A DNA stretch of 64,000 nucleotides from Conexibacter sp. CPCC 205762 (GCF_030646155.1 NZ_JAUTDN010000031.1:1-64000), one strand, 5' to 3'. Shown: positions 1 to 64,000, counted from the stretch's first letter. Notes: generated by a model from the sequence alone, not told the origin. Numbers and translations: made by a program.

Positions 1-610
1 CGGGCGGGCGCGGTGCGGCGCCGGCCGGGCGCGGCGCGGCGGCCTCGCTCGACGCGGTCGCGTGCGCGGTCAGCAGCAGCACGCCGTACGCGGCGGTCGG
101 GGGCAGCAGGCCGTCGTCGAGCAGGGCGGCGGCGGCCGCGGCGGGGTCGCCGTCGCGGCGGCCGACCAGCTGGGCGAGCAGCTCGCGTTCGCGTTCGCGC
201 TCGCCGTGCTCCAGCCGGCGCAGGCGGAACAGCTCGACGCCGATGTCGTGCGCGGCCTCGACGGCGGTTGCCAGCTCAGGGTCGCTGAGCGCGGCCGGCT
301 CGTCGATCAGCCACAGGTAGCCGAGCAGCGTGCCGTCGAAGCGGACCGGGACGCAGACGCGAGCGCCCATGCCGAGGTCGCCGTTGGCGGGGACGCGGAC
401 GACGCCGTCGGCCTCCGCCAGCCCGCGCGACTCCAGCCAGCGGGTCACCTCCGGCGGCGCGGCGCGCTGCAGGATCGAGTCGCGCCGGACGCGATCGACC
501 TCGCCGACGTGCGAGGAGTAGGCGAGCGAGCGGAAGCGCCGGTCGTCGAGCCCGACCGGCCGCTCCAGCTCGGCGGCGAGCGCGTCGACGAGGCCGAGCA
601 GCTCGTTCAT
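1..610 (-). CDS. PucR-like transcriptional regulator, N-terminal part (runs off the window)
   Basis: Only the first 203 residues are visible because the gene continues past base 1. The start ATG (608-610) overlaps the ilvB stop as ATGA, so translation is probably coupled to the synthase upstream. The visible part begins MNELLGLVDALAAELERPVG and has a GAF-like sensor layout: a short helix, then a strand-rich stretch ending in GTLLGYLWLIDEP near residue 105, then a charged helix (RLRRLEHGERERERELLAQL). This arrangement is typical of the front half of PucR/CdaR-type activators, whose HTH lies at the C-terminus and cannot be seen here. The family call rests on architecture only. A regulator is unusual in this slot, where ilvN would be expected. 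Confidence 0.6.
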   Translation of the reverse strand, partial: MNELLGLVDALAAELERPVGLDDRRFRSLAYSSHVGEVDRVRRDSILQRAAPPEVTRWLESRGLAEADGVVRVPANGDLGMGARVCVPVRFDGTLLGYLWLIDEPAALSDPELATAVEAAHDIGVELFRLRRLEHGERERERELLAQLVGRRDGDPAAAAAALLDDGLLPPTAAYGVLLLTAHATASSEAAAPRPAGAAPRPP

Positions 611-2628
611 CGGACCGCGTCCTCGCCCGCGTCGCGCGCCGATGCCGCCGCGTCCCCTGCCGAGCGGGCGGCGACCAGGGCGGGATGCTCGACCATCTCG
701 ACCGCGGCGGAGCCGGGCTCGATCATCGGGTAGAGGATCTCGCCGAGTGCGACGTGCACGTCGAGCACGGCGGCGCGGCCGCAGGCGAGCGCGGCGTCGA
801 GCGCCGGCAGCAGCTCGGCCTCGCTGCGGACCGTCCAGGCGGCGGCGCCGAAGCCGCGCGCGACGGCGGCGCAGTCGGTCGGTCTGGAGAGGTCGACGTG
901 CGAGCGGCGCGACTCGTAGAACTGCTGCTGCCACTGGTCGACCATGCCGAGCACCTGGTTGTTCAGGATCACGATCAGCACCGGCAGCTCCGCGACGACC
1001 GCGGTCGCCAGCTCCTGCGCGGTCATCTGGAACGAGCCATCGCCGTCGACGCAGACGACCGCTGCGCCAGGCCGCGCCGCCTTCGCCCCGACCGCGGCTG
1101 GGGTGCCGAACCCCATCGTCCCGTGACCGCCCGAGGTGCAGAACGAACGTGTTCTCTCGCAGGCGAGGTATTGCATCGCCCACATCTGGTGCTGGCCGAC
1201 GCCGGTCGTCCAGATGACGTCCTCGTGGCGCGCGTGGAGCGTGTCGCTGAGCAGCTCCAGCACCCGCTGCGGCTTCGGCGCCAGCTCGCGCGGCGCTTGC
1301 TCGTAGTGGAGCGGATGGCGCCGCTTCCACACGTCGACCTGCGTCAGCCAGGCGTTCGCGCCAGCATCTGCGGCAGCCGCGCCAGCATCTGCAACAGCCG
1401 AGCCGCGATCTGCGGCATCCGCGCCGGTGGGTGCGGCGATTGCGCCAGCGGGTGCGGCATCCGCGCCGGCCGGCGCGGCGACTGCGCCGGCGATCGCGGC
1501 GAGGGTGGCGCGGAGGGAGCCGACGATCGCGACGTCGGCGCGGCGGATCTTCGAGATCTCGCGCGGGTCGGCGTCGAGGTGGACGATCGCGGCGCCGGGG
1601 GCGAAGGCGTCGAGACGGCCGGTGACGCGGTCGTCGAAGCGAGCGCCGGCGGCGATCACGAGGTCGGCCTCGTTGAGCGTCAGGTTGGCGTGCTTGTGGC
1701 CGTGCATGCCGGGCGTGCCGGCCCACAGCGGGTGCGACTCCGGCAGCGCGCCCTTCGCCATCAGCGTCGTCACGACCGGGATCCGCGCCCGCTCCGCCAG
1801 CGCCCGCAGCTCGGCCGTCGCGTCGGCGTTGACGACGCCGCCGCCGGCGTACAGCACCGGGCGCCGCGCGTCCGCGATCAGCCCGGCGATCCGCGTCAGC
1901 GGTACCGCGCCCGGCTCCGGCTCGGGATCGCGTGAGCGAGGGGCGGCGTCATCGCGTGGGGCGGCGCCGGTGCGCGGCGCCGCGGCGGCACCCGTGCGCG
2001 AGGCGGCGGCGCGCGGCCCGGTGGCGCGCGCCGCGGCGGCGCTGTCGTTCGCACGGCCGGGCGCGACGTACTCGCACAGCGCCTCCTGCACATCGCGCGG
2101 GATGTCGACCAGCACGGGGCCGGGGCGGCCGGAGCGGGCGAGGCGGAAGGCGGCGTGAATCGTTGCGGCCAGCTCGCGCACGTCGCGGACCTGCCAGGCG
2201 CGCTTCACCAGCGGGCCGGCGACCGCGACGATGTCGCACTCCTGGAAGGCGTCGGTGCCGATCAGCTGCTGGCGCACCTGGCCGGTGACGCAGACCAACG
2301 GCGTCGAGTCCATCCGCGCGTTCGCGAGCGGCGTGACGAGGTTGGTCGCGCCCGGGCCCGAGGTCGCGAGCGCAACGCCGACCTCGCCCGACGCGCGCGC
2401 GTAGCCCTCGGCCATGTGGCCGGCGCCCTGCTCGTGCCGCGCGAGCACGTGACGGACGGTCGTGCCACGTGCGATCGCGTCGTAGAGCGGCAGGATCGCG
2501 CCGCCGGGCATGCCGAAGCAGACCTCGACGCCCTCCGCCTCGAAGGCGCGCAGGACGACGTCGGCGCCGTTGGCGGGGCGTACGTCGGTGGGGGCCGCGT
2601 CGGACGCGGCGGACGGCATGACGGTCAT
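607..2628 (-). CDS. ilvB: Acetolactate synthase large subunit (TPP-dependent)
   Basis: Makes 2-acetolactate or 2-aceto-2-hydroxybutyrate from pyruvate, the first common step of branched-chain amino acid synthesis; cytosolic. The N-terminal TPP domain has FGMPGGAILPLYDA and the catalytic-Glu region RHEQGAGHMAEGYARASG. The substrate-channel motif LIGTDAFQECDI and the C-terminal diphosphate/Mg motif GDGSFQMTAQELATAV with NNQVLGMV are intact. The start at 2628 is chosen because AGAGGT lies five bases upstream; an in-frame extension to 2835 has no such support. The protein is about 673 residues against the usual 560-600. The excess is two Ala-rich low-complexity insertions at the domain boundaries, one built from 21-bp repeats (1360-1506). 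No ilvN or ilvC follows; a PucR-like gene does. Confidence 0.93.
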   Translation of the reverse strand: MTVMPSAASDAAPTDVRPANGADVVLRAFEAEGVEVCFGMPGGAILPLYDAIARGTTVRHVLARHEQGAGHMAEGYARASGEVGVALATSGPGATNLVTPLANARMDSTPLVCVTGQVRQQLIGTDAFQECDIVAVAGPLVKRAWQVRDVRELAATIHAAFRLARSGRPGPVLVDIPRDVQEALCEYVAPGRANDSAAAARATGPRAAASRTGAAAAPRTGAAPRDDAAPRSRDPEPEPGAVPLTRIAGLIADARRPVLYAGGGVVNADATAELRALAERARIPVVTTLMAKGALPESHPLWAGTPGMHGHKHANLTLNEADLVIAAGARFDDRVTGRLDAFAPGAAIVHLDADPREISKIRRADVAIVGSLRATLAAIAGAVAAPAGADAAPAGAIAAPTGADAADRGSAVADAGAAAADAGANAWLTQVDVWKRRHPLHYEQAPRELAPKPQRVLELLSDTLHARHEDVIWTTGVGQHQMWAMQYLACERTRSFCTSGGHGTMGFGTPAAVGAKAARPGAAVVCVDGDGSFQMTAQELATAVVAELPVLIVILNNQVLGMVDQWQQQFYESRRSHVDLSRPTDCAAVARGFGAAAWTVRSEAELLPALDAALACGRAAVLDVHVALGEILYPMIEPGSAAVEMVEHPALVAARSAGDAAASARDAGEDAVR
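1360..1506 (-). repeat. Seven in-frame 21-bp tandem repeats inside ilvB
   Basis: Seven consecutive 21-bp units, each starting GCC(A/G)GC or similar on the plus strand, encode an Ala/Asp/Gly-rich spacer between the central and C-terminal domains of the synthase. Units diverge gradually. The third unit (1402-1422) differs by only one base from a unit in the D-glutamate cyclase-like gene at about 35050. The reading frame is kept because the unit is a multiple of three. Confidence 0.85.
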
Positions 2629-2770
2629 CGTGACCTCTGGTCGCGGAACGATTTCGGGCTGGCCAGCGGGTCGCCGGCGGCGAGGCTCACGCCGGCGTCG
2701 GGGCGGCCGGCGATGCCGCGCGCAGTGCGCGAGGCGGGCTTGAGGAGGCGTGACGAGACGCTGGCGACCG

Positions 2771-2788
2771 ATTCCCCTAGCGGGGAAT
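2771..2788 (-). promoter_or_regulatory. Stem-loop spanning the leader-peptide stop codon
   Basis: Perfect 7-bp stem (ATTCCCC with GGGGAAT) and 4-base loop. On the minus strand the TAG stop of the candidate leader peptide lies at the loop and stem junction. Downstream toward ilvB, three copies of the self-complementary GCCGGC (2673-2678, 2691-2696, 2706-2711) could form alternative pairings. The arrangement suits ribosome-position-dependent attenuation, but no T-tract is visible, so any termination would not be of the classical type. Confidence 0.45.
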
Positions 2789-2890
2789 GCGCGCGCGGAT
2801 CGCGATCGGCGCGAAGACGCTCGTGCGGGGCGCACGAGGGTCGATCGACCGCGGGCGGGAGCTGGAGCTGTGCTGAGCCACGGCGGTCAT
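2777..2890 (-). CDS. Candidate ilvB leader peptide (37 aa)
   Basis: Short ORF beginning MTAVAQHSSSS and ending in FAPIAIRARIPR before TAG. Three Ile codons (ATC, ATC, ATT) fall within the last nine residues, as expected for a branched-chain amino acid attenuator, and a stem-loop covers the stop codon. There is no Shine-Dalgarno site. A TACGAT hexamer (2897-2902) ends six bases before the ATG, the spacing of a leaderless actinobacterial transcript. The peptide is predicted only; Arg is also frequent in its tail, which weakens the Ile argument. Confidence 0.45.
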   Translation of the reverse strand: MTAVAQHSSSSRPRSIDPRAPRTSVFAPIAIRARIPR

Positions 2891-2902
2891 GCGCCGATCG
2901 TA
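2888..2902 (-). promoter_or_regulatory. Leaderless-type -10 element of the ilv transcript
   Basis: On the minus strand TACGAT is followed by CGGCGC and the ATG of the leader peptide, which puts the start codon at or next to +1. No convincing -35 hexamer is seen at 17-18 bases. Confidence 0.5.
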
Positions 2903-2922
2903 CGCCGCGGGCCAATTGAGCA

Positions 2923-2942
2923 GACGCGACAACTGTCGCGTC
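2923..2942. promoter_or_regulatory. Operator-like inverted repeat upstream of the ilv promoter
   Basis: GACGCGACA, two bases, then TGTCGCGTC: a perfect 9-bp inverted repeat located about 33-52 bases upstream of the leader-peptide start, overlapping the -35 zone. It probably binds a dimeric regulator, identity unknown. The rest of 2629-3237 holds the ilv leader, the GntR promoter and operator, and the long GntR 5' leader; no other gene is seen there. Confidence 0.45.
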
Positions 2943-3039
2943 GTCACCGTGAGCGACGCAATTCCCTGTCGCAGTAGGCAAACAGAAAAACATTACGGTG
3001 CGTGAATCGACGCGACTGTGCCGGCAGTCACACATTGCC

Positions 3040-3068
3040 TTGACATCTCCACGGGGCGAGAAGATACT
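3040..3068 (+). promoter_or_regulatory. Promoter of the GntR/hyu operon
   Basis: TTGACA (3040-3045), 17-bp spacer, GATACT (3063-3068). Both hexamers are close to the housekeeping consensus. The predicted transcript starts near 3075 and has an untranslated leader of about 160 bases containing a hairpin (CCGGCGCC at 3171-3178 with GGCGCCGG at 3189-3196) whose loop carries the purine run GAGGAGAGA. Confidence 0.65.
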
Positions 3069-3075
3069 CGCCTTC

Positions 3076-3095
3076 GGATCCTGTATCCAGGATCC
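3076..3095. promoter_or_regulatory. Probable GntR operator at the transcription start
   Basis: GGATCCTG, TATC, CAGGATCC: a perfect 8-bp inverted repeat beginning about eight bases after the -10 hexamer. An adjacent half-site-like GGATCCAATATCC follows. Position over +1 to +20 predicts repression by blocking initiation, most simply autoregulation by the FadR-type protein encoded next. Confidence 0.55.
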
Positions 3096-3237
3096 AATAT
3101 CCGATCTGGGCACGCCGGCAGCGGTGCGTCCGGGGAAGGCGGCGCCGCCCGCGTGGGGCGCCTGAAGGGACCGGCGCCGAGGAGAGACGGCGCCGGGTAG
3201 GACTCCTGAAGTACGCCCCCCGCTTCGAAAGGACCCC

Positions 3238-3921
3238 GTGACCGAACAGCAGTCGACCGCGATCGCCTGGCGAGGACGGGTGCGGCTCGTGGACGAGGTC
3301 GCGGACGTCATCCGCGAGCGGATCTACGCGGGCACCTACGCGCCCGACGTGCCGCTGCGGCAGGAGCAGCTCGCGGCCGACCTGAACATCTCGCGCACGC
3401 CGCTGCGCGAGGCGCTGCGGATGCTGGAGACGGAGGGCCTCGTCAAGAACGAGCCCGGTCGCGGCGTCCGCGTCGTCTCGGTCGACGCGCCCACGCTGCT
3501 CGCCGGCTACGAGCTGCGCGAGGTGCTCGACGGGCTCGCCGCGCGGCTCTCGGCGCGGCACGCCACGCAGGAGGACCTCGACGTGCTCGAGGGCCACATC
3601 ACGATCCAGCGCTCAGCGCTGGAGCAATCGGACGTCGGCGCCTACACGCGCGCCAACGTCGCCTTCCACGCCGCGATCGTCGCGATCGCCGGCAACGAGT
3701 TCCTCGCGGGCCAGCTCTCATTGATCCCGCTGACGGCCCAGGTCTTCACCCCCGCCCGGCGGATCGAGATGGTGCGCGCACGCGCCTCGGTCACCGAGCA
3801 CGAGCGGATCGTCGCCGCGATCGCGGCGGGCGCGGAAGGAGACGCGGAAGCGGCCGCGCGCGCCCACATCCAGGTGACGATCGACCAGCTCAAGCGCAGC
3901 ATCGCCGACGCCCCCGCCTGA
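3238..3921 (+). CDS. GntR family regulator, FadR/FCD subfamily
   Basis: A 227-residue DNA-binding regulator. The N-terminal winged helix (residues 15-80) includes LRQEQLAADLNISRTPLREA and the wing LVKNEPGRGVRVV. The C-terminal FCD ligand domain carries His144, His188 and His210 at the spacing used for metal binding in this family. The GTG start is supported by AAAGGA seven bases upstream. It heads the hyu operon, 80 bases before hyuA, so it is probably the local sensor of the pathway substrate or an intermediate. A palindrome at its own transcription start suggests autorepression. The effector cannot be read from sequence. Confidence 0.9.
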   Translation: MTEQQSTAIAWRGRVRLVDEVADVIRERIYAGTYAPDVPLRQEQLAADLNISRTPLREALRMLETEGLVKNEPGRGVRVVSVDAPTLLAGYELREVLDGLAARLSARHATQEDLDVLEGHITIQRSALEQSDVGAYTRANVAFHAAIVAIAGNEFLAGQLSLIPLTAQVFTPARRIEMVRARASVTEHERIVAAIAAGAEGDAEAAARAHIQVTIDQLKRSIADAPA

Positions 3922-4001
3922 CCGAGCCGCACGAAACCGCACCACCGCTCACCGCACCCCGTTCCTCCCCGCACTCGCACCGCAGACCCAACGCTCCCCC
4001 G

Positions 4002-6137
4002 ATGAAAGCCGGTACCCCGACCATGAGCGCCCTCCTCGTCGCCAGCGACATTGGCGGCACTTTCACCGACACGGTCACGATCGACGCCGACGGCGAGATC
4101 GGCCGCTACAAGGCGCCGACCGTCCCCGACGATCCGGCCCAGGGCGTGCTCGCCACGCTCGAGCTGGCGGCGAGCGAGCGCGGTCAGCAGCTCGACGAGC
4201 TGCTGCGGAGCATCACGCTGTTCGCGCACGGCACGACCGTCGCCACGAACGCGATGCTGGAGGGCAAGCGGGCGCCGGTTGGGCTGATCCAGACGCGCGG
4301 CTTCGGCGACACGGTGCCGATCATGCGCGGCTTCAAGTCGCTCGGCCTCGACGAGGACGCGGTCAAGAGCTTCCGCTCGCTGGTCAAGCAGGAGCTGGTC
4401 GTGCCGAAGCGGCTGATCGGCGAGGTGACCGAGCGCGTCGACTACAGAGGCCGCGTGATCACGCCGCTGGACGAGGCGGACGTGCGCGCGACCGTCCGCA
4501 CGCTCAAGCAGCAGGGCGCCGAGACGTTCGCGGTCTCGCTGCTGTGGTCGTTCAAGAACGACAGCCACGAGCGCCGCGTCGCGCAGATCATCGAGGAGGA
4601 GGTCCCGGGCGCGCTGATCAGCCTCTCCTCCTCCCTCCTCCCCCGCCTCGGCGAGTACAAGCGCGCCGTCACGACGACGCTCAACGCGAGCCTGCGCCCC
4701 GTCCTGCGCAGAGCGGTCCGCAGCCTCGACGCGCGCCTGCGCGACGGCGGCCTCGACACCGAGCCGCTGCTGATGCAGTCGGGCGGCGGCCTCACGCCGA
4801 TCTCCGAGATCGACGACCGCGCCGCCGCGACGGTCATGTCGGGCCCCGTCGGCGGCGTCGTCGCCTGCCAGTTCTACGGCGGCCTGCACGAGCAGAAGAA
4901 CATCGTCGCGACCGACATGGGCGGCACCAGCTTCGAGGTCGGCCTGATCCTCGACGGCGAGGCGCACATCGCCAACTCCACCTGGGTCGGCCGCCACGAG
5001 ATCGCGCTGCCGAGCGTGAGCGTCAGAACGGTCGGCGCCGGCTCCGGCTCGATCGCGAGCGTCGTCAACGGCGCGCTGAAGGTCGGCCCCGAGTCGGCCG
5101 GCGCCGTCCCCGGCTCGGCCTGTTACGGCCGCGGCGGCACGCGCCCGACGGTCGCCGACGCCGACGCCGTGCTCGGCTACCTCAACCCCGACAACTTCCT
5201 CGGCGGCCGCCTCACGCTCGACGTCGAGGCCGCGCGCGAGGCGATCCGCATCCACGTCGCCGAGCCGCTGGGCATGAGCGTCGAGGAGGCGGCGGAGGGG
5301 ATCAAGACGATCGTCGACGCGCGCATGGCCGACCTGATCCGCGCCGCGACGATCAAACAGGGCTACGACCCGTCGGACTTCACGCTCTACGCCTACGGCG
5401 GCGCCGGCCCGACGCACGCCGCCTCCTACGGCCGCGAGCTGGGCATCGACGAGGTCGTCGTGCCGCTGACGGCGTCGGTCCACTCGGCCTTCGGCGTCGC
5501 CGCCGCGGACCTGATCCACACCGAGGAGATCTCCGACCCGATCCTCTCGCCCCCGGGCACCAGCGACCACGCCGCGGCGCTCGACCCGGCCGCCGTCGCC
5601 GCCCGCTTCGACCGCCTGACCGAGGCCGTCTACGCGGGCATGGAGCGGGCCGGCGCCAAGCATCGCGACCACGTCCGCCTGACGCGCTCGGTCGAGATGC
5701 GCTTCCGCTTCCAGATCAACGAGCTGACGGTGCCGGTCCCCAGCGGGCCGATCGACGCCGACGCGATCCGCGCGCTCGTGCGCCGCTTCATCGACAGCTA
5801 CGAGGCCCGCTTCGGCGAGGGCTCGGCGTTCGAGGCGGCCGGGATCGAGATGACGACCTTCCGCGTCGTCGGCCGCAGCGCCGCGGCGAGACCGCAGCTG
5901 CGGGCCTTCGAGGGCACCGCCTCCAACGGCGCCGGCCCGCAGTCGAGCAGCCGCAGAGTGTTCGCCCACGGCGAGTGGCAGGACGCGACCGTCCTGCGCC
6001 ACGAGGCGCTCAAGCCCGGCCTGGAGATCGACGGTCTCGCGATCGTCGAGATGAAGGACACGACGATCGTGATCGGCCCCGGCCAGCGCGGCACGGTCGA
6101 CACGCACGGCTCCCTCGTCATCACGCTCGCACGCTGA
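4002..6137 (+). CDS. hyuA: Hydantoinase/oxoprolinase family protein, subunit A (HyuA type)
   Basis: ATP-dependent subunit of the hydantoinase/oxoprolinase and acetone-carboxylase superfamily, which hydrolyses or carboxylates its substrate together with a HyuB partner. The actin-like nucleotide fold begins DIGGTFTDTV (residues 16-25), with LFAHGTTVATNAMLEGK, MSGPVGGVVA and DMGGTSFEVGL further on, then YAYGGAGPTHA. Length (711 aa) is normal. A second start (ATG at 4023, giving MSALLVASDIGG) fits family N-termini equally well, and neither has a clear ribosome site. HyuB follows after 17 bases. The family predicts phosphorylation of a carbonyl or lactam oxygen; the actual substrate is unknown. 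Confidence 0.88.
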   Translation: MKAGTPTMSALLVASDIGGTFTDTVTIDADGEIGRYKAPTVPDDPAQGVLATLELAASERGQQLDELLRSITLFAHGTTVATNAMLEGKRAPVGLIQTRGFGDTVPIMRGFKSLGLDEDAVKSFRSLVKQELVVPKRLIGEVTERVDYRGRVITPLDEADVRATVRTLKQQGAETFAVSLLWSFKNDSHERRVAQIIEEEVPGALISLSSSLLPRLGEYKRAVTTTLNASLRPVLRRAVRSLDARLRDGGLDTEPLLMQSGGGLTPISEIDDRAAATVMSGPVGGVVACQFYGGLHEQKNIVATDMGGTSFEVGLILDGEAHIANSTWVGRHEIALPSVSVRTVGAGSGSIASVVNGALKVGPESAGAVPGSACYGRGGTRPTVADADAVLGYLNPDNFLGGRLTLDVEAAREAIRIHVAEPLGMSVEEAAEGIKTIVDARMADLIRAATIKQGYDPSDFTLYAYGGAGPTHAASYGRELGIDEVVVPLTASVHSAFGVAAADLIHTEEISDPILSPPGTSDHAAALDPAAVAARFDRLTEAVYAGMERAGAKHRDHVRLTRSVEMRFRFQINELTVPVPSGPIDADAIRALVRRFIDSYEARFGEGSAFEAAGIEMTTFRVVGRSAAARPQLRAFEGTASNGAGPQSSSRRVFAHGEWQDATVLRHEALKPGLEIDGLAIVEMKDTTIVIGPGQRGTVDTHGSLVITLAR

Positions 6138-6154
6138 ATCCGGAGATCTGACCC

Positions 6155-8350
6155 ATGAGCTCAATCGAGATCCCCCGCAAGGTCGACCCGATCACCGCCG
6201 AGGTGATCCGCCACCGCCTCTGGTCGATCAACGAGGAGGGCTCGCAGACGATGACGCACGTCTCGGGCTCCCCGGTCGTGCACGCGACCGACTACAACTT
6301 CGGCATCTACGCCGCCGACGGCGAGATGGCCGTGATCGGCGTCTACCTGCTGGTGCCGATCTACACCGGCTACATGGCGATCCAGGAGTTCCTGAACGGC
6401 TTCGACGACATCGCCGAGGGCGACGTCTTCATCGTCAACGACCCCTACAGAGCGGCCGAGCACCAGAACGACGTGCAGTTCTGCGCGCCCTTCTTCCACG
6501 ACGGCGAGCTGATCGCCTGGATCGGCTGCATGGCCCACCAGGTCGACCTCGGCGGCATGGACGCCGGCTCCTGGTGCCCGACCGCGACCGACGTCTTCCA
6601 GGAGGGTCTGATGATCCCCCCGGGCCGGATCGTGCGGAAGGGCCAGGTCAACAGAGAGCTGTGGGACATCGTCGTCGCCAACTCGCGCATGCCCTCGGTC
6701 GTCTCCAACGACTTCACCGCCTTCCTCGCCGGCCTGAAGGTCTCCGGCGAGCGTCTCACCGAGCTGTGCGCCCGCTACGGCGGCGAGACCGTCAAGGCGG
6801 TCATGTCGCAGTCGATCGAGGGCTCTGAGCGAGGCCTGCGCGAGCTGCTGGAGACGCTCCCCGACGGCACCTTCGAGCACACCTCGTACCTCGACCGGCC
6901 CAACACGCAGGGCGGCGACGGCGACGAGCTGGTGACGATCAACTGCAAGCTGACCAAGCGCGGCGACGAGCTGATCTTCGACTACGACGGCTCCGACGAG
7001 CAGTCGCCCGCCTACGGCATGGCGACCCGCGCCGGCACCGTCGGCGCGGTCGCGACGCTGATGCTGTGCCTGTTCGGCTCCGAGCTGCAGTGGAACCACG
7101 GCCTGATGCGGCCGGTCACGGTGAAGGCGCGCGACGGCCTCTGCGTCACCGCGCAGCCGCCGATGCCGGTCTCCGGCGGCGCCGCCGGCGCCAACTGGGT
7201 CGCGATGAACGCGGCCGCCGGCTGCATCGCGAAGATGGTCTCGTTCTCCGACCGCTACAAGGGCCTCGCGTTCGGCCCCGGCGACGGCTCGTGGCAGCTC
7301 GGCCAGTTCGGCGGCCTCAACCAGTACGGCGAGCCGTTCGCGGCGATGTACATGGACTCGCTGCTGTGGGGCGGGCCCGCCTTCGCCGACCGCGACGGCG
7401 TCGACTCCGGCGGCGCGATGGTGATCCTCGGCGGCGGCACGCAGGACGTCGAGCAGCACGAGGTCGGCCAGCCGCTGCTGTACCTGTGGCGGCGCGAGGT
7501 CGCCGACTCCGGCGGCGCCGGCCGCAACCGCGGCGGCAACGGGATCGAGTTCGCGCTCGTCCCCTACGACACCGGCGAGGTCTCGGGCGTGCTCGCCACG
7601 CACGGCACCGCGCTGCCCAACCGCACCGGCATCTTCGGCGGCTACCCGGGCTCGGTCGCCCGCTACGAGGCCGTCAGAGGCGTCGACGCGCTCGCCGAGC
7701 TGAAAGCCGGGCGGGCGATCGTCTCGCTCGAGCAGGCCGGCGGCGAGCACGTGATCCTGCCGGGCGTCACCGCCGGCGCGGTCATCAAGGAGGGCGAGAT
7801 CGTCAACGTCCGCCTGCAGAACGGCGGCGGCTACGGCGACCCGCTCGACCGCGCGCCCGAGCGCGTCCTCGCGGACCTGCTCGACGGCGCCGTCTCGCCC
7901 GCGACCGCGCGCGACGTCTACGGCGTCGTCGCCGACGGCGAGCAGGTCGACGCCGCCGCGACGGAGGCCCGCCGCAGAGAGATCCGCGACGCGCGCCTGG
8001 CGGCGATGGAGCCGCCGAGCGCCGCGTCGGAGGAGGAGGCCGACGCCGCCGAGGGCGTCGGCGAGGTCGCGTGGGGCGACTCGCTCCGCTTCGAGCAGCG
8101 CGACGGCCGCGCGGTCGCCGACTGCGCCCACTGCGGCCACCAGCTCGGCCCGGTCGGCGGCGACTGGCGCAAGCGCGCCGGCCGCGTGACGCTCGGAGCC
8201 GCGCAGGTCAACCCGCTGATCACCGTGCACGAGCAGTTGGTCGTGCACCAGTACGTCTGTCCCTCGTGCGCGGCGTCGTTGTGGGTCGACGTCGAGCCGC
8301 AGGACGGCTCGCTGTGGCAGGACTTCGCTCTGAGAGCAGCCACGGCTTAA
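6155..8350 (+). CDS. hyuB: HyuB-type subunit fused to a Cys4 acetone-carboxylase-gamma-like domain
   Basis: Catalytic partner of HyuA. Residues 1-570 match the HyuB core (VDPITAEVIRHRLWSINEE, VFIVNDPYRAAEHQNDVQF, HQVDLGGMD, RNRGGNG). A charged linker (about 590-640) leads to a C-terminal module with CAHCGHQLGPVGGDWRK at about 657 and CPSCAASLWVD at about 701, two CxxC pairs that could hold zinc. Plain HyuB proteins stop before this. A separate small zinc subunit (gamma) occurs in acetone and acetophenone carboxylases, so the fusion points to a carboxylase-like rather than hydantoinase role. That is inference. GGAG precedes the ATG by nine bases. Confidence 0.85.
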   Translation: MSSIEIPRKVDPITAEVIRHRLWSINEEGSQTMTHVSGSPVVHATDYNFGIYAADGEMAVIGVYLLVPIYTGYMAIQEFLNGFDDIAEGDVFIVNDPYRAAEHQNDVQFCAPFFHDGELIAWIGCMAHQVDLGGMDAGSWCPTATDVFQEGLMIPPGRIVRKGQVNRELWDIVVANSRMPSVVSNDFTAFLAGLKVSGERLTELCARYGGETVKAVMSQSIEGSERGLRELLETLPDGTFEHTSYLDRPNTQGGDGDELVTINCKLTKRGDELIFDYDGSDEQSPAYGMATRAGTVGAVATLMLCLFGSELQWNHGLMRPVTVKARDGLCVTAQPPMPVSGGAAGANWVAMNAAAGCIAKMVSFSDRYKGLAFGPGDGSWQLGQFGGLNQYGEPFAAMYMDSLLWGGPAFADRDGVDSGGAMVILGGGTQDVEQHEVGQPLLYLWRREVADSGGAGRNRGGNGIEFALVPYDTGEVSGVLATHGTALPNRTGIFGGYPGSVARYEAVRGVDALAELKAGRAIVSLEQAGGEHVILPGVTAGAVIKEGEIVNVRLQNGGGYGDPLDRAPERVLADLLDGAVSPATARDVYGVVADGEQVDAAATEARRREIRDARLAAMEPPSAASEEEADAAEGVGEVAWGDSLRFEQRDGRAVADCAHCGHQLGPVGGDWRKRAGRVTLGAAQVNPLITVHEQLVVHQYVCPSCAASLWVDVEPQDGSLWQDFALRAATA

Positions 8351-8357
8351 TTCACGC

Positions 8358-8371
8358 GCCCCGCGAGGGGC
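8358..8371 (+). promoter_or_regulatory. Intercistronic hairpin before the binding-protein gene
   Basis: GCCCC, GCGA, GGGGC: a 5-bp stem closed by a GNRA tetraloop, directly ahead of the very strong AGGAGGAGAG ribosome site. Such elements can stabilise the downstream message and raise binding-protein output relative to the rest of an operon. Confidence 0.4.
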
Positions 8372-8385
8372 TCAGGAGGAGAGAG

Positions 8386-9509
8386 ATGTCACAACGCAGT
8401 GGTGCACTGCTCGCGGCGCTGGCCGCGGGCATGCTCGCCCTTGCCGGTTGCGGCTCCAGCGACGACAACTCGTCGTCGAGCAGCAGCGCCGGCGACAGCG
8501 GCAGCTCGACGAGCGCGAGCAGCAGCGGTGGCGAGAGCAAGAGCGGCGGCGGTCCCTACAAGATCGTCCTCAGCAACAACTACATGGGCAACGAGTGGCG
8601 CCCGCAGATGGTCAACGTCGCGAGATTCGTCGCGGACAGAATGAGCGACAAGGTCGACCTCGACGTGCGCATCTCCGACGCGACGCCGGCCGCGCAGATC
8701 CAGTCGCTGCAGTCGGTGATCCGCCAGAGACCGGACGCGATCATGATCGACGCCGCCTCGCAGACGGCGCTCAACCCGGTGCTGGAGCAGGCCTGCAAGC
8801 AGGGGATCCTCGTCTTCTCCTTCGACCAGGTCGTCTCGGCCGACTGCGCCTACAAGCGGCCGCAGGACTACGAGGCGCAGGCGACCGACGCCGTCAACTG
8901 GCTCGGCACGCAGCTGAGAGGCAGAGGCAAGATCCTGATGGACACCGGCCTCGCGGGCATCCCGCTGTCGGAGACGTACGTCAGAGTCTGGAGACAGGTG
9001 CTCGCGGACAGATACCCGGGCATCGAGGTCGTCGGCACGTTCGAGTCGCAGTACGCGCCGGGCCCGGAGCTGCAGGGCGTCTCCGCCCAGCTCGCGCGCA
9101 ACCCGCAGATCGACGGCATCCTCTCGGGCGCGTACATCGCCTCCGACATCAAGGCGCTGGAGCAGGCCGGCCGGCCGATGGTCCCGATGACGGGCCTCGA
9201 CTTCAACGGCGGCCAGAAGCAGTGCGAGGCGAGAAGACTGAAGTGCTTCTTCATCGGCGCGCCGGCGTTCGTCTCCGGGATGGCGATCGAGCGGATCGTC
9301 AGAGTCCTCGACGGCGGCGAGCAGCCCAGAGACGAGATCTACTGGGACACCAACTACGTCTCCGCCGCCGGTGACATCGACTTCGGCGCGACGCAGAGAG
9401 TCGAGCCGCTGAAGGACGGCGAGAACTACTACGCCGACGGCTCCGACTCGCTCGTGACGCCGATCACGTACGGCGACTGGGACATAACCGCCGAGGACGT
9501 GCTGGCGAA

Positions 9510-9513
<4 letters not shown>
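8386..9513 (+). CDS. Sugar-type ABC transporter substrate-binding lipoprotein
   Basis: A 375-residue exported receptor of the type I periplasmic-binding fold (Peripla_BP_4). The signal peptide ends in the lipobox LALAGC with Cys22 as lipid anchor, followed by a Ser/Gly-rich tether (residues 24-56). The mature domain starts YKIVLSNNYMGNEWRPQMV and has the typical DAIMIDAASQTALNPVLEQA segment. Three Cys residues in the mature part (ACKQ, DCAY, QCEARRLKC) may form disulfides. Placement before a double ATPase and two permeases makes it the importer receptor for the hyu pathway substrate. Thirteen of its 21 Arg codons are AGA, striking in GC-rich DNA. Confidence 0.9.
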
Positions 9514-11020
<1,507 letters not shown>

Positions 11021-11024
<4 letters not shown>

Positions 11025-12010
11025 GCACCGCCTCTCCCCCCTTGGAGCGCGCGCCGCGCGGCGCGCGCCTGTCGCTGCCGCGGATCCCGCTCGGGACCGC
11101 CGCGACCGCGCTGCTGCTGCTCGTGCTGTTCGTCGTCGACCTCAACGTCCAGCCGGGCCTGTGGGACGTCGACCAGCTCGGCATGCTCGTGCAGACCGCG
11201 CTGCCGCTCGTCTTCGTCGCCGCCGCGCAGACGCTCGCGCTGCTGGTGCGCGGGATCGACCTCTCCGTCGGAGGCGTCTTCGCGATCGCGAACACGATGA
11301 CCGCCGTCTGGGTCGGCGCCGACGGCGGCTGGCTGATGCTGATCGCAGTGTTGGCCGTCGGCCTCGCCGCGGGCGCGGTCAACGGCCTGCTGATCTCGTA
11401 CCTGAACTTCCAGCCGTTCATCGCGACGCTCGGCACCTGGACCGCCTACTCCGGCATCGCGCTGATGATCCTGTCGACCGACGGCGGGATGGTCCCGACG
11501 GTGCTGAGCGACATGCTCTACGCGAGCTGGCTCGGGATCCCGTCGTCGTTCTGGATCGTGCTGATCGCCTTCCTGCTGTGGCGGATCCTGCGCGCCAGCC
11601 GCTTCGGCCACCAGCTGCTCGCGGTCGGCGACGACGAGGAGCGCGCGCGCCTCAACGGCACGCCGGTCAGACGCGTGCGGCTGCTCGTCTACGCGCTCGC
11701 CGGCGCCTGCGCCGCGGCCGGCGGGATCATGCTCGCCGGCGTCACCTCGACCGGCTCGCCGACCTCGGGCGACGGCTACATCCTGCTGTCGATCTCCGCC
11801 GTCGTGATCGGCGGCACCAGTCTCGCCGGCGGCAGAGGCGGCTTCGGCCTCTCGCTGATGGGCGTCTTCTCGCTGACGCTGATCAGCGACATCGTCACCG
11901 GCGCCAACCTCGACGTGTGGGTCTCCGTCGCCGCCTCGGCAGTGCTGCTGCTGGTGATGGTGACGATCCGCGCGCTCGCCGACCGCCGCACGGCAAGGAG
12001 CGCAGCATGA
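11021..12010 (+). CDS. Sugar ABC transporter permease 1 (RbsC type)
   Basis: Integral membrane subunit of 329 residues with about nine hydrophobic segments in the BPD_transp_2 layout. The family loop LLVRGIDLSVGGVFAIANTM is near residue 73, and RFGHQLLAVGDDEERARLNG, the ATPase-contact region, near 194. A short basic N-terminal tail precedes the first segment (TAATALLLLVLFVVDL). ATGA overlaps at both ends couple it to the ATPase and to the second permease. Together they form a heterodimeric channel for the operon substrate, which this sequence does not identify. Confidence 0.9.
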
Positions 12011-13017
12011 GCCGCCTGCGCGGACACGTCTCCGTCTCGACCGCATCGGCCTTCGGGCTGTGCGCGGTCCTGTTCCTGATCGCGACGATCCACTCGTCCG
12101 GCTTCGCCAGCGGCGGCAACGTCCGCCAGCTGCTCGTCTTCTCCGCCTTCATCGGCTTCGCCGCGCTCGGCCAGACGGTCGTCGTGCTCAGCGGCGGGCT
12201 CGACCTGTCGGTGCCGTGGCTGATGGCCTTCGGCGGGATCCAGCTGTCGCACTGGGCCGGCGACGGGATGCCGGGCGGGGTCGCGATCGCGCTGGTCGTG
12301 CTGGCCGGCGCGGCGATCGGCCTCGTCAACGGCGTCGGCGTCGCCTGGCTGCGGCTGCCGCCGATCATCATGACGCTCGCGATGGGCGGCCTCGTGCAGG
12401 CCTACCTGCTGTCGCTCGGCGTGCTCAACACGGGCGGCTCGGGCGTCCCCCACGCCGCCGAGGCGGCCGCCTCGGACCGGATCGGGCCGATACCGGTCGT
12501 CGCGCTGGTGTGGCTCGTCGTCGCGATCGGGATCGGGATCGTGCTGGCGCGCAGCGCCGCCGGCCGCCGCGTCTACGCGGTCGGCGCCAACGACGAGGTC
12601 GCGCGCCTCTCCGGCATCGACGTCGGCCGCGTGCGGCTGGCGGCCTACGCCCTGTCGGGCGCATCGGCGGCCTTCGCCGGCGTCATCCTGGCGGGATACG
12701 TCGGCTCGACCTACCTCGACATCGGCGCCCCGTACCTGTTCGCCTCGATCGCCGCCGTGATCGTCGGCGGCGCGTCGATCATGGGCGGACGGGGCACCTA
12801 CTGGGGGACGGTCGCGGGCGCTCTCACGCTCACCGTCCTGTCCGCCATGCTGCCCCTCTTCCACCTGAGCGACGCCGGCCTGAAGGTCGTCTACGGCGTC
12901 GTGATCCTGGCCGGCGTCTGGCTCTCGCAGTCGGGCGGCGCGCTCGTCGCGCGGCTGCGCCAGCGCTCCTCCTCTCCCACCCCCGCATCGCCTGAGGTGA
13001 AGTCCGTTGAACCCTGA
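12007..13017 (+). CDS. Sugar ABC transporter permease 2 (RbsC type)
   Basis: Second membrane subunit, 336 residues, paralogous to its upstream neighbour. The conserved loop reads VVLSGGLDLSVPWLMAFGGI, and the ATPase-contact region reads GRRVYAVGANDEVARLSGID. Start ATG 12007 overlaps the preceding stop as ATGA. The tail past LSQSGGALVARLRQ is polar and short. Its last codons contain GAGGTGAAG, which acts as the ribosome site for the overlapping dehydrogenase gene, so expression of transporter and enzyme is linked. Confidence 0.9.
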   Translation: MSRLRGHVSVSTASAFGLCAVLFLIATIHSSGFASGGNVRQLLVFSAFIGFAALGQTVVVLSGGLDLSVPWLMAFGGIQLSHWAGDGMPGGVAIALVVLAGAAIGLVNGVGVAWLRLPPIIMTLAMGGLVQAYLLSLGVLNTGGSGVPHAAEAAASDRIGPIPVVALVWLVVAIGIGIVLARSAAGRRVYAVGANDEVARLSGIDVGRVRLAAYALSGASAAFAGVILAGYVGSTYLDIGAPYLFASIAAVIVGGASIMGGRGTYWGTVAGALTLTVLSAMLPLFHLSDAGLKVVYGVVILAGVWLSQSGGALVARLRQRSSSPTPASPEVKSVEP

Positions 13018-13807
13018 CACCGTCTCCCCCGCCGCGCGGCCCGTGCCGCGCGGCGTCCCCGGCCGCCTCGACGGCCGCGTCGCGATCGTCACCGGCGCCG
13101 GCTCCGGCATCGGCCGCGCGACCGCGCTGCGGCTCGCCGCCGAGGGCGCCTCCGTCGTCGCCTCCGACCTGTCCGCCGACGCCGCCGCCGAGACGGCCGC
13201 GCTGATCGGCGACAGCGCGCTCTCGTGCCAGGCCGACGTGACCGACGGCGAGGCCGTCGAGCGGCTGGTCGCGACGACCGTCGCGACCTTCGGCGGCGTC
13301 GACGTCTTTCACAACAACGCCGGGATGGCGCAGGCGGCCAAGCCGCTCGGCGACGTCGCGCGCGCCGAGTGGGATCGCCTGATCGCGGTCAATCTGACGG
13401 CCTTCTTCGTCGGCGCCCAGGCGGTCGCGCCGGCGATGCGGGCGCGCGGCGGCGGCTCGATCGTCGTCACCGCGTCGACCTCCGCCGTCCACCCGCGCGC
13501 CGGGCTGAGCGCCTACGCGGCGGCGAAGAGCGGGGTGCTCGGGCTCACGCGCGCGCTGGCGCTGGAGCTGGCGGCCGACCAGATCCGCGTCAACGCGATC
13601 AACCCGGTCGCGGTCAGAACGCCGATGCTGAGCGAGTTCAGACTCGCGGCCGACGAGGAGCTGTTCGACAAGCTCGCGACGACGATCCCGCTCGGGACGG
13701 CGATCGACGCCGAGGACGTCGCGGCCGCGGTCGCCTACCTCGCCTCCGACGACGCCCGCTACGTGACCGGGATCGCTTTGAACGTCGACGGCGGGCGGGA
13801 CCTGTGA
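13007..13807 (+). CDS. Short-chain dehydrogenase/reductase, FabG type
   Basis: NAD(P)-dependent alcohol or ketone oxidoreductase of 266 residues. The Rossmann motif TGAGSGIGRA follows RVAIVTG near residue 25, NNAG is near 105, and the catalytic Tyr/Lys pair is in SAYAAAKSG near 170 with the upstream Ser in TASTS. The acidic residue after beta-2 (ASDLSAD) favours NAD. The TTG start overlaps the permease gene by 11 bases and has the strong GAGGTGAAG site. In this operon it is a good candidate for oxidising an alcohol to the aldehyde or ketone used by the next enzyme. Substrate unknown. Confidence 0.88.
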   Translation: MNPDTVSPAARPVPRGVPGRLDGRVAIVTGAGSGIGRATALRLAAEGASVVASDLSADAAAETAALIGDSALSCQADVTDGEAVERLVATTVATFGGVDVFHNNAGMAQAAKPLGDVARAEWDRLIAVNLTAFFVGAQAVAPAMRARGGGSIVVTASTSAVHPRAGLSAYAAAKSGVLGLTRALALELAADQIRVNAINPVAVRTPMLSEFRLAADEELFDKLATTIPLGTAIDAEDVAAAVAYLASDDARYVTGIALNVDGGRDL

Positions 13808-15195
13808 GCGCCCTGTCGGAGCAGTTCGACGTCGTCGACCCGGCCACGCGGCAGCCGTTCGCGTCGTTGAAGGAGTTCACCGCCGCCGAGGTCGACGCGG
13901 TCGTGCGGGCCGCGTGGGAGGCGCAGCGCTCCTCCGCCGACTGGCGCGTGCCGGTCAAGCGCGGGTCGGCGCTGCTGCGCCTGGCGCGGCTGATCGAGCG
14001 CGACGGCGAGCGGCTCGCGCAGCTGGAGATGCGCGACACCGGCAAGCCGCTCGCGCAGGCGCGCGGCGACGTCGCCGTGACCGTCCGCTACCTGGAGTTC
14101 TACGCCGGCGCGGCCGACAAGCTCGAAGGCCGGCAGATCCCGCTCGGGCCGGACACGATCGACTACACCGTGCGCGAGCCGTGGGGCGTCTGCGGCCAGG
14201 TGATCCCCTGGAACTATCCGCTGCAGATGATCACGCGCGTCGCCGCACCGGCGCTGGCGGTCGGCAACGCGGTCGTCGTCAAGCCGTCCGAGCTGGCGTC
14301 GCAGACGCCGCTGGAGTGGGCGCGGCTGGCGGTCGAAGCGGGCGTGCCCGAAGGCATGGTCGGGATCGTCACCGGGCACGGCGCCGCCGGGGCCGCGGTC
14401 GTCGAGCACCCGCTGGTGTCGCACGTGACCTTCGTCGGCTCGGCCGCGACCGGCTCGCGCGTCGCGCACGCCTGCGCCGACCGGCTCGTGCCGGTCGAGC
14501 TGGAGCTGGGCGGCAAGTCGCCGAACGTCGTCTTCGCCGACGCCGACCTCGACAGAGCGGTGCCGGCGATCGTGAAGTCGCTGATCCAGAACGCCGGGCA
14601 GTCGTGCTCGGCCGGCTCGCGGCTGCTCGTGCACGCTTCCATCGCCGACGAGCTGGTCGAGCGGGTGGGCGATGCGATGCGCGCCCTGCGGATCGGGCCG
14701 GGTGCTGACGATCCCGACCTCGGCCCGCTGGTCGCCGAGCGCCAGCTCGACAACGCGCTGCGGATGCTCGACACGGCGCGCTCCGAGGGCGCCTCGGTGG
14801 TGAGCGGCGGGGCGCGGCCGGCCGGCTTCGAGGACGGCTGGTACCTCGAGCCGACGCTCGTGACCGGCGTCGCGCCGGGGATGGAGCTGTTCCGCGAGGA
14901 GGTCTTCGGGCCGGTGCTGGCGACGACCGTCTTCGAGTCCGACGAGGAGGCGATCGCTTTGGCGAACGACTCGCCGTACGGCCTCGTCGCCGGCGTCTGG
15001 ACGCGCGACCTCTCGCGCGCCCACCGCGTCGCGGGCGCCGTCCAGGCCGGGCAGGTGTTCGTCAACTCCTACGGCGTCGCCGGCGGCGTCGAGATCCCGT
15101 TCGGCGGCATGAAGCGTTCCGGCTACGGACGCGGCAAGGGGATGGACGCGATGTACGCGTACACCCAGGTCAAGAACGTGTGCATCGCGCTCTGA
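13804..15195 (+). CDS. NAD-dependent aldehyde dehydrogenase
   Basis: Oxidises an aldehyde to the acid. The 463-residue protein has the NAD-binding IPWNYPLQMI near residue 138, the general-base Glu in LELGGKSPNVVF and the catalytic Cys in QNAGQSCSAGSRLL. EVFGPVLATTVF and the C-terminal PFGGMKRSGYGRGKG are standard. GTGA overlap with the SDR gene couples the two, which suits an alcohol-aldehyde-acid sequence. Resembles betaine-aldehyde and gamma-aminobutyraldehyde type dehydrogenases, but family membership does not fix the substrate. Confidence 0.9.
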   Translation: MSALSEQFDVVDPATRQPFASLKEFTAAEVDAVVRAAWEAQRSSADWRVPVKRGSALLRLARLIERDGERLAQLEMRDTGKPLAQARGDVAVTVRYLEFYAGAADKLEGRQIPLGPDTIDYTVREPWGVCGQVIPWNYPLQMITRVAAPALAVGNAVVVKPSELASQTPLEWARLAVEAGVPEGMVGIVTGHGAAGAAVVEHPLVSHVTFVGSAATGSRVAHACADRLVPVELELGGKSPNVVFADADLDRAVPAIVKSLIQNAGQSCSAGSRLLVHASIADELVERVGDAMRALRIGPGADDPDLGPLVAERQLDNALRMLDTARSEGASVVSGGARPAGFEDGWYLEPTLVTGVAPGMELFREEVFGPVLATTVFESDEEAIALANDSPYGLVAGVWTRDLSRAHRVAGAVQAGQVFVNSYGVAGGVEIPFGGMKRSGYGRGKGMDAMYAYTQVKNVCIAL

Positions 15196-15213
15196 GATGG
15201 GCTGGAGGCTGTG

Positions 15214-16290
15214 ATGGAGGCAGGTAGAACGCTGCGCGTCGCGGTGATCCGCGGCGACGGCATCGGCCCGGAGGTCGTCGCGGCGGCGCTGCCGGCGATC
15301 TGCGACGCGGCCGCGCACGACGGCGTCGCGGTCGTCTGCGAGGAGCTGGACTGGGGCGGCGAGCGGCTGCTGCGGACCGGCGCCGCGATGCCGCCGGACG
15401 CGCTGGACCTCGTCCGCGCCCACGACGCGATCCTGTTCGGCGCGATCGGCCACCCGCAGATCGACCCGGCCGAGTCGGTCTGGTCGCTGGTGCTGCCGCT
15501 GCGCAAGGGGCTGGAGCTGTACGCCAACCTGCGCCCGGTCGTCGGCTGGGACGGGCTCTGGTCGCCGGCGCGCGAGGGTGTCGAGGTCGACTTCCTCGTC
15601 GTGCGCGAGAACACCGAGGGCGAGTACAGCGGGATCGGCGGCCGCGCCCACGCCGGCACGCCGCTGGAGGTCGCGACCGAGGTCGCCGTCCACTCGCGGC
15701 CTGCGATCGAGCGGATCGCGCGCTGCGCGTTCCTGCATGCGCGCGAGCGGGGCCAGCTGCTGACGCTGGCGACGAAGTCGAACGTCAACCGCCATGGCTA
15801 CGGCCTCTGGGACGAGGTCGTCTTCGAGCTGGGCGCGCGCGAGTTCCCGGACGTGGCGCTGGAGAAGAACTACGTCGACGCGCTGGCGACGCGGATGGTC
15901 GCGCGGCCGGAGTCGCTCGGCGTCGTGCTGGCCGGCAACCTCTTCGGCGACATCCTCTCCGACCTCGGCGCCCCCTTTGCCGGCGGGCTCGGGATGGTGC
16001 CGTCGGCCAACGTCGCCCCGGGCCTCGACGTGCCGGGCTTCTTCGAGCCGGTCCACGGCTCCGCGCCCGACATCGCCGGCAAGGGCGTCGCCAACCCGTT
16101 GGCGACGGTGCTGAGCGGCGCGATGCTGCTGCGCGAGAACGGCTGCCCCGCCGGCGCCGGCGCGCTGGAGACGGCCGTCGCCGCGGCGATCCGCGACGGC
16201 GCCGTCACCGCCGACCTCGGCGGCCGCGCCACCACCGCTGAGGCCGGCGAGGCCGTCCGCGCCGCCCTCCCCGCCGCCGTCACCCCCTGA
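15214..16290 (+). CDS. Isopropylmalate/tartrate/D-malate dehydrogenase family enzyme
   Basis: A 358-residue beta-decarboxylating dehydrogenase. [14 protein letters not shown] opens the fold; [13 protein letters not shown], the motif that separates tartrate/D-malate (TtuC/DmlA) enzymes from IPM and isocitrate dehydrogenases, is near residue 130. [16 protein letters not shown] supplies the catalytic Lys region and [13 protein letters not shown] the metal Asp residues. The ATG at 15214 is preferred to GTG 15211 because GGAGG lies five bases before it. Last gene of the hyu operon, ended by a 19-bp hairpin. It probably converts a 2-hydroxy acid made by the upstream enzymes, inferred from position. 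Confidence 0.82.
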
Positions 16291-16301
16291 GGCGGCCGGA
16301 G

Positions 16302-16344
16302 CCCCGGTCGTTTGCTGTCGATAGACGACAGCAAACGACCGGGG
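16302..16344. terminator. 19-bp perfect hairpin at a convergent junction
   Basis: Arms CCCCGGTCGTTTGCTGTCG and its exact complement enclose ATAGA. It lies 11 bases after the stop of the dehydrogenase and 14 before the stop of the opposing small gene, so it can serve both transcripts. There is no T-run on either side. Confidence 0.7.
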
Positions 16345-16358
16345 ATGCCCTCGTCAGC

Positions 16359-16610
16359 TCAGCGGTAGCGCAGGTGGTAGCGACCGTTGCGGTCGCGGTT
16401 GGAGCACGAGTAGCCGTAGCGGTTGTAGTCGCGCTCATACGCCCGCGCGCAGAACTGCCCGGCCGCGATGCATCTCGACTGCCCGCCGATCGTCGCGCGC
16501 TTGCAGGCGATCTGCGCCTGCGGCGCATCGTTGCCGGCGAGCACGCTCGACGGCGTCGCCGCGCCGAACGCGAGCGTCGCGGCAGCCGCCGCGGCAAGAA
16601 GCTTCTTCAC
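16359..16610 (-). CDS. Small secreted Cys-rich protein
   Basis: An 83-residue precursor. The signal peptide starts VKKLLAAAAAATLAFGAA and probably ends at VLAG. The mature part of about 55 residues has four Cys in ACKRATIGGQSRC, FCARAY and YGYSC, enough for two disulfides, and ends in a Tyr/Arg-rich tail (NGRYHLRYR). Short secreted proteins with the GQ-x-C, FC and YGYxC pattern are recurrent in actinobacteria and have no assigned function that I can name. The GTG start is preceded by AAAAGGGGA. Transcribed toward the hyu operon, with which it shares a hairpin. Confidence 0.7.
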   Translation of the reverse strand: MKKLLAAAAAATLAFGAATPSSVLAGNDAPQAQIACKRATIGGQSRCIAAGQFCARAYERDYNRYGYSCSNRDRNGRYHLRYR

Positions 16611-16665
16611 CCTGTCCCCTTTTCCCTGGTCTGACTGACGCGGGTCACTGTACCCTCCACCACCG

Positions 16666-17340
16666 ATGGCCGGGATCGGAGTGCTGCGTGAGGGTCCGCT
16701 CCATGCGGCGGTGAAGGAGCTGCTGGCGGTGCCGGGGGACGTCGCCGAGGTGAGGGTCGGCAGATGGGTGATCGACCTGGTGCGGGCCGACGGGGAGCTG
16801 GTCGAGGTGCAGACCGGCGGCTTCGGGCCGCTGGCGCCGAAGCTCGACGGGCTGCTCGACGACCATCGCGTGCGGATCGTCCACCCGGTCGCGGCGGAGC
16901 GGCGGATCGTGCGGGTCGGGGAGGGCGGCGAGGTGCTGTCGGCGCGCAGATCGCCGCGGCGGGCGACGGTCGTGGAGATCTTCGACAAGCTCGTCACGTT
17001 CCCGTCGCTGCTCGCGCATCCGAACCTCACGATCGAGGTGCTGCTGACGCGTGAGGACCACATCCGCGGCCCGGAGCCGATCAGACGCCGCCGGCGCACG
17101 CGCGATCCGGGGCAGCGGCGGCTGGTCGACGTGATCGAGCGGGTCGAGCTGCGGCAGCCGGCCGACGTGCTGAGCGCGCTGCCGCCGCTCCCCGGCGAGC
17201 CGTTCACGACGCGCGAGCTGGCGAGCGCGCTGCGCTGCCCGACGATGCTCGCGCAGCGGACCGTCTACTGCCTCAAGCTGATGGAGCTGGTCGAGCCGGC
17301 CGGCAAGCGCGGCCGCGCGCCGCTGCACCGGCTCGTCTGA
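16666..17340 (+). CDS. Uncharacterised protein, possible PD-(D/E)XK-like N-terminus
   Basis: Not assigned to a named family with confidence. Residues 25-60 read as two strands and a helix with WVIDLVRADGELVEVQTG: Asp37, then Glu47 and Gln49 in an ExQ arrangement, followed by Lys59. That matches the geometry of variant PD-(D/E)XK nuclease cores. A middle section (residues 95-125) has RRATVVEIFDKLVTFPSLL and HPNLTIEVLLTREDH; a basic patch RRRRRTRDPGQRR follows. The C-terminal 60 residues look like a winged helix (FTTRELASALRCPTMLAQRTVY). No toxin, methylase or phage gene is adjacent. Could be a DNA-repair or regulatory nuclease-like protein. Confidence 0.6.
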   Translation: MAGIGVLREGPLHAAVKELLAVPGDVAEVRVGRWVIDLVRADGELVEVQTGGFGPLAPKLDGLLDDHRVRIVHPVAAERRIVRVGEGGEVLSARRSPRRATVVEIFDKLVTFPSLLAHPNLTIEVLLTREDHIRGPEPIRRRRRTRDPGQRRLVDVIERVELRQPADVLSALPPLPGEPFTTRELASALRCPTMLAQRTVYCLKLMELVEPAGKRGRAPLHRLV

Positions 17341-17414
17341 CCCGCAAGCGTCCGCGCGCCCGCCCCGCGCCACGGGTGATCGCTGCCGCCGCGCAAACGG
17401 GGATACTCAGCAGC

Positions 17415-17834
17415 GTGAGCGAGGAGAGCGAGCCTGGTCGTGTGCCTGAACGCAACGTGCTCGGGAGCGATCTGGAACCGTGCGGGACGGATCCGCTGAC
17501 CGGCTTCTATCGCGACGGCTGCTGCACGACCGGTCGCGACGACCTCGGCTCGCACACGATCTGCGCCGTCGTCACAGCCGATTTCCTCGACCACCAGGCG
17601 TCGATCGGCAACGACCTGCGCACCGCCGTCCCGGCCTACCGCTTCCCCGGCCTCAGACCGGGCGACCGCTGGTGCGTCACCGCCGCCAACTGGCTGCGCG
17701 CCCACGCCGACGGCGCCGCCGCCTTCGTCGTGCTCGCCTCGACGCACGAGCGGGCGCTGGAGATCGTCCCGCTGCACGCGCTGCGCGAGCACGCCGTCGA
17801 CGTGCCCGCGGACGCGAGCAGCTTGCTCGACTGA
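17415..17834 (+). CDS. DUF2237 family protein
   Basis: About 139 residues, dominated by the DUF2237 signature: NVLGSDLEPCGTDPLTGFYR, DGCCTTGRDDLGSHTICAVV, FPGLRPGDRWCVTAANW and THERALEIVPLHALREHAVD. The conserved Cys residues (PCGTDP, GCCTTG, TICAV, WCV) are all present. Function of the family is not known to me. Two GTG starts fit (17415 and 17442); neither has a clear ribosome site, and 17415 gives a short extra N-terminal tail. Ends 13 bases before the stop of the converging ligase gene. Confidence 0.82.
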   Translation: MSEESEPGRVPERNVLGSDLEPCGTDPLTGFYRDGCCTTGRDDLGSHTICAVVTADFLDHQASIGNDLRTAVPAYRFPGLRPGDRWCVTAANWLRAHADGAAAFVVLASTHERALEIVPLHALREHAVDVPADASSLLD

Positions 17835-17847
17835 GCCGCCGCCGCGC

Positions 17848-19884
17848 TCAGCGCAGCCCGGCGTCGACGAGCCACTGCCACGCCTGCGCCTGGTCGACGA
17901 CCGCGACGCCGAGTCTCGCCGCCTTGTCGGTCTTCGCGGCGCCGACGTCGGCGCCGGCGATCAGGTAGGTCGTCGCTCTGGAGACCGACGAGGCGGAGGT
18001 CGCGCCGGCCTGCTCCAGCAGGCGGACCAACGCCGGGCGCGGGACCTTCTGGCCCGAGTCGGGATCGGAGAAGCCGCCGGTGACGACGACCGTCGCGCCC
18101 TTCAACGGCGTCTCGGCCGCCTCGGCGACGTCGACCGGCCTGTCCTCCTCGCGCACGTCGAGGGAGACGCCGGCCGCGCGCAGCGCCGCGATCTCGGCGC
18201 GGACCTCCTCGCGCGCGAAGTAGGCCACGAGCGACGCGGCGACCTTCGGGCCGATGTCGCGGATCGCCTCCAGCTGCTCGGCGCTCGCCTCCGCGATCTG
18301 CTCGATCCGCTCGAAGCCCGCCAGGCAGAGCCGCTTCGCGACGCCCTCCGACGCCATCGGGATCGCGAGCCCGATCAGCGCCCGCCGCAGCCCGAGGCCG
18401 CGCGATCCGTCGATCCCGGCGACGAACGCGGCGGCCGAGGTCTCGCCCATCCGCTCGTACTCGATCAGTCTCTCGGCGGTGATCGCGTAGAAGTCCGACG
18501 GCCGCTCCAGCACGCCGTCGTCGGCGAGCTTCTCGATCCAGGTCGTGCCGACGCCCTCCATGTCGGCGGCGTGGCGCGAGGCCCAGTGGATCAGCCGCCG
18601 CACCGCCTGCGCCGGGCACTGCAGGTTCTCGCACCACAGCTCCTCGCCGGTCCCCTTCACGACCAGCTCGGTGCCGCACGACGGGCAGTCGGCCGGGAAC
18701 TCGATCTCCTGCTCCTCGCCCGTCCGTCTGTCGGCGAGCGAGCCGGCGATGAACGGGATCACGTCGCCGCGGCGCATGATCCGGACGGTGTCGCCGACGC
18801 GGATGTCGCGCTCGCGCACGAGCCGCGGGTTGTGCAGCGAGGCGAACGTGACGGTCGTGCCGCCGACGAAGACCGGCTCGACCTCGGCGCGCGGCACGAC
18901 GCGGCCGATCTTGCCGACCGGGAAGGTGACGCGCAGCAGTCTCGTCGTGCGCTCCTCGGCCGGGTACTTCCAGGCGAGCGCGCCGCGCGGGGCGGCGGCG
19001 TTGGCGCCGGCCGCCTCGAAGGCGCGCAGCGCGGCCAGCCGGACGACCGCGCCGTCGATGTCGAAGTCGTATCTGTCGCGGCGCGAGGCGATCACCGCGA
19101 TCGCGCCGCGGACGCCGCCGGCGTCGGCCGCCTCCAGCACGTCCGGCAGCTCGAAGCCGAGCGCGCCCATCTTCCTGAAGACGTCGCCGCCGTCGTCCTC
19201 GGCCCCCTCGACGAACATGTCGAAGGCGCGGAAGCGCAGCGTGCGGCCGTTCTCGACGCACGCCTGCGGCGACTTGTGGACGAGCGTACCCGCCGCCGCG
19301 TTGCGCGGGTTGACGAGCGGTCTGTCCGGGTGCGTGTCGTTGTAGGCGTCGAAGACCGAGCGCAGCATCACCGCCTCGCCGCGGACCTCGACGCGGCCGG
19401 GCGCGTCGATGCTGAGCGGCACGCCGAGCACGACCAAGCGCGCCTTCTCGGTCACGCGCTCGCCGTCGCGGCCGTCGCCGCGCGTGGCGACGTACTCCAG
19501 CGCGCCGTCCTGGTAGGCGAACGCGAGGCTGATGCCGTCGAGCTTCGGCGTGACGCGGAATGTCTGGCCGGGGAAGCGGGCGCAGAAGGCGTCGAGCTGC
19601 TCGTCGGTCGTCGCCTTCTCCAGCGACAGCATCGGCCGGCTGTGGCGGATCGTCTGCCCGGCGACCAGCTCAGGCGCCCACGGCCGCTCCAGCGGGTTGT
19701 CGTCGAGGACCAGCTCCGGGTTGGCGTCGAGCAGCTCCTGCAGCGCCCGCTCGAGCGCGTCGTAGTCGGCGTCCGGGATCTCCGGGACGGCCTTCGCGTA
19801 GAGCGCCCGGTGGTGCTCGATCTGCGCGACGAGGTCGCGCGCCTGCTGCTCGACGTCAGTGGACACGCCGGGAAGATAGGTCAT
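17848..19884 (-). CDS. ligA: NAD-dependent DNA ligase (divergent LigA)
   Basis: Seals DNA nicks using NAD. The 678-residue protein has the full domain order: Ia (1-65, with ALYAKAVPEIPDADYDAL), adenylation domain with the nucleotide-accepting Lys114 in TPKLDGISL and NPRNAAAGTL, OB fold (KIGRVVPRAEVEPVFVGG), zinc finger CPSC ... WCENLQC, HhH repeats (EAIRDIGPKVAASLV) and BRCT (ATVVVTGGF to the end). Several signature positions differ from typical LigA: FPVGKIGRV for QVGRTG and ASLHN for ATLHN. It could be a lineage variant or a second ligase. A GTG at 19866 is an alternative start. Confidence 0.9.
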   Translation of the reverse strand: MTYLPGVSTDVEQQARDLVAQIEHHRALYAKAVPEIPDADYDALERALQELLDANPELVLDDNPLERPWAPELVAGQTIRHSRPMLSLEKATTDEQLDAFCARFPGQTFRVTPKLDGISLAFAYQDGALEYVATRGDGRDGERVTEKARLVVLGVPLSIDAPGRVEVRGEAVMLRSVFDAYNDTHPDRPLVNPRNAAAGTLVHKSPQACVENGRTLRFRAFDMFVEGAEDDGGDVFRKMGALGFELPDVLEAADAGGVRGAIAVIASRRDRYDFDIDGAVVRLAALRAFEAAGANAAAPRGALAWKYPAEERTTRLLRVTFPVGKIGRVVPRAEVEPVFVGGTTVTFASLHNPRLVRERDIRVGDTVRIMRRGDVIPFIAGSLADRRTGEEQEIEFPADCPSCGTELVVKGTGEELWCENLQCPAQAVRRLIHWASRHAADMEGVGTTWIEKLADDGVLERPSDFYAITAERLIEYERMGETSAAAFVAGIDGSRGLGLRRALIGLAIPMASEGVAKRLCLAGFERIEQIAEASAEQLEAIRDIGPKVAASLVAYFAREEVRAEIAALRAAGVSLDVREEDRPVDVAEAAETPLKGATVVVTGGFSDPDSGQKVPRPALVRLLEQAGATSASSVSRATTYLIAGADVGAAKTDKAARLGVAVVDQAQAWQWLVDAGLR

Positions 19885-19914
19885 GCAGACGCAGACCGCC
19901 TCCCGGCGCGGAAC

Positions 19915-20697
19915 TCATCGCGCGACGTCGCGCAGCGACACCAGCCGCCCGGCGATCAGCGTCGCCAGCACCGTCGCCGCGAGGATCGTCGAGGCGAGCG
20001 CGTTGATCGCCGGCGTCACGCCCGTGCGCAGGCCGCCGAAGATCACGACCGGGACCGTCTGGTCGCCGCCGTTGACGAACAGGCTGATGATGAACTCGTC
20101 GGCCGAGGTCGCGATCGACAGCAGCGCCGCCGAGACGATCGCCGGCGCGATCAGCGGCAGCAGCACGCGCGCGAACGCCTGCGGGCCGCTCGCGCCGAGG
20201 TCGCGCGCGGCCTCCAGCATCGACAGGTCGAGGTTCTGCAGCCGCGCGCCGATCAGCGCGATCACGAGCGGCAGCGTCACGATGATGTGGCCGACGATCA
20301 CCGCCTGCAGCGACAGCTCGAAGCCGATGCGGGTGAAGAACGACAGCAGCGCGACGCCGATGAACAGCGCTGGCACGACCATCGGGACGACGAAGAAGCC
20401 GGCCAGCACGGCGGTGATCCGGCGCGGCAGCCGCACCAGCGCGAGCGCCGCGGCGGTGCCGGCGACGACCGAGCAGGAGGCGCTGATGAGCGCGACCTGG
20501 AGGCTGTTGCGGAGCGCGTCGGTGTACTCGACGTTGGTGAAGATCTCGCGATACCAGGACAGCGTCAGGCCCTTGATCGGCGGGCCGGCCGCGGCCGAGT
20601 CGTTGAACGAGAACAGCACGACGCAGACGACCGGCGCGAACAGGAACGTCAGCAGCGCGCCGACGAACAGCCACGCGAGGATCGGCGGACGTCTCAT
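19915..20697 (-). CDS. ABC transporter permease, PotC type
   Basis: Inner membrane channel subunit of 260 residues with about six hydrophobic segments (ILAWLFVGALLTFLFAPVVC first). The ATPase-contact EAA loop is LEAARDLGASGPQAFARVLLP, near residue 165. ATGA overlap with the PotB-type gene. The importer belongs to the spermidine/putrescine class, which also carries 2-aminoethylphosphonate, opines and other small solutes. Last gene of the importer operon driven from the LacI-controlled promoter at about 24000. Confidence 0.88.
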   Translation of the reverse strand: MRRPPILAWLFVGALLTFLFAPVVCVVLFSFNDSAAAGPPIKGLTLSWYREIFTNVEYTDALRNSLQVALISASCSVVAGTAAALALVRLPRRITAVLAGFFVVPMVVPALFIGVALLSFFTRIGFELSLQAVIVGHIIVTLPLVIALIGARLQNLDLSMLEAARDLGASGPQAFARVLLPLIAPAIVSAALLSIATSADEFIISLFVNGGDQTVPVVIFGGLRTGVTPAINALASTILAATVLATLIAGRLVSLRDVAR

Positions 20698-21629
20698 CGC
20701 AGCACCTTTCCGCCGACGAAGCGGACGATCCCGATGATCGTCAGCGACACCAGCAGCGTCGTGAACGCGAGCGCGGCGCCGCGCGGGAAGTTGTAGTCGG
20801 TCTGGAAGGTGTCGGTGATGACGACGCCGACCATCGTGCCGTTGGCGCCGCCGACCAGCTGCGGGACGACGTAGTCGCCGGCCGCCGCCAGGAACGCGAG
20901 CGCCCACGAGAAGAAGATCCCGGGCCAGGCGAGCGGCGCGGTCACGCGCCAGAAGGTCCCCCAGCTGCCGCAGCCGAGGTCGCGCGCCGCCTCGATCTCC
21001 GCGTCTCTGACGTTCTGCAGCGCTGCGTAGACCGGCAGCACCGCGAGCGGGATCAGGAAGTTGGCGAGCACGACGATCGCGGCGCCGCGGTTGAACAGCA
21101 GGAACGACAGCGGCTCGCTCGTGATCCCGAGCCCTCTCAGCGCCGAGTTGACGATCCCGGAGTCGCCCAGCAGCGTCCGCCAGGCGTAGACCCGCACGAG
21201 GTAGCCGCTGAACATCGCGATCACGACCGCGAACAGCAGCGGCTCCTGCCAGCGCCGCAGCTTGAAGCGCAGCGTGTGCGCGAAGGCGAACGCGAGCCCG
21301 GCCGACAGCAGCGAGGCGCCGCCGGCGATCTTGATCGTGTTCCACAGCAGGCGGCGGTAGGAGTCGTCGGTCAGCGCCTGCTTGTAGGCGTCGAGATTCC
21401 ACTCCGCGACGATCTCGTAGTCTCTGACGCGCCACAGCGAGTAGAGGAAGAAGACGACCAGCGGCGCCAGCAGGAAGAAGGCGACGAAGGCCGTCGCGGG
21501 GCCGACCTGGAGGCCGAGCGCGAGCGCTCTGCGCCCGCCGGCGCCGAGTCGCCGCCGCCCGCCCGGCCCCTGCCCGCGCCGCCCGCCGCGCGCGGCCGTC
21601 GCGCCGGGGCGCGCCTCGGTGACGCTCAT
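20694..21629 (-). CDS. ABC transporter permease, PotB type
   Basis: Membrane subunit of 311 residues. A basic, Gly/Arg-rich cytoplasmic tail of about 45 residues precedes the first segment (VAFFLLAPLVVFFLYSL). The EAA loop is IEAARDLGCGSWGTFWRVTAP near residue 240. The tail is long for PotB, and a later start is possible, but the ATG at 21629 forms an ATGA overlap with the ATPase stop. Forms a heterodimer with the PotC-type subunit. Confidence 0.87.
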   Translation of the reverse strand: MSVTEARPGATAARGGRRGQGPGGRRRLGAGGRRALALGLQVGPATAFVAFFLLAPLVVFFLYSLWRVRDYEIVAEWNLDAYKQALTDDSYRRLLWNTIKIAGGASLLSAGLAFAFAHTLRFKLRRWQEPLLFAVVIAMFSGYLVRVYAWRTLLGDSGIVNSALRGLGITSEPLSFLLFNRGAAIVVLANFLIPLAVLPVYAALQNVRDAEIEAARDLGCGSWGTFWRVTAPLAWPGIFFSWALAFLAAAGDYVVPQLVGGANGTMVGVVITDTFQTDYNFPRGAALAFTTLLVSLTIIGIVRFVGGKVLR

Positions 21630-22777
21630 GCGGGCGCCCCGTCGGGCGGCAGGACGCGCGTCGCGGCGGCGCCGAAGCAGGCCAGCACGCGCTCGCCCTC
21701 GGCGATCCCGTCGGCCTCCGCGCGCGACAGCTCGGCCGTCAGCACGACCTCCTCGGCGACGCGCACGTGCGCGCGCACGAGGTTGCCGAGGAAGACGATC
21801 CGCTCGACCGTCCCCGGCAGGCCGTTCTCGGCCTCGCCGGCCGCCTGGCCGGGCCGCTGCAGCGCGATCCGCTCGGGCCGGATCGAGACGATCGCCGGGC
21901 CGGCCGCGGGCGTCGTGGCGCCGGGCGCGACGTGCAGCACGCCGGCCTCGGTCGTGACCGTCGCGAGCGCGCCGACGTGGCCGTCGACGACGCCGTCGAG
22001 CAGGTTCGCCTCGCCGACGAAGTCGGAGACGAAGACGTTCGCCGGCTGGTCGTAGACCTCGCGCGGCGAGCCGCCCTGGACGATCCGCCCGCCGTTCATC
22101 AGCACGATCCGGTCGGACATCGTCAGCGCCTCCTCCTGGTCGTGCGTGACGAACACGAAGGTCGTGCCGAGCTGCTCCTGGATCCGCCGCAGCTCCAGCT
22201 GCATCGTCTTGCGCAGCTTCAGGTCGAGCGCCGCCAGCGGCTCGTCGAGCAGCAGCACCTCGGGGCGGCCGACGAGCGCGCGCGCCAGCGCGACGCGCTG
22301 CGACTGGCCGCCGGAGAGCTGCGTCGCCTTGCGCTCCTCGACGCCGGAGAGGCGCACCAGCTCGAGCATCTCGCGGACGCGCTCGGCGCGCTCGCGCTTG
22401 GGCACTCTCGCGATCGCGAGCGGGAAGGCGATGTTGTCGAAGACGCTCTTGTGCGGGAACAGCGCGTAGCTCTGGAAGACCGTGTTGACGTTGCGCTTGT
22501 TCGGCGGCAGCGCGTCGACCGTCTCGCCGTTGATCGCGACCGTGCCGGCGTCCTGCGTCTCGAAGCCGCCGATGATCCGCAGCAGCGTCGTCTTGCCGCA
22601 GCCGCTGGGGCCGAGCAGGGAGATGAACTGGCCGCGCTCGACGTGCAGCGAGCAGCCGGCGAGCGCGCTGTAGGAGCCGAAGCTCTTGCGCACGTCGTCG
22701 ATCGCGATCGCCGGCGCGCCCGCGGCCGCCGGGATGCTCCCGGCGGCCGTCTCGCGCTCTTCCACGACGGTGTTCAC
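21626..22777 (-). CDS. ABC transporter ATPase, PotA type
   Basis: Drives the Pot-type importer. The 383-residue protein has Walker A GPSGCGKTT (56-64), Q-loop VFQSYALFPH, signature LSGGQSQRVALARAL, Walker B VLLLDEPLAALD and the switch His in VFVTHDQEEAL. The C-terminal TOBE domain (from about 290) has SIRPERIAL and ends RVLPPDGAPA. The GTG start overlaps the stop of the solute-binding gene as GTGA, which supports it over the longer in-frame stretch upstream. Confidence 0.9.
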   Translation of the reverse strand: MNTVVEERETAAGSIPAAAGAPAIAIDDVRKSFGSYSALAGCSLHVERGQFISLLGPSGCGKTTLLRIIGGFETQDAGTVAINGETVDALPPNKRNVNTVFQSYALFPHKSVFDNIAFPLAIARVPKRERAERVREMLELVRLSGVEERKATQLSGGQSQRVALARALVGRPEVLLLDEPLAALDLKLRKTMQLELRRIQEQLGTTFVFVTHDQEEALTMSDRIVLMNGGRIVQGGSPREVYDQPANVFVSDFVGEANLLDGVVDGHVGALATVTTEAGVLHVAPGATTPAAGPAIVSIRPERIALQRPGQAAGEAENGLPGTVERIVFLGNLVRAHVRVAEEVVLTAELSRAEADGIAEGERVLACFGAAATRVLPPDGAPA

Positions 22778-23940
22778 GCGGCCGCTATGCGGGCCCATGC
22801 GTCGTTCCAGTCGGTCGGGGTGGTGAAGCCCTTGTCGGGCTGCGGGTACTGGAAGATCGGGGCCGCCCCGCCGCCGATGTTGTCGCCTCTGTAGCCGTAG
22901 AGCGCGACGTTGGAGCTGTCGACTCTCGCGATCGCGGCCTCGTTGACGGTCGCGTTGCCGGAGGAGTCGGCCATCGCGGTCTGCGCCGCGGTGCTGAGCA
23001 TGAAGTCGATCAGCGCGTAGGTCGCGTCGAGGTTCGGCGCGTCTCTGGCGATCACGTACGTGTCGATCCAGGTCGAGCCGCCGTCGCTCGGGATGATCGA
23101 CTTGGCCTCGTCGGCGTTGCGCTGGTTGACGAGCGCCGAGGTGCCGAACCAGGTGCCGCTGCCGGTCACCCAGATGTCGCCGGTCGACAGCAGCTGCGCC
23201 ATGTCGGACGGGTCGCCGGTGATCGTGCGGACCTGCGTCTTCTTCAGCTTGATGACGTAGTCGGTGACCTCGGCCAGCTGCGGCTTGGTCAGCGTCGTCA
23301 TGTCGTAGCCGAGCACCGCCGGCCAGATCTCGAACGTCGGCCCGGGACCCTCCGGCAGCAGCACCTTGCCCTTCAGCTCCGGCCGCAGGATGTCTCTCCA
23401 CGAGGTCGGCGCGGTCTTCAGCTTGGTCGTGTTGTAGACCATCCCGTCGAAGCCCCACGCGACCGGGATCGCGTACGCCTTGCCGTCGACGGTGCCGGCG
23501 GTTCTGATCGCGTCCTTCATCGCCGGGACCATCAGGTCGGCGTTTCTGAGCCGGTCGAAGTCGATCGGCTGCAGCAGACCGGCGCGCACGAGCTGCTCGG
23601 TGTAGGCGATGTTCGGCGTCGCGAGGTCGATCTTGCCGAGGCCGCCGGCCTTCAGGCGCGAGAAGATCTCCTCGTTGGTCGCCAGCCGCTGGTTGGCGAT
23701 CTTGACGCCGTGTCTGCCGGTGAACGGTCTCAGCACGCCGGCGTCGAGGTAGCTGCCCCACGCCATCGCCGTGACCGTCCCGCCGATCTCACCGCTGCCG
23801 CCGCTGCCGCCGCTCGCGCCGCTGTCGGCGTCCGACGAGCCGCACGCCGACAGCAGGCTGCCGCCGAGTCCCGCGGCAAGGGCAGTACCGCCGATCCGGC
23901 GGACGAACTGACGCCGGTCGAGCTTTGTCTCCATGGGCAC
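22774..23940 (-). CDS. Solute-binding lipoprotein of a Pot-type ABC importer
   Basis: Extracellular receptor of 388 residues. The N-terminus combines a Tat-like twin Arg stretch (LDRRQFVRRIGG) with a lipobox LLSAC (Cys33), then a Ser/Gly tether. The mature domain (VTAMAWGSYLDAGVLRPF, AIPVAWGFDGMVYN) is the type II fold of PotD/spermidine-putrescine receptors. The GTG start at 23940 sits seven bases after AAAGGAG, better placed than the internal ATG. First gene of the importer operon. The acidic residues that grip polyamine amines in PotD cannot be placed by eye, so the ligand is open. Confidence 0.87.
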   Translation of the reverse strand: MPMETKLDRRQFVRRIGGTALAAGLGGSLLSACGSSDADSGASGGSGGSGEIGGTVTAMAWGSYLDAGVLRPFTGRHGVKIANQRLATNEEIFSRLKAGGLGKIDLATPNIAYTEQLVRAGLLQPIDFDRLRNADLMVPAMKDAIRTAGTVDGKAYAIPVAWGFDGMVYNTTKLKTAPTSWRDILRPELKGKVLLPEGPGPTFEIWPAVLGYDMTTLTKPQLAEVTDYVIKLKKTQVRTITGDPSDMAQLLSTGDIWVTGSGTWFGTSALVNQRNADEAKSIIPSDGGSTWIDTYVIARDAPNLDATYALIDFMLSTAAQTAMADSSGNATVNEAAIARVDSSNVALYGYRGDNIGGGAAPIFQYPQPDKGFTTPTDWNDAWARIAAA

Positions 23941-23983
23941 CCACGCTCTCCTTTACGACTGGTCCGTGACCACTGTCACGGTC

Positions 23984-24013
23984 AATGTAATCGTTATCAT
24001 AGCCCGAGCGCAA
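23984..24013 (-). promoter_or_regulatory. Promoter and LacI operator of the Pot-type importer operon
   Basis: On the minus strand TTGCGC (24008-24013), 18-bp spacer, TACATT (23984-23989). The operator TGTAATCGTTATCA (plus strand, 23986-23999) overlaps the -10 hexamer and has the central CG of LacI-family sites. The transcript has a leader of about 40 bases with a proper ribosome site, unlike the other three promoters of this regulon. Confidence 0.65.
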
Positions 24014-24090
24014 GGGGCGGTTGTTGTCCAGATGGATAAGAAACCGACTAGCGACGCAGACAGCACTTCTCGGATGTACGCTTCACTGCA

Positions 24091-25152
24091 ATGGATACCA
24101 ACGATCAGGGCTCGTCTGCGGCCGCGCCCCGTCCGACGGTGCAAGATGTCGCGCGGGCGCTCGGTGTCTCCACAGCGACGGTCTCGCGCGCGCTGAGCGG
24201 CAGCCCCAACGTCAGCACGGCCACGCGCGAGAAGGTGATGCGCGGTGCCGCCCAGCTCGGCTACCAGCCGAACGTGCTCGCCCGCGCGCTGCGCCAGGAG
24301 CGCAGCTCGCTCGTCGGGCTCGTCGTCCCCGACGTCCGCTCGGACTTCTTCGCCGCCGCCTCGTCGGTGCTGCAGCGGGCGCTGGAGGAGCACGGCTTCC
24401 GCCTGATCCTCGGCATCACCGGCGACGACCCCGACGCCGACCGCGACTATCTCGTGACGCTGCTGCAGCACCGCGCCGAGGGGATCGTCCACGTCCCCTG
24501 CACCGACGAGGGCGCCGCGCCGCTGCTCGGCGGCGTGCCGACCCCTCCCCCGGTCGTCGAGTTCCTGCGCCAGTCGAGATCGAACGTCGCCGACACGGTC
24601 GTCTCCAACGAGCGCGAGGGCGCGCGTCAGCTGGCCGAGCACCTGATCGCCTTCGGCCACCGCCGCCTCGCCGTGCTCGCCGGGCCGGACCGCTTCAGCA
24701 CCACGCGCGACCGCGTCGGCGGCTTCGTCGACGGCGCCGACGCGCACGGGCTGGAGGTCGAGGTCCGCTACGGCCTCTACGACCACGACTGGACCCATCG
24801 CGAGACGCTGACGCTGATGGCGGGCGACGCCGAGACGCGGCCGACGGCGCTGTTCGCGGCCGGCAACCGGCTCGTCTCGGGTGCGCTGCAGGCGCTCTCG
24901 GAGCTGGGCCTGCGGGTCCCGGCCGACGTCTCGCTGGTCGGCGCCGACGACCCCGACTGGTTCCGCGGCTGCACTCCCTCGGTCACGACCTTCGCCGCGC
25001 CGCTGGAGCAGATGGGCCTCGTCGCCGCGCAGACGCTGCTGGGCCGGATGCGGCCGAAGGGCAGACAGCCGCGCGTCGGCCCGATCCACGCGCTGCTCGG
25101 CGGCCAGCTGATCGTGCGCGGATCGAGCGGGCCGCCGGCGGCGGGCGCGTAG
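24091..25152 (+). CDS. LacI family transcriptional regulator
   Basis: A 353-residue repressor. The HTH (16-35) is TVQDVARALGVSTATVSRAL, followed by the hinge helix region NVLARALRQERSSLVGL. The effector domain is the type I binding fold (GLVVPDVRSDFFAAASSVL, VSLVGADDPDWFRGCTPSVTT). Transcribed divergently from the importer operon. TACGCT ends eight bases before the ATG, so its message has almost no leader. Four matching 14-bp sites (23986, 28121, 29902, 31632) lie at neighbouring promoters, and it is the only LacI gene in the window, so it is the natural candidate to bind them. Confidence 0.92.
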   Translation: MDTNDQGSSAAAPRPTVQDVARALGVSTATVSRALSGSPNVSTATREKVMRGAAQLGYQPNVLARALRQERSSLVGLVVPDVRSDFFAAASSVLQRALEEHGFRLILGITGDDPDADRDYLVTLLQHRAEGIVHVPCTDEGAAPLLGGVPTPPPVVEFLRQSRSNVADTVVSNEREGARQLAEHLIAFGHRRLAVLAGPDRFSTTRDRVGGFVDGADAHGLEVEVRYGLYDHDWTHRETLTLMAGDAETRPTALFAAGNRLVSGALQALSELGLRVPADVSLVGADDPDWFRGCTPSVTTFAAPLEQMGLVAAQTLLGRMRPKGRQPRVGPIHALLGGQLIVRGSSGPPAAGA

Positions 25153-25194
25153 CGCGCTCGCGCGCCGCGCCCGAGCCCGCCCGCCCGCCCCGCC

Positions 25195-25818
25195 TCAGGA
25201 GGCGATCGCGCCGCGCAGGTTCAGCAGGTCGAGCGTCAGCTCGCCGGCGCGCAGCCGCGTCTTCATCTGCTCCTCCGCCTGCCAGCGTCTGAGCGCGCCG
25301 GCGTGGGCGGCGGCGACGTCGGCGGGGTCGACCGCGACGACGCCGTCGTCGTCGGCGACGATCCAGGAGCCGCGCTCGACGCGCGCCCCGGCGCAGACGA
25401 TCGGCTCGCCGACCGTCCCCGGCGAGCGCTTCTCGGCGCCGCGCATCGCGACCCCGGTCGACCACACCGGCAGTCCCAGCTCGGCGACCTCGGCGACGTC
25501 GCGGACGCCGCCGTCGACGACGATCGCGACGACGCCGCGCGCGAGCGCGGCGACCGCCAGCACGTCGCCGAGGTGGCCGACGAGGATCCCGCCGCCGTCG
25601 ACCATCAGCACGTCGCCGGGCTCGGCGACCGCGACCGCGCGGTGGACGGCGAGGTTGTCGCCGGGCGCGCAGCGCAGCGGCAGCGCGCGGCCGGCGACGA
25701 TCCCGAAGCCCTGCGTCGTCGGCCGCACCTGCGGCGCCAGCGCGCCGCGGCGGCCGTTGGCCTCGTAGACGGTCGCGGCGCCGAGGTCGGGCGGCAGCGC
25801 CGGCAGCTCAGGCGTCAT
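25195..25818 (-). CDS. RraA-like protein (HMG/CHA aldolase type)
   Basis: 207 residues with the RraA fold signature: GDNLAVHRAVAVAEPGDVLMVDGGG, then VGHLGDVLAVAALARGVVAIVVDGGVRDVAEV, where the Gly-x-Gly region and Arg-Asp pair form the active site of class II HMG/CHA aldolases. Members either act as aldolases or decarboxylases on 4-carboxy-4-hydroxy-2-oxoadipate-like keto acids or inhibit RNase E. Location at the end of a catabolic operon favours the enzymatic role. Its ATG overlaps the VOC gene by 11 bases. Confidence 0.82.
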   Translation of the reverse strand: MTPELPALPPDLGAATVYEANGRRGALAPQVRPTTQGFGIVAGRALPLRCAPGDNLAVHRAVAVAEPGDVLMVDGGGILVGHLGDVLAVAALARGVVAIVVDGGVRDVAEVAELGLPVWSTGVAMRGAEKRSPGTVGEPIVCAGARVERGSWIVADDDGVVAVDPADVAAAHAGALRRWQAEEQMKTRLRAGELTLDLLNLRGAIAS

Positions 25819-26200
25819 CGGGCAGCTCCTCCATCAGCTCGACGCAGATCCCGGGGAGCGGCTCCAGGAACGCGATCCGGCGGCGGCCGAAGCTGCCGCG
25901 GATCTCCTCCGGGCCCCACAGCAGCGCCTCGCTCCAGCCCCTGTCGGCGAGCGTCGCCGCGAGGTCGTCGACGAGGTAGGAGACGTGCAGCCAGCCGGGC
26001 TTCGACGGCTGCGGCCGGGCGCTGTCGTGGATCGCCGACTCGAACAGGTTCAGGCGCGTGTCGCCGACGGCCAGCTCGGCGAAGCGCTCGTCGTCGCCGA
26101 GCGAGTGGACGGTCGTCAGCTCGATCCCGGGGAGCGCGCCGAGCAGGGCGATCGCGGCATCGAGCTGCTCGACCTTGGCGGCGAGGTTCACGAGGCGCAT
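25808..26200 (-). CDS. VOC superfamily protein
   Basis: 130 residues with two beta-alpha-beta-beta-beta repeats of the glyoxalase/extradiol dioxygenase fold: MRLVNLAAKVEQLDAAIALL opens the first, WLHVSYLVDDLAATLADRGW the second. Candidate metal ligands are His95 region (WLHVSY) and Glu near the C-terminus (CVELMEELPDD). VOC proteins include isomerases, lyases and epimerases; the substrate cannot be read. Overlaps the hydrolase gene by 13 bases and the RraA gene by 11, so the three are made together. Confidence 0.72.
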   Translation of the reverse strand: MRLVNLAAKVEQLDAAIALLGALPGIELTTVHSLGDDERFAELAVGDTRLNLFESAIHDSARPQPSKPGWLHVSYLVDDLAATLADRGWSEALLWGPEEIRGSFGRRRIAFLEPLPGICVELMEELPDDA

Positions 26201-26973
26201 GCGTCGGCCTCCTCGGTCTCCGCGCTGAACTCGAGCGTCTCGAAGAACGACGGCGGCAGCGCGGTGTCGGCGAGCGCGGCGATCGCGCGGTCGACGTGCC
26301 ACTGGCCGCGCGCGACGGTGAAGACGCCGTGACCGGGCAGCAGCGCGTCGACCCCGAGGCCCTGCAGCCGCAGGATGTCGCGGCGGTAGTCGTCGAGCGA
26401 GCAGCCGGGCAGGTTGACGATCCCGATCCGGCCGAGGTGGAAGAGCGCGTCGCCGGTCAGCAGCGCGCGGCGGCCGCCGACGTCGACCTGGAAGCACATC
26501 GAGTCGGGCGTGTGGCCGGCGGTCGCGATCGTCTCCAGCGTGAGGCCGCCGGCGCGCAGCCGCTCGCCGTGGCCGAGCACGCGGTCGGCCGCGAAGGTCG
26601 GGAAGCTCCAGCCGGGCGGGTACATCCCGATCGCGACGTTGCGCGGGATGCCGGGGTCGGTGCCGCGCGCGAGCACGTCCTGCGCGCCGTCGGGGACCCA
26701 CAGCTCGCAGCCGTAGCGCTCGCGGAAGGCGACGCAGCCGGCGGTGTGACCGTCGTGGTAGTGGGTCACGAGCACGGCGGAGATCCGCTGCGGGTCGAAG
26801 CCGTCGGCGCGGATGTTGCGCTCGATCGCGTCGACGTCGAGGCCGCGGCCGGGGTCGACGAGCAGCAGCTCCCCGTCCTCGCCGCCGTCCAGCAGCCAGG
26901 TGTTGCAGTCGAAGCGGTGCGAGAGCGCGAACTGCTCGCTGCCGACGAGGTGGACGCCGTCGAACAGCTTCAC
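26188..26973 (-). CDS. Metallo-beta-lactamase-fold hydrolase
   Basis: 261 residues with the alpha-beta/beta-alpha fold: CNTWLLDGG, LLVDPGRGLD, THYHDGHTAG near residue 90, TAGHTPDSMCF and LTGDALFHLGRI, then LLPGHG. The first metal motif reads HYHDGH where HxHxDH is usual, so the second-site Asp is Gly and an Asp stands one place earlier. The other ligands (His in AGHT, Asp in TGD, His in PGHG) are kept. It may be a lactonase or thioesterase with one altered metal site. GTGA overlap with the oxidoreductase gene. Confidence 0.8.
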   Translation of the reverse strand: MKLFDGVHLVGSEQFALSHRFDCNTWLLDGGEDGELLLVDPGRGLDVDAIERNIRADGFDPQRISAVLVTHYHDGHTAGCVAFRERYGCELWVPDGAQDVLARGTDPGIPRNVAIGMYPPGWSFPTFAADRVLGHGERLRAGGLTLETIATAGHTPDSMCFQVDVGGRRALLTGDALFHLGRIGIVNLPGCSLDDYRRDILRLQGLGVDALLPGHGVFTVARGQWHVDRAIAALADTALPPSFFETLEFSAETEEADACAS

Positions 26974-28139
26974 GCCGCACCGCCGCCGAAGAGGCGCTTG
27001 CGCAGGATCACGCTGTCGGCCGGCAGGTCCAGCTCGCGCACGCCCGCGGCGCCGCGCCGGTAGACAGGGTCGGCAGGATCGAGCGGCAGCGCGATCGGCC
27101 CGCCCAGCGCGGCCGATCTGTAGGCGGCGAGGGCGATCTCGAGGTCGGCGCGGCCGTCGGCGGCGGTCACGCCCGGTCTGCCGTCGAGCTGGCCGAGGAA
27201 GGTCTCGATCGCGCCGCGGTAGTACCAGTCGAACGGGTCGCGCGTCCAGTCCAGCTCGTGCAGCGTCTCGTCGCGGCGATCGGTCATGTGGCCGACGGCG
27301 CGGGCGACGTTGTGGGGCGCGCTGATGCCGCCCTCGTGGACGATCTTCAGCACGCCGTGGGAGCCGAAGACGGTGACGTCGCCGGTCGAGCCGCCGCCCC
27401 AGGTGAGGTCGACGGTCGCGTAGGCCCCGTCGGCCGTCTCCAGCCGCATCGAGACGCGGTCCTCGACGTCGCCGGCCTGCACGTCGACGCGGTCGATCGT
27501 GGCGCTGACGCGGACGATCTCGGCGCCCCCGAGCAGGCCGCGGGCGAGGTAGATCGCGTGGATCCCGTAGTCGATCGTGATGCCGCCGCCGGCGACCTCG
27601 GAGCGCAGCCGCCAGCTCTTCGCGTTCGCGCCGGTCGTGTCGGGTGCGAAGACGCCGATCGCGCTGACGCGGGCGAAGCTCGGCCGCCCGATCGCGCCCT
27701 GCTCGACCAGCTCGCGCATCTTCGCGTGCGAGGGGAAGTGGGCGAAGTTGCGGAAGACGCCGATCGGCGTGCCGCTCCGCTCCGAGGCGGCGACGATCCG
27801 ATCGGCCTCCTCCAGCGACATCGCCAGCGGCTTGTCGCAGGCGGCGGCGACGCCGGCCTCGGCGGCGGCGACCAGCAGGTCGGCGTGCGTGTGGTGCGGC
27901 GTCGAGACGTCGACCGCGTCGACGAGGCCGGAGCGCAGCAGCTCGTACGGGTCGGCGAAGCAGCGCTCGGCCGGGATGCCCAGCTCCCGCTGCGCCCGCT
28001 CGCGCGCAGCCGGCGACGGGTCGGCGACGGCGACCAGCTCGATCCCGTCGATCGCGGCGTACGAGGGCAGCTTCAGGTCCCACGCCGCAAAGCCGAGCCC
28101 GATCAGCCCGATGCGACGGATGTAATCGTTTGCACTCAC
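26970..28139 (-). CDS. Gfo/Idh/MocA family oxidoreductase
   Basis: NAD(P)-dependent dehydrogenase of 389 residues, usually acting on sugars, inositols or their acids. The Rossmann motif is GLIGLGFAAWDLKLP (residues 11-25); VDVSTPHHTHADL and the catalytic EKP-type motif, here CDKPLAM, follow near 95-100. GGGITIDYGIHAIYLARGLLG carries the conserved His of the C-terminal domain. The GTG start at 28139 follows TAGGAT by seven bases, so translation probably begins at the 5' end. A LacI operator (28121-28134) lies inside codons 2-7. First gene of the 25195-28139 operon. Confidence 0.85.
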   Translation of the reverse strand: MSANDYIRRIGLIGLGFAAWDLKLPSYAAIDGIELVAVADPSPAARERAQRELGIPAERCFADPYELLRSGLVDAVDVSTPHHTHADLLVAAAEAGVAAACDKPLAMSLEEADRIVAASERSGTPIGVFRNFAHFPSHAKMRELVEQGAIGRPSFARVSAIGVFAPDTTGANAKSWRLRSEVAGGGITIDYGIHAIYLARGLLGGAEIVRVSATIDRVDVQAGDVEDRVSMRLETADGAYATVDLTWGGGSTGDVTVFGSHGVLKIVHEGGISAPHNVARAVGHMTDRRDETLHELDWTRDPFDWYYRGAIETFLGQLDGRPGVTAADGRADLEIALAAYRSAALGGPIALPLDPADPVYRRGAAGVRELDLPADSVILRKRLFGGGAA

Positions 28140-28175
28140 AGTTCTGATCCTAGCGGTCGGGGGTGGTGGTGTCGA
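28121..28175 (-). promoter_or_regulatory. Leaderless-type promoter and LacI operator of the oxidoreductase operon
   Basis: On the minus strand TCGACA (28170-28175), 17-bp spacer, TAGGAT (28147-28152), seven bases, GTG start. The operator TGTAATCGTTTGCA (28121-28134) falls just after the start codon and inside the coding sequence. The promoter itself overlaps the end of the S58 peptidase gene. Confidence 0.65.
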
Positions 28176-29601
28176 GGTCTGGGGCGGTTGGCGCGATTCG
28201 CGGCGCGGCTTGCGCGGTTGTCGGCGCGGCTTGCGCGGTTGTCGGCGCGGCTTGCGCGGTTGTCGGCGCGGCTTGCGCGGTTGCCGGCGCGGCTTGCGCA
28301 GGTGCGGGCGCGGCTTGCGCAGGTGGCGGCGCGGCTGGCGCGGTCGCGGCGAGGCGGCCGTGGGCGGCGAGCAGGTCGCGGACGCGGTCGTGCGGGAGCG
28401 CGGGGATCGTCAGGCCGCCCTTGCCGGTCATCGTGCGGTTGGCGACGAGCGCGTTGAGGACGGCCTCCTCGACCGCCTGCACGGTCGCGGCGTAGAAGCG
28501 GTCGAGCGCGTGCCACTGGAGAAAGTCGAGCCGCCCGCCGGCGGGCTCCTGCGTCCGCGGCGCGCCGCGGCGGAAGGCACCCGCGTTCGCGGTCGAGAAC
28601 GCGAGCGCGAGGTCGCCGGACCAGTGCGAGCCGCACGTCCCGCTCCGCCCCAGCCCCAGCGCCGCCCGCCGCGCCAGCGCCGTGCACTGGTGCGGCAGCA
28701 GCGGCGCGTCGGTCGCGACGATCACGATCACCGATCCGGCGCCGTGGGGGACGCCGTCGGCGGGGCTGGGCGCGGACGTCGGGGCGCCAGGCGCGGCGGG
28801 CGCCGTCGGGGCGCCAGGCGCAGCGGCGGAGGCGGCGGCCGGCGTGCCGAAGGCGGGCGCCGTCGGCGCGGTGGAGGCGGCGGGCGGGACGGCGCCGTGG
28901 GCGACGAGCGCGTCGCCCAGCTCCCGGCCCACCGGCACCCCGGCGACGAGCAGCTCGTCCGGGGCACCGAAGTTCGCCTGCACGTAGGCGCCGACGACGT
29001 GCTCGGCGCCGTCGACCTCGACCAGGCGCGAGGCGCTGCCCGCGCCGCCCTTGAAGCCGTAGGCGACCATGCCGGTGCCGCCGCCGACCGAGCCCTCCTC
29101 GATCGCGCCGCCGCGGGCGTCGTCGAGCGCGGCGTGGACCACGGCCTCGGTCACCGCGCCCGCGTCGAGCGCGTTGAGGCGGCCGTCCCACGTCTCGGCC
29201 GCGATCGGCAGCAGCCACAGCTCGGCCAGCTCCGGTGCGTGCTCGGCGACCCAGGAGATCGTCGCCGCGTGTGCGGTCCCGACGGCGTGGGTGCTCGTGA
29301 GCGTGATCGGCAGCGCGCAGGTGCCCGACTCGGCGACCCAGGCCGTGCCGGTCATCTCGCCGTTGCCGTTGAGCGCGAAGCAGCCCGCCGCGCAGGGGTC
29401 GCCGGGCGCGGAGCGACCGCGCGGATGGATCGCCGTCACGCCGGTGCGGACGTCGTCGCCGGCGATCACGGTCGCGTGGCCGAGCTCGAGGCCGGCGACG
29501 TCGGTGATCGCGTTCAGCGGGCCCGGCCGGCCGTCGAACGGGATCCCGAGCGCGCGGGCGCGCGGGAGCCCGGCGGGCGTGCGGAGCTGCGGGTCAGTCA
29601 T
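28150..29601 (-). CDS. Peptidase family S58 (DmpA/P1 type) aminopeptidase
   Basis: Self-cleaving N-terminal nucleophile hydrolase of 483 residues that releases N-terminal residues from peptides or amides. GRPGPLNAITDVAGLELGHA opens the fold. EEGSVGGGTGM (residues 168-178) holds the autocleavage point, Gly170-Ser171, with Ser171 as the new nucleophile. A Pro/Ala-rich insertion (about 245-285) and an Ala-Gln-Ala-Ala-Pro-Thr-Thr repeat tail (28202-28348) are extra to the family. Starts 8 bases inside the SemiSWEET-like gene, so both share one LacI-controlled promoter. Confidence 0.87.
   Translation of the reverse strand: MTDPQLRTPAGLPRARALGIPFDGRPGPLNAITDVAGLELGHATVIAGDDVRTGVTAIHPRGRSAPGDPCAAGCFALNGNGEMTGTAWVAESGTCALPITLTSTHAVGTAHAATISWVAEHAPELAELWLLPIAAETWDGRLNALDAGAVTEAVVHAALDDARGGAIEEGSVGGGTGMVAYGFKGGAGSASRLVEVDGAEHVVGAYVQANFGAPDELLVAGVPVGRELGDALVAHGAVPPAASTAPTAPAFGTPAAASAAAPGAPTAPAAPGAPTSAPSPADGVPHGAGSVIVIVATDAPLLPHQCTALARRAALGLGRSGTCGSHWSGDLALAFSTANAGAFRRGAPRTQEPAGGRLDFLQWHALDRFYAATVQAVEEAVLNALVANRTMTGKGGLTIPALPHDRVRDLLAAHGRLAATAPAAPPPAQAAPAPAQAAPATAQAAPTTAQAAPTTAQAAPTTAQAAPRIAPTAPDLDTTTPDR
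28202..28348 (-). repeat. Seven in-frame 21-bp tandem repeats at the end of the S58 gene
   Basis: Units of GGCGCGGCTTGCGCGGTTGT plus one base (plus strand). The first three are identical and the last four drift. They encode heptapeptides of the AQAAPTT type that form a flexible C-terminal tail after the catalytic domain. Confidence 0.9.
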
Positions 29602-29920
29602 GCGGGAGCGCCTCCAGCGCGGGCGCGCGCCGGAAGCGCAACGCGGTGATGGTCACGACGGCGTTGGTGACGATGCCGATCGCGTTGGCGAGCACGACGA
29701 CGAGGTCGCCGCGGGCGAGGCCGTACGCGAGCCAGACCCCGGAGCCGAAGGTCGCGAACGCGAACAGCTCGATCGCGATCTCGTCGGAGCGGCGCAACAG
29801 CAGCAGCCGTCTCAGCTGCGTCAGCGGCATCAGCGCCATCGCAACGCCCGTGCACGTCACCAGCGCCGTGATCAGGCCGGCGGCGCCGATCGTCGCCGTG
29901 ATGTAATCGTTTACGTGCAC
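29594..29920 (-). CDS. SemiSWEET/PQ-loop-like membrane protein
   Basis: 108 residues with three hydrophobic segments. GAAGLITALVTCTGVAMALMPL ends in a Pro at the PQ-loop position, followed by RRSDEIAIELFAFATFGSGV and VWLAYGLARGDLVVVLANAIGIVTNAVVTI, which matches the SWEET/SemiSWEET layout of a half-transporter that works as a dimer for sugars. The GTG start at 29920 is six bases after TACCGT and has no ribosome site, so it is probably leaderless. A LacI operator overlaps codons 2-7. Shares a transcript with the S58 peptidase. Confidence 0.72.
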   Translation of the reverse strand: MHVNDYITATIGAAGLITALVTCTGVAMALMPLTQLRRLLLLRRSDEIAIELFAFATFGSGVWLAYGLARGDLVVVLANAIGIVTNAVVTITALRFRRAPALEALPHD

Positions 29921-29932
29921 ACTTTCACGGTA
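29902..29932 (-). promoter_or_regulatory. Leaderless-type promoter and LacI operator of the SemiSWEET/S58 unit
   Basis: On the minus strand TACCGT (29927-29932), six bases, GTG start (29920). The operator TGTAATCGTTTACG (29902-29915) lies inside the first codons. No good -35 hexamer is visible. Confidence 0.55.
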
Positions 29933-29987
29933 GCGATCCAGACGGCGAGATGCGAGGCGGCCGCGAGCGCGCAGGCCGAAGCGCGAC

Positions 29988-30029
29988 GCGCGGAGGCGCG
30001 AACGCGAGGCGCGGAGGCGCGAACGCGAG
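29988..30029. repeat. Perfect 21-bp tandem duplication in an intergenic gap
   Basis: Two identical adjacent copies of GCGCGGAGGCGCGAACGCGA plus G. They lie between the divergent SemiSWEET-like and hydrolase genes, in a gap of 144 bases that shows no other feature except the promoter at its left end. Confidence 0.8.
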
Positions 30030-30064
30030 GCGGCAGCGCAGGCGCGATGCGGGACGATGGGGCG

Positions 30065-30850
30065 ATGACGACGCTGCACGTCGAGCGCCGCGGCGCGGGC
30101 GCGCCGCTGCTGCTGATCAGCGGCCACGGCGGCACGACCGCCTCCTGGCCGGAGCCGTTCCTGACGGCGCTCGCGCGGGAGTTCGACTGCATCGCCTACG
30201 ACCACCGCTCGATCGGCGCCTCCCCCTCCCTCCCCGGCCCCTTCACGCTCGCCGACCTCGCCGACGACGCCGCGGAGCTGCTGGACGAGCTGGGCCTCGC
30301 CGACGCCCACGTCTTCGGCCCCTCGATGGGCGGGATGGTCGCGCAGCAGCTGGCGCTGCGGCATCCGCGGCGGATCCGCACGCTCGCGCTCGGCTGCACC
30401 TACTGCGGCGGCCCCGGCGCCGCGCTCGTCTCCCAGCAGGAGTGGCAGCCGGTCGCCGACGCGATCGCCGCCGGCGACACGGAGGCGCGACTGCGCGCCA
30501 CGTGGGAGCTGGGCTTCTCACCCGCCCATCGCGCCGACCCGGCGCGCTTCGACGCCTACCGCGCAGCGGCTGCGGCGCACCGGCCGAGCACCCGTGACGT
30601 CGAGACCTTCCTCGCGCAGGACCGCGCGATCGACGCCTTCGACGTGCAGGCCCAGCTGCCGCGGATCGCCGCGCCGACGCTCGTGATCCACGGCGACGCC
30701 GACCGCATGATCCCGCTCGCGAACGGCAGGCTGATCGCGTCGCGGATCCCAGGCGCGCGGCTGACCGTCCTCGCGGACGTCGGGCACGACTTCTGCAGCG
30801 AGCAGCCGGCGGCGAGCGCCGCCCTGCTGCGCGGCCACGCGCGCGGGTGA
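30065..30850 (+). CDS. Alpha/beta hydrolase
   Basis: 261 residues with the alpha/beta-hydrolase fold. The oxyanion loop is SGHGGTTASW (residues 19-28), the nucleophile elbow GPSMGGM near 93, the acid in IHGDADRMIP near 208 and the catalytic His in VGHDFCSEQ near 240. The core resembles the 3-oxoadipate enol-lactonase/hydrolase branch, but the cap domain does not identify a substrate. An in-frame ATG at 30047 is an alternative start. Not obviously part of the LacI regulon, though it is flanked by two of its units. Confidence 0.85.
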   Translation: MTTLHVERRGAGAPLLLISGHGGTTASWPEPFLTALAREFDCIAYDHRSIGASPSLPGPFTLADLADDAAELLDELGLADAHVFGPSMGGMVAQQLALRHPRRIRTLALGCTYCGGPGAALVSQQEWQPVADAIAAGDTEARLRATWELGFSPAHRADPARFDAYRAAAAAHRPSTRDVETFLAQDRAIDAFDVQAQLPRIAAPTLVIHGDADRMIPLANGRLIASRIPGARLTVLADVGHDFCSEQPAASAALLRGHARG

Positions 30851-30883
30851 GCGAGCGGCGCGCGCGACTGTGCGAACCCCGCC

Positions 30884-31531
30884 CTACGCGCGCGCCGCCC
30901 AGGCGAAGCCGCGACGGATGAACTGCGCGACCGAGGGGTGGTCGAGGTCGGCCGGGTCGTGGCCGAGCGAGCAGTAGAAGACCCTGCCCGCGCCGAAGCC
31001 CTTCGTGTAGACGACCGGGATCTTCGCCCCAGCCGCCCACGGCACCAGCTCGGCGTCGATCGTCGTCGAGGCGAGCACGCGCACCGCCGGGTCGACGTGC
31101 AGGTAATACAGCTCCGAGGTGAACTCGAACGCCTCGACGCCGGCGACGATCGGGTCGCCGGGCACGTCGACCTCGACGCGATACGGCGTGAAGCCGCCCG
31201 GCTCGGCGACGAACTGCGAGCCGAGCACGTACTGGTAGACGACGCTGGAGCGGAACGAGTCGGCGCTCCCGTGCCAGGCGCCGAGGCCGCTGCCGGCCCG
31301 CACCGCCTCGCGCAGGTTGACCTCCTGCGTTCTCGTCAGCGAGCCGAGCGCCCACTGCGCGCTGATCAGGTCGTACTGACGCAGCCGCTCGAAATCCTCG
31401 AAGACGGCGACGTCGTCGGCGAGCGTCGCCTCGATCCCCTCCGCCTCCAGCAGCGCCGCGACCTTCTCGGCCCCCTCCTGCGGCTTGTGGCCGGGCCAGC
31501 CGCCCCACACGATCAGCGCGCTGCGGCTCAT
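30884..31531 (-). CDS. ThuA-like protein
   Basis: 215 residues of the ThuA family (glutamine amidotransferase-like fold, trehalose utilisation). ALIVWGGWPGHKP opens it; LGAWHGSADSFRSS, GDPIVAGVEAFEFTSELYYL, VYTKGFGAGRVFYCSLGHDP and a C-terminal FIRRGFAWAAR are the family blocks. ThuA proteins act on 3-keto sugars made by a Gfo/Idh/MocA partner, and one is present in the same regulon. Its ATG overlaps the stop of a 31-codon leader ORF as ATGA. Confidence 0.85.
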   Translation of the reverse strand: MSRSALIVWGGWPGHKPQEGAEKVAALLEAEGIEATLADDVAVFEDFERLRQYDLISAQWALGSLTRTQEVNLREAVRAGSGLGAWHGSADSFRSSVVYQYVLGSQFVAEPGGFTPYRVEVDVPGDPIVAGVEAFEFTSELYYLHVDPAVRVLASTTIDAELVPWAAGAKIPVVYTKGFGAGRVFYCSLGHDPADLDHPSVAQFIRRGFAWAARA

Positions 31532-31623
31532 CGCGCCACCTCGCTCACGCGCGTCGAGGAGAGCGAGGAACTGGCGAGGGTGGCGCGGCGCCCACGGCGC
31601 GCGGCGGCTGCGATCGTCTGCAT
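31528..31623 (-). CDS. Leader ORF coupled to the ThuA gene
   Basis: 31 codons, MQTIAAAARRGRRATLA...VSEVAR, starting at an ATG six bases after the TACAAT -10 hexamer and ending in an ATGA overlap with the ThuA start. The predicted transcript begins at this ATG, so a ribosome that initiates leaderlessly must translate it before reaching the ThuA start. The peptide has no recognisable domain; its role may only be to deliver ribosomes. Confidence 0.5.
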   Translation of the reverse strand: MQTIAAAARRGRRATLASSSLSSTRVSEVAR

Positions 31624-31629
31624 CGCACG

Positions 31630-31659
31630 ATTGTAATCGATTGCAAGCGTGCGGTACAA
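31630..31659 (-). promoter_or_regulatory. Promoter and best LacI operator, upstream of the ThuA unit
   Basis: On the minus strand TTGTAC (31654-31659), 18-bp spacer, TACAAT (31630-31635). The operator TGTAATCGATTGCA (31632-31645) matches its own complement at six of seven pairs, the best palindrome of the four sites, and covers the -10. Confidence 0.7.
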
Positions 31660-31682
31660 CGACCGGCAGGTCGTCCGGCGCG

Positions 31683-31976
31683 TCAGGAGCCCGGCCCGCG
31701 CGCCTGCTCGCGCCAGTGCTCGGGCAGGTCCGGGTGCTCGGCGAAGGCGAGCGCGTCGTCGGCGCCGGCGGCGGCGATCGCGTCCCAGACCTGCGTCAGC
31801 GCGTCGTCGAAGGAGACGGCCTCCAGCGAGATCTCGACGATGCCGACATCGTCCGGTCTGCCGACGGTCGCGCCCGGCAGCGCGGCGGCGATCCGGTCGA
31901 GCGCCTCGGAGACGGCCTCGCGCGGGTTGACGACGTAGAGCGCGACCCGCTGCGCGCTGTTGTCAGAATCGGCCAT
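31683..31976 (-). CDS. Conserved-looking hypothetical protein (97 aa)
   Basis: Not recognised. MADSDNSAQRVALYVVNPREAVSEALDRIAAALPGA looks like a strand followed by a long amphipathic helix; VGIVEISLEAVSFDDALTQVWDAI gives a second strand-helix pair, so a small ferredoxin-like alpha/beta fold is plausible. TACGGT ends six bases before the ATG and suggests a leaderless message. That hexamer lies inside the first codons of the divergent gene at 31980, only three bases separating the two start codons. Confidence 0.6.
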   Translation of the reverse strand: MADSDNSAQRVALYVVNPREAVSEALDRIAAALPGATVGRPDDVGIVEISLEAVSFDDALTQVWDAIAAAGADDALAFAEHPDLPEHWREQARGPGS

Positions 31977-31979
31977 GCG

Positions 31980-32705
31980 ATGACCGTACCCCGCCGCGCA
32001 AGCACCAAGCCAGCCGCCGCCGCGTCACCCGCGGGGGCGCCGGGCGGCGCCGACCCGTCACCCGCCGGGGCGCCATGCGGCGCCGTCGCGGGCGGCCTGC
32101 TGCTGCCGACCCCGCACGGCCCCGCCCGCGCCCACCTCCATCTGCCGGCCGCCGCGCCGCGGTTCGCGCTCGTGCTCGGCCACGGCGCCGGCGGCGGCGT
32201 CGCGGCGCCCGACCTCGTCGCCGTCACCGCGGCGCTGGTGGAAGACGGCGCGGCGGTCGCGCTGGTCGAGCAGCCCTACCGCGTCGCGGGGCGCAGAAGC
32301 GCCGCCCCGGCGAGACAGCTCGACGTCGCCTGGGAGGCGGTCGTCGCGCAGCTGCGCGCGGGGCCGCTCGCCGGCCTGGCGCTGGTGACCGGCGGGCGCT
32401 CCTCCGGCGCTCGCGTCGCCTGCCGCACCGCGCTCGCCGTGCAGGCAGCGGGCGTCCTCTGCCTCGCCTTCCCGCTGCAGCCGCCGGCGCGCAGAGACGG
32501 CAGCGTGCCGCCCGACCGCCTGCCCGAGCTGAAGCAGGCGGGCGTGCCGGTGCTGGTCGTGCAGGGCGAGAGAGACCGCTTCGGGATGCCGCCGAGAGCG
32601 CGCGGGCGGACGATCTCGGTCGTCAGAGGCGATCACGCGCTGCGCGGCGACAGAGCGGCGATCGTCGCCGCCGTGCGCGGCTGGCTGCGCCGGCTCAGAC
32701 TCTGA
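31980..32705 (+). CDS. Alpha/beta hydrolase of the KANL3/TEX30 type
   Basis: 241 residues. After a low-complexity N-terminus made by two 33-bp repeats (32024-32089) the fold starts RFALVLGHGAGGGVAAPDL, then VEQPYRVAGRR, the nucleophile elbow GGRSSGARVACR, and VLVVQGERDRFGMP with the acid, ending in a His near SVVRGDHAL. This matches the small dienelactone-hydrolase-related KANL3/TEX30 branch. Role unknown. Its 3' end overlaps the converging HD-GYP gene by 11 bases. The start is uncertain because a promoter hexamer of the divergent gene lies in the first codons. Confidence 0.72.
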   Translation: MTVPRRASTKPAAAASPAGAPGGADPSPAGAPCGAVAGGLLLPTPHGPARAHLHLPAAAPRFALVLGHGAGGGVAAPDLVAVTAALVEDGAAVALVEQPYRVAGRRSAAPARQLDVAWEAVVAQLRAGPLAGLALVTGGRSSGARVACRTALAVQAAGVLCLAFPLQPPARRDGSVPPDRLPELKQAGVPVLVVQGERDRFGMPPRARGRTISVVRGDHALRGDRAAIVAAVRGWLRRLRL

Positions 32706-33813
32706 CGACCGGCATCCGCGGCATGCCGGGGCGCAGGTCGATGTCGAACTCGCGGATCGAGCCGTCGTCGTCGACGAAGCGCACGCGCGGCTGGTAGGGC
32801 CGCGACGGGTCGACGGCCGCCACGACGCCTCTGCTGCCGTCCTCCAACGTCAGCTCGTGCCCGGCCGGGTACGGCATCACGAGCTGGCGGAAGGTCGAGA
32901 CGATCGTCGGGTCGAAGGCGGTGCCGGAGCCCTCCTGCACGACCTCGACGCCGACGTGCGCCGGCCGCGCCGGCTTGTACGGCCGCTCCGAGCGGACCGC
33001 GTCGTAGACGTCGGCGACGGCGGCGATCCGCGCCAGCTCCGAGATCCGCCGGCCGGCGATCCCGCGCGGATAGCCTCTGCCGTCCCAGCGCTCGTGGTGG
33101 AAGCGCACGACCGAGATCGCCAGCATCGACGTCGTCGTGTGGTTGAGCATCGCGGCGCCGTACTCGGGGTGGCGCTTGATCATCTCCCACTCGCGCGCGT
33201 CGAGTCTGCCGGGCTTGTCGAGCACGTCGCGCGGGATCGCGAGCTTGCCGATGTCGTGCACGAGCAGGCCGAAGCCGAGCTGCGTCATCCGCTGCGGGAT
33301 GCGGTCGTAGCGCTGGCGGCCGCGATGGTCGGTCCAGCCGTGCTCGCGCCAGTGGCGCGCGGCGATCAGCAGGCCGAGCGTGGTGACGCGGACCGAGTGC
33401 TCGTGCGTGTACGCGTCGGCTGTGCGCATCTCCGAGAGCGCGAAGACGGCCTCGGGCAGGCCGGAGATCTCGTGCGCGATCGAGGCGGCGACGTCTCTCA
33501 GCCGCTCGACGTCGCGGCTGTCGAGCTGCTGGCCGGAGGCCAGTCTCTCGCGCGCCTGGGCCAAGGTCGCGGTGACCTCCTGCTCGGCGCGGTCGCGCGT
33601 CTCGGGGTTGAGCGCCTCCAGCGGCTCGATGCCGTCGCCCAGCTCGTCGTCGACCCAGACGGCGGCGACCCCGAGCGCGCGCAGGCGGCGGCACATCGAC
33701 TGCGTCAGCAGCGTGCCCGACAGCAGCAGCGGCGCGGTCCCGACCGGACCCGAGCGGACCTCGCGCGCGACGCGCGTGCCTGGCTTGAGGTGGCGTGAGG
33801 AGACGAGCCGCAT
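32695..33813 (-). CDS. HD-GYP domain phosphodiesterase
   Basis: 372 residues. HD-GYP proteins hydrolyse cyclic di-GMP or related dinucleotides. The N-terminal 110 residues include a helical stretch (EQEVTATLAQARERLA). The catalytic domain has THEHSVRVTTL, LLVHDIGKLAIPRDVLDKPG and the full GYP motif HHERWDGRGYPRG, so it should be active. A C-terminal extension of about 80 residues (LTLEDGSRGVVAAVDPSRPY...) reads as a small beta domain. No REC or transmembrane sensor is present, so the input is unclear. Confidence 0.88.
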   Translation of the reverse strand: MRLVSSRHLKPGTRVAREVRSGPVGTAPLLLSGTLLTQSMCRRLRALGVAAVWVDDELGDGIEPLEALNPETRDRAEQEVTATLAQARERLASGQQLDSRDVERLRDVAASIAHEISGLPEAVFALSEMRTADAYTHEHSVRVTTLGLLIAARHWREHGWTDHRGRQRYDRIPQRMTQLGFGLLVHDIGKLAIPRDVLDKPGRLDAREWEMIKRHPEYGAAMLNHTTTSMLAISVVRFHHERWDGRGYPRGIAGRRISELARIAAVADVYDAVRSERPYKPARPAHVGVEVVQEGSGTAFDPTIVSTFRQLVMPYPAGHELTLEDGSRGVVAAVDPSRPYQPRVRFVDDDGSIREFDIDLRPGMPRMPVVRV

Positions 33814-33875
33814 CAGCCGGATTCTGTCAGTTGATGCCAGTTTTGACTGTTCTGCATGGGCGGCTGCATCGCTGG

Positions 33876-34304
33876 TCAGTCGAGCGTGAGGCGGCGGCGC
33901 ACGACGTCGCCGACCTCGATCCGGTGGGGAGCGGCGTAGTAGTCGAAGCGGCTGACCTTGATGCCGTGGATGCCGAGCGCCGCGAGCAGGTCGTCGGCGG
34001 CGCTGCCGTCGATGAAGCCGAGCAGGTCGGCCGTGGCCGAACGGTGGGTCGGGACCGCGTGCGGCCCGGACGGCTGGCCGGTGAAGCGCTGCCTGCCGCT
34101 GCCGGCGTCGACCTCCGCGAACGCGACGCAGGTGAGCAGGACGACCTCGCCGGCGCGCCAGGCGTCCAGCTCCTGCCTCGCCTCAGGGGTCAGCACGCCG
34201 ATCTTGTCGACGAAGGCGCCGACGGGATCCGCAGGTTCCTCGAACAGCGTCCCGGTCGCGTGCACGCGCGCCGTCCCTTTCGTGTGGGCCTCGAAGTTGC
34301 GCAC
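33876..34304 (-). CDS. Hypothetical protein (142 aa)
   Basis: Not recognised. It begins MRNFEAHTKGTARVHATGTLF and has EVVLLTCVAFAEVDAGSGRQRFTGQP and a C-terminal VSRFDYYAAPHRIEVGDVVRRR. Mixed alpha/beta composition, no signal peptide or membrane segment. The GTG start has GGAG five bases upstream. Stands between HD-GYP (same strand, 62-base gap) and the divergent cyclase-like gene. Confidence 0.55.
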   Translation of the reverse strand: MRNFEAHTKGTARVHATGTLFEEPADPVGAFVDKIGVLTPEARQELDAWRAGEVVLLTCVAFAEVDAGSGRQRFTGQPSGPHAVPTHRSATADLLGFIDGSAADDLLAALGIHGIKVSRFDYYAAPHRIEVGDVVRRRLTLD

Positions 34305-34372
34305 TCTTTCTCCGGGTTAGATCGACCGCGATCGCCCAGCGTTGAGGCCGGTCCTGCGTTAGCGTCGAGATC

Positions 34373-35284
34373 GTGAACGCGATCGACCATCTGGAACGGG
34401 TCGCGGCGCGTGACGCCGGGCGCGGGATCGGGCCGCTGGCGCAGGCGGCCGCGGGCGGTCTGCGCGCCGCCGCGACAGGGATCGCGGCTGTTTCGGCGCC
34501 GTCGCTCGCGTTCGTGACCGGCTGCTTCGTCGTCCGCTCCGAGCCGCCCGCGCCGGAGACCGACGGCCCGGTCGGAGCCGCGCTCGCGGCGGCCGCGTTC
34601 GCGCGGATCGGCATCGAGGCGCGGCTGGTGACCGACGCGCGCTGCGCGGCGGTGGTGCGCGCGTGCGCCCCCGACCTCCCGCTGCATGTCGGCGACGAAC
34701 CCGATCCCCTCGAGGAGGAGCTGGCGGCGGCCGGCGTGACGCACGTCGTCTTCGTCGAGCGGCTGGGGCCGGCGGCCGACGGCGTCGTGCGCAACATGCG
34801 CGGCGACGATGTCAGCGCGGTGACGCCGCCGCTGCACCGGCTCGCCGACGGTCCGTGGGCGACGATCGCGATCGGCGACGGCGGCAACGAGGTCGGCATG
34901 GGCGCCCTCCCGCCGCCGCTCGTCGCCGCGACGGTCGCCCACGGCGAGCGGATCCACTGCGCCGTCGCCTGCGACGCGCTGATCGTCGCCGGCGTCTCCA
35001 ACTGGGGCGCGATCGCGCTCGCGCACGCCGTCGCGCTGCTCATCGCAGGCGCGGATGCCGCGGATCGCGGCGCGGCTGTTGCAGATCGCGGCGCATCTGT
35101 TGCAACTCGCGGCGCGGATGCGGCGCGCGCGTGCCTCTCCCCTGCTGCGCACGACGCCGTCCTCGCCGCCGCCGTCGCGGCCGGAGCGGTCGACGGCGTG
35201 CTGGGCAGACCGGTCGCGTCGGTCGACGGCGTCGACCCCGCCGTGCAGCACGAGATCCTGCTCGCGCTCGCCGCAGCCCGCTGA
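34373..35284 (+). CDS. D-glutamate cyclase-like protein (DUF4392)
   Basis: 303 residues matching the DUF4392 family, whose mitochondrial member (DGLUCY) converts D-glutamate to 5-oxo-D-proline. Blocks: FVTGCFV with PPAPETDGPVGAALAA, THVVFVERLGPAADGVVRNMRG, the glycine-rich WATIAIGDGGNEVGMG and LIVAGVSNWGAIALAHAVALL. An Ala-rich insertion from 21-bp repeats (35048-35131) separates the last conserved block from the C-terminus. The GTG start is seven bases after TAGCGT, a leaderless layout. No proline or oxoproline enzyme is adjacent. Confidence 0.82.
   Translation: MNAIDHLERVAARDAGRGIGPLAQAAAGGLRAAATGIAAVSAPSLAFVTGCFVVRSEPPAPETDGPVGAALAAAAFARIGIEARLVTDARCAAVVRACAPDLPLHVGDEPDPLEEELAAAGVTHVVFVERLGPAADGVVRNMRGDDVSAVTPPLHRLADGPWATIAIGDGGNEVGMGALPPPLVAATVAHGERIHCAVACDALIVAGVSNWGAIALAHAVALLIAGADAADRGAAVADRGASVATRGADAARACLSPAAHDAVLAAAVAAGAVDGVLGRPVASVDGVDPAVQHEILLALAAAR
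35048..35131 (+). repeat. In-frame 21-bp repeats in the cyclase-like gene, shared with ilvB
   Basis: Three clear units and one decayed one encode heptapeptides of the GA-x-x-AD-R type. The first, read as GCGGATGCCGCGGATCGCGG plus C, differs at one of 21 bases from the complement of the ilvB unit at 1402-1422. Confidence 0.85.
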
Positions 35285-35336
35285 CGCGCGCCGATCGCGC
35301 TGGAGCCAGCTCGCGGCGCGCGGTACGGTCCGCTCC

Positions 35337-35780
35337 ATGGCCTTCGTCCCGCCTGCCCGGCACCTGCTGCGCGCCAAGGACCTCGCCGACGCCCGTTACG
35401 CGGAGCCGCTCGGCGTCGACGACCTCGCGCGCGCGGCCGGGCTGTCGCGGGCGCACTTCAGCCGCGAGTTCCGGCGCGCCTTCGGCGACTCGCCGCACGC
35501 CTACCTGCTGACCCGCCGGCTCGAGCGCGCCGCGGCGCTGCTGCGCACGACCGACAGGTCGGTCGCGGAGGTCTGCTTCGCGGTCGGGCTGCAGAGCGTC
35601 GGCTCCTTCACGACCAGCTTCACGCGCACGTTCGGCAGATCGCCGACCGCCTACCGCGCGACCTTCCCGCCCGCCTCGCTGCAGGCGCGCGTGCCGATGT
35701 GCGTCTGGCGCGCCTACAGCCGGCCGAGCCCGAGACAGCACGTTTCGAGAAGACAGCCGGGCGCCGCCGCTTCAGCATGA
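35337..35780 (+). CDS. AraC family regulator, DNA-binding domain only
   Basis: 147 residues carrying little more than the two AraC helix-turn-helix motifs: PLGVDDLARAAGLSRAHFSREF and RSVAEVCFAVGLQSVGSFTTSF, then TFGRSPTAYRATFPP. There is no upstream sensor domain. TACGGT ends seven bases before the ATG, so the message is probably leaderless. The VOC gene begins 40 bases downstream; this AraC-then-VOC pairing is common and suggests the regulator controls its neighbour. Confidence 0.87.
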   Translation: MAFVPPARHLLRAKDLADARYAEPLGVDDLARAAGLSRAHFSREFRRAFGDSPHAYLLTRRLERAAALLRTTDRSVAEVCFAVGLQSVGSFTTSFTRTFGRSPTAYRATFPPASLQARVPMCVWRAYSRPSPRQHVSRRQPGAAASA

Positions 35781-35820
35781 CGGGCACCGCTTCGCCCGAC
35801 CGCCTGAGGAGGCAACACCG

Positions 35821-36246
35821 ATGATGCAGATCGCCAACGCGCAGCTGTGGGTGCACGACCAGGAGGAGGCGCTCGCCTTCTACACCGAGAAGCTCGGCTG
35901 GGAGGTGAAGGCCGACGTGACGCTGGCCGAGATGGCCGACTTCCGCTGGCTCGCCGTCGGCCCCGCCGGCCAGGACGGCACCTCCGTCGTGCTGATGGCG
36001 ATCCCCGGCCAGCCGGTGATGGACGACGCCTCCAGAGCGCAGGTCGAGGAGCTGATGGGCAAGGGCTTCGCCGGCTCGATCTTCCTCACGACCGACGACG
36101 TCCGCGCCGACTACGAGCAGCTGAAGGCGCGCGGCGTCGAGTTCAGCGAGCCGCCGGAGGAGCGCCCGTACGGGATCGACTGCGGCTTCCGCGACCCCTC
36201 AGGCAACAACTTCCGCCTCTCGCAGCTCGTCGAGCTGCCCGTCTGA
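35821..36246 (+). CDS. VOC superfamily (glyoxalase-like) protein
   Basis: 141 residues, one VOC unit: MQIANAQLWVHDQEEALAFY opens the first half, FRWLAVGPAGQDGTSVVLMA continues it, and GSIFLTTDDVRADYEQLKAR begins the second, ending YGIDCGFRDPSGNNFRLSQL. The FRDPSGNNF block is typical of glyoxalase and antibiotic-resistance type members. GAGGAGG lies eight bases before the ATG; a second ATG follows at once. Likely a partner of the AraC-type gene just upstream. Confidence 0.85.
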   Translation: MMQIANAQLWVHDQEEALAFYTEKLGWEVKADVTLAEMADFRWLAVGPAGQDGTSVVLMAIPGQPVMDDASRAQVEELMGKGFAGSIFLTTDDVRADYEQLKARGVEFSEPPEERPYGIDCGFRDPSGNNFRLSQLVELPV

Positions 36247-36311
36247 GCGGCGTCCAGCGCAGCGCGGCGGCTGCGCGACGACGAGCAGCCGCCGCGTACG
36301 ATGACGCGCAC

Positions 36312-37052
36312 ATGCCGAGAACGTCCCTCCTCGCCGCCGCCGCAGCGCTGCTGCTGGCGCTGCCGGCCACCGCCATCGCCGCCGATCCACTGCCCGTCGG
36401 GAAGGCGCAGGGCGTGCGCGTGACCGGCGCCCGCACCGGAGTCGTCTTCCACTTCGGCCCCGGCGCCGCATCGCTCCGTCGCGAGGTCGCCGGCAGACGC
36501 GTCGCGGTCAGCTGCACGGCGCTCCCGCGCGACGAGGACAAGCTCGGCGTCGTGCCCGGCGGCAGCAGCGGCGGCACATACGTGCGCGTCGCGCGCAGAC
36601 GCGCCCCGCTGCGCACGGGCATGGTCGAGCCGACCGCCGACTACTGCTCGCTCGGTCTGCCGGGGAAGTCGCCGCTCGTCTCGGTCCCGCTGACGCAGGC
36701 CGGCGCGATCGTCCTCGACGAGCGCGAGAAGGCGTCGATGTTGCTGTCGCTGCAGCTGATCGCCGGCACGATCGGCGACCGCGTCACGCCCTCCGCCTAC
36801 CCGACGCCGGCCCGCTTCGTCGCCAGCAGAGAGGCGCGCTCGCTGACCGCCGGCGGGTACCCGATCGTCGCGCTCGCCGCGCCGACCGACACGCCGCAGG
36901 GCCGCAGAGCGTTCGGCTACTGGAGCGACGGCGGACGCAGCGCCGCGTTCGTGACGCTGTCGGCGAGCGGCAGACGGCTCTACCTCCAGGTCGGCCCCGA
37001 CGCCGCGCTCAGCACCAACATCGCCGGCGCGATCTTCGGAGCGGAGGACTAG
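36312..37052 (+). CDS. Secreted protein of unknown function, copy 1
   Basis: 246 residues with a clear signal peptide (LLAAAAALLLALPATAIAA). The mature part begins DPLPVGKAQGVRVTGARTGV and has two Cys (VSCTA, DYCSLG) that may bond. LVSVPLTQAGAIVLDERE, YPTPARF and FGYWSDGGRSAAFVTLSASG recur in the adjacent gene, so the two are tandem paralogs. No named family recognised. TACGAT lies nine bases before the ATG. Confidence 0.7.
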   Translation: MPRTSLLAAAAALLLALPATAIAADPLPVGKAQGVRVTGARTGVVFHFGPGAASLRREVAGRRVAVSCTALPRDEDKLGVVPGGSSGGTYVRVARRRAPLRTGMVEPTADYCSLGLPGKSPLVSVPLTQAGAIVLDEREKASMLLSLQLIAGTIGDRVTPSAYPTPARFVASREARSLTAGGYPIVALAAPTDTPQGRRAFGYWSDGGRSAAFVTLSASGRRLYLQVGPDAALSTNIAGAIFGAED

Positions 37053-37808
37053 ATGGCCGCGCGACGGCTCACGCTCGCGGCGGCGCTCACCGCGCTCGCG
37101 CTCGCGGCGCCCGCAGTCGCAGACGCCAAGCCGCTGCCGGTCGGCAGCGCCGACGGCGTCCGGATCGAGCAGCATCGCACCGGGACGACGATCGTCTTCA
37201 CGAGACGAGCCGACCGGCTGTGGCGCCAAGTCGCCGGGCAGACGGTCGAGCTGAGCTGCATGCGGCTCAGCGACACCGGCGTCGGGCTCGTCACCGAGGG
37301 CGGCTTCGGCTACAGCTTCAAGGTGCCCAAGCGGCGCCAGCCGCTGCGGCCCGGGATGCTCAGTCCGCCGCTGGGCGACTGGTGCACCGTCTCGCTCGTC
37401 TTCGAGCACCCGCGAACGCTGCGGTTCGAGACGCTCGTCGCCGTCCCACTGACGCAGGCCGGCGCCGTCGTGCTCGACGAGCGCGAGCAGGCGGGCTGGA
37501 TGAGCGCCGTGCTCGCGATCGCCAGCAGCGTCACGAACGGCGCCAGACCGGCCGGCTACCCGACGCCGGCCCGGCTGACGACCGGCCGCTGGGCGAAGGC
37601 GATCAGACGCGACGGCTACCGCATCACGGCGCTCGCCGCCGCGACCGACACGCCGCCGCCCGGCCGTGTCGGCTACTGGAGCGACGGCGCCCAGCGCGCG
37701 ACCGTCGTCACGCTCTCGGGCAGCGGCCGCCGCCTCTTCATCGAGGTCGGCCCTGACGACGCGCTCAGCACGAACGTCGCCAGGGCGATCCTCAACCTCG
37801 CCGGCTAG
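37053..37808 (+). CDS. Secreted protein of unknown function, copy 2
   Basis: 251 residues, signal peptide LTLAAALTALALAAPAVADA. Shares with copy 1 the start KPLPVGSADGVRI, the block VAVPLTQAGAVVLDEREQ, YPTPARL and VGYWSDGAQRATVVTLSGSG, ending VGPDDALSTNVARAIL as in copy 1. Its ATG directly follows the TAG of copy 1, with no spacer, so translation is coupled. The pair looks like a local duplication that has diverged in the first half. Confidence 0.7.
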   Translation: MAARRLTLAAALTALALAAPAVADAKPLPVGSADGVRIEQHRTGTTIVFTRRADRLWRQVAGQTVELSCMRLSDTGVGLVTEGGFGYSFKVPKRRQPLRPGMLSPPLGDWCTVSLVFEHPRTLRFETLVAVPLTQAGAVVLDEREQAGWMSAVLAIASSVTNGARPAGYPTPARLTTGRWAKAIRRDGYRITALAAATDTPPPGRVGYWSDGAQRATVVTLSGSGRRLFIEVGPDDALSTNVARAILNLAG

Positions 37809-37816
37809 CTACCAGG

Positions 37817-39202
37817 TCACTGGACGACCCGCGGCGGGTCGCCGGCGCCGACCGCGTCCTCGCCGCCGACCGCGTTGGCGGCGATCACGCGGCTGAACCA
37901 CTTCGCGCTCGCCTTCGGGATCCGCTCCTGCGTGCGGTAGTCGACGTAGACGAGGCCGAACCGCTTCGAGTAGCCGAGCGCCCACTCGAAGTTGTCCATC
38001 AGCGACCAGACGAAGTAGCCGCGCACGTCGGCGCCCTGCTCGATCGCCTGCGCGGTCGCGCGGAAGTGGCCGTCGAGGAAGGCGATCCGCTCGACGTCGT
38101 CGACCTCGCCCTCGGGGTCGACGTAGTCGGCGAAGGCGGCGCCGTTCTCGGTCACGTACAGCGGCAGGTCGGTGTAGTCGGTCGCGACCCGCACCAGCAC
38201 CTCGCGCAGCCCGTCGGGGTGGATGCCGATCTCGCCGTCGGTCAGCGGGCCGGCGTCGGGCTCCTTGACCCAGCCGCGCGGGTCGTCCGCCGACGGCGAG
38301 ACGAAGTGGCGCTCGTAGAAGTTGACGCCGAGGTAGTCGAGCGGCTGCCCGATCGCGGCGAGGTCGCCCTCCTGCACGAACTCCATCGCGGTCGCGACGC
38401 TCTGCAGCTCGACCATGTCCTGCGGGTAGGCGCCCTTGAAGAGCGGGTCGAGGAACCAGCGGTTCTCGCGCCCGTCGACCCGCCGCGCGGCCTCCAGCGC
38501 CGCCGGGTCGTCGCTCGACGGCCACGCCGACGAGAGGTTGAGCGTGATCCCGACCTGGCCGCTGACGCCCGCCCCGCGCAGCGCGGAGACCGCCCGCCCG
38601 TGGCCGAGCAGCAGGTGGTGGGAGGCGGCGACGCCCGCCGCCAGGCTCTGCACGCCCGGCGCGTGGCGCCCCTCCATGTAGCCGAGGAACGACGAGCAGT
38701 ACGGCTCGTTCAGCGTCACCCAGAACGGCACGTCGTCCTTGAAGACGCGCGCGATCTGCTCGCTGTACTCGCCGAACCGCTCCGCGGTCGAGCGGACGGC
38801 CCAGCCGCCCTCCTCCTGCAGGTCCTGCGGCAGGTCCCAGTGGTAGAGCGTCACCATCGGCGTGACGCCGCGCTGCTGCAGCCCGTCGAGCAGCCGCTTG
38901 TAGTGGTCGACGACGTGCTGGACGAGCGGACCGCGGCCGTTGGGCTGGATCCGCGGCCAGGCGAACGACAGCCGGTAGCCGCCGAGCCCGAGCGAGGCGA
39001 CGAGGTCGAGGTCCTGCTCCCAGCGGTGGTAGTGGTCGCAGGCGATGTCGCCGGTGTCGCCGTGATGGACCTTGCCCGGCGTGCGGGCGAAGACGTCCCA
39101 GATCGACGGCGTGCGGCCGCCCTCCTGCGCGGCCCCTTCGATCTGGTAGGCCGCGGTCGCGGCGCCCCACAGGAAGCCGTCCGGGAAGTTGACAGTGCTC
39201 AT
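37817..39202 (-). CDS. bglA: Family GH1 beta-glucosidase
   Basis: 461-residue cytosolic glycosidase without a signal peptide. FPDGFLWGAATAAYQIEGA opens the TIM barrel. The acid/base Glu is in TLNEPYCSSFLGYMEGRHAPG and the nucleophile in YVTENGAAFADY; FVWSLMDNFEWALGYSKRFG and YVDYRTQERIPKASAKWFS complete the GH1 pattern. It follows the permease gene by 14 bases on the same transcript and would split imported beta-glucosides such as gentiobiose or cellobiose. Linkage specificity cannot be read from sequence. Confidence 0.93.
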   Translation of the reverse strand: MSTVNFPDGFLWGAATAAYQIEGAAQEGGRTPSIWDVFARTPGKVHHGDTGDIACDHYHRWEQDLDLVASLGLGGYRLSFAWPRIQPNGRGPLVQHVVDHYKRLLDGLQQRGVTPMVTLYHWDLPQDLQEEGGWAVRSTAERFGEYSEQIARVFKDDVPFWVTLNEPYCSSFLGYMEGRHAPGVQSLAAGVAASHHLLLGHGRAVSALRGAGVSGQVGITLNLSSAWPSSDDPAALEAARRVDGRENRWFLDPLFKGAYPQDMVELQSVATAMEFVQEGDLAAIGQPLDYLGVNFYERHFVSPSADDPRGWVKEPDAGPLTDGEIGIHPDGLREVLVRVATDYTDLPLYVTENGAAFADYVDPEGEVDDVERIAFLDGHFRATAQAIEQGADVRGYFVWSLMDNFEWALGYSKRFGLVYVDYRTQERIPKASAKWFSRVIAANAVGGEDAVGAGDPPRVVQ

Positions 39203-39216
39203 GTCCTGGTTTTCTC

Positions 39217-40425
39217 CTACGCGCCCCGCGCGGCGCGCCGGCGCCGGCTGATCGCATCGATGCTCACAGCCGCCACGAGAATCGCTCCCGTGGCGATGTC
39301 CTTCGTGCTCGACGGCTTGCCGAGCAGGTCGAGTCCGTTCTCCACGCTCGCGATCACGAGCGCGCCGAGCAGCGCCTGGTAGACGCGCCCCTGGCCGCCG
39401 AAGAGGCTGGCGCCGCCGATCACCGCGGCCGCGATCGCCTCCAGCAGCAGCGTGCCGCCGCCGGTCCCGGTCGAGACCGCGAACTGGCGCGAGACGGCGA
39501 TCAGGCCCGCGACGGCCGCGAGGCCCGCGGCGAGCGCGAACACCAGCACGCGGATCTGGTCGACGCGCACGCCCGCGCGCCGCGCCGCCTCTCTGTCGCC
39601 GCCGATCGCGAACAGGTGACGGCCGAGCTGGGTGCGGGTCGTCAGCGCGCCGAGCGCGACCGAGATCCCGATCAGCACGACGAGCAGCCACGGCACGCCG
39701 AAGTAGCCGTCGAGGTAGGCGACGACGAGCGCGCCGAAGGCCGCCGGCGCCAGACAGGCGGCGACGTCGTGCGACAGCGGGCGCGTCGTCAGCGACAGCC
39801 GCGTGCGCGCGCGGCGCCGCAGCGCGACGTCGGCCCACCAGCCCGCGACGGCGACGACCAGCAGCAGCCAGGCGAGCCAGCTCGGCAGGTAGCTGTTGGC
39901 GATCCCGCGCACGAACTCGTCCTCGACGCGCAGCTCGCCGGCGTTGCCGAGCAGCGTCAGCTGGACGCCCTGCCAGGCGAGGAAGCCGCCGAGCGTGACG
40001 ACGAACGACGGCACGCCGACCAGCACCGAGATGCCGCCCTGCAGCAGCCCGGCGGCGGCGCCGACCGCGATCGCGAAGGCGATCGCCGCCCACGTCGGCC
40101 AGCCGTGGTTGGTCAGCAGCACCGCCACGACCGCCGCGCACATGCCGGCGAGCGTGCCGAGCGAGAGGTCGATCTCGCCGATCAGCAGCACCAGCACGAC
40201 GCCGAGCGACAGCATCCCCACGACCCCGACCTGGAGGACGAGGTTGGAGAGGTTGCGCGCGGTCAGGAAGTTCTCGTTCAGCAGCTGGAAGACGAGCCAG
40301 ATCAGCGCCAGGCCGATCAGGACCGGGACCGGCCCCCAGTCGGCGTCGCGCGCCGCGCCGAGGCGGGCCGCCAGACCGAGGCGGGCGCCGTCGCGTCCCG
40401 GGGCGTCTGCCCTCACGGCGCTCAT
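39217..40425 (-). CDS. Sugar ABC transporter permease, XylH type
   Basis: 402 residues, larger than RbsC because it carries extra segments, as in XylH. The loop LVLLIGEIDLSLGTLAGMCA is near residue 80, and GRHLFAIGGDREAARRAGVRV near 300 is the ATPase contact. The N-terminal 28 residues are polar and Ala/Arg-rich. ATGA overlap with the ATPase. The only permease of this importer, so it should act as a homodimer. Confidence 0.9.
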   Translation of the reverse strand: MSAVRADAPGRDGARLGLAARLGAARDADWGPVPVLIGLALIWLVFQLLNENFLTARNLSNLVLQVGVVGMLSLGVVLVLLIGEIDLSLGTLAGMCAAVVAVLLTNHGWPTWAAIAFAIAVGAAAGLLQGGISVLVGVPSFVVTLGGFLAWQGVQLTLLGNAGELRVEDEFVRGIANSYLPSWLAWLLLVVAVAGWWADVALRRRARTRLSLTTRPLSHDVAACLAPAAFGALVVAYLDGYFGVPWLLVVLIGISVALGALTTRTQLGRHLFAIGGDREAARRAGVRVDQIRVLVFALAAGLAAVAGLIAVSRQFAVSTGTGGGTLLLEAIAAAVIGGASLFGGQGRVYQALLGALVIASVENGLDLLGKPSSTKDIATGAILVAAVSIDAISRRRRAARGA

Positions 40426-41207
40426 GATGCCTTCGCCCCGGACAGCAGCCGCCCGCCGGTGATCGCCGCGACGACGTCGTCGGGCTCGCTCTCGGCGCGC
40501 ACGAACGTGCCGGCGTTTCTGCCCAGCCGCAGGACCGCGATCCGGTCGGCGACGCGGAAGACGTCGGAGAGGTTGTGCGAGATCACGATCACGCCCAGCC
40601 CGCGCTCGGCGAGCGACCGCACGAGCCCGAGCACCATGTCGGTCTGCTCGACGCCGAGCGCGGCGGTCGGCTCGTCGAGCAGCACGAGCTTGGAGCCCCA
40701 CAGCACCGCGCGCGCGACCGCGACCGCCTGCCGCTGGCCGCCCGACAGCCCCGACACGGGGCGCCGGACGTCGCGCAGCGTCGTCACCGACAGCTCCGCC
40801 AGCACCTCGCGCGTGCGCTGCTCCATCGCCGCGTTGGAGAGCCGCCGCAGCCGCCCGGCCAGCGGCGCCTTGACCTGCTCGCGGCCGAGGAAGAGGTTGG
40901 CGACGACGTCGAGGTTGTCGCAGATCGCGAGGTCCTGGTAGACGGTCGCGATCCCCAGCTCGGCGGCGGCCTGAGGCCCGCTGACGCGGACCTCGTCGCC
41001 TTCGAACAGGATCCGGCCCTCGTCGGCCGTGTGGGCGCCGGCGATCGTCTTCACGAGCGTCGACTTGCCGGCGCCGTTGTCACCGACGAGGGCGAGCACC
41101 TCGCCCCGCCGGACCTCCAGGTCGACGCCGTTCAACGCGTGAACGGCGCCGTAGGACTTGCGGATCCCCTCCAGTCTCAGGAGGGGCGCTGAATTCACTG
41201 CGGGCAT
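40422..41207 (-). CDS. Sugar ABC transporter ATPase, single domain
   Basis: 261 residues: Walker A GDNGAGKST (42-50), Q-loop YQDLAICDNL, signature LSGGQRQAVAVARAV, Walker B LVLLDEPTAALG, switch VIVISHNLSDV. XylG and RbsA have two such domains; here one full-strength domain must dimerise, as in the short FrcA-like subgroup. The ATG is placed 13 bases inside the receptor gene. Works with the XylH-type permease. Confidence 0.9.
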   Translation of the reverse strand: MPAVNSAPLLRLEGIRKSYGAVHALNGVDLEVRRGEVLALVGDNGAGKSTLVKTIAGAHTADEGRILFEGDEVRVSGPQAAAELGIATVYQDLAICDNLDVVANLFLGREQVKAPLAGRLRRLSNAAMEQRTREVLAELSVTTLRDVRRPVSGLSGGQRQAVAVARAVLWGSKLVLLDEPTAALGVEQTDMVLGLVRSLAERGLGVIVISHNLSDVFRVADRIAVLRLGRNAGTFVRAESEPDDVVAAITGGRLLSGAKAS

Positions 41208-42337
41208 CTCGCCGCCGCCTTGCCCGTGCAGACTCTCTCCGGCGTCGTGAAGCCGTCGGCGAAGACGGTGTCGACGATGTTGTCCTTCGTCACGACGACC
41301 GGGTCGAGCAGGATCGACGGCACGTCGCCGGCGCCGTTGTCGGTCGTGCCGGTCGCCAGCGCTCTCGCCTCGTCGGCCTTGCCGGTGCCGAGCGCGACGG
41401 CGACTCTGGCGGCCGCCTCGGCCTCGGCCTTGATCGCCTTGTAGACCGACATCGTCTGCTGGCCGAGCAGGATCCGCTGGAGCCCGGCGTCGGTCGCGTC
41501 CTGGCCGGTGACGAGCACTCTGCCGGTCAGCCCGCGCGGCTCCAGCGCGTTGACGACGCCGCCGGCGAGGCCGTCGTTGGCGGCGATCACGCCGTCGACC
41601 TGGTCGTTGAGGCGGGTCAGCGCCTGCTCCATCAGCGTGCGACCCTTCTGCGGGTCGAACTGCTGCGCGTCGCCCTCGTACCCGAGTCTGAGCGTGCCGT
41701 CTCTGATCAGCGGGTCGAGCGCTCTGTGCGCGCCGGCCTTGAACTGGCGGCCGGGCGCGATCGACTGGTCGCCGTTGATGAACGCGACGGTCGAGCCCTC
41801 TCTCAGCTCTCTCGCGAGGAACTCGCCCTGCAGCTGGCCGACGATCTCGTTGTCGAACGAGACGTAGAAGTCGGCGTGGCCGTCGGTGATCAGGCCGTCG
41901 TAGGAGACGACCGGGATTCTCGCCTGCTGCGCCTTGTCGGAGATCGCCGCGCCGGCCGCCTCGTCCAGCGGCGAGACGACGATCACGTCGGCGCCGTTGG
42001 TGATCGCGGACTCGGTCTGCGTCACCTGCCGCGCCGAGTCGCCCTCGGCGTTGTTGGCGATCACCTCGGCGCCCGGGGCGATCTCCTGCACCGCTCTCTC
42101 GAACAGCGGCTTGTCCTGGTTCTCGAAGCGGTCGGCGCAGGTCGAGCAGGGCATCAGGAAGGCGATCTTGAGGCCCTTCCCGCTCTGCCCGCCGGACTCG
42201 CCGCCCGTCGTGCTCGCCGTCGTCGCGCTGCCACTGCCCGTGCTCTCGTCGTCCGACGAGGAACCGCAGGCGGCCAGGCCGCCGCCCATCAATGCCGTCG
42301 TGGCGACCAACGCCACGACCGATCGCAGGTGCTTCAC
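41195..42337 (-). CDS. Sugar-binding lipoprotein, XylF type
   Basis: 380-residue receptor. The signal peptide ends in GLAACG with Cys24 lipidated, followed by a Ser/Thr/Gly tether. The mature type I binding fold starts LKIAFLMPCSTCADRFENQD, unusual for its CSTC pair at the sugar-facing edge, with another Cys pair at the C-terminus (RVCTGKAAARC) that may bond. DVIVVSPLDEAAGAAISDKA and GVIAANDGLAGGVVNAL are XylF/RbsB blocks. First gene of the importer, with the ROK gene 48 bases upstream on the same strand. Confidence 0.9.
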   Translation of the reverse strand: MKHLRSVVALVATTALMGGGLAACGSSSDDESTGSGSATTASTTGGESGGQSGKGLKIAFLMPCSTCADRFENQDKPLFERAVQEIAPGAEVIANNAEGDSARQVTQTESAITNGADVIVVSPLDEAAGAAISDKAQQARIPVVSYDGLITDGHADFYVSFDNEIVGQLQGEFLARELREGSTVAFINGDQSIAPGRQFKAGAHRALDPLIRDGTLRLGYEGDAQQFDPQKGRTLMEQALTRLNDQVDGVIAANDGLAGGVVNALEPRGLTGRVLVTGQDATDAGLQRILLGQQTMSVYKAIKAEAEAAARVAVALGTGKADEARALATGTTDNGAGDVPSILLDPVVVTKDNIVDTVFADGFTTPERVCTGKAAARCPQ

Positions 42338-42385
42338 CGTGCGTCCTCTCCTCCGTGGGTGTGTCTGGGGGTGCTGCGGGGTGCG

Positions 42386-43615
42386 TCAGGGTGCTGCGAG
42401 CGCCGCCCGCTGCCCGCCTGCGGCGAAGAAGCGGTCGACGATCATCGTCGCCGCCCCGAGCGCGACCGCATCGGGGCCGAGGCGACAGAGGTCGAGCGTC
42501 AGCTGCTCGAACGGCGGTCTCAGCGCGCGCCCGCCGGCCTGCTCCGCCACCAGCGGAAGCAGCAGCGGACCGAGCCGCAGCCCGACCCAGCCGCCGACGA
42601 CGACGCGGTCGGGGTTGATCAGGTTGACGAGGTCCGAGACCCCGGCGCCGAGGTAACGGGCGGTCTCGCGCAGGACGCCGAGCGCGCGCTCGTCCCCCGC
42701 CTCCGCCGCGACCGCCAGCCGCTCGATCGCCGCCTCGTCGCCGTGACCGCCGGCCGGCTCGCCGCCGTCCCCTCCGGCGGCCAGCCAGCGGCGTGCGATC
42801 GCCGGCGCCCCGACGTAGGCCTCGAGGCAGCCGTGCGCGCCGCAGCGGCACGGGTCGCCGTCGAGCACCAACGTCGTGTGGCCCCACTCGCCGGCGGACG
42901 CGCTCGCCCCGCGGTAGACCGCTCCGTGCTGCAGGAACGACGCCCCGACGCCGGTCCCGATCAGGCAGACCATCACGTCCTGGTCCTCGCCGGCGGCACC
43001 GAACCACGCCTCCGCCGTCCCCAGCGCCTTCGCGCCGTTGGAGACGAACGACGGCAGCCCGGTCCGCTCGGCCAGCAGCGTCGCCAGCGGCACGCCCTCC
43101 CAGCCGATGCTGGGTGCGTGCACGAGCGTCGTGCCGCTGCTGTCCTCGACGATGCCGGGGACGCCGACGCCGAGCCCGAGCACGCGCTCGCGCTCGACGC
43201 CGGCGCCGTCCAGCAGCCGCTGCACGCCGTCGGCGACGAGGTCGGCGATCGCCTCCGCCCGCTGGTCGTCGGCGCCGACCGGCAGCTCGACCTCGGCGGT
43301 GCGCTGCAGCGCCAGGTCGAACAGCTCCAGCCGCACCGCCGTCTCGCCGAGGTCGATCCCGACGATCGCGCCGTAGCGCGGGTTGATGCCGGTCAACGAG
43401 GCCGGACGGCCGCCGTTGGAGGGGAGCTGCCCGGCCTCGCCGAGCACCCCCTCCTCCAGCAGCTGCCCGACGACGTTGGCCGCGGTCGCGGCGCTGACGC
43501 CCGCGCGGACGGCGATGTCCTGCCGGCTGATCGGCCCCTCGCGGCGGAGCGTGTAGAGCACGCTCGCGCGGTTCGCGAGACGGACGTCACGGGTTGTCCT
43601 GCGGGTCACCGCCAT
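42386..43615 (-). CDS. ROK family transcriptional regulator
   Basis: 409 residues. N-terminal winged helix: SVLYTLRREGPISRQDIAVR then AGVSAATAANVVGQLLEEGV. The ROK domain starts AIVGIDLGETAVRLELFDL; GVPGIVEDSSG, LIGTGVGASFL and the zinc site GEWGHTTLVLDGDPCRCGAH with GCLEAYVG are all present, so it may bind, and possibly phosphorylate, a sugar. Lies between the secreted GH30 gene and the importer, all on one strand, and is the likely repressor of the locus. Confidence 0.92.
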   Translation of the reverse strand: MAVTRRTTRDVRLANRASVLYTLRREGPISRQDIAVRAGVSAATAANVVGQLLEEGVLGEAGQLPSNGGRPASLTGINPRYGAIVGIDLGETAVRLELFDLALQRTAEVELPVGADDQRAEAIADLVADGVQRLLDGAGVERERVLGLGVGVPGIVEDSSGTTLVHAPSIGWEGVPLATLLAERTGLPSFVSNGAKALGTAEAWFGAAGEDQDVMVCLIGTGVGASFLQHGAVYRGASASAGEWGHTTLVLDGDPCRCGAHGCLEAYVGAPAIARRWLAAGGDGGEPAGGHGDEAAIERLAVAAEAGDERALGVLRETARYLGAGVSDLVNLINPDRVVVGGWVGLRLGPLLLPLVAEQAGGRALRPPFEQLTLDLCRLGPDAVALGAATMIVDRFFAAGGQRAALAAP

Positions 43616-43625
43616 CCTCCTGCGC

Positions 43626-45548
43626 TCAGCTCGTGGGGACGAGCTGCCACTCCTGGTTGGGCTCGCCCGTGAAGGTCGCCCACTGCTGGATCTGGGTGTC
43701 CTCCTCGAGTCTGCCGTCGGTCAGGTCGAGCGACTTGCCGGAGCCGCGGTTGACGATCCGGTAGTAGCCGGAGGTCGCGGCCGTGATCGACCACTGCTGG
43801 TAGACGTTCCCTGACCCCGTGACGGCCCACTGCTGCATCTTCCCGCCGTCGGCGGTCGAGCTGCCGTTGTCGAGCCCGAGGCCGCTGTTGCGGTTGATCA
43901 GGTTGTAGTAGCCGCTGCCGATGTCGACGAGTCTCCACTGCTGGTCGTAGTCGGAGTTGTCGAGCCACTGGACGATTCTCGCGCCGTTGGCCGTCGAGGC
44001 GCCGGAGACGCCGAACGGCTTGCCGCTGGTGCGGCTGACGAACTTGAAGATCCGCCCGTTGGCCGGCGTCGCCGGCAGCGACGTGGCGGCCGGGATCGTC
44101 CCGCGGAAGGTCGCTGTCGCGCGCGACCCGAGCGTGTAGCTGAACGACCCTCTGCCGTTCCAGCTGACCGTGAACGCGGTCGATGTCGTGTTGGTGTTGT
44201 GCGCGACGAGCACCTCCTGGCCGCTCGGGTCCTTGAACGCGGCCGTGACGATCCCGTGCGCGTCGACGGTCGAGCCGATGTGTCTCGATCCGACCGGGAC
44301 GAACTTCGAGATCTGCCCGAGCTGGAAGTAGCTGTTGCGCAGCGTCACCGCGCTCGTGCTCGGGTCGATCGTGATCAGGCCGACGCAGCTTCTGCAGCCG
44401 CCGAGGGTCGGGCCGGCGCTCGGGTCGAGCGCGATGTTCCACGTGATCGCGCCCTCAGCCCAGTTCTGGACCGACTTCAGCGCCATGTCGGCGGTGCCGT
44501 ATCTGATGATGTCGGTCGGACCGGTGTCCGACGAGCACTCGGTCTCGAAGATGCTCTTCGTCGGGAAGAGGTTGTGGATCTTCGTCATCGCCGCCGGATC
44601 CGACGGGTTGTCGTAGCAGTGCCACGCCGTGCCGTCGAAGCTGCTCGCGTTGGCGTTCAGCAGCGCGAGCGGGTTGGCGAAGAACTCCCAGTTGTGGTCG
44701 AAGCCGAGGATCTGCTTCGACAGGCCCGCTCTCGTCAGCGTCGGGCGCAGGTAGTTGGCGACCCACGAGCCCTCGGCCGCCGGCGTCCAGCTCATGCCGG
44801 GGTAGTCGGTCGGGCAGTAGCCGGGCTCGTTCTGCGGCGTGACCGCCCAGATCGGGATCCCGTTGCTCTCGTACGCTCTGATCCAGCTCGCGAAGTAGTC
44901 GGCCCAGTCCTGGTAGTTGGCCGCGTTGAGCGTGCTGTTGACGCCGCCGGTGTTGCAGATCATCGAGCCGTTGGACTTCATCCAGCCGGGCGCGCTCCAG
45001 GGGCTGGCGACGATCTTCAGGTTCGGGTTGATCGCGAGCGCGTCTCTGATCATCGGGATGATCCGCCCGGTGTCCTGGCTGGTCAGCGCGAAGGCGCTGC
45101 CGGAGCTGTCGCGCGAGGTCCAGTGTCTCGTCGCGGCGGTGAAGTCCGACGACGTCATCGGCACGCGCCAGAACTGGAAGCCGACGCCGTCGGCCGCGCT
45201 CGTGGCGAAGATCTTGTTCATCAGCGTCGAGTACGCCGACGGGTTCGACGTCTTCAGTCTCGCCAGCAGGTACGCCGACGAGTCGGTGAACGAGGCGCCG
45301 AAGCCGCCGCTGATCGTCTGCGTCACCTTGCTGTCGTCGACCTCGACGTTGATCGTGCCGCGCGCGGCGCTGCCGAGCGTGACGTTGGGCTGCGCCGTCA
45401 GCCCGCTGCTGCCGCTTCCCGGCGTCTGCCACACGTTCAGCGTCTCGCCGACCGCGAGCGCTGAGCTGGGTACTGCTCCGAGCGCGACCGTCGCTCCGAC
45501 TGCAAGCAGGGCCGCGCGACAGGCGCTGGTGAGCCTGTTCCGCTCCAT
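43626..45548 (-). CDS. Secreted GH30 glycosidase with C-terminal ricin-type lectin domain
   Basis: 640 residues. Signal peptide about 1-32 (AALLAVGATVALGAVPSSALA). The GH30 barrel has ISGGFGASFTDSSAYLL, VASPWSAPGWMKSNGSM, the acid/base Glu241 in TPQNEPGYCP and the nucleophile Glu337 in SIFETECSS. A beta domain follows to about 490. The last 140 residues are a CBM13/ricin-B trefoil with QW-type repeats (ARIVQWLDNSDYDQQWRLV, KMQQWAVTGSGNVYQQWSI, IQQWATFTGEPNQEWQLV). Likely an endo-beta-1,6-glucanase or related glucosylceramidase-type enzyme acting outside the cell; linkage is inference. Confidence 0.9.
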   Translation of the reverse strand: MERNRLTSACRAALLAVGATVALGAVPSSALAVGETLNVWQTPGSGSSGLTAQPNVTLGSAARGTINVEVDDSKVTQTISGGFGASFTDSSAYLLARLKTSNPSAYSTLMNKIFATSAADGVGFQFWRVPMTSSDFTAATRHWTSRDSSGSAFALTSQDTGRIIPMIRDALAINPNLKIVASPWSAPGWMKSNGSMICNTGGVNSTLNAANYQDWADYFASWIRAYESNGIPIWAVTPQNEPGYCPTDYPGMSWTPAAEGSWVANYLRPTLTRAGLSKQILGFDHNWEFFANPLALLNANASSFDGTAWHCYDNPSDPAAMTKIHNLFPTKSIFETECSSDTGPTDIIRYGTADMALKSVQNWAEGAITWNIALDPSAGPTLGGCRSCVGLITIDPSTSAVTLRNSYFQLGQISKFVPVGSRHIGSTVDAHGIVTAAFKDPSGQEVLVAHNTNTTSTAFTVSWNGRGSFSYTLGSRATATFRGTIPAATSLPATPANGRIFKFVSRTSGKPFGVSGASTANGARIVQWLDNSDYDQQWRLVDIGSGYYNLINRNSGLGLDNGSSTADGGKMQQWAVTGSGNVYQQWSITAATSGYYRIVNRGSGKSLDLTDGRLEEDTQIQQWATFTGEPNQEWQLVPTS

Positions 45549-45583
45549 CTCTCCTCCAACCTCGCTGGAACAACCCTTCGGAC

Positions 45584-45620
45584 GGGACTTAACCTAAGAG
45601 CTAGAAGAAGTCCCTGTCAA
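45584..45620 (-). promoter_or_regulatory. Strong promoter with overlapping inverted repeat, upstream of GH30
   Basis: On the minus strand TTGACA (45615-45620), 18-bp spacer, TAGGTT (45591-45596). GGGACTT (45584-45590) and AAGTCCC (45608-45614) form a perfect 7-bp inverted repeat that fills the space between and just past the two hexamers. This is where a repressor, most simply the ROK protein, would block polymerase. Confidence 0.65.
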
Positions 45621-45665
45621 GGGTCCGGGTACGGTTTCCTGCGAACCCTGCAGCGAGGAGAGCGG

Positions 45666-47282
45666 ATGAGCATCGAGGAGACGGTCGGCAGCGCGCGGCG
45701 GCAGTCGCTGGCGGACCTGCTGCGGCGCTCCGCGGCCCGCCATCCGGCGCGCGTCGCGGTCTCGGAGGGCGCGCGGGCGCGGACCTTCGCCGAGCTCGAC
45801 GCCGACGCCTCGCGGATCGCGCAGGCGCTGCACGCGCGCGGTGTGGGCGCAGGCGACCGCGTCGCGCTGCTGGCGCGCAACTGCCTCGACTACGTCCAGG
45901 CGATCTTCGGCGTCGCACGCGCCGGCGCCGTGCTGGTGCCGGTCAACTTCATGCTGGGCGGGCGGGAGGCCGGCTACGTGCTCGGGCATTCGAGAGCGGT
46001 CGCGCTGATCGCGCAGGAGGCGCTGGTCGGGGTCGCCGAGGAGGCGCTGGCGACCCGCGCGGAGGCCGCTCCCGCGTCCGGCGCGGAGGCCTCCCCCGCG
46101 ATGCGCGCCCGCGTCGTCATCGGCGACGGCGAGCCGGCGGAGGGCTGGGAGCCGTTCTCCGCGCTGCTCGCGCACGACGACGCGCGCGATCCGCAGGTGC
46201 CGCTGGCGCCCGACGCGCCGGCGCAGGTCCTCTACACCTCCGGCACCGAGTCGCGGCCGAAGGGCGCGGTCCTCTCGCACGACGCGCTGATCGCGCAGTA
46301 CGCCTCGTGCGTGATCGACGGCGGCATGAGCGGCGACGACGTCGAGCTGCACGCGCTGCCGCTGTTCCACTGCGCCCAGCAGCACTGCTTCCTCGTGCCG
46401 GACGTGTGGCTCGGCGCGCGCAGCATCATCCTCCCCGGCCCCGACCCGGCGACCGTGCTGGAGCGGATCGAGGCCGACGGGGTCACGAAGCTGTTCGCGC
46501 CGCCGACCGTCTGGATCTCGCTGCTGCGCCACCCCGACTTCGACCGCCGCGACCTCTCCTCGCTGCGCAAGGGCTACTACGGCGCCGCGATCATGCCGGT
46601 CGAGGTGCTGCGCGAGCTGGGCGAGCGGCTGCCGCAGGTGCGGCTGTGGAACTTCTACGGGCAGACCGAGATGGCGCCGGTCGCCGTGATGCTGCAGCCC
46701 GAGGACCAGATCCGCAAGGCCGGCTCGGCGGGGCGCGCGGCGTTGAACGTCGAGACGCGCGTGATCCGGCCGGACGGGAGCGACTGCGCGGCTGGCGAGA
46801 TCGGCGAGATCGTCCATCGCAGCCCGCACGCGATCCTCGGGTACCTCGACGACCCGGACAAGACGGCAGCGGCGTTCGCCGGCGGCTGGTTCCACTCCGG
46901 CGACCTCGGCACGCTCGACGACGAGGGCTACCTGACCGTCGTCGACCGCATCAAGGACATGATCAAGACGGGCGGCGAGAACGTCGCGAGTCGCGAGGTC
47001 GAGGAGGCGCTGTACGAGCACGACGCGGTCGCCGAGGTCGCGGTCGTCGGCGTGCCGCACCCGGTCTGGATCGAGGCGGTCGTCGCGATCGCGGTCCCGA
47101 GAGCGGGCGCCGCGCTCGACGCCGACGCGCTGATCGCCCACGCGCGCGAGCGGCTGGCGCCGTTCAAGGTGCCGAAGGCGGTAGCGGTCGTCGACGCGCT
47201 GCCGAAGAACCCGAGCGGCAAGCTGCTGAAGCGAGACCTGCGCGAGCAGTACGCCGCGCTGGCGGACGAGATCGCGCGCTAG
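45666..47282 (+). CDS. Acyl-CoA ligase of the AMP-forming family
   Basis: 538 residues. Activates a carboxylic acid to acyl-AMP and then acyl-CoA. Motifs: P-loop YTSGTESRPKGAVLSH near 193, the FYGQTEMAP motif near 327, GWFHSGDLGTLDDEGYLTVVD near 408, and the C-terminal Lys in PKNPSGKLLKRDLREQ. FADD-like medium or long chain synthetases fit best. GAGGAGAG precedes the ATG. Its TAG shares a base with the GTG of the response regulator (TAGTG), so the two are translationally linked. Confidence 0.9.
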   Translation: MSIEETVGSARRQSLADLLRRSAARHPARVAVSEGARARTFAELDADASRIAQALHARGVGAGDRVALLARNCLDYVQAIFGVARAGAVLVPVNFMLGGREAGYVLGHSRAVALIAQEALVGVAEEALATRAEAAPASGAEASPAMRARVVIGDGEPAEGWEPFSALLAHDDARDPQVPLAPDAPAQVLYTSGTESRPKGAVLSHDALIAQYASCVIDGGMSGDDVELHALPLFHCAQQHCFLVPDVWLGARSIILPGPDPATVLERIEADGVTKLFAPPTVWISLLRHPDFDRRDLSSLRKGYYGAAIMPVEVLRELGERLPQVRLWNFYGQTEMAPVAVMLQPEDQIRKAGSAGRAALNVETRVIRPDGSDCAAGEIGEIVHRSPHAILGYLDDPDKTAAAFAGGWFHSGDLGTLDDEGYLTVVDRIKDMIKTGGENVASREVEEALYEHDAVAEVAVVGVPHPVWIEAVVAIAVPRAGAALDADALIAHARERLAPFKVPKAVAVVDALPKNPSGKLLKRDLREQYAALADEIAR

Positions 47283-47974
47283 TGGCGGCGCCGACGCCGG
47301 ACGCGGGCGTGCCGGACGCTGGGCGGGCGCTGCGCGTCCTGCTCGCCGACGACGAGCCGCTGCTGCGGGCAGGGCTGGCGCAGCTGCTCGCGGACGCGGG
47401 GATCGAGGTCGTGGCGCAGATCGGCTCCGCGGACGAGATCGCCGCCGCCGTCGCCGCGCACGCGCCCGACGTCGCCGTGATCGACATCCAGATGCCGCCC
47501 GGCGGGAGCGACGACGGCCTGCGCGCGGCGATCGCGCTGCGCCGCTCCGGCGCGCCGACGCGCGTGCTGGTGCTGTCGAACTTCCTCGAGGAGCGCTACC
47601 CGCTGGAGCTGATCGGCGACGACGCCAGCGGCGTCGGCTACCTGCTGAAGACGCGCGTCGCCGACGCGGGCGCGCTGGTGGAGGCGCTGCGGCGGGTCGC
47701 GGCCGGCGGCTCCGCGCTCGACCCGGAGGTGGTCGCGCGGATGGTCGGCCGGCGCCGCCCGGCCGACCCGCTGCAGACGCTGACGCCGCGCGAGCGCGAG
47801 GTGCTGACGGGGATGGCCGAGGGCCTCTCCAACCGCGGCATCGCCGACGCGCTCGGGGTGTCGGAGGCGGCGGTCGAGAAGCACGTCACGCGCCTCTTCG
47901 GCAAGCTCGGCCTCAGCCGCCAGCCGGATCGTCACCGGCGCGTGCAGGCGGTGCTGGCGCTGCTGCGGCCGTGA
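47282..47974 (+). CDS. NarL/LuxR family response regulator
   Basis: 230 residues. Receiver domain: RVLLADDEPLLRAGL with the acidic pair, phosphoacceptor Asp68 in VAVIDIQMPPGG, and LVLSNFLEERYPLELIG. LuxR HTH: LTPREREVLTGMAEGLSNRG followed by GVSEAAVEKHVTRLFGKLGL. Paralog of the regulator at 49160-49816 (both share LIGDDASGVGYLLK). No kinase is cotranscribed; the histidine kinase on the opposite strand converges on it with a 62-base overlap and may serve both. Confidence 0.9.
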   Translation: MAAPTPDAGVPDAGRALRVLLADDEPLLRAGLAQLLADAGIEVVAQIGSADEIAAAVAAHAPDVAVIDIQMPPGGSDDGLRAAIALRRSGAPTRVLVLSNFLEERYPLELIGDDASGVGYLLKTRVADAGALVEALRRVAAGGSALDPEVVARMVGRRRPADPLQTLTPREREVLTGMAEGLSNRGIADALGVSEAAVEKHVTRLFGKLGLSRQPDRHRRVQAVLALLRP

Positions 47975-49163
47975 GCGGCAGGCGGGCTTCGAGGACGGTG
48001 CCGGGCGCGCCCCCGCCAGCGTCAGCCGCGAAGCCGGACGCGCCAGCATCAGCCGCGAAGCCGGGCGCGCTCGCGCGAGGCGGCGCGCCCTCCCTCAGCG
48101 CGAGCCGCCCGCCGAGCGCCTCGACCCGATCGCGCAGACCCGCCAGCCCGCGGCCGGGCGCGGGCGTCGCGCCGCCGCGGCCGTCGTCGGCGACGGTCAC
48201 GACCAGCTCGCCGCCGTCGTCGGTCACGCGCACGCTGGCGGCCTCGGCGGCAGCGTGCTTGACGACGTTCGTGAGCGCCTCGGCGATCGTGTAGTAGGCC
48301 GCCGCCTCGACCGCCGCCGGCCAGCGCCGCTCGGGGATCTCCAGCGTGACGACCAGCGGCAGCGGCCCCGTCAGCGACTCGACCGCCGCCGCCACGCCGC
48401 GGTTGGTGAGGATCTGCGGATGCAGCCCCGAGCCGAGGTCGCGCAGCTCCGCGATCGCGCCCTGCGTCTCGCGCGCGGCCGCCTCGATCAGCGCCGCGAC
48501 CTCGCCGCGATCGCCGCCCGCCTCCCCGCCGCCCGCGCCCGCCTCGCCCCGGCTCGCGAGTGCCTCTCCGCCGCCAGCCGGCTCAGCGCCCGCCGCGGCG
48601 CGATCCGCCGCCCGCCGCAGCGCCAGCAGGATCCCGATCAGCCGCTGCTGGGCGCCGTCGTGGAGGTCGCGGACGAGCCGGCGGCGCTCGGCGTCGGCCG
48701 CCTCGACGATCCGCGCGCGGGAGGCGTGCAGCTCCTCCGCTCGCGCCCGCGCGACCGCCTCGCGCCGCAGCGCCTCCTCCGCCTCCAGCTGCGCCGTCAC
48801 GTCGCGGAAGACCACGACCGCACCGCGCCCGCCGGCCGTCGCCAGCGGCGCGGAGGAGTACGCGACGCGGAAGCTCGAGCCGTCGCGGCGCCAGAAGACG
48901 TCGTCCTCGGCGCGCACGGTCTCGCCGCTCGTGCGCGGCCGCAGCAGCGGGCAGTCCTCCTCTGGGAAGGGCGTCCCGTCGCCGTGATGGTGGTGGATCG
49001 TCGCGTGGCTGGGGCGGCCGAGCAGCGCCTCCCCCGGCCAGCCGAGCAGCTCCAGCGCGGCCGGGTTGGCGAACTCGACGCGGCCCTCGTGGTCGACGAC
49101 GTAGACCGCGTCGGCGATGCTGTCGAGCAGCAGGCCGAGCAGCTCCGGCGGCGCGCTTCTCAT
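47913..49163 (-). CDS. PAS-domain sensor histidine kinase (HisKA_3)
   Basis: 416 residues, cytosolic. PAS domain (residues 8-125) with AVYVVDHEGRVEFANPAALELLGW; HHHHGDG at 57-63 is a possible metal patch. Dimerisation/phosphoacceptor helix with His168 in RRLVRDLHDGAQQRL. The ATPase domain shows YYTIAEALTNVVKHA, VADDGRGG and GLAGLRDRVEALGGRL. Two Ala/Gly-rich insertions (around 205-235 and 380-400) come from repeats. ATGA overlap with the regulator upstream forms a classical pair. Confidence 0.9.
   Translation of the reverse strand: MRSAPPELLGLLLDSIADAVYVVDHEGRVEFANPAALELLGWPGEALLGRPSHATIHHHHGDGTPFPEEDCPLLRPRTSGETVRAEDDVFWRRDGSSFRVAYSSAPLATAGGRGAVVVFRDVTAQLEAEEALRREAVARARAEELHASRARIVEAADAERRRLVRDLHDGAQQRLIGILLALRRAADRAAAGAEPAGGGEALASRGEAGAGGGEAGGDRGEVAALIEAAARETQGAIAELRDLGSGLHPQILTNRGVAAAVESLTGPLPLVVTLEIPERRWPAAVEAAAYYTIAEALTNVVKHAAAEAASVRVTDDGGELVVTVADDGRGGATPAPGRGLAGLRDRVEALGGRLALREGAPPRASAPGFAADAGASGFAADAGGGAPGTVLEARLPLTAAAAPAPPARAGDDPAGG
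48015..48068 (-). repeat. In-frame 27-bp tandem repeat in the kinase gene
   Basis: Two copies of 27 bases differing at two positions, starting GCCAGC(G/A)TCAGCCGCGAAGC on the plus strand. They encode GFAADAGAS-type nonapeptides near the C-terminus of the kinase, after the last ATPase motif. Confidence 0.8.
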
Positions 49164-49816
49164 GAGGCCCGCAGCCGCGTCAGGACCGCCATCACGCGAC
49201 GGTGCTCGCCGGCCTCCTCGCCGAGGCCGAGCTTGTCGAAGACGCGCGTCGCGTGCTTGTCGACGGCCGCCGGGGTGATCTGCAGCAGCGCCGCGATGCC
49301 GCGGTTGGACTTGCCCTCGGCCATCAGCGTCAGCACCTCCCGCTCGCGCGGCGTCAGCTCCGCCAGCGGGTCGTCAGCGCGGCGGCGGCCGACGATCCGC
49401 GCGACGACCTCGGGGTCGAGCGCCGAGCCGCCCGCTGCGACCCGCTCGATCGCCTCGACCAGCGCGCCGACGTCGGCGACGCGATCCTTCAGCAGGTAGC
49501 CGACGCCGCTCGCGTCGTCGCCGATCAGGTCGAGCGCGTAGCGCTCCTCGAGGAACTGCGACAGCACGACGACGCTCGTGCCGGGCAGCGTCGCGCGGAT
49601 CTCGCGCGCGGCGCGGAGGCCGTCGTCGGTCCCGTCGGGCGGCATCTGCACGTCGACGAGCGCCACGTCGGGCCGGTGGGCGCGCGCCTTGCGCAGCAGC
49701 TCCTCGGCGTCGCCGGCCTCGGCGACGACCTCGATCCCCGCGTCCTCCAGCAGCCGCGCGACGCCCTGGCGCAGCAGCGCGTTGTCGTCGGCGACGAGCA
49801 CCCGGAGCGGAGCCAT
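49160..49816 (-). CDS. NarL/LuxR family response regulator, partner of the kinase
   Basis: 218 residues. Receiver: RVLVADDNALLRQGVARLL, Asp55 in VALVDVQMPPDG, VVVLSQFLEERYALDLIG. HTH: LTPREREVLTLMAEGKSNRG and QITPAAVDKHATRVFDKLGL. Coupled to the kinase by ATGA, so kinase and regulator form a two-component system. TAGGGT ends seven bases before the ATG (49824-49829), consistent with a leaderless message. Confidence 0.92.
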   Translation of the reverse strand: MAPLRVLVADDNALLRQGVARLLEDAGIEVVAEAGDAEELLRKARAHRPDVALVDVQMPPDGTDDGLRAAREIRATLPGTSVVVLSQFLEERYALDLIGDDASGVGYLLKDRVADVGALVEAIERVAAGGSALDPEVVARIVGRRRADDPLAELTPREREVLTLMAEGKSNRGIAALLQITPAAVDKHATRVFDKLGLGEEAGEHRRVMAVLTRLRAS

Positions 49817-49866
49817 GGGCCGCACCCTACCGCCGCCCGCCTCGCGCCCGCCGACGCCCCGCGCGA

Positions 49867-49884
49867 TGTCGGGTTTTCCCGACA
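49867..49884. promoter_or_regulatory. Palindrome in the regulator/membrane-protein divergent region
   Basis: TGTCGGG, TTTT, CCCGACA: perfect 7-bp arms. ACAGC-G-GCTGT overlaps its right end (49882 onward). It lies about 50 bases upstream of the response regulator start and 80 upstream of the opposite gene, an operator-like position. The 49817-49963 gap shows nothing else. Confidence 0.4.
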
Positions 49885-49963
49885 GCGGCTGTCCGATCGC
49901 GCCCCTGTCCGCGCCCGCGCGCGACTGCGACGCTCGACGCACACTCCAACGAGGAGCCCAGCG

Positions 49964-50269
49964 ATGCCGAACCAGACCCCGGCCAGAGAGCCGACCAGCC
50001 CGCTGCTGGTGACCGTCCGCTACGTGCTGCCGATCGCCGTCGTCGTGGCCGGCCTGATCTTCTTCCTGACCGACCCGACCGTCCGCAACTTCGAGGGCCC
50101 CGCCGCCCTGATCGGCGCCGGCCTCAGCGTGCTGCTGCTGAACGTCCTCCACCGCGCCGGCGTCCGCGGCGACGTCGACCGCGACCGTGAGGCCGCGGCC
50201 CGCAGCTACTTCGACGCCCACGGCCACTGGCCCGACGAGGCGCGTCAGGCCGGCGGCATGTCCAAGTAG
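49964..50269 (+). CDS. Small membrane protein (101 aa)
   Basis: Two hydrophobic segments, VRYVLPIAVVVAGLIFFLTD and PAALIGAGLSVLLLNVLH, are joined by a short loop. The cytosolic C-terminus is charged (RGDVDRDREAAARSYFDAHG, then HWPDE). GAGGAG precedes the ATG. The topology and the terminal HWPD motif recur in small actinobacterial proteins, but I know no function. Overlaps the end of the converging aldehyde dehydrogenase gene by 25 bases. Confidence 0.72.
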   Translation: MPNQTPAREPTSPLLVTVRYVLPIAVVVAGLIFFLTDPTVRNFEGPAALIGAGLSVLLLNVLHRAGVRGDVDRDREAAARSYFDAHGHWPDEARQAGGMSK

Positions 50270-51708
50270 ACGGTCTTCGTCTCGGTGAAGAACGAGACGG
50301 CCGCCTTGCCCTGCTCGCGCGAGCCGGAGCTGGAGTCCTTCGTGCCGCCGAACGGCGCCTGCGGCTCGGCGCCGGCGGTCTCGGAGTTGACGTGGACCAT
50401 GCCGGCCTCGACCTCGCGCACGAACGCGAAGGCGCGCGCGACGTCGCGCGTGAAGATCGACGCCGACAGCCCGTAGGGCGTGCCGTTGGCGACCTCGACC
50501 GCCTGCTCCAGCGAGTCGACGGGGATGATCCCGACGACCGGGCCGAAGACCTCCTCCTGCCCGAGCCGCGAGGCCGGGTCGACACCGCCGTAGACGGTCG
50601 GCGCGACGAACCAGCCGTCGCCGGCCGGCTGGCCGGCACGGCCGCCCGCGAGCAGCTCGTGGCCCTCGTCAGAGGCGATGTCGAGGTAGCCGAGCACCTT
50701 CTGCTGCTGCGGCTGCGAGACGACCGGGCCGATCTGCGTCCCCTCCGCGAGCGGGTCGCCGACGCGCAGCGCCGCCGCGCGCTCGGCCAGCCGGGCGGTG
50801 AACGCCTCGCGGATCCCCGGCAGCACGAGCGCGCGGCTGGTCGCCGTGCACTTCTGGCCGGTCGACCACATCGCGCCTCTGAGCGTCTGCTCGACCGCCT
50901 GGTCGAGGTCGGCGTCGTCGAGCACGATCACCGGGTTCTTGCCGCCCAGCTCCAGCTGCACCTTGACGCCGCGGCCGACGACCGCCTGCTGGATCGCGCG
51001 GCCGGTGCCGGTCGAGCCGGTGAAGGTCAGCGCCGCGATCCGCTCGTCGCCGGTGACGGCGTCGCCGATCGCGGCCGGCAGGCCGTGGACGAGGTTGAGC
51101 ACGCCGGCCGGCAGGCCGGCCTCGTGCAGCACCTCGGCGACGCGGATCGCGCACAGCGGCGTCAGCTCCGACGGCTTCCACACGACCGTGTTGCCGAACG
51201 CGAGCGCCGGCGCGATCTTCCAGACCGGGATCGCGACCGGGAAGTTCCACGGCGTGATCACGGAGACGACGCCGAGCGGGACGCGCTCGGACCAGAGGAA
51301 GGTCGTCGCGCCCGCCGACGGCAGCACGTCGCCGACCGGCTGCGACGCCTCGCCGGCGAACCAGCGCAGGATCTGCGCGGCGCGCGTCACCTCGCCGCGG
51401 CCCTCGGCGAGCGTCTTGCCCTCCTCGCGCGACAGCTCCGCTCCGAGCGAGTCGACGCGCGCGAACAGCAGCGCGGCCGCTCTGAAGAGGATCTCCCCGC
51501 GCGCCGGGCCGGGCGTGCGGCGCCAGCCGGGCGCGGCAGCCGCGGCGGCGTCGTAGGCCTCGCGCACCTCGGCCGCGGTCGCGCCCTGCAGCCGCACGAC
51601 CGCCTCGCTCGGGCGCGCCGGGTTGAAGCGCTCCAGCAGCTCCCCGCCGCCGTGCCTCCACTCGCCGCCGATCAGGACTCCACGGACGGTCGGGTCGGAT
51701 GCGGTCAT
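50245..51708 (-). CDS. NAD(P)-dependent aldehyde dehydrogenase
   Basis: 487 residues. VISVITPWNFPVAIPVWKIA near 160 is the coenzyme-binding start, the base Glu is in QLELGGKNPVIVLDDADLD, and the catalytic Cys in STGQKCTATSRALV. EEVFGPVVGIIPVDS and the tail APFGGTKDSSSGSREQGKAA are typical of alpha-ketoglutarate-semialdehyde and succinate-semialdehyde type enzymes. AGGAGGAG precedes the ATG. Apparently monocistronic, so the pathway is not revealed by neighbours. Confidence 0.9.
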   Translation of the reverse strand: MTASDPTVRGVLIGGEWRHGGGELLERFNPARPSEAVVRLQGATAAEVREAYDAAAAAAPGWRRTPGPARGEILFRAAALLFARVDSLGAELSREEGKTLAEGRGEVTRAAQILRWFAGEASQPVGDVLPSAGATTFLWSERVPLGVVSVITPWNFPVAIPVWKIAPALAFGNTVVWKPSELTPLCAIRVAEVLHEAGLPAGVLNLVHGLPAAIGDAVTGDERIAALTFTGSTGTGRAIQQAVVGRGVKVQLELGGKNPVIVLDDADLDQAVEQTLRGAMWSTGQKCTATSRALVLPGIREAFTARLAERAAALRVGDPLAEGTQIGPVVSQPQQQKVLGYLDIASDEGHELLAGGRAGQPAGDGWFVAPTVYGGVDPASRLGQEEVFGPVVGIIPVDSLEQAVEVANGTPYGLSASIFTRDVARAFAFVREVEAGMVHVNSETAGAEPQAPFGGTKDSSSGSREQGKAAVSFFTETKTVYLDMPPA

Positions 51709-51758
51709 CGGAACTGCTCCTCCTGCACTCGGGACGGCTGACGGCTGAGCGGCGGACG

Positions 51759-52097
51759 CTACTCGACCACGATCCGGCCGCGCATCCCGGGGTGCAGCGA
51801 GCAGGCGTAGGCGAGCGTGCCGGCCGCTGCGGGCGCCTCCGTCGACCACTCCTCGCCGCCTCTGACGAGCGGCGATCCGATCCCCTCGGCGACGACGTCG
51901 TGCGGGACCTCGCCGTCGTTGCGCCAGCGGATCTCCTGGCCGGGCGCGACGGTGATCTCGGCCGGCGCGAAGGTCAGGTCGTCGCGCATCTCGACCGCGA
52001 CCCCTCCGCTCTGCTCGCCGCCGCCACATCCCCCGAGCGCGACTGCGGTCACGACCAAAGCCGACTTGAGGATCGTGGCGCATTTGTTTTTTGGCAT
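51759..52097 (-). CDS. Cupredoxin-like lipoprotein
   Basis: 112 residues. Lipobox VALGGC (Cys24), then one plastocyanin-type domain with the complete type 1 copper set: His66 in VPHDVV, Cys99, His102 and Met105 in YACSLHPGMRG. It should be a membrane-anchored electron carrier. Divergent from the multicopper oxidase, with only nine bases between start codons, so the two are probably co-regulated and could exchange electrons. Confidence 0.88.
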   Translation of the reverse strand: MPKNKCATILKSALVVTAVALGGCGGGEQSGGVAVEMRDDLTFAPAEITVAPGQEIRWRNDGEVPHDVVAEGIGSPLVRGGEEWSTEAPAAAGTLAYACSLHPGMRGRIVVE

Positions 52098-52106
52098 GCC
52101 TCAAAT

Positions 52107-53162
52107 ATGATTCACTTCCGCCTCATGCACAAGACCACGCGACGATCGCTGCTGTCCACAGCCGGCCTCTCCGCAGCCGGCCTCGTCGCTGCGAAGAGCG
52201 TCGGCGCGGCCGCGCATCAGCACGGGGCGAGCGCGCCTGCGCAGGGCCCCGCCCACGCCCACGGCGGCGGCGCCAACGGCCCCAGCTTCCGCGCCGGCGG
52301 CGCCGTCGACAACGCGCTCAACGGCTTCGACCCGACCGAGCTGCTGCGCGACTTCGACTGGGGCAGAACGACGCGCCTGCCGTCGGGCCGCGTGCTGCGC
52401 GAGTGGACGATCCACGCGCTCGACAAGGAGATCGAGGTCGCGCCCGGCGTCTCCTTCCCGGCCTGGACCTTCAACGGCCGCGTGCCCGGCCCGACGCTGC
52501 GCTGCCGCGAGGGCGAGCGGCTGCGGATCGAGTTCGTCAACGGCTCCGCCCACCCGCACACGATGCACTTCCACGGCATCCACCCGTCCGACATGGACGG
52601 CGTCCCCGGCCAGGGCGCGGGCCTGGTCGAGCCCGGCATGCGGACCGTCTACGAGTTCGACGCCGAGCCGTTCGGCCTCCACCTCTACCACTGCCACGCC
52701 GCGCCGCTGGCGGAGCACATCGCGCGCGGCATGTTCGGCACGTTCATCGTCGACCCGAGAGCCGGCCGGCCGGAAGCCGACGAGCTGGTGATGGTGCAGG
52801 CCGGCTGGAACACGACCTTCGACGCGGAGGGCAACCAGCTCTACCACGTCAACGGGATCCCCTTCTGCTACATGCACGAGCCGGTCAGGGTCAGACGCGG
52901 CGAGCTGGTGCGGATCTACCTCTCCAACCTGCTCGAGTACGACCCGGTCAACTCGTTCCACCTGCACGGGAACTTCTTCCAGCACTTCCCGACGGGCACG
53001 AGCCTGACCCCGATCGAGTTCACCGACACGATCGCGCAGGTGCAGGGCCAGCGCGGGATCCTCGAGATGAGATTTCCGCACCTCGGCCAGTTCATGTTCC
53101 ACGCCCACAAGAGCGAGTTCGCCGAGCTCGGCTGGATGGGCCTGTTCGAGGTGGTCGCATGA
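52107..53162 (+). CDS. Two-domain multicopper oxidase
   Basis: About 351 residues (a start at 52125 is also possible). The Tat-type signal (HKTTRRSLLSTAG) is followed by a His-rich linker (HQHGASAPAQGPAHAHGG). Cupredoxin 1 has HPHTMHFHGIH and LYHCHAAPLAEHIARGMFG; cupredoxin 2 has SFHLHGNFFQHF and MFHAHKSEFAELGWMG. The layout resembles small two-domain oxidases and copper nitrite reductases that trimerise to complete their copper clusters. TATGAT (52106-52111) may serve as the -10. The ZIP gene overlaps its stop as ATGA. Confidence 0.87.
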   Translation: MIHFRLMHKTTRRSLLSTAGLSAAGLVAAKSVGAAAHQHGASAPAQGPAHAHGGGANGPSFRAGGAVDNALNGFDPTELLRDFDWGRTTRLPSGRVLREWTIHALDKEIEVAPGVSFPAWTFNGRVPGPTLRCREGERLRIEFVNGSAHPHTMHFHGIHPSDMDGVPGQGAGLVEPGMRTVYEFDAEPFGLHLYHCHAAPLAEHIARGMFGTFIVDPRAGRPEADELVMVQAGWNTTFDAEGNQLYHVNGIPFCYMHEPVRVRRGELVRIYLSNLLEYDPVNSFHLHGNFFQHFPTGTSLTPIEFTDTIAQVQGQRGILEMRFPHLGQFMFHAHKSEFAELGWMGLFEVVA

Positions 53163-54364
53163 GCGCCGCCGCCCCTGCTCCGGCGGCGCCGCGCGGGCGG
53201 GCCCCCGTCTGGCTGCTGGCGGTCGCGATCGTCGCCGTGATCGGCGGCGTGCTGGCCGTGCTGGCGCTCGCCGGCGGCGACACGCTGCCCGAGCGCAGAG
53301 GGCCGCCGGTGGAGGAGCTGGCGGTCGAGCGCACGGTCCTGAAGCCGGGCACGATCGAGCTGACGCTGCGCAACACCGGCCCCGACGCGGTCGCGGTCGC
53401 GCAGGTGTCGGTCAACGACGCCTTCGTCGACTTCGAGCGCAGCACGAGCGAGATCGGCCGCCTCGGCAGCGCCAAGCTGACGATCGACTACCCGTGGCAG
53501 GAGGGCTCGCCGTACGCGATCAACCTGCTGACCTCGACCGGCGCGGTGATCCCCGCGGCGGTCGCCGCCGCCGTCGAGACGCCCGCCGACGACGGCTCGT
53601 TCTTCGCGCTGATGGCGCTGCTGGGGCTCTACGTCGGCGTCATCCCGGTCACGCTCGGGATGCTGTTCCTGCCGCTGCTGCGGCGCTCGGGGCCGGCCTG
53701 GACGCAGGTGCTGATCGCCTTCACCGTCGGCCTGCTCGCCTTCCTCGTCGTCGACGGCGCGCTGGAGGCGTTCGAGGCCGGCGGCGCGAGCGGCGGCGCC
53801 TTCGGCGGGCCGGAGCTGCTGTTCCTCGGCGCGGGGCTGTCGTTCCTCGTGCTGAGCGGGCTCGACGCGTGGACGAAGCGGCGGCGCGCGGGCGCCGCGG
53901 CCGGCGGCGCCTCCCCCGCGCGGCTGGCGCTGCTGATCGCGGTCGGGATCGGCCTGCACAACTTCGGCGAGGGGCTCGCGATCGGCTCCGCCTACGCGCT
54001 CGGGGCGCTCGCGCTCGGCGCCTTCCTCGTCGTCGGCTTCGCGCTCCACAACACGACCGAGGGACTCGCGATCGTGACCCCGTTCGCGGGCGGCAGATCG
54101 CCGTCGCCGCTGCTGCTGGTCGGGCTCGGCGTCGTCGCCGGCGCGCCCGCGATCCTCGGCGCGGTGATCGGCGCGACCGTCGGCAACGCCGAGCTGTCGT
54201 CGTTCCTGCTCGGGATCGGCGTCGGCGCGATCGTCCAGGTGGTCGTCCAGCTCGCGCCGGCGATGCGCGACGCGGACGGCAGACTGCTGCACCCGCGCGC
54301 CGCCGCCGGGGTCGCGGCGGGCGCGCTGGCGCTGTACGGGACGAGCCTGCTGGTCGCCGCCTAG
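53159..54364 (+). CDS. ZIP family metal transporter with an N-terminal extracytoplasmic domain
   Basis: 401 residues. One N-terminal membrane anchor (VWLLAVAIVAVIGGVLAVLALAG) leads to a beta-rich domain of about 90 residues (GTIELTLRNTGPDAVAVAQV). The rest is ZIP: eight segments with the metal site HNFGEGLAIGSAYA in segment 4 and HNTTEGLAIVTP in segment 5. ZIP proteins import Zn, Fe or Mn. The coupling with a multicopper oxidase suggests metal uptake linked to oxidation, for example ferroxidase-assisted uptake; that is inference. Confidence 0.87.
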   Translation: MSAAAPAPAAPRGRAPVWLLAVAIVAVIGGVLAVLALAGGDTLPERRGPPVEELAVERTVLKPGTIELTLRNTGPDAVAVAQVSVNDAFVDFERSTSEIGRLGSAKLTIDYPWQEGSPYAINLLTSTGAVIPAAVAAAVETPADDGSFFALMALLGLYVGVIPVTLGMLFLPLLRRSGPAWTQVLIAFTVGLLAFLVVDGALEAFEAGGASGGAFGGPELLFLGAGLSFLVLSGLDAWTKRRRAGAAAGGASPARLALLIAVGIGLHNFGEGLAIGSAYALGALALGAFLVVGFALHNTTEGLAIVTPFAGGRSPSPLLLVGLGVVAGAPAILGAVIGATVGNAELSSFLLGIGVGAIVQVVVQLAPAMRDADGRLLHPRAAAGVAAGALALYGTSLLVAA

Positions 54365-55659
54365 CGGGCCGCGACGGGGACGGGCAGCTTCTGCCCGTCC
54401 TCCGGCGTGACGAGGATCGCGCCCTCGCCGGTCGCGTACGCCTCCTCGCCGTGCTGGACGATGTCCATCCCGATCGCCTCCTCGCGCTCGCTCGCGCGCA
54501 GCGGCATCAGCTTGCCGAGCACGATCAGCAGCACGTACGTGACGCCGAAGGCGTAGGCCGGCGTCGCGACCGCCGCGATCAGCTGCCACAGCAGCTGCTT
54601 CGCGTCGCCGTGGAGCAGCCCGTCGCCGACGCCGTTCCAGGCCTCGCTCGCGACCAGCCCGAGGAAGACGATCCCGAACAGGCCGGCGGTGCCGTGCGCG
54701 GCGAGCACGTCGAGCGTCTCGTCGACGCGCGTGCGCGTGCGCCAGACGATCAGGAAGTACGACGGCAGCGCCGCCAGCGCGCCGAGCGCCATCGCCCAGC
54801 CGGGCGAGATGTAGCCGCCGGCCGGCGTGATCGCGACGCAGCCGACGACCATCGCCGTCGCCGCGCCGATCGCCGTCACGTGACGTCCGCGGATCAGGTC
54901 GAGCAGCATCCAGACGACGAGCGTGCAGGCCGGCGTCAGCAGCGTGTTGACGAACGCGAGCACCGACGCGTCGCCGACGCCGAAGCCGGAGCCGCCGTTG
55001 AAGCCGAACCAGCCGAACCACAGCAGGCCCGCGCCGACGAGCACGTAGACGGCGTTGTGCGGCAGCAGCGCCTGGCGGCCGTAGTCCTTGCGCGCGCCGA
55101 CGACGAGCGCCGCCGCCAGCGCCGAGAAGCCGGAGCCCATCTCGACCGGCACGCCGCCGGCGAAGTCGAGCGTGCCGTTGGCCTGCAGCCAGCCGCCGCC
55201 GAACGCCCAGTGCGCGAGCACGGCGTAGACGAGGATCGACCACAGCGCCGCGAACAGCAGGAACGGCGCGAACCGCATCCGCTCGACGACGGCGCCGGAG
55301 ACGAGCGCGACGGTGACGATGCAGAAGGTCGCCTGGAAGGCGAAGAAGAGCAGCCCGGGGATCTGCGTGCCGGGATGGGCGGCGAAGCCGACGCCGCTGA
55401 GGAAGGCGTGATGGAGGCCGCCGACGAAGCCGTTGCCGTCGTCGAACGCGAGGCTGTAGCCGATCGCCGCCCAGCAGACGGTCGCGACGCCCATCGCGCC
55501 CGCGCACATCATGAACGTGTTGAGCGTGTTCTTCGAGCGCACGAGGCCGCCGTAGAAGAGCCCGAGCGCCGGCGTCATCATCAGCACGAGCGCCGTCGCG
55601 ACCAGCATCCAGGCGGTGTCGGCGGGGTCGATCCCGGCCGCCGCGAGCGGGACGCTCAC
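54361..55659 (-). CDS. amt: Ammonium transporter (Amt family)
   Basis: 432 residues, about eleven membrane segments. Family blocks: AWMLVATALVLMMTPALGLFYGG, ATVCWAAIGYSLAF, GGYISPGWAMALGALAALPS and AHGTAGLFGIVFLGL, which holds the second of the twin pore His. The first twin position is Glu instead of His (LDFAGGVPVEMGSGFSALAA), as known in the fungal Mep1/Mep3 branch. The GTG start overlaps the PII stop as GTGA. The C-terminal tail past LVIVLGKLM is cytosolic and long enough to meet PII. Confidence 0.92.
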   Translation of the reverse strand: MSVPLAAAGIDPADTAWMLVATALVLMMTPALGLFYGGLVRSKNTLNTFMMCAGAMGVATVCWAAIGYSLAFDDGNGFVGGLHHAFLSGVGFAAHPGTQIPGLLFFAFQATFCIVTVALVSGAVVERMRFAPFLLFAALWSILVYAVLAHWAFGGGWLQANGTLDFAGGVPVEMGSGFSALAAALVVGARKDYGRQALLPHNAVYVLVGAGLLWFGWFGFNGGSGFGVGDASVLAFVNTLLTPACTLVVWMLLDLIRGRHVTAIGAATAMVVGCVAITPAGGYISPGWAMALGALAALPSYFLIVWRTRTRVDETLDVLAAHGTAGLFGIVFLGLVASEAWNGVGDGLLHGDAKQLLWQLIAAVATPAYAFGVTYVLLIVLGKLMPLRASEREEAIGMDIVQHGEEAYATGEGAILVTPEDGQKLPVPVAAR

Positions 55660-56009
55660 TTGTCCACCGGCGTGACGGCCGAGACGTCGGTCTCGCCGGT
55701 GCGGATGCGGACGACCCGCTCCAGCGGCACGACGAAGACCTTGCCGTCGCCGACCTCGCCGGTCCTGCCGCCCTCGCAGAGCGCGTCGATCGTCTGGTCG
55801 ACGAAGTCGTCGGAGACGGCGATCTCGAACCGCACCTTCTCCGACAGCCCCACCTTGACGGTCGTGCCGCGGTAGGTCTCGACCCGCTCCAGCTCGCCGC
55901 CGTGGCCCTGCACGCGGCTCATCGAGACGCCGCGCACCTCGGCGCGATAGAGCGCTTCCAGGACATCGTTCGCCTTCTCAGGGCGCACGACCCCGATCAC
56001 CAGCTTCAT
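55656..56009 (-). CDS. glnK: PII signalling protein (GlnK type) lacking Tyr51
   Basis: 117 residues, colinear with standard PII. MKLVIGVVRPEKANDVLEAL opens it; GDGKVFVVPLERVVRIRTGE is the ATP-binding C-terminal block. The T-loop aligns without gaps to E. coli GlnB but reads QGHGGELERVETYRGTTVKV, so position 51, the Tyr that is uridylylated or adenylylated, is Val, and Gln39 is Glu. Lys58 is kept. It should still bind nucleotides and plug the Amt pore, but not be modified at 51. GGACAGGAGAG precedes the ATG. Confidence 0.92.
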   Translation of the reverse strand: MKLVIGVVRPEKANDVLEALYRAEVRGVSMSRVQGHGGELERVETYRGTTVKVGLSEKVRFEIAVSDDFVDQTIDALCEGGRTGEVGDGKVFVVPLERVVRIRTGETDVSAVTPVDK

Positions 56010-56073
56010 CGTCTCTCCTGTCCCCGTTTTCCGGGGCGTGAAGCTAGCGACCGGGGATGGCGGTGGGCGCCGG

Positions 56074-57516
56074 TCAGGCGGCGGCGTGCGCCTCCTGCAG
56101 CTGCTCGGGCGCCGGCTCGATCTGCCGCGACAGCAGCCCGATGCCGACGTTGACGACGGCCAGCAGCGCGGCGATCAGCAGGCCGCGGTGGTAGGCGTCG
56201 ACGAGCGCGGCGTGCTGGCTGGCGCCGGCCGCGAGCGCGTCGGAGGCGCGCGAGTTGGCGAGCGTCGTGACGACCGCGAGGCCGAGCGCGCCGCCGACCT
56301 GGAAGGCGGCGGTGACGACGCCGGAGGCGGCGCCGGCCTCCTCGTGGCGGACCTCGGAGATCGCGGCGATCTGGTTCGCGACGCCGACGCCGGTGATGCC
56401 GGCGCCGAACAGCACGAAGCCGGGCAGCAGGTCGGTCGCGTAGGCGGCGTCGCCGCCGGCGCGGGCGAGCAGCAGCAGGCCGGCGGCGCTCAGCAGCGCG
56501 CCGCCGACGTGGACCGGACGGGTGCCGATCCGCGTCACCAGCGTCGAGGCGATCGTCGCGCCGGCGACGGCGGCGATCCCCATCGGCAGGAAGTGCAGGC
56601 CGGCGTCGAGCGCGGAGTCGCCGCGCACCTGCTGCAGGAAGATCGCGGTCAGGAAGAACATCGCGAGGAAGGCGGCGCCGTTGAGCGCGAGCGCCGGCGA
56701 GGCGCTGCGCAGGCTGGGGATGCGGAAGAGGCGCAGCGGGACCAGCGGCGCGCTGCTGCGCGCCTCGACGGCGATGAAGCCGGCCAGCAGGGCCGCGGCG
56801 GCGGCGAACAGGCCGAGCACCTCGGCGCTGCCGAAGCCGAGCGGCTCGGCGCGGATCACGCCGTAGACGAGCGCCAGCAGGCCGCCGGTGCCGAGCACTG
56901 CGCCGGCGGCGTCGAACTCGCGGCGGGCGCCGGGCGCGCGCTCGACGCGCGACTCGGCGACCAGCAGCGGCGTCGCCGCCATCAGCAGCACGCCGATCGG
57001 GACGTTGACGAAGAAGACGGCCTCCCAGCCGAGCGCGTCGACGAGCACGCCGCCGGCGATCACGCCGAGCGTGCCGCCGAGGCCGGCGAGCGCGCCCCAG
57101 AGGCCGAGCGCGATGTTGCGCTCGCGGCCGTGCGGGAAGGTGACGGTGAGGATCGAGAGCGCGGCCGGCGACAGCAGCGCGCCGCCGAGGCCCTGCACGG
57201 CGCGCGCCGCGATCAGCGCGCCCGGTGACGGCGCCAGGCCGGCGGCGAGCGAGCTGACGGTGAACAGCCCGAGGCCGGCGAGGAAGACGGAGCGGCGGCC
57301 GAGCAGGTCGGCGGCCCGTCCACCGAGCAGCAGGAAGCCGCCGAACGTGAGCGTGTAGGCGCTGACGACCCACGTGAGGTCCTCGGAGCTGAAGCCGAGG
57401 CTGCGCTGGATGTCGGGCAGCGCGACGTTCACGATCGTCACGTCGAGGACGACCATGAACTGCGCGAGCGCGAGCACGGCGAGGACTGCCCAGCGATTGG
57501 GCGCGAAGCGAGACAT
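56074..57516 (-). CDS. MFS drug efflux transporter, DHA2 (14-TM) family
   Basis: 480 residues with about fourteen segments. AQFMVVLDVTIVNVALPDIQ is the DHA2 motif in TM1, GGRAADLLGRRSVFLAGLGL is motif A, and WEAVFFVNVPIGV is motif C-adjacent. Exports toxic compounds using the proton gradient. Divergent from a MarR repressor; two copies of a composite site (57530-57552 and 57583-57605) lie between. The longer in-frame stretch upstream overlaps the MarR gene and is not used. Confidence 0.9.
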   Translation of the reverse strand: MSRFAPNRWAVLAVLALAQFMVVLDVTIVNVALPDIQRSLGFSSEDLTWVVSAYTLTFGGFLLLGGRAADLLGRRSVFLAGLGLFTVSSLAAGLAPSPGALIAARAVQGLGGALLSPAALSILTVTFPHGRERNIALGLWGALAGLGGTLGVIAGGVLVDALGWEAVFFVNVPIGVLLMAATPLLVAESRVERAPGARREFDAAGAVLGTGGLLALVYGVIRAEPLGFGSAEVLGLFAAAAALLAGFIAVEARSSAPLVPLRLFRIPSLRSASPALALNGAAFLAMFFLTAIFLQQVRGDSALDAGLHFLPMGIAAVAGATIASTLVTRIGTRPVHVGGALLSAAGLLLLARAGGDAAYATDLLPGFVLFGAGITGVGVANQIAAISEVRHEEAGAASGVVTAAFQVGGALGLAVVTTLANSRASDALAAGASQHAALVDAYHRGLLIAALLAVVNVGIGLLSRQIEPAPEQLQEAHAAA

Positions 57517-57529
57517 GAGAGAGATCCCT

Positions 57530-57605
57530 GAATCGTTTGACGACTGAATCATTCGGTGGCCGACCGTACCACGGGACGCGATATGATTCAACGCGTGAAC
57601 GATTC
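57530..57605. promoter_or_regulatory. Two inverted composite operators for the MarR protein
   Basis: ATGATTCA, eight bases, ACGATTC occurs at 57583-57605 on the plus strand and at 57530-57552 on the minus strand. The right copy covers the -10 (TATGAT, 57582-57587) and the GTG start of the MarR gene. The left copy lies just upstream of the efflux gene. Autoregulation plus repression of the pump is expected. Confidence 0.65.
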
Positions 57606-58071
57606 GATCGCCGAAGAGAACTGCTTCCCGGCGCTCGCCTCCGTGCCGCATTGCGCGAGAGGCAGCCTCGGCCTGCTGCTGTCGTTCCTCGGCAGCGCGA
57701 TCACCGAGACCGCCGACGGCCAGCTTGCCGCGGCCCAGCTCAACGGCCGCGAGTACTCGATCCTGTCGATCCTCGAGACCGACGGGCCCGGGTCGCAGGC
57801 GGAGCTGGCAAGACTGCTCGGCAAGGTCCCGGCGATGGTCGTGATGGCCGTCGACGCGCTGGAGGAGCGCGGCTTCGTCGCGCGCGAGCGCGACCCCGGC
57901 GACCGCCGCCGCACGAGAGTCGTGCTGACCGCTGCCGGCCGCGCGGCGCTCGCCCGCGGCCACGAGATCGCCGACGAGACGGTCGCAGGAGCGCTCCCCG
58001 GCCTCTCCGCCGAGGAGCGCGGTCAGCTGCACGCGCTGCTCCAGCGCGGGCTCTGGCCTTCCGCGACGTAG
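57595..58071 (+). CDS. MarR family transcriptional regulator
   Basis: 158 residues. Winged helix: NGREYSILSILETDGPGSQA, ELARLLGKVPAMVVMAVDAL (recognition helix) and the wing VARERDPGDRRRTRVVLTAAGR, typical of MarR. A Cys at residue 9 and another near 20 (PHCARGS) could sense oxidants. The GTG start is seven bases after TATGAT, so leaderless. ATG 57583 is in frame but overlaps the promoter. Controls, by position, the divergent efflux pump. Confidence 0.88.
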   Translation: MNDSIAEENCFPALASVPHCARGSLGLLLSFLGSAITETADGQLAAAQLNGREYSILSILETDGPGSQAELARLLGKVPAMVVMAVDALEERGFVARERDPGDRRRTRVVLTAAGRAALARGHEIADETVAGALPGLSAEERGQLHALLQRGLWPSAT

Positions 58072-58090
58072 CCCCCGCGCGCCGCGCGCC

Positions 58091-58139
58091 GAAGTCTGCG
58101 GCGCAGTACATCGGGTGGATGTACTCCGCCGCAGACTTC
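58091..58139. terminator. Long hairpin at a convergent junction
   Basis: GAAGTCTGCGGCG pairs with CGCCGCAGACTTC, then one C-C mismatch, then AGTACATC pairs with GATGTACT around the loop GGGTG. 21 base pairs in total, lying between the MarR stop (58071) and the opposing stop (58147). No T-tract. Confidence 0.68.
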
Positions 58140-58146
58140 CCGCGCG

Positions 58147-58545
58147 TCAGGCGTCGTCGGGCAGGCGGCGCAGCTCGCGCAGCAGCTTCGTGAGGCTGTC
58201 GAGGTAGGGCGGCGGCGGGTCGGCGAGCGCGTAGCCGCCGCCGCGCCGCTCCAGCAGGCCGATCTCGACGAAGCCGGCGACGTGCTCGTCGATGCCGCCG
58301 TGCGGGCTGACGCCGGCGGCGCGCGCGAGCCGCGCCTTTGACCACGACTCCCCCGGCCCCTCGGCCAGCAGCGCCTCGATCGCGATCCGCCGCGGCCGCG
58401 AGCCGAACAGCCAGTCGCGCCGCGTCAGCACCTTCGCGCCGCGTCTGCGGGCTCTTGCCGCTGGCTTCCGCCTCGCGCCAACGCCGGGCGCCGGTCCGCC
58501 CGATGCCGCTCTCCCCTGCCGCGCGTTTTTCCGTCCGCCCTCCAT
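58147..58545 (-). CDS. Small winged-helix DNA-binding protein
   Basis: 132 residues. The first 35 are basic and disordered (RKPAARARRRGAKV). The rest reads as a winged helix: RIAIEALLAEGPGESWSKAR, LARAAGVSPHGGIDEHVAGF, VEIGLLERRGGGYAL. A regulator is likely. It diverges from the next gene across an AT-rich 18-base gap that holds the inverted repeat TAGAA-TTAAT-TTCTA, a natural operator. Not assignable to a named family by eye. Confidence 0.62.
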   Translation of the reverse strand: MEGGRKNARQGRAASGGPAPGVGARRKPAARARRRGAKVLTRRDWLFGSRPRRIAIEALLAEGPGESWSKARLARAAGVSPHGGIDEHVAGFVEIGLLERRGGGYALADPPPPYLDSLTKLLRELRRLPDDA

Positions 58546-58546
58546 G

Positions 58547-58561
58547 TAGAATTAATTTCTA
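58547..58561. promoter_or_regulatory. AT-rich inverted repeat between divergent genes
   Basis: TAGAA, TTAAT, TTCTA. It occupies nearly the whole 18-base gap between the winged-helix gene and the opposite ORF, in sequence that is otherwise above 70 percent GC. Probably both the -10 region and an operator. Confidence 0.5.
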
Positions 58562-58563
58562 TC

Positions 58564-59286
58564 ATGAGCCTGCGCTACGACGAGATCGAGATCGACCGAC
58601 GCCCGCCGCTGCGGGCGCTCGACGGCGGCCGCGAGACGGCCCTGGACGGCCCCATGCCCGAGGTCAGAATCAGCCGCGCCGCGACCCGCGCCGGCGACCG
58701 CCACGACCCGTGGACGTTCGTCGCCTCCCCCGCGCTGCGGCAGCTCGCCGACGCCGCGGCCGCGGCCGGCGTCGACTTCGAGCTGGCGATGCGGATCGTC
58801 ATCGAGGGCACGCTGGCCGAGTGGGAGCTGCGCAGCGCCGGCGTCGACCCGGTCGTGCTCGACAGCGTCGCCGCGCAGGCCTGCGCCGGCGCCCAGCTCG
58901 ACGAAGCCGCCCGCGCCTACCTGCGCCGCCTGACCGCCGGCCGCGGCGCGGTCGCTCCGCGCTTCGGCGCCGCTCCGCGCGACGCCGACGCGCGCTTCGA
59001 CGCCGACGCGACCGCGCCCTTCGACGCCGATGCCGCGCCGCGCGACGCCTTCGACGCCGCCCCGCGCCGCGCCGCGCACGCCGACGCGCCGGCCGTGACG
59101 GTCGGGCTGCCGGTGCGGCTGAGCGGGCGGCTGCTGCGCGTCGACCTCGACGCGCTGATCGCCTCTGCCGACATCGAGCGCGCGCTCGCGTGGGAGGTCG
59201 CCGCCCTGCTCGACGGCCGCACGATCAGCGAATGGGCGCCGATCGTCGCCCTCCGCGCCGGCGCGCTTCAGATCGCCAGCGTCTGA
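58564..59286 (+). CDS. Uncharacterised protein (240 aa)
   Basis: Not recognised. A polar N-terminus (DEIEIDRRPPLRALDGGRET) is followed by an Ala-rich helical part (PALRQLADAAAAAGVDFELA, RIVIEGTLAEWELRSAGVDP). A low-complexity Asp/Ala/Phe/Arg region (about 137-175, from FDADA-type repeats) separates this from a C-terminal VTVGLPVRLSGRLLRVDLDA and ERALAWEVAALLDGRTISEW. No membrane segment or signal. Probably controlled with the divergent winged-helix gene. Confidence 0.6.
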   Translation: MSLRYDEIEIDRRPPLRALDGGRETALDGPMPEVRISRAATRAGDRHDPWTFVASPALRQLADAAAAAGVDFELAMRIVIEGTLAEWELRSAGVDPVVLDSVAAQACAGAQLDEAARAYLRRLTAGRGAVAPRFGAAPRDADARFDADATAPFDADAAPRDAFDAAPRRAAHADAPAVTVGLPVRLSGRLLRVDLDALIASADIERALAWEVAALLDGRTISEWAPIVALRAGALQIASV

Positions 59287-59324
59287 GCGCCGCCGATCTC
59301 ACGCCTCACTTCGGCGCCGCGGGC

Positions 59325-59375
59325 CGATCCCCGTGAAGTTGCTGGTCTCACAGACCCGCAACTTCACGGGGATCG
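59325..59375. terminator. Long hairpin at a convergent junction
   Basis: CGATCCCCGTGAAGTTGC pairs with its 18-base complement; then one T-C mismatch; then GGTCT pairs with AGACC around the loop CAC. 23 base pairs in all, between the 59286 stop and the opposing gene. No T-tract. Confidence 0.7.
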
Positions 59376-59403
59376 ACGCCAGCGCGTGCGAAGAGCGGGC
59401 CTC

Positions 59404-59556
59404 AGGCGCCGGCGCGGCGGTCGTGCGCGGTGAGCTCCAGGCGCCGGCGCGGCGGTCTGCGCGGTGAGCTTCAAGGCGCCGGCGCGGCGGTCGTGCGCGG
59501 TGAGCTTCAGGCGCCGGCGCGGCGGTCGTGCGCGGTGAGCTTCAGGCGCCGGCGCT
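59404..59556. repeat. 35-bp tandem repeat at the 3' end of a gene
   Basis: Four copies of about 35 bases beginning AGGCGCCGGCGCGGCGGTCG, plus a partial fifth. The last junction contains the TGA stop and final codons of the minus-strand gene 59542-60903, so copies of that gene end appear to have been amplified downstream. The unit is not a multiple of three and the array is outside coding sequence, in contrast to the intragenic arrays. The 59287-59541 gap holds only this array and the hairpin. Confidence 0.8.
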
Positions 59557-60903
59557 GAGGCCCGGCGCGGCGGCGGCGGTGCGGAGGTCGCGGGCCGTGG
59601 CGGCGACGGCTGACCAGGCGGGCGGGAGCGGCGGCAGGGCGAGGCGGGCGCGGGTGGCGTTGGCGCGCTCGACGCGGGCGGCGAGGCGGGTCTCGTCGAG
59701 CAACGGCGCGAGCCGCGTCGCGTCGCGCGCCTCAGCCGCGAGGCAGGCGAGGTTGTGGCGAAGCGTCGCGCGCCGGCCGCGCGGCGGCTCGTAGGCCAGG
59801 TGCTCCCCGCAGCGGCAGGGATGCGCGGCGAACAGCCACTCGCGCGCCTCCTCGCCGGCCGCGCCGTGCGGCGCGCTGCCGAGGATCGCGGGATGGAAGA
59901 CCGGCACGCCGATCCCGACCACGCCGTCGGAGCCGGCGGCGTCGGGCGGGAAGGTCGGCTGCGCCCCGTCAGCGCCCGCGCAGGTCGCCGCGACCCCGCT
60001 CGCCAGCAGCGCCGCATGCCACGCCCCCGCACCCGCCACGACGACCGGCCGTCCGCCCGCCCCCGCCGCAGCGCCAAAACCGCCGCCCGCGCTCGCCGCA
60101 GCGCCAAAACCGCCGCCCGCGCTCGCCGCAGCGCCGAAACCGCCGCCCGCGCCGCCGATGCCCGCGCTTGCCGCTCCGCTGAAGCCACCGGGCGCGGGCG
60201 CGGCCTGCAGGCCGAGCGCAAGCGTGGTGATCGCCTCGGCGACGCGGGGGCTGGTGCGGGTGGCGTCGTCGTCGAGCAGGACGAGCCAGAAGCCGTCGAC
60301 CGGGAGGGCGCTGTAGCGGGCGAGCAGCTCGGGCACCGCCTCGGGCAGGTGACGGGCGCGCACGGCGATGGTGGCATACAGCTCGCGCGGCGGATCGTCG
60401 GGGCGCTGGGGCGGCGGGCGCCAGCCCTGGCGCTCGTGCCATGCGGCGATCGTCGCCGACGCCAGCAGCAGGTCGTTCGCGCGCCCGATCCCGCCCTCGC
60501 GCTCGAAGACGTGGGCGGGCGTCGTCGCAAGCGTCGCGCCGGCCGCGAGCTGGGCGTCGAGGACCGCGTCGGCGTAGTCGGCGGCCGCGCCCGCGGAGAG
60601 CGCGCCGGCCTCCAGCTCGAGCGCTTCCGGCTGCGCGTAGGGCAGCGCCGCGAAGGCCGCGCCACGCCGCTCCGGCGGCAGCTGGTTGCGCCACGCCTGC
60701 GGCGCCAGCGCGATGCCCATCTCCGCGCGGCGAGTGACGTCGATCGCCCCCTCTCTGACGCTGCTGTGCAGCGGCAGCGCGAGCGTCCCGGCGACGTCGC
60801 GCGGGAGCAGGGCCGCGTCGAGGCCGGCGGCGGACCACAGCACGAGCGAGCGCCGCTCGGTGCAGGGGTGCCGTGGTGCTGGGCTGTCGCGACCGTCGCC
60901 CAT
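59542..60903 (-). CDS. Uncharacterised protein (about 453 aa)
   Basis: Not recognised. Conserved-looking blocks are TLALPLHSSVREGAIDVTRR, ALAPQAWRNQLPPERRGAAF, YADAVLDAQLAAGATLATTP and GFWLVLLDDD in the first half; the second half has RPVVVAGAGAWHAALLASGV, GIGVPVFHPAIL and HPCRCGEHL, a possible metal site, then RHNLACLAAEA. The alternation of strands and helices with Gly-ended turns suits an alpha/beta barrel. A 10-residue Gly/Phe/Ala repeat (60065-60154) sits in the middle. The ATG at 60903 is chosen; a start at 60963 is possible. Confidence 0.6.
   Translation of the reverse strand: MGDGRDSPAPRHPCTERRSLVLWSAAGLDAALLPRDVAGTLALPLHSSVREGAIDVTRRAEMGIALAPQAWRNQLPPERRGAAFAALPYAQPEALELEAGALSAGAAADYADAVLDAQLAAGATLATTPAHVFEREGGIGRANDLLLASATIAAWHERQGWRPPPQRPDDPPRELYATIAVRARHLPEAVPELLARYSALPVDGFWLVLLDDDATRTSPRVAEAITTLALGLQAAPAPGGFSGAASAGIGGAGGGFGAAASAGGGFGAAASAGGGFGAAAGAGGRPVVVAGAGAWHAALLASGVAATCAGADGAQPTFPPDAAGSDGVVGIGVPVFHPAILGSAPHGAAGEEAREWLFAAHPCRCGEHLAYEPPRGRRATLRHNLACLAAEARDATRLAPLLDETRLAARVERANATRARLALPPLPPAWSAVAATARDLRTAAAAPGLSAGA
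60065..60154 (-). repeat. In-frame 30-bp tandem repeat
   Basis: Three units of 30 bases beginning GCCGCAGCGCCAAAACCGCC on the plus strand; the first two are identical and the third differs at three positions. They encode the decapeptide GGGFGAAASA in an uncharacterised protein. Confidence 0.88.
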
Positions 60904-60990
60904 CGGACTGCCAAATGTGACAGCAGCGCCGGACACCGTCGAGCCCCGCGGCGCGCCGCCCACCGCGGCGTGGCAGCGCGAAGGCGTGGC

Positions 60991-62076
60991 TCAGCCGCTC
61001 GCCGCGGCCGCCTCGGCCAGGTAGTCGTCGGAGAAGTCGACGCGGAACTCGGCCCACAGCGGGAGGTGGTCGGACATCTGGTAGGTCCGCCACTCTCTGA
61101 ACGATCCGATCCCCTGCTGGACCGCTCTGTAGGCGTCCGCGTCGGCGTCGGTGAAGACGTATCTGTAGTAGTCGAAGGTGCCGCCGGCGCCGGTCGCGGC
61201 GAAGCGTCTCGGCTGGGCCCGGTAGGCGATCTGGTCGTACTTGCGGTTCTGCAGCGCGTTCGATCCCTTCAGCGCGCGGATGCCGTCGGGGACGGTGAAG
61301 CCGCCGTCCTCGGTCAGCACTCTGAACGTCTTCGACTGCTCGTCGAAGATGTTGAAGTCGCCGAGCAAGATGAAGTTGTCGATCGGCGGCGCGGCGTCGG
61401 CCGAGTCCGACGGTCTGCTCGACGCCGGCTCGGTCCGTCTGCGCAGGAACGTCGTGATCTGGCGGATCTCCTCGACGCGCTGCGGCGGCTCGGCCTTGTC
61501 GTCGCCCCAGAGGATGTGGACCGTCGTCAGCACGAACGACGTCCAGCCGACCTGGAAGCCGGCCATCAGCGGCGTGCGCGCGATCTGCGTGACCGGCACC
61601 GTCTCGCCTCTCACTCTCACCGGCGGCAGCACCAGCTCGCCGGCCAGCCCGTTGAAGCGGACCTTGCGGCGGTCGTAGAGGAAGGCGAGCCGCTCGCTGT
61701 TGCCGGCCGTGCCCGCGGTCACGTCCGAGACGATGTAGTCCCACTGGTCGCTCAGCCGCGCCATCAGCCGTCTCAGCGCGCGCAGATCCTCGCGCACCTC
61801 CTGGATCGCGACGAGGTCGAAGCGGCTGACGATCTCGGCGATGTAGGCGTAGCTCTCCTCCAGCCGCGCGCCGCCCTTCGGCGAGTCGAACTCGCGCAGG
61901 TTCCAGGAGCCGAGCACGAGCGTGCCGGGCGTCCGCGGCGGCGGCGCGCCGGGCTCCTCGCGCAGGCCTCTGCGGAGCGCCTGCAGGCGGGCGATCGCGC
62001 GCGTGCGCGCAGCGTCGTCAGCAGCCCACTCGGGCACCGCCCCGACGCCCGGTACCAGGTCCCAGTAGCGGGGCAT
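60991..62076 (-). CDS. Endonuclease/exonuclease/phosphatase (EEP) family protein
   Basis: 361 residues. Metal-dependent phosphoesterase fold: VLGSWNLREFDSPK, DLVAIQEVREDL with the catalytic Glu, FVLTTVHILWGDD, FILLGDFNIFDEQSKTF with the Asp-Asn pair, YDQIAYR, and the terminal SDHLPLWAEFRVDF with the catalytic His. No signal peptide, so it acts in the cytosol. The substrate may be nucleic acid or a phosphodiester metabolite. TACGAT lies eight bases before the ATG. Confidence 0.88.
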   Translation of the reverse strand: MPRYWDLVPGVGAVPEWAADDAARTRAIARLQALRRGLREEPGAPPPRTPGTLVLGSWNLREFDSPKGGARLEESYAYIAEIVSRFDLVAIQEVREDLRALRRLMARLSDQWDYIVSDVTAGTAGNSERLAFLYDRRKVRFNGLAGELVLPPVRVRGETVPVTQIARTPLMAGFQVGWTSFVLTTVHILWGDDKAEPPQRVEEIRQITTFLRRRTEPASSRPSDSADAAPPIDNFILLGDFNIFDEQSKTFRVLTEDGGFTVPDGIRALKGSNALQNRKYDQIAYRAQPRRFAATGAGGTFDYYRYVFTDADADAYRAVQQGIGSFREWRTYQMSDHLPLWAEFRVDFSDDYLAEAAAASG

Positions 62077-62140
62077 CGCGCGGCATCGTACGCGAGCCGC
62101 GCGTCCGTAAAACGAAATTCAGGAGTGTCGATGCGCCGGC

Positions 62141-62599
62141 TCAGCGCCAGAGCTGTCGCAGCAGCTCGTCGGCGCTGTCCTGCAGCGGCGTCAGCAGCTC
62201 GCGCACGCCGGCCAGCCCGGCGCGCAGCTCGGGGTCGCCGACCTCGACCGGCAGCAGCGAGTCCTGCAGGTCGGCGATCGTGTCGTCGGCGGCGCCGACC
62301 TCTTCGGCCGCCTCCTCGACGAGGCTGCGCGACCCGTGCCAGGCCGCCGGCGGAGGCGGCTGCGTGAACGTGCGCGCGGGCAGCCCGGCGCGCGTCGCGA
62401 AGTCGCTGTGGGTGCGCCGCAGCCTGCCGTAGGCGCCCTGCACGGGCCGGAACAGCAGCGCTTCGAGCTGGTCCCCGCGCGACTCGTCCAGCTCCTCGTA
62501 GGCGACGCCGAGCAGCGCGAGCGCCTGCCCCAGCCGCTCGACCGCTTCGGCGACCGTGTCGAGCAGCTGCTGCCGCCCCTCCGCTGTCGTGTAGGCCAT
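62141..62599 (-). CDS. Uncharacterised helical protein (152 aa)
   Basis: Not recognised. Predominantly alpha helical with heptad-like spacing (AEGRQQLLDTVAEAVERLGQ, ELDESRGDQLEALLFRPVQG), then FTQPPPPAAWHGSRSLVEEA and a long C-terminal helix (ADDTIADLQDSLLPVEVGDP, ELLRQLW). Could form a coiled-coil bundle. TACCCT ends seven bases before the ATG, a leaderless layout. Divergent from topoisomerase IB. Confidence 0.65.
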   Translation of the reverse strand: MAYTTAEGRQQLLDTVAEAVERLGQALALLGVAYEELDESRGDQLEALLFRPVQGAYGRLRRTHSDFATRAGLPARTFTQPPPPAAWHGSRSLVEEAAEEVGAADDTIADLQDSLLPVEVGDPELRAGLAGVRELLTPLQDSADELLRQLWR

Positions 62600-62653
62600 G
62601 TTGCACAGGGTACGGAGTGGCGGAGCGAGACAGCGGGTAGCGGATGAAGCCTG

Positions 62654-63703
62654 ATGCCGGCCATCCCCCGCACCCGCCGCGCCGACACGACCAAGCCCGG
62701 GATCGCGCGCGTCAGACGCGGGCGCGGCTTCAGCTACCGCGATCCGCACGGCGAGCCCGTCGAGGACCCCGCGACGATCGCGCGGATCGGCCAGCTCGCG
62801 GTCCCGCCAGCCTGGAGCGAGGTGTGGATCAGCGTCGACCCGCTCGGTCACATCCAGGCGACCGGGATCGACGCGGCCGGCCGCAAGCAGTACCGCTACC
62901 ACGACGCCTGGCGCGCCCGCCGCGACGCCGCCAAGTTCGACGCGATGCTCGACTTCGCGCGGCTGCTGCCGCGGCTGCGGCGGCGGGTCGCGCGCGACCT
63001 CGGCGGCGACGGGCTCGAACGCGACCGGATCGCCGCCTGCGCGGTGCGGCTGCTCGACCTCGGCTTCTTCCGCATCGGCAGCGAGGACTACGCCGAGCAG
63101 AACGGCACCTACGGGCTGACGACGCTGCGCAGAGAGCACGTGCGCGTGCGCGCGGCCGCGGTCGTCTTCGACTACCCGGCCAAGCACGGCCTGCGGCGGG
63201 TGCAGGAGATCGCCGAGCCGACCGTGCGCGACCTCGTCTGCACGCTCAAGCGGCGCCGCGGCGGCGGCGAGGAGCTGCTCGCCTTCAAGCGCTCCGGCCG
63301 CTGGGCCGACCTGAAGGCGGAGGACGTCAACGCGTACCTGAAGGACGCGACCGGCGGCGACGTCAGCGCGAAGGACTTCCGCACCTGGAACGCGACCGCG
63401 CTGTGCGCGCTCGTGCTCGCGCGGCGGGCGGCTGAGGCCGGCCCGAGAGCGTCGCGCAAGCGGATCGCGACGGCGGCGATCAGAGAGGTCGCCGGCTACC
63501 TCGGCAACACGCCCGCGGTCTGCCGCAGATCGTACGTCGACCCGCGTGTGCTGGACCGCTTCGCCGCCGGCCAGACGATCGCGCCGACGCTGGCGCGCGG
63601 GCTCGAGCCGCCGCCGGCCGCGAGCGAGGACGCGGCGCAGCCGGTCGACCAGCGCTCCGTCAGCGAGCAGGTGCGGCGCGCGGTGCTCGACCTGATCGGG
63701 TAG
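62654..63703 (+). CDS. DNA topoisomerase IB (poxvirus/bacterial type)
   Basis: 349 residues. Relaxes supercoiled DNA by a 3'-phosphotyrosyl intermediate. N-terminal domain: GFSYRDPHGEPVEDPATIAR and LAVPPAWSEVWISVDPLGHI, then the block GIDAAGRKQYRYHDAWRARR. Catalytic domain: CAVRLLDLGFFRIGSEDYAE with the first Arg, GLTTLRREHV, the Lys in LKRRRGGGEELLAFKRSG, SAKDFRTWNATAL and the nucleophile Tyr in CRRSYVDPRVLD. Length is standard for bacterial TopIB. Confidence 0.93.
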   Translation: MPAIPRTRRADTTKPGIARVRRGRGFSYRDPHGEPVEDPATIARIGQLAVPPAWSEVWISVDPLGHIQATGIDAAGRKQYRYHDAWRARRDAAKFDAMLDFARLLPRLRRRVARDLGGDGLERDRIAACAVRLLDLGFFRIGSEDYAEQNGTYGLTTLRREHVRVRAAAVVFDYPAKHGLRRVQEIAEPTVRDLVCTLKRRRGGGEELLAFKRSGRWADLKAEDVNAYLKDATGGDVSAKDFRTWNATALCALVLARRAAEAGPRASRKRIATAAIREVAGYLGNTPAVCRRSYVDPRVLDRFAAGQTIAPTLARGLEPPPAASEDAAQPVDQRSVSEQVRRAVLDLIG

Positions 63704-63712
63704 CCGCGGCGC

Positions 63713-64000
63713 TCATCTGCCCGCCGGGTCGACCAGCACGAGCGTGCCGTCGGGCAGCTGGTAGACCTGGCCGACCGCTCTGCCTCTGCCGGACGCGGTT
63801 CTTCTCGACGACGGCGCTCTCACCGTCGTTCTCGCCCCGGCCGCGTCGTCTCTTCTCGTGGACGACGGCAGTGCTCTGCTCATCCCGAGGCCGGCGATCA
63901 GGAAGGCGACCGCGAGCACCATGCCGACGTCGAACAGGTTGACCAGCCCGTCGAGCGGGTCGCCGCCGTCGGCGTCGAGCTGGCCGTGGCGGCCGAGGCC
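63713..64000 (-). CDS. DUF2149-type membrane protein, C-terminal part (runs off the window)
   Basis: The last 95 residues are visible. GGDPLDGLVNLFDVGMVLAV is the DUF2149 opening; the single membrane segment VLAVAFLIAGLG follows, then a basic Arg/Ser/Thr-rich linker and a C-terminal VYQLPDGTLVLVDPAG block, the small beta element of the family. DUF2149 proteins usually sit beside MotA/TolQ/ExbB-like proton-channel genes and look like ExbD-type partners; those neighbours would be beyond base 64000. Converges on topoisomerase IB with a 9-base gap. Confidence 0.75.
   Translation of the reverse strand, partial: GLGRHGQLDADGGDPLDGLVNLFDVGMVLAVAFLIAGLGMSRALPSSTRRDDAAGARTTVRAPSSRRTASGRGRAVGQVYQLPDGTLVLVDPAGR

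What the first reader, a model, noticed from the sequence alone, without database searches (positions are those of the whole stretch)
4002..16290. HyuA/HyuB operon with a Cys4 domain fused to HyuB and a full uptake and oxidation route
The C-terminal CxxC pairs of HyuB resemble the zinc-binding small subunit of acetone-type carboxylases. Combined with a sugar-type importer, SDR, aldehyde dehydrogenase and a decarboxylating dehydrogenase in one GntR-controlled transcript, this looks like an uncharacterised route for a carbonyl or cyclic amide compound. The transporter class suggests a polyol- or sugar-like ring.
Basis: partly seen in the sequence, partly recalled or inferred. Interest (0 to 1): 0.7.

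Follow-up and report, generated by a model that had tools for sequence, protein, structure and literature searches.

The report
HyuB enzyme with fused zinc domain
A soil actinobacterium carries a one-transcript catabolic operon whose ATP-dependent HyuA/HyuB enzyme has the zinc-binding small subunit of ketone carboxylases fused to its tail; comparison with relatives suggests that the operon breaks an amide-type bond and turns the product into a branched 2-oxo acid, possibly the route that degrades vitamin B5, whose enzymes have long lacked genes.

Summary
GntR-HyuA-HyuB-ABC importer-SDR-ALDH-decarboxylating dehydrogenase form one unit with a promoter, an operator and an end hairpin. HyuB residues 638-731 are homologous to the gamma subunit of acetone/acetophenone carboxylases: profile searches (E 4e-9; hhalign E 1e-9), four aligned cysteines, and a fold search whose five best hits among 350,542 PDB chains are all gamma subunits. 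Fused HyuB-gamma proteins form a broad, undescribed assemblage between the known carboxylases and hydantoinases. "Carboxylase" does not follow. In a Patulibacter genome with no HyuA at all, an M20 deacylase with a peptide importer takes the place of HyuAB in front of the same GntR, SDR, ALDH and dehydrogenase, under the same operator, which occurs exactly once in each of four genomes. This points to amide hydrolysis. 2-oxoacid dehydrogenase genes lie beside the module in five genomes, isobutyryl-CoA mutase in one. SDR, ALDH and a beta-decarboxylating dehydrogenase are the enzyme classes of pantoate catabolism (to 3,3-dimethylmalate, then 2-oxoisovalerate). Best reading: a pantothenate/pantoyl-compound route (about 0.4); rival: ketone carboxylase (0.2). 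The sugar-ring inference is not supported: the importer type varies and also sits with unrelated HyuB-gamma pathways.

The parts
3040..3068 (+). promoter TTGACA-17-GATACT
   Evidence: scan, 10 of 12 matches, none in 50 shuffles; same layout upstream of the Patulibacter medicamentivorans and G415 modules
3076..3095 (.). operator GGATCCTGTATCCAGGATCC; core ATCCTGGATACA (3082-3093, minus strand)
   Evidence: core occurs once in each of four whole genomes, always at this module; one window match of the 11-base core against 0.06 expected
3238..3921 (+). GntR/FCD regulator
   Evidence: PF00392, PF07729; 63-75% identity in Patulibacter modules
4002..6137 (+). HyuA, ATP-binding subunit (likely start 4023)
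   Evidence: PF05378, PF01968, PF19278; ATP motifs at residues 16, 305, 368; 5l9w_B, 7hk5 and 6yra_A about equally close
6155..8350 (+). HyuB with fused gamma domain
   Evidence: PF02538 over residues 11-563; metal tetrad D46-H103-D106-H128, invariant in six orthologues
8066..8347 (+). gamma-like Cys4 domain, HyuB residues 638-731
   Evidence: profile E 4.4e-9 to 5l9w_C; hhalign 9.9e-10; Foldseek top five all gamma subunits
8386..9513 (+). lipoprotein substrate-binding protein, Peripla_BP_4
   Evidence: PF13407
9510..11024 (+). ABC ATPase, double domain, CUT2 type
   Evidence: PF00005 twice; best model AraG, below its cut-off
11021..12010 (+). ABC permease 1
   Evidence: PF02653
12007..13017 (+). 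ABC permease 2
   Evidence: PF02653
13007..13807 (+). SDR dehydrogenase; predicted alcohol to aldehyde step
   Evidence: PF13561; NF005559 above cut-off; TGxxxGxG and YxxxK
13804..15195 (+). aldehyde dehydrogenase
   Evidence: PF00171, E 4.6e-157; active-site GQSC
15211..16290 (+). beta-decarboxylating 2-hydroxyacid dehydrogenase (tartrate/D-malate/isopropylmalate type)
   Evidence: PF00180; closest PDB 3flk, 246 bits; tree
16302..16344 (.). hairpin after the last gene, probable transcript end
   Evidence: -44.1 kcal/mol, z -7.34; no T-run follows

Best explanation
The operon is a self-contained catabolic route. HyuA and HyuB-gamma form an ATP-dependent hydrolase that phosphorylates an amide-type carbonyl and cleaves the C-N bond at the HyuB metal site; the fused zinc domain is probably structural, a built-in version of the gamma subunit that wraps HyuB. 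The released 2-hydroxy acid with a terminal CH2OH, most likely D-pantoate from pantothenate or another pantoyl compound, is oxidised by the SDR to the aldehyde and by the ALDH to 3,3-dimethylmalate, then oxidatively decarboxylated by the last enzyme to 2-oxoisovalerate, which feeds a 2-oxoacid dehydrogenase (isobutyryl-CoA). GntR represses the unit at one operator. Shown here: gene content, gamma homology, conserved module, unique operator, replacement of HyuAB by M20, linked 2-oxoacid dehydrogenase genes. Inferred: hydrolysis, repression, order of steps, the pantoyl substrate.
For: Module conserved in Patulibacter, other Actinomycetota and a Bacillota MAG. Genome G463 has no HyuA homologue at E<=0.001, yet keeps GntR-SDR-ALDH-dehydrogenase (63-81% identical) behind a peptide importer and an M20 deacylase, under the same operator, unique in four genomes. 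M20 orthologues are absent from the five HyuAB-only genomes searched, so the two are alternatives, not successive steps. 2-oxoacid dehydrogenase genes border the module in G463 (both sides), G464, G468, L051 and G523; IcmF follows the last gene in G523. Relatives of the last enzyme also sit with gamma-less, hydrolase-type HyuAB plus ALDH. No transaminase, CoA ligase or thiolase in the operon. Pantothenase is a known activity without a known gene (PMC10393543).
Against: Known HyuAB hydrolases in the literature read act on cyclic amides; a linear amide such as pantothenate would be new. Gamma is described as absent from Hyd hydrolases. A sister HyuB-gamma subfamily has a member beside an acetoacetyl-CoA ligase and thiolases, a carboxylase-like setting. 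The E1 genes cannot be told apart as pyruvate or branched-chain type. The window has no E1/E2 next to its operon. IcmF was seen once. Nothing in the operon disposes of beta-alanine.
Confidence: 0.4

Rival explanations
1. HyuA/HyuB-gamma is a ketone carboxylase: the SDR oxidises a secondary alcohol to a ketone and HyuAB-gamma adds bicarbonate with ATP to give a beta-keto acid that ALDH and the decarboxylating dehydrogenase process further.
For: The gamma domain is the mark of Acx and Apc. Sister-subfamily locus L116 has HyuA-HyuB-gamma followed by an acetoacetyl-CoA ligase above its cut-off (758 against 521 bits) and thiolases; the acetone carboxylase operon L135 has a similar ligase-like gene downstream (read by eye). 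The window clade and that subfamily share a node with 100% SH-aLRT.
Against: No CoA ligase or thiolase in this operon; an M20 hydrolase takes the place of HyuAB in G463; HyuB has Asp46 where Xanthobacter acetone carboxylase has the gating Glu89; no alpha-prime or epsilon subunit gene.
Confidence: 0.2
2. Same hydrolase-SDR-ALDH-dehydrogenase logic, but for another amide or lactam that yields a different hydroxy acid, ending in a different malate derivative and a different 2-oxo acid.
For: Enzyme classes fit any 3-substituted malate; HyuAB-ALDH-Iso_dh sets recur with other importers; the dehydrogenases of G523 and L051 are non-orthologous to the window's.
Against: Linked 2-oxoacid dehydrogenase genes in five genomes and IcmF favour a branched product.
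Confidence: 0.27
3. Catabolism of an imported sugar, polyol or sugar acid through tartrate, as the importer and the 'tartrate dehydrogenase' label suggest.
For: CUT2-type importer; best NCBIfam model of the last enzyme is tartrate dehydrogenase.
Against: Score below that model's cut-off (349 against 470 bits); a Paracoccus plasmid tartrate dehydrogenase sits with glycerate kinase, pyruvate kinase and enolase, none of which is here; the importer type is interchangeable.
Confidence: 0.08

Closest known systems
Acetone carboxylase AcxABC (5m45, 5svb; Xanthobacter)
   Same: HyuA and HyuB homology; Cys4 gamma fold
   Different: gamma is a separate gene; HyuB groups elsewhere in the tree; Glu89 gating residue is Asp46 here; no downstream CoA ligase
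Acetophenone carboxylase ApcABCDE (5l9w; Aromatoleum)
   Same: HyuA closest to its gamma-named ATPase subunit by bits, nearly tied with others; gamma-subunit fold; gamma lies against the C-terminal arm of the HyuB homologue, which fits the site of fusion
   Different: no alpha-prime and no epsilon subunit; gamma fused
Caprolactamase CapAB (6yra; Pseudomonas jessenii)
   Same: two-gene HyuAB layout, Asp-His-Asp-His metal site, best NCBIfam model for both subunits
   Different: no gamma domain; only 543 and 208 bits against a cut-off of 1000; no transaminase here, which a lactam route would need
Hydantoinase HyuAB with HyuC
   Same: two-gene HyuAB layout
   Different: no gamma in HyuB; the M20 enzymes in Patulibacter modules stand in place of HyuAB, not after it
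Pantothenate/pantoate degradation of Pseudomonas (EC 3.5.1.22, 1.1.1.106, 1.2.1.33, 1.1.1.84)
   Same: three dehydrogenase classes with the right chemistry; 2-oxoisovalerate product fits the linked E1/E2 and IcmF genes
   Different: the entry enzyme would be ATP-dependent here; no gene of the classical route could be compared; pathway details rest on my own knowledge

Membership tests
Hydantoinase/oxoprolinase-ketone carboxylase superfamily | HyuA and HyuB Pfam domains | tested here: met
Hydantoinase/oxoprolinase-ketone carboxylase superfamily | ASKHA ATP motifs in HyuA; Asp-His-Asp-His metal site in HyuB | tested here: met
   compared
Acetone carboxylase gamma (PF08882) | sequence passes the Pfam cut-off | tested here: not met
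   no hit at E<0.1; the paralogue fused to HyuB on contig 35 of the same genome passes
Acetone carboxylase gamma (PF08882) | homology and fold of the Cys4 subunit | tested here: met
Acetone carboxylase gamma (PF08882) | four zinc-ligand cysteines | tested here: met
Acetone carboxylase (Acx) | separate acxC gene downstream of acxAB | tested here: not met
   gamma is fused to HyuB
Acetone carboxylase (Acx) | HyuB-type subunit groups with Acx | tested here: not met
   tree
Acetone carboxylase (Acx) | carboxylates ketones with ATP | not testable with these tools
   needs an assay
Acetophenone carboxylase (Apc) | second ATPase subunit alpha-prime (and epsilon) in the cluster | tested here: not met
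   one HyuA only in the operon
Hydantoinase (Hyd) branch | two subunits without gamma | tested here: not met
   gamma domain present
Hydantoinase (Hyd) branch | ATP-dependent hydrolysis of an amide | not testable with these tools
   supported indirectly by replacement with M20
Pantoate catabolic pathway | alcohol, aldehyde and beta-decarboxylating dehydrogenases together | tested here: met
Pantoate catabolic pathway | 2-oxoisovalerate formed | tested here: inconclusive
   2-oxoacid dehydrogenase and IcmF linkage in relatives; none beside the window operon
Pantoate catabolic pathway | D-pantoate is the substrate | not testable with these tools
   needs an assay

The most novel reading that the evidence does not exclude
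Probability: 0.33. Interest if true: 0.82.

Novelty: new variant of a known kind. Interest (0 to 1): 0.62.

Why it matters
The published scheme sorts this enzyme family into Hyd (AB), Acx (ABC) and Apc (ABCDE) by whether a separate gamma subunit exists; a large set of proteins with gamma fused to HyuB fits none of them, so gamma alone may no longer predict carboxylation. If the pantoyl reading is right, the operon gives sequences to activities measured in the 1960s and 1970s that lack genes and makes vitamin B5 breakdown testable. Even if the substrate differs, the unique operator and the M20-for-HyuAB swap give a direct way to find it.

Tried and rejected
Single-sequence searches of the tail (Pfam, PDB) found nothing. 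A profile of only the eight close orthologues also failed against PDB; adding four distant fusions was needed, so the PDB result rests on that wider set, and hhalign and Foldseek, which use only orthologues on the query side, were the cross-checks. AlphaFold2 of whole HyuB was poor (pLDDT 49) and was not used; the tail alone reached 85. My first extraction of gamma sequences was wrong for minus-strand hits and was redone. The idea that M20 acts after HyuAB, as HyuC does, was dropped because HyuAB-only genomes lack M20 orthologues. A drug-degradation link through P. medicamentivorans was looked for in papers and not pursued. Plasmid relatives are all below 60% identity. Paper searches found no gene for pantothenase or for the pantoate dehydrogenases, and no description of a HyuB-gamma fusion; most subscription papers are not covered. 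The substrate-pocket region of the last dehydrogenase did not separate tartrate from alkyl-malate enzymes by eye.

Full report
WHAT IS THERE. The window operon was rebuilt from ORFs and translations and domain searches: GntR/FCD, HyuA, HyuB, a lipoprotein binding protein of the Peripla_BP_4 type, an ATPase with two ABC domains, two permeases, an SDR, an aldehyde dehydrogenase and a beta-decarboxylating dehydrogenase of PF00180. Gaps between the structural genes run from -11 to 35 bp, with 80 bp between GntR and HyuA. A promoter TTGACA-17-GATACT at 3040-3068 has no counterpart in 50 shuffles. A hairpin with 19-bp arms follows the last gene. HyuA keeps the three ATP motifs and HyuB the metal tetrad D46-H103-D106-H128; published mutagenesis in caprolactamase targeted the equivalent metal positions.

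THE TAIL. HyuB residues 638-731 carry C657, C660, C702 and C705. Pfam and phmmer miss the domain, but a profile built from twelve fused tails ranks the gamma subunits of acetophenone and acetone carboxylase first among 177,635 distinct PDB sequences (E 4.4e-9, 2.3e-8, 2.5e-8). hhalign of the eight orthologous tails against canonical gamma subunits taken from genomes gives probability 96.5, E 9.9e-10, over nearly the whole domain. The predicted tail structure (pLDDT 85) has five best Foldseek matches in 350,542 chains, all gamma subunits, TM-score 0.58-0.65 on the query. In the acetophenone carboxylase structure gamma lies on the HyuB homologue and is held by its extended C-terminal arm, and its zinc site is far from the active site, so a fusion at this place is structurally sensible and the zinc is probably structural. 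A sister subfamily (L108, L085, L086, L117) keeps the domain but has lost all four cysteines.

A BRANCH OF ITS OWN. The same genome has nine HyuB genes, at least three more of them with such a tail (contigs 35, 67, 60). In the order, 29 of 232 genomes have a HyuB match at E<=1e-100, most matches running into the tail. A tree of 82 HyuB cores (quick method) puts Acx and Apc on one side and gamma-less Hyd, with caprolactamase, on another; the fused forms lie between in several supported clades. In acetone carboxylase itself one fusion arose apparently separately (L134, 943 aa). Weidenweber et al. (PMC5214803) describe three branches, Hyd AB, Acx ABC and Apc ABCDE, with gamma absent from Hyd; the fused set is not in that scheme, and a paper search for such a fusion found none.

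THE MODULE. Seven relatives of HyuB with 64-81% identity were found in the collection of 84,980 genomes. The whole set GntR-HyuA-HyuB-importer-SDR-ALDH-dehydrogenase is in P. medicamentivorans I11 (71-84% identity) and L048; the set without a GntR match is in the Bacillota MAG L049; and L051 has it rearranged with a 38% identical SDR. G468 lacks this importer and has a peptide importer and an M20 deacylase upstream instead. L046 has HyuA-HyuB-SDR only; L050 has HyuAB only. In L051 and G523 the PF00180 enzyme is not orthologous to that of the window; that of L051 groups with mycobacterial LeuB. The same reaction class thus seems to have been recruited more than once.

THE NATURAL EXPERIMENT. 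G463, a Patulibacter relative of 93% completeness, has no HyuA homologue at E<=0.001. It keeps GntR (63%), SDR (81%), ALDH (80%) and the dehydrogenase (79%) behind a peptide-type importer and an M20 enzyme. The 12-mer ATCCTGGATACA occurs exactly once in each of G000, G463, G464 and G468, always at the start of this unit; in the window its 11-base core is expected 0.06 times with one mismatch allowed and is found once, exactly. The M20 enzyme has no orthologue (best about 32% identity, or no match) in the HyuAB-only genomes G000, G464, G415, G408 and G525. HyuAB-gamma and M20 therefore look like alternative entries to one pathway, and M20 enzymes are amide hydrolases (established knowledge of the family). 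A different M20 pair, 57% identical to each other, lies near the module in G478 and G523. This is the main reason for preferring hydrolysis to carboxylation. Gamma-less HyuAB also stands beside relatives of the last dehydrogenase, with ALDH (L167, L168, L171, L172) or without it (L169).

THE PRODUCT. Genes of 2-oxoacid dehydrogenase complexes flank the module in G463 (E1alpha-E1beta-E2 on both sides), G464, G468 and L051, and E1alpha lies directly upstream of HyuA in the Bacillota MAG G523. In G523 the gene after the last dehydrogenase is the fused isobutyryl-CoA mutase IcmF (819 bits on the partial sequence first scanned; full ORF 1118 aa). The genes of G463 and G523 were recognised by eye; those of G464, L051 and the E1alpha of G468 by search. 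E1alpha of G468 scores 148 bits to a bacterial pyruvate dehydrogenase and 138 bits to human branched-chain dehydrogenase, so the type is open. Three of the five genomes are one genus, so the independent cases are three. A primary-alcohol dehydrogenase, an aldehyde dehydrogenase and a beta-decarboxylating dehydrogenase that feed a 2-oxoacid dehydrogenase match the textbook fate of D-pantoate: 4-dehydropantoate, 3,3-dimethylmalate, 2-oxoisovalerate (from my own knowledge of EC 1.1.1.106, 1.2.1.33, 1.1.1.84). The amide bond to be cut would be that of pantothenate or a related pantoyl amide, which also explains why no transaminase is present. A 2023 paper states that the protein behind pantothenase is unknown (PMC10393543); no paper found names these genes. 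This identification is an inference.

THE IMPORTER. CUT2-type transport genes also stand with HyuB-gamma in the paralogous contig-67 operon, which encodes a LigB-type extradiol dioxygenase, a meta-cleavage hydrolase, a 2-oxopent-4-enoate hydratase and an acetylating acetaldehyde dehydrogenase, and in L118, L123 and L124. The importer class therefore does not imply a sugar.

CAVEATS. The sister-subfamily member next to an acetoacetyl-CoA ligase and thiolases (L116) keeps the carboxylase reading alive. HyuAB enzymes known from the papers read act on ring amides. The window itself has no E1/E2 next to its operon. All functions are predictions.

Noticed in passing
L053 (G000 contig 67, 8000-27900): Paralogous operon of the same genome: IclR, HyuA, HyuB-gamma, CUT2 importer, dienelactone-type and meta-cleavage hydrolases, LigB dioxygenase, hydratase, acetaldehyde dehydrogenase. 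A similar set (HyuA, HyuB-gamma, hydrolases, LigB) is on a Niveispirillum plasmid (L125).
   Followed up: partly
L116 (G373 contig 62), 2561-13347: HyuA-HyuB-gamma followed by acetoacetyl-CoA ligase, thiolases and another CoA ligase: a probable ketone carboxylase operon of the fused type, with no cysteine pairs in its gamma domain.
   Followed up: partly
L134 (G165), 4972-7803: Acetone carboxylase large subunit fused to its gamma subunit in one 943-aa ORF, an apparently independent fusion.
   Followed up: no
L113 / L047 (Candidatus Solirubrobacter pratensis): About 40 residues of HyuA joined in frame to HyuB from residue 85: a large in-frame deletion or an assembly error; GntR, SDR and ALDH are intact.
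   Followed up: no
L050 (Enemella evansiae), 9956-12165: HyuB split into two ORFs (485 and 251 aa) by an apparent frameshift; the module partners are absent.
   Followed up: no
window 37817-45434: A separate set of a glycoside hydrolase-like gene, a CUT2-type importer, a ROK-type repressor and a further large secreted-enzyme-like gene, a more plausible sugar system, unrelated to the operon; read by eye only.
   Followed up: no
L167, L169 (G370, G218): Gamma-less HyuA-HyuB with an importer, an M24-like peptidase, in one case ALDH, and a PF00180 dehydrogenase: another uncharacterised HyuAB route.
   Followed up: no
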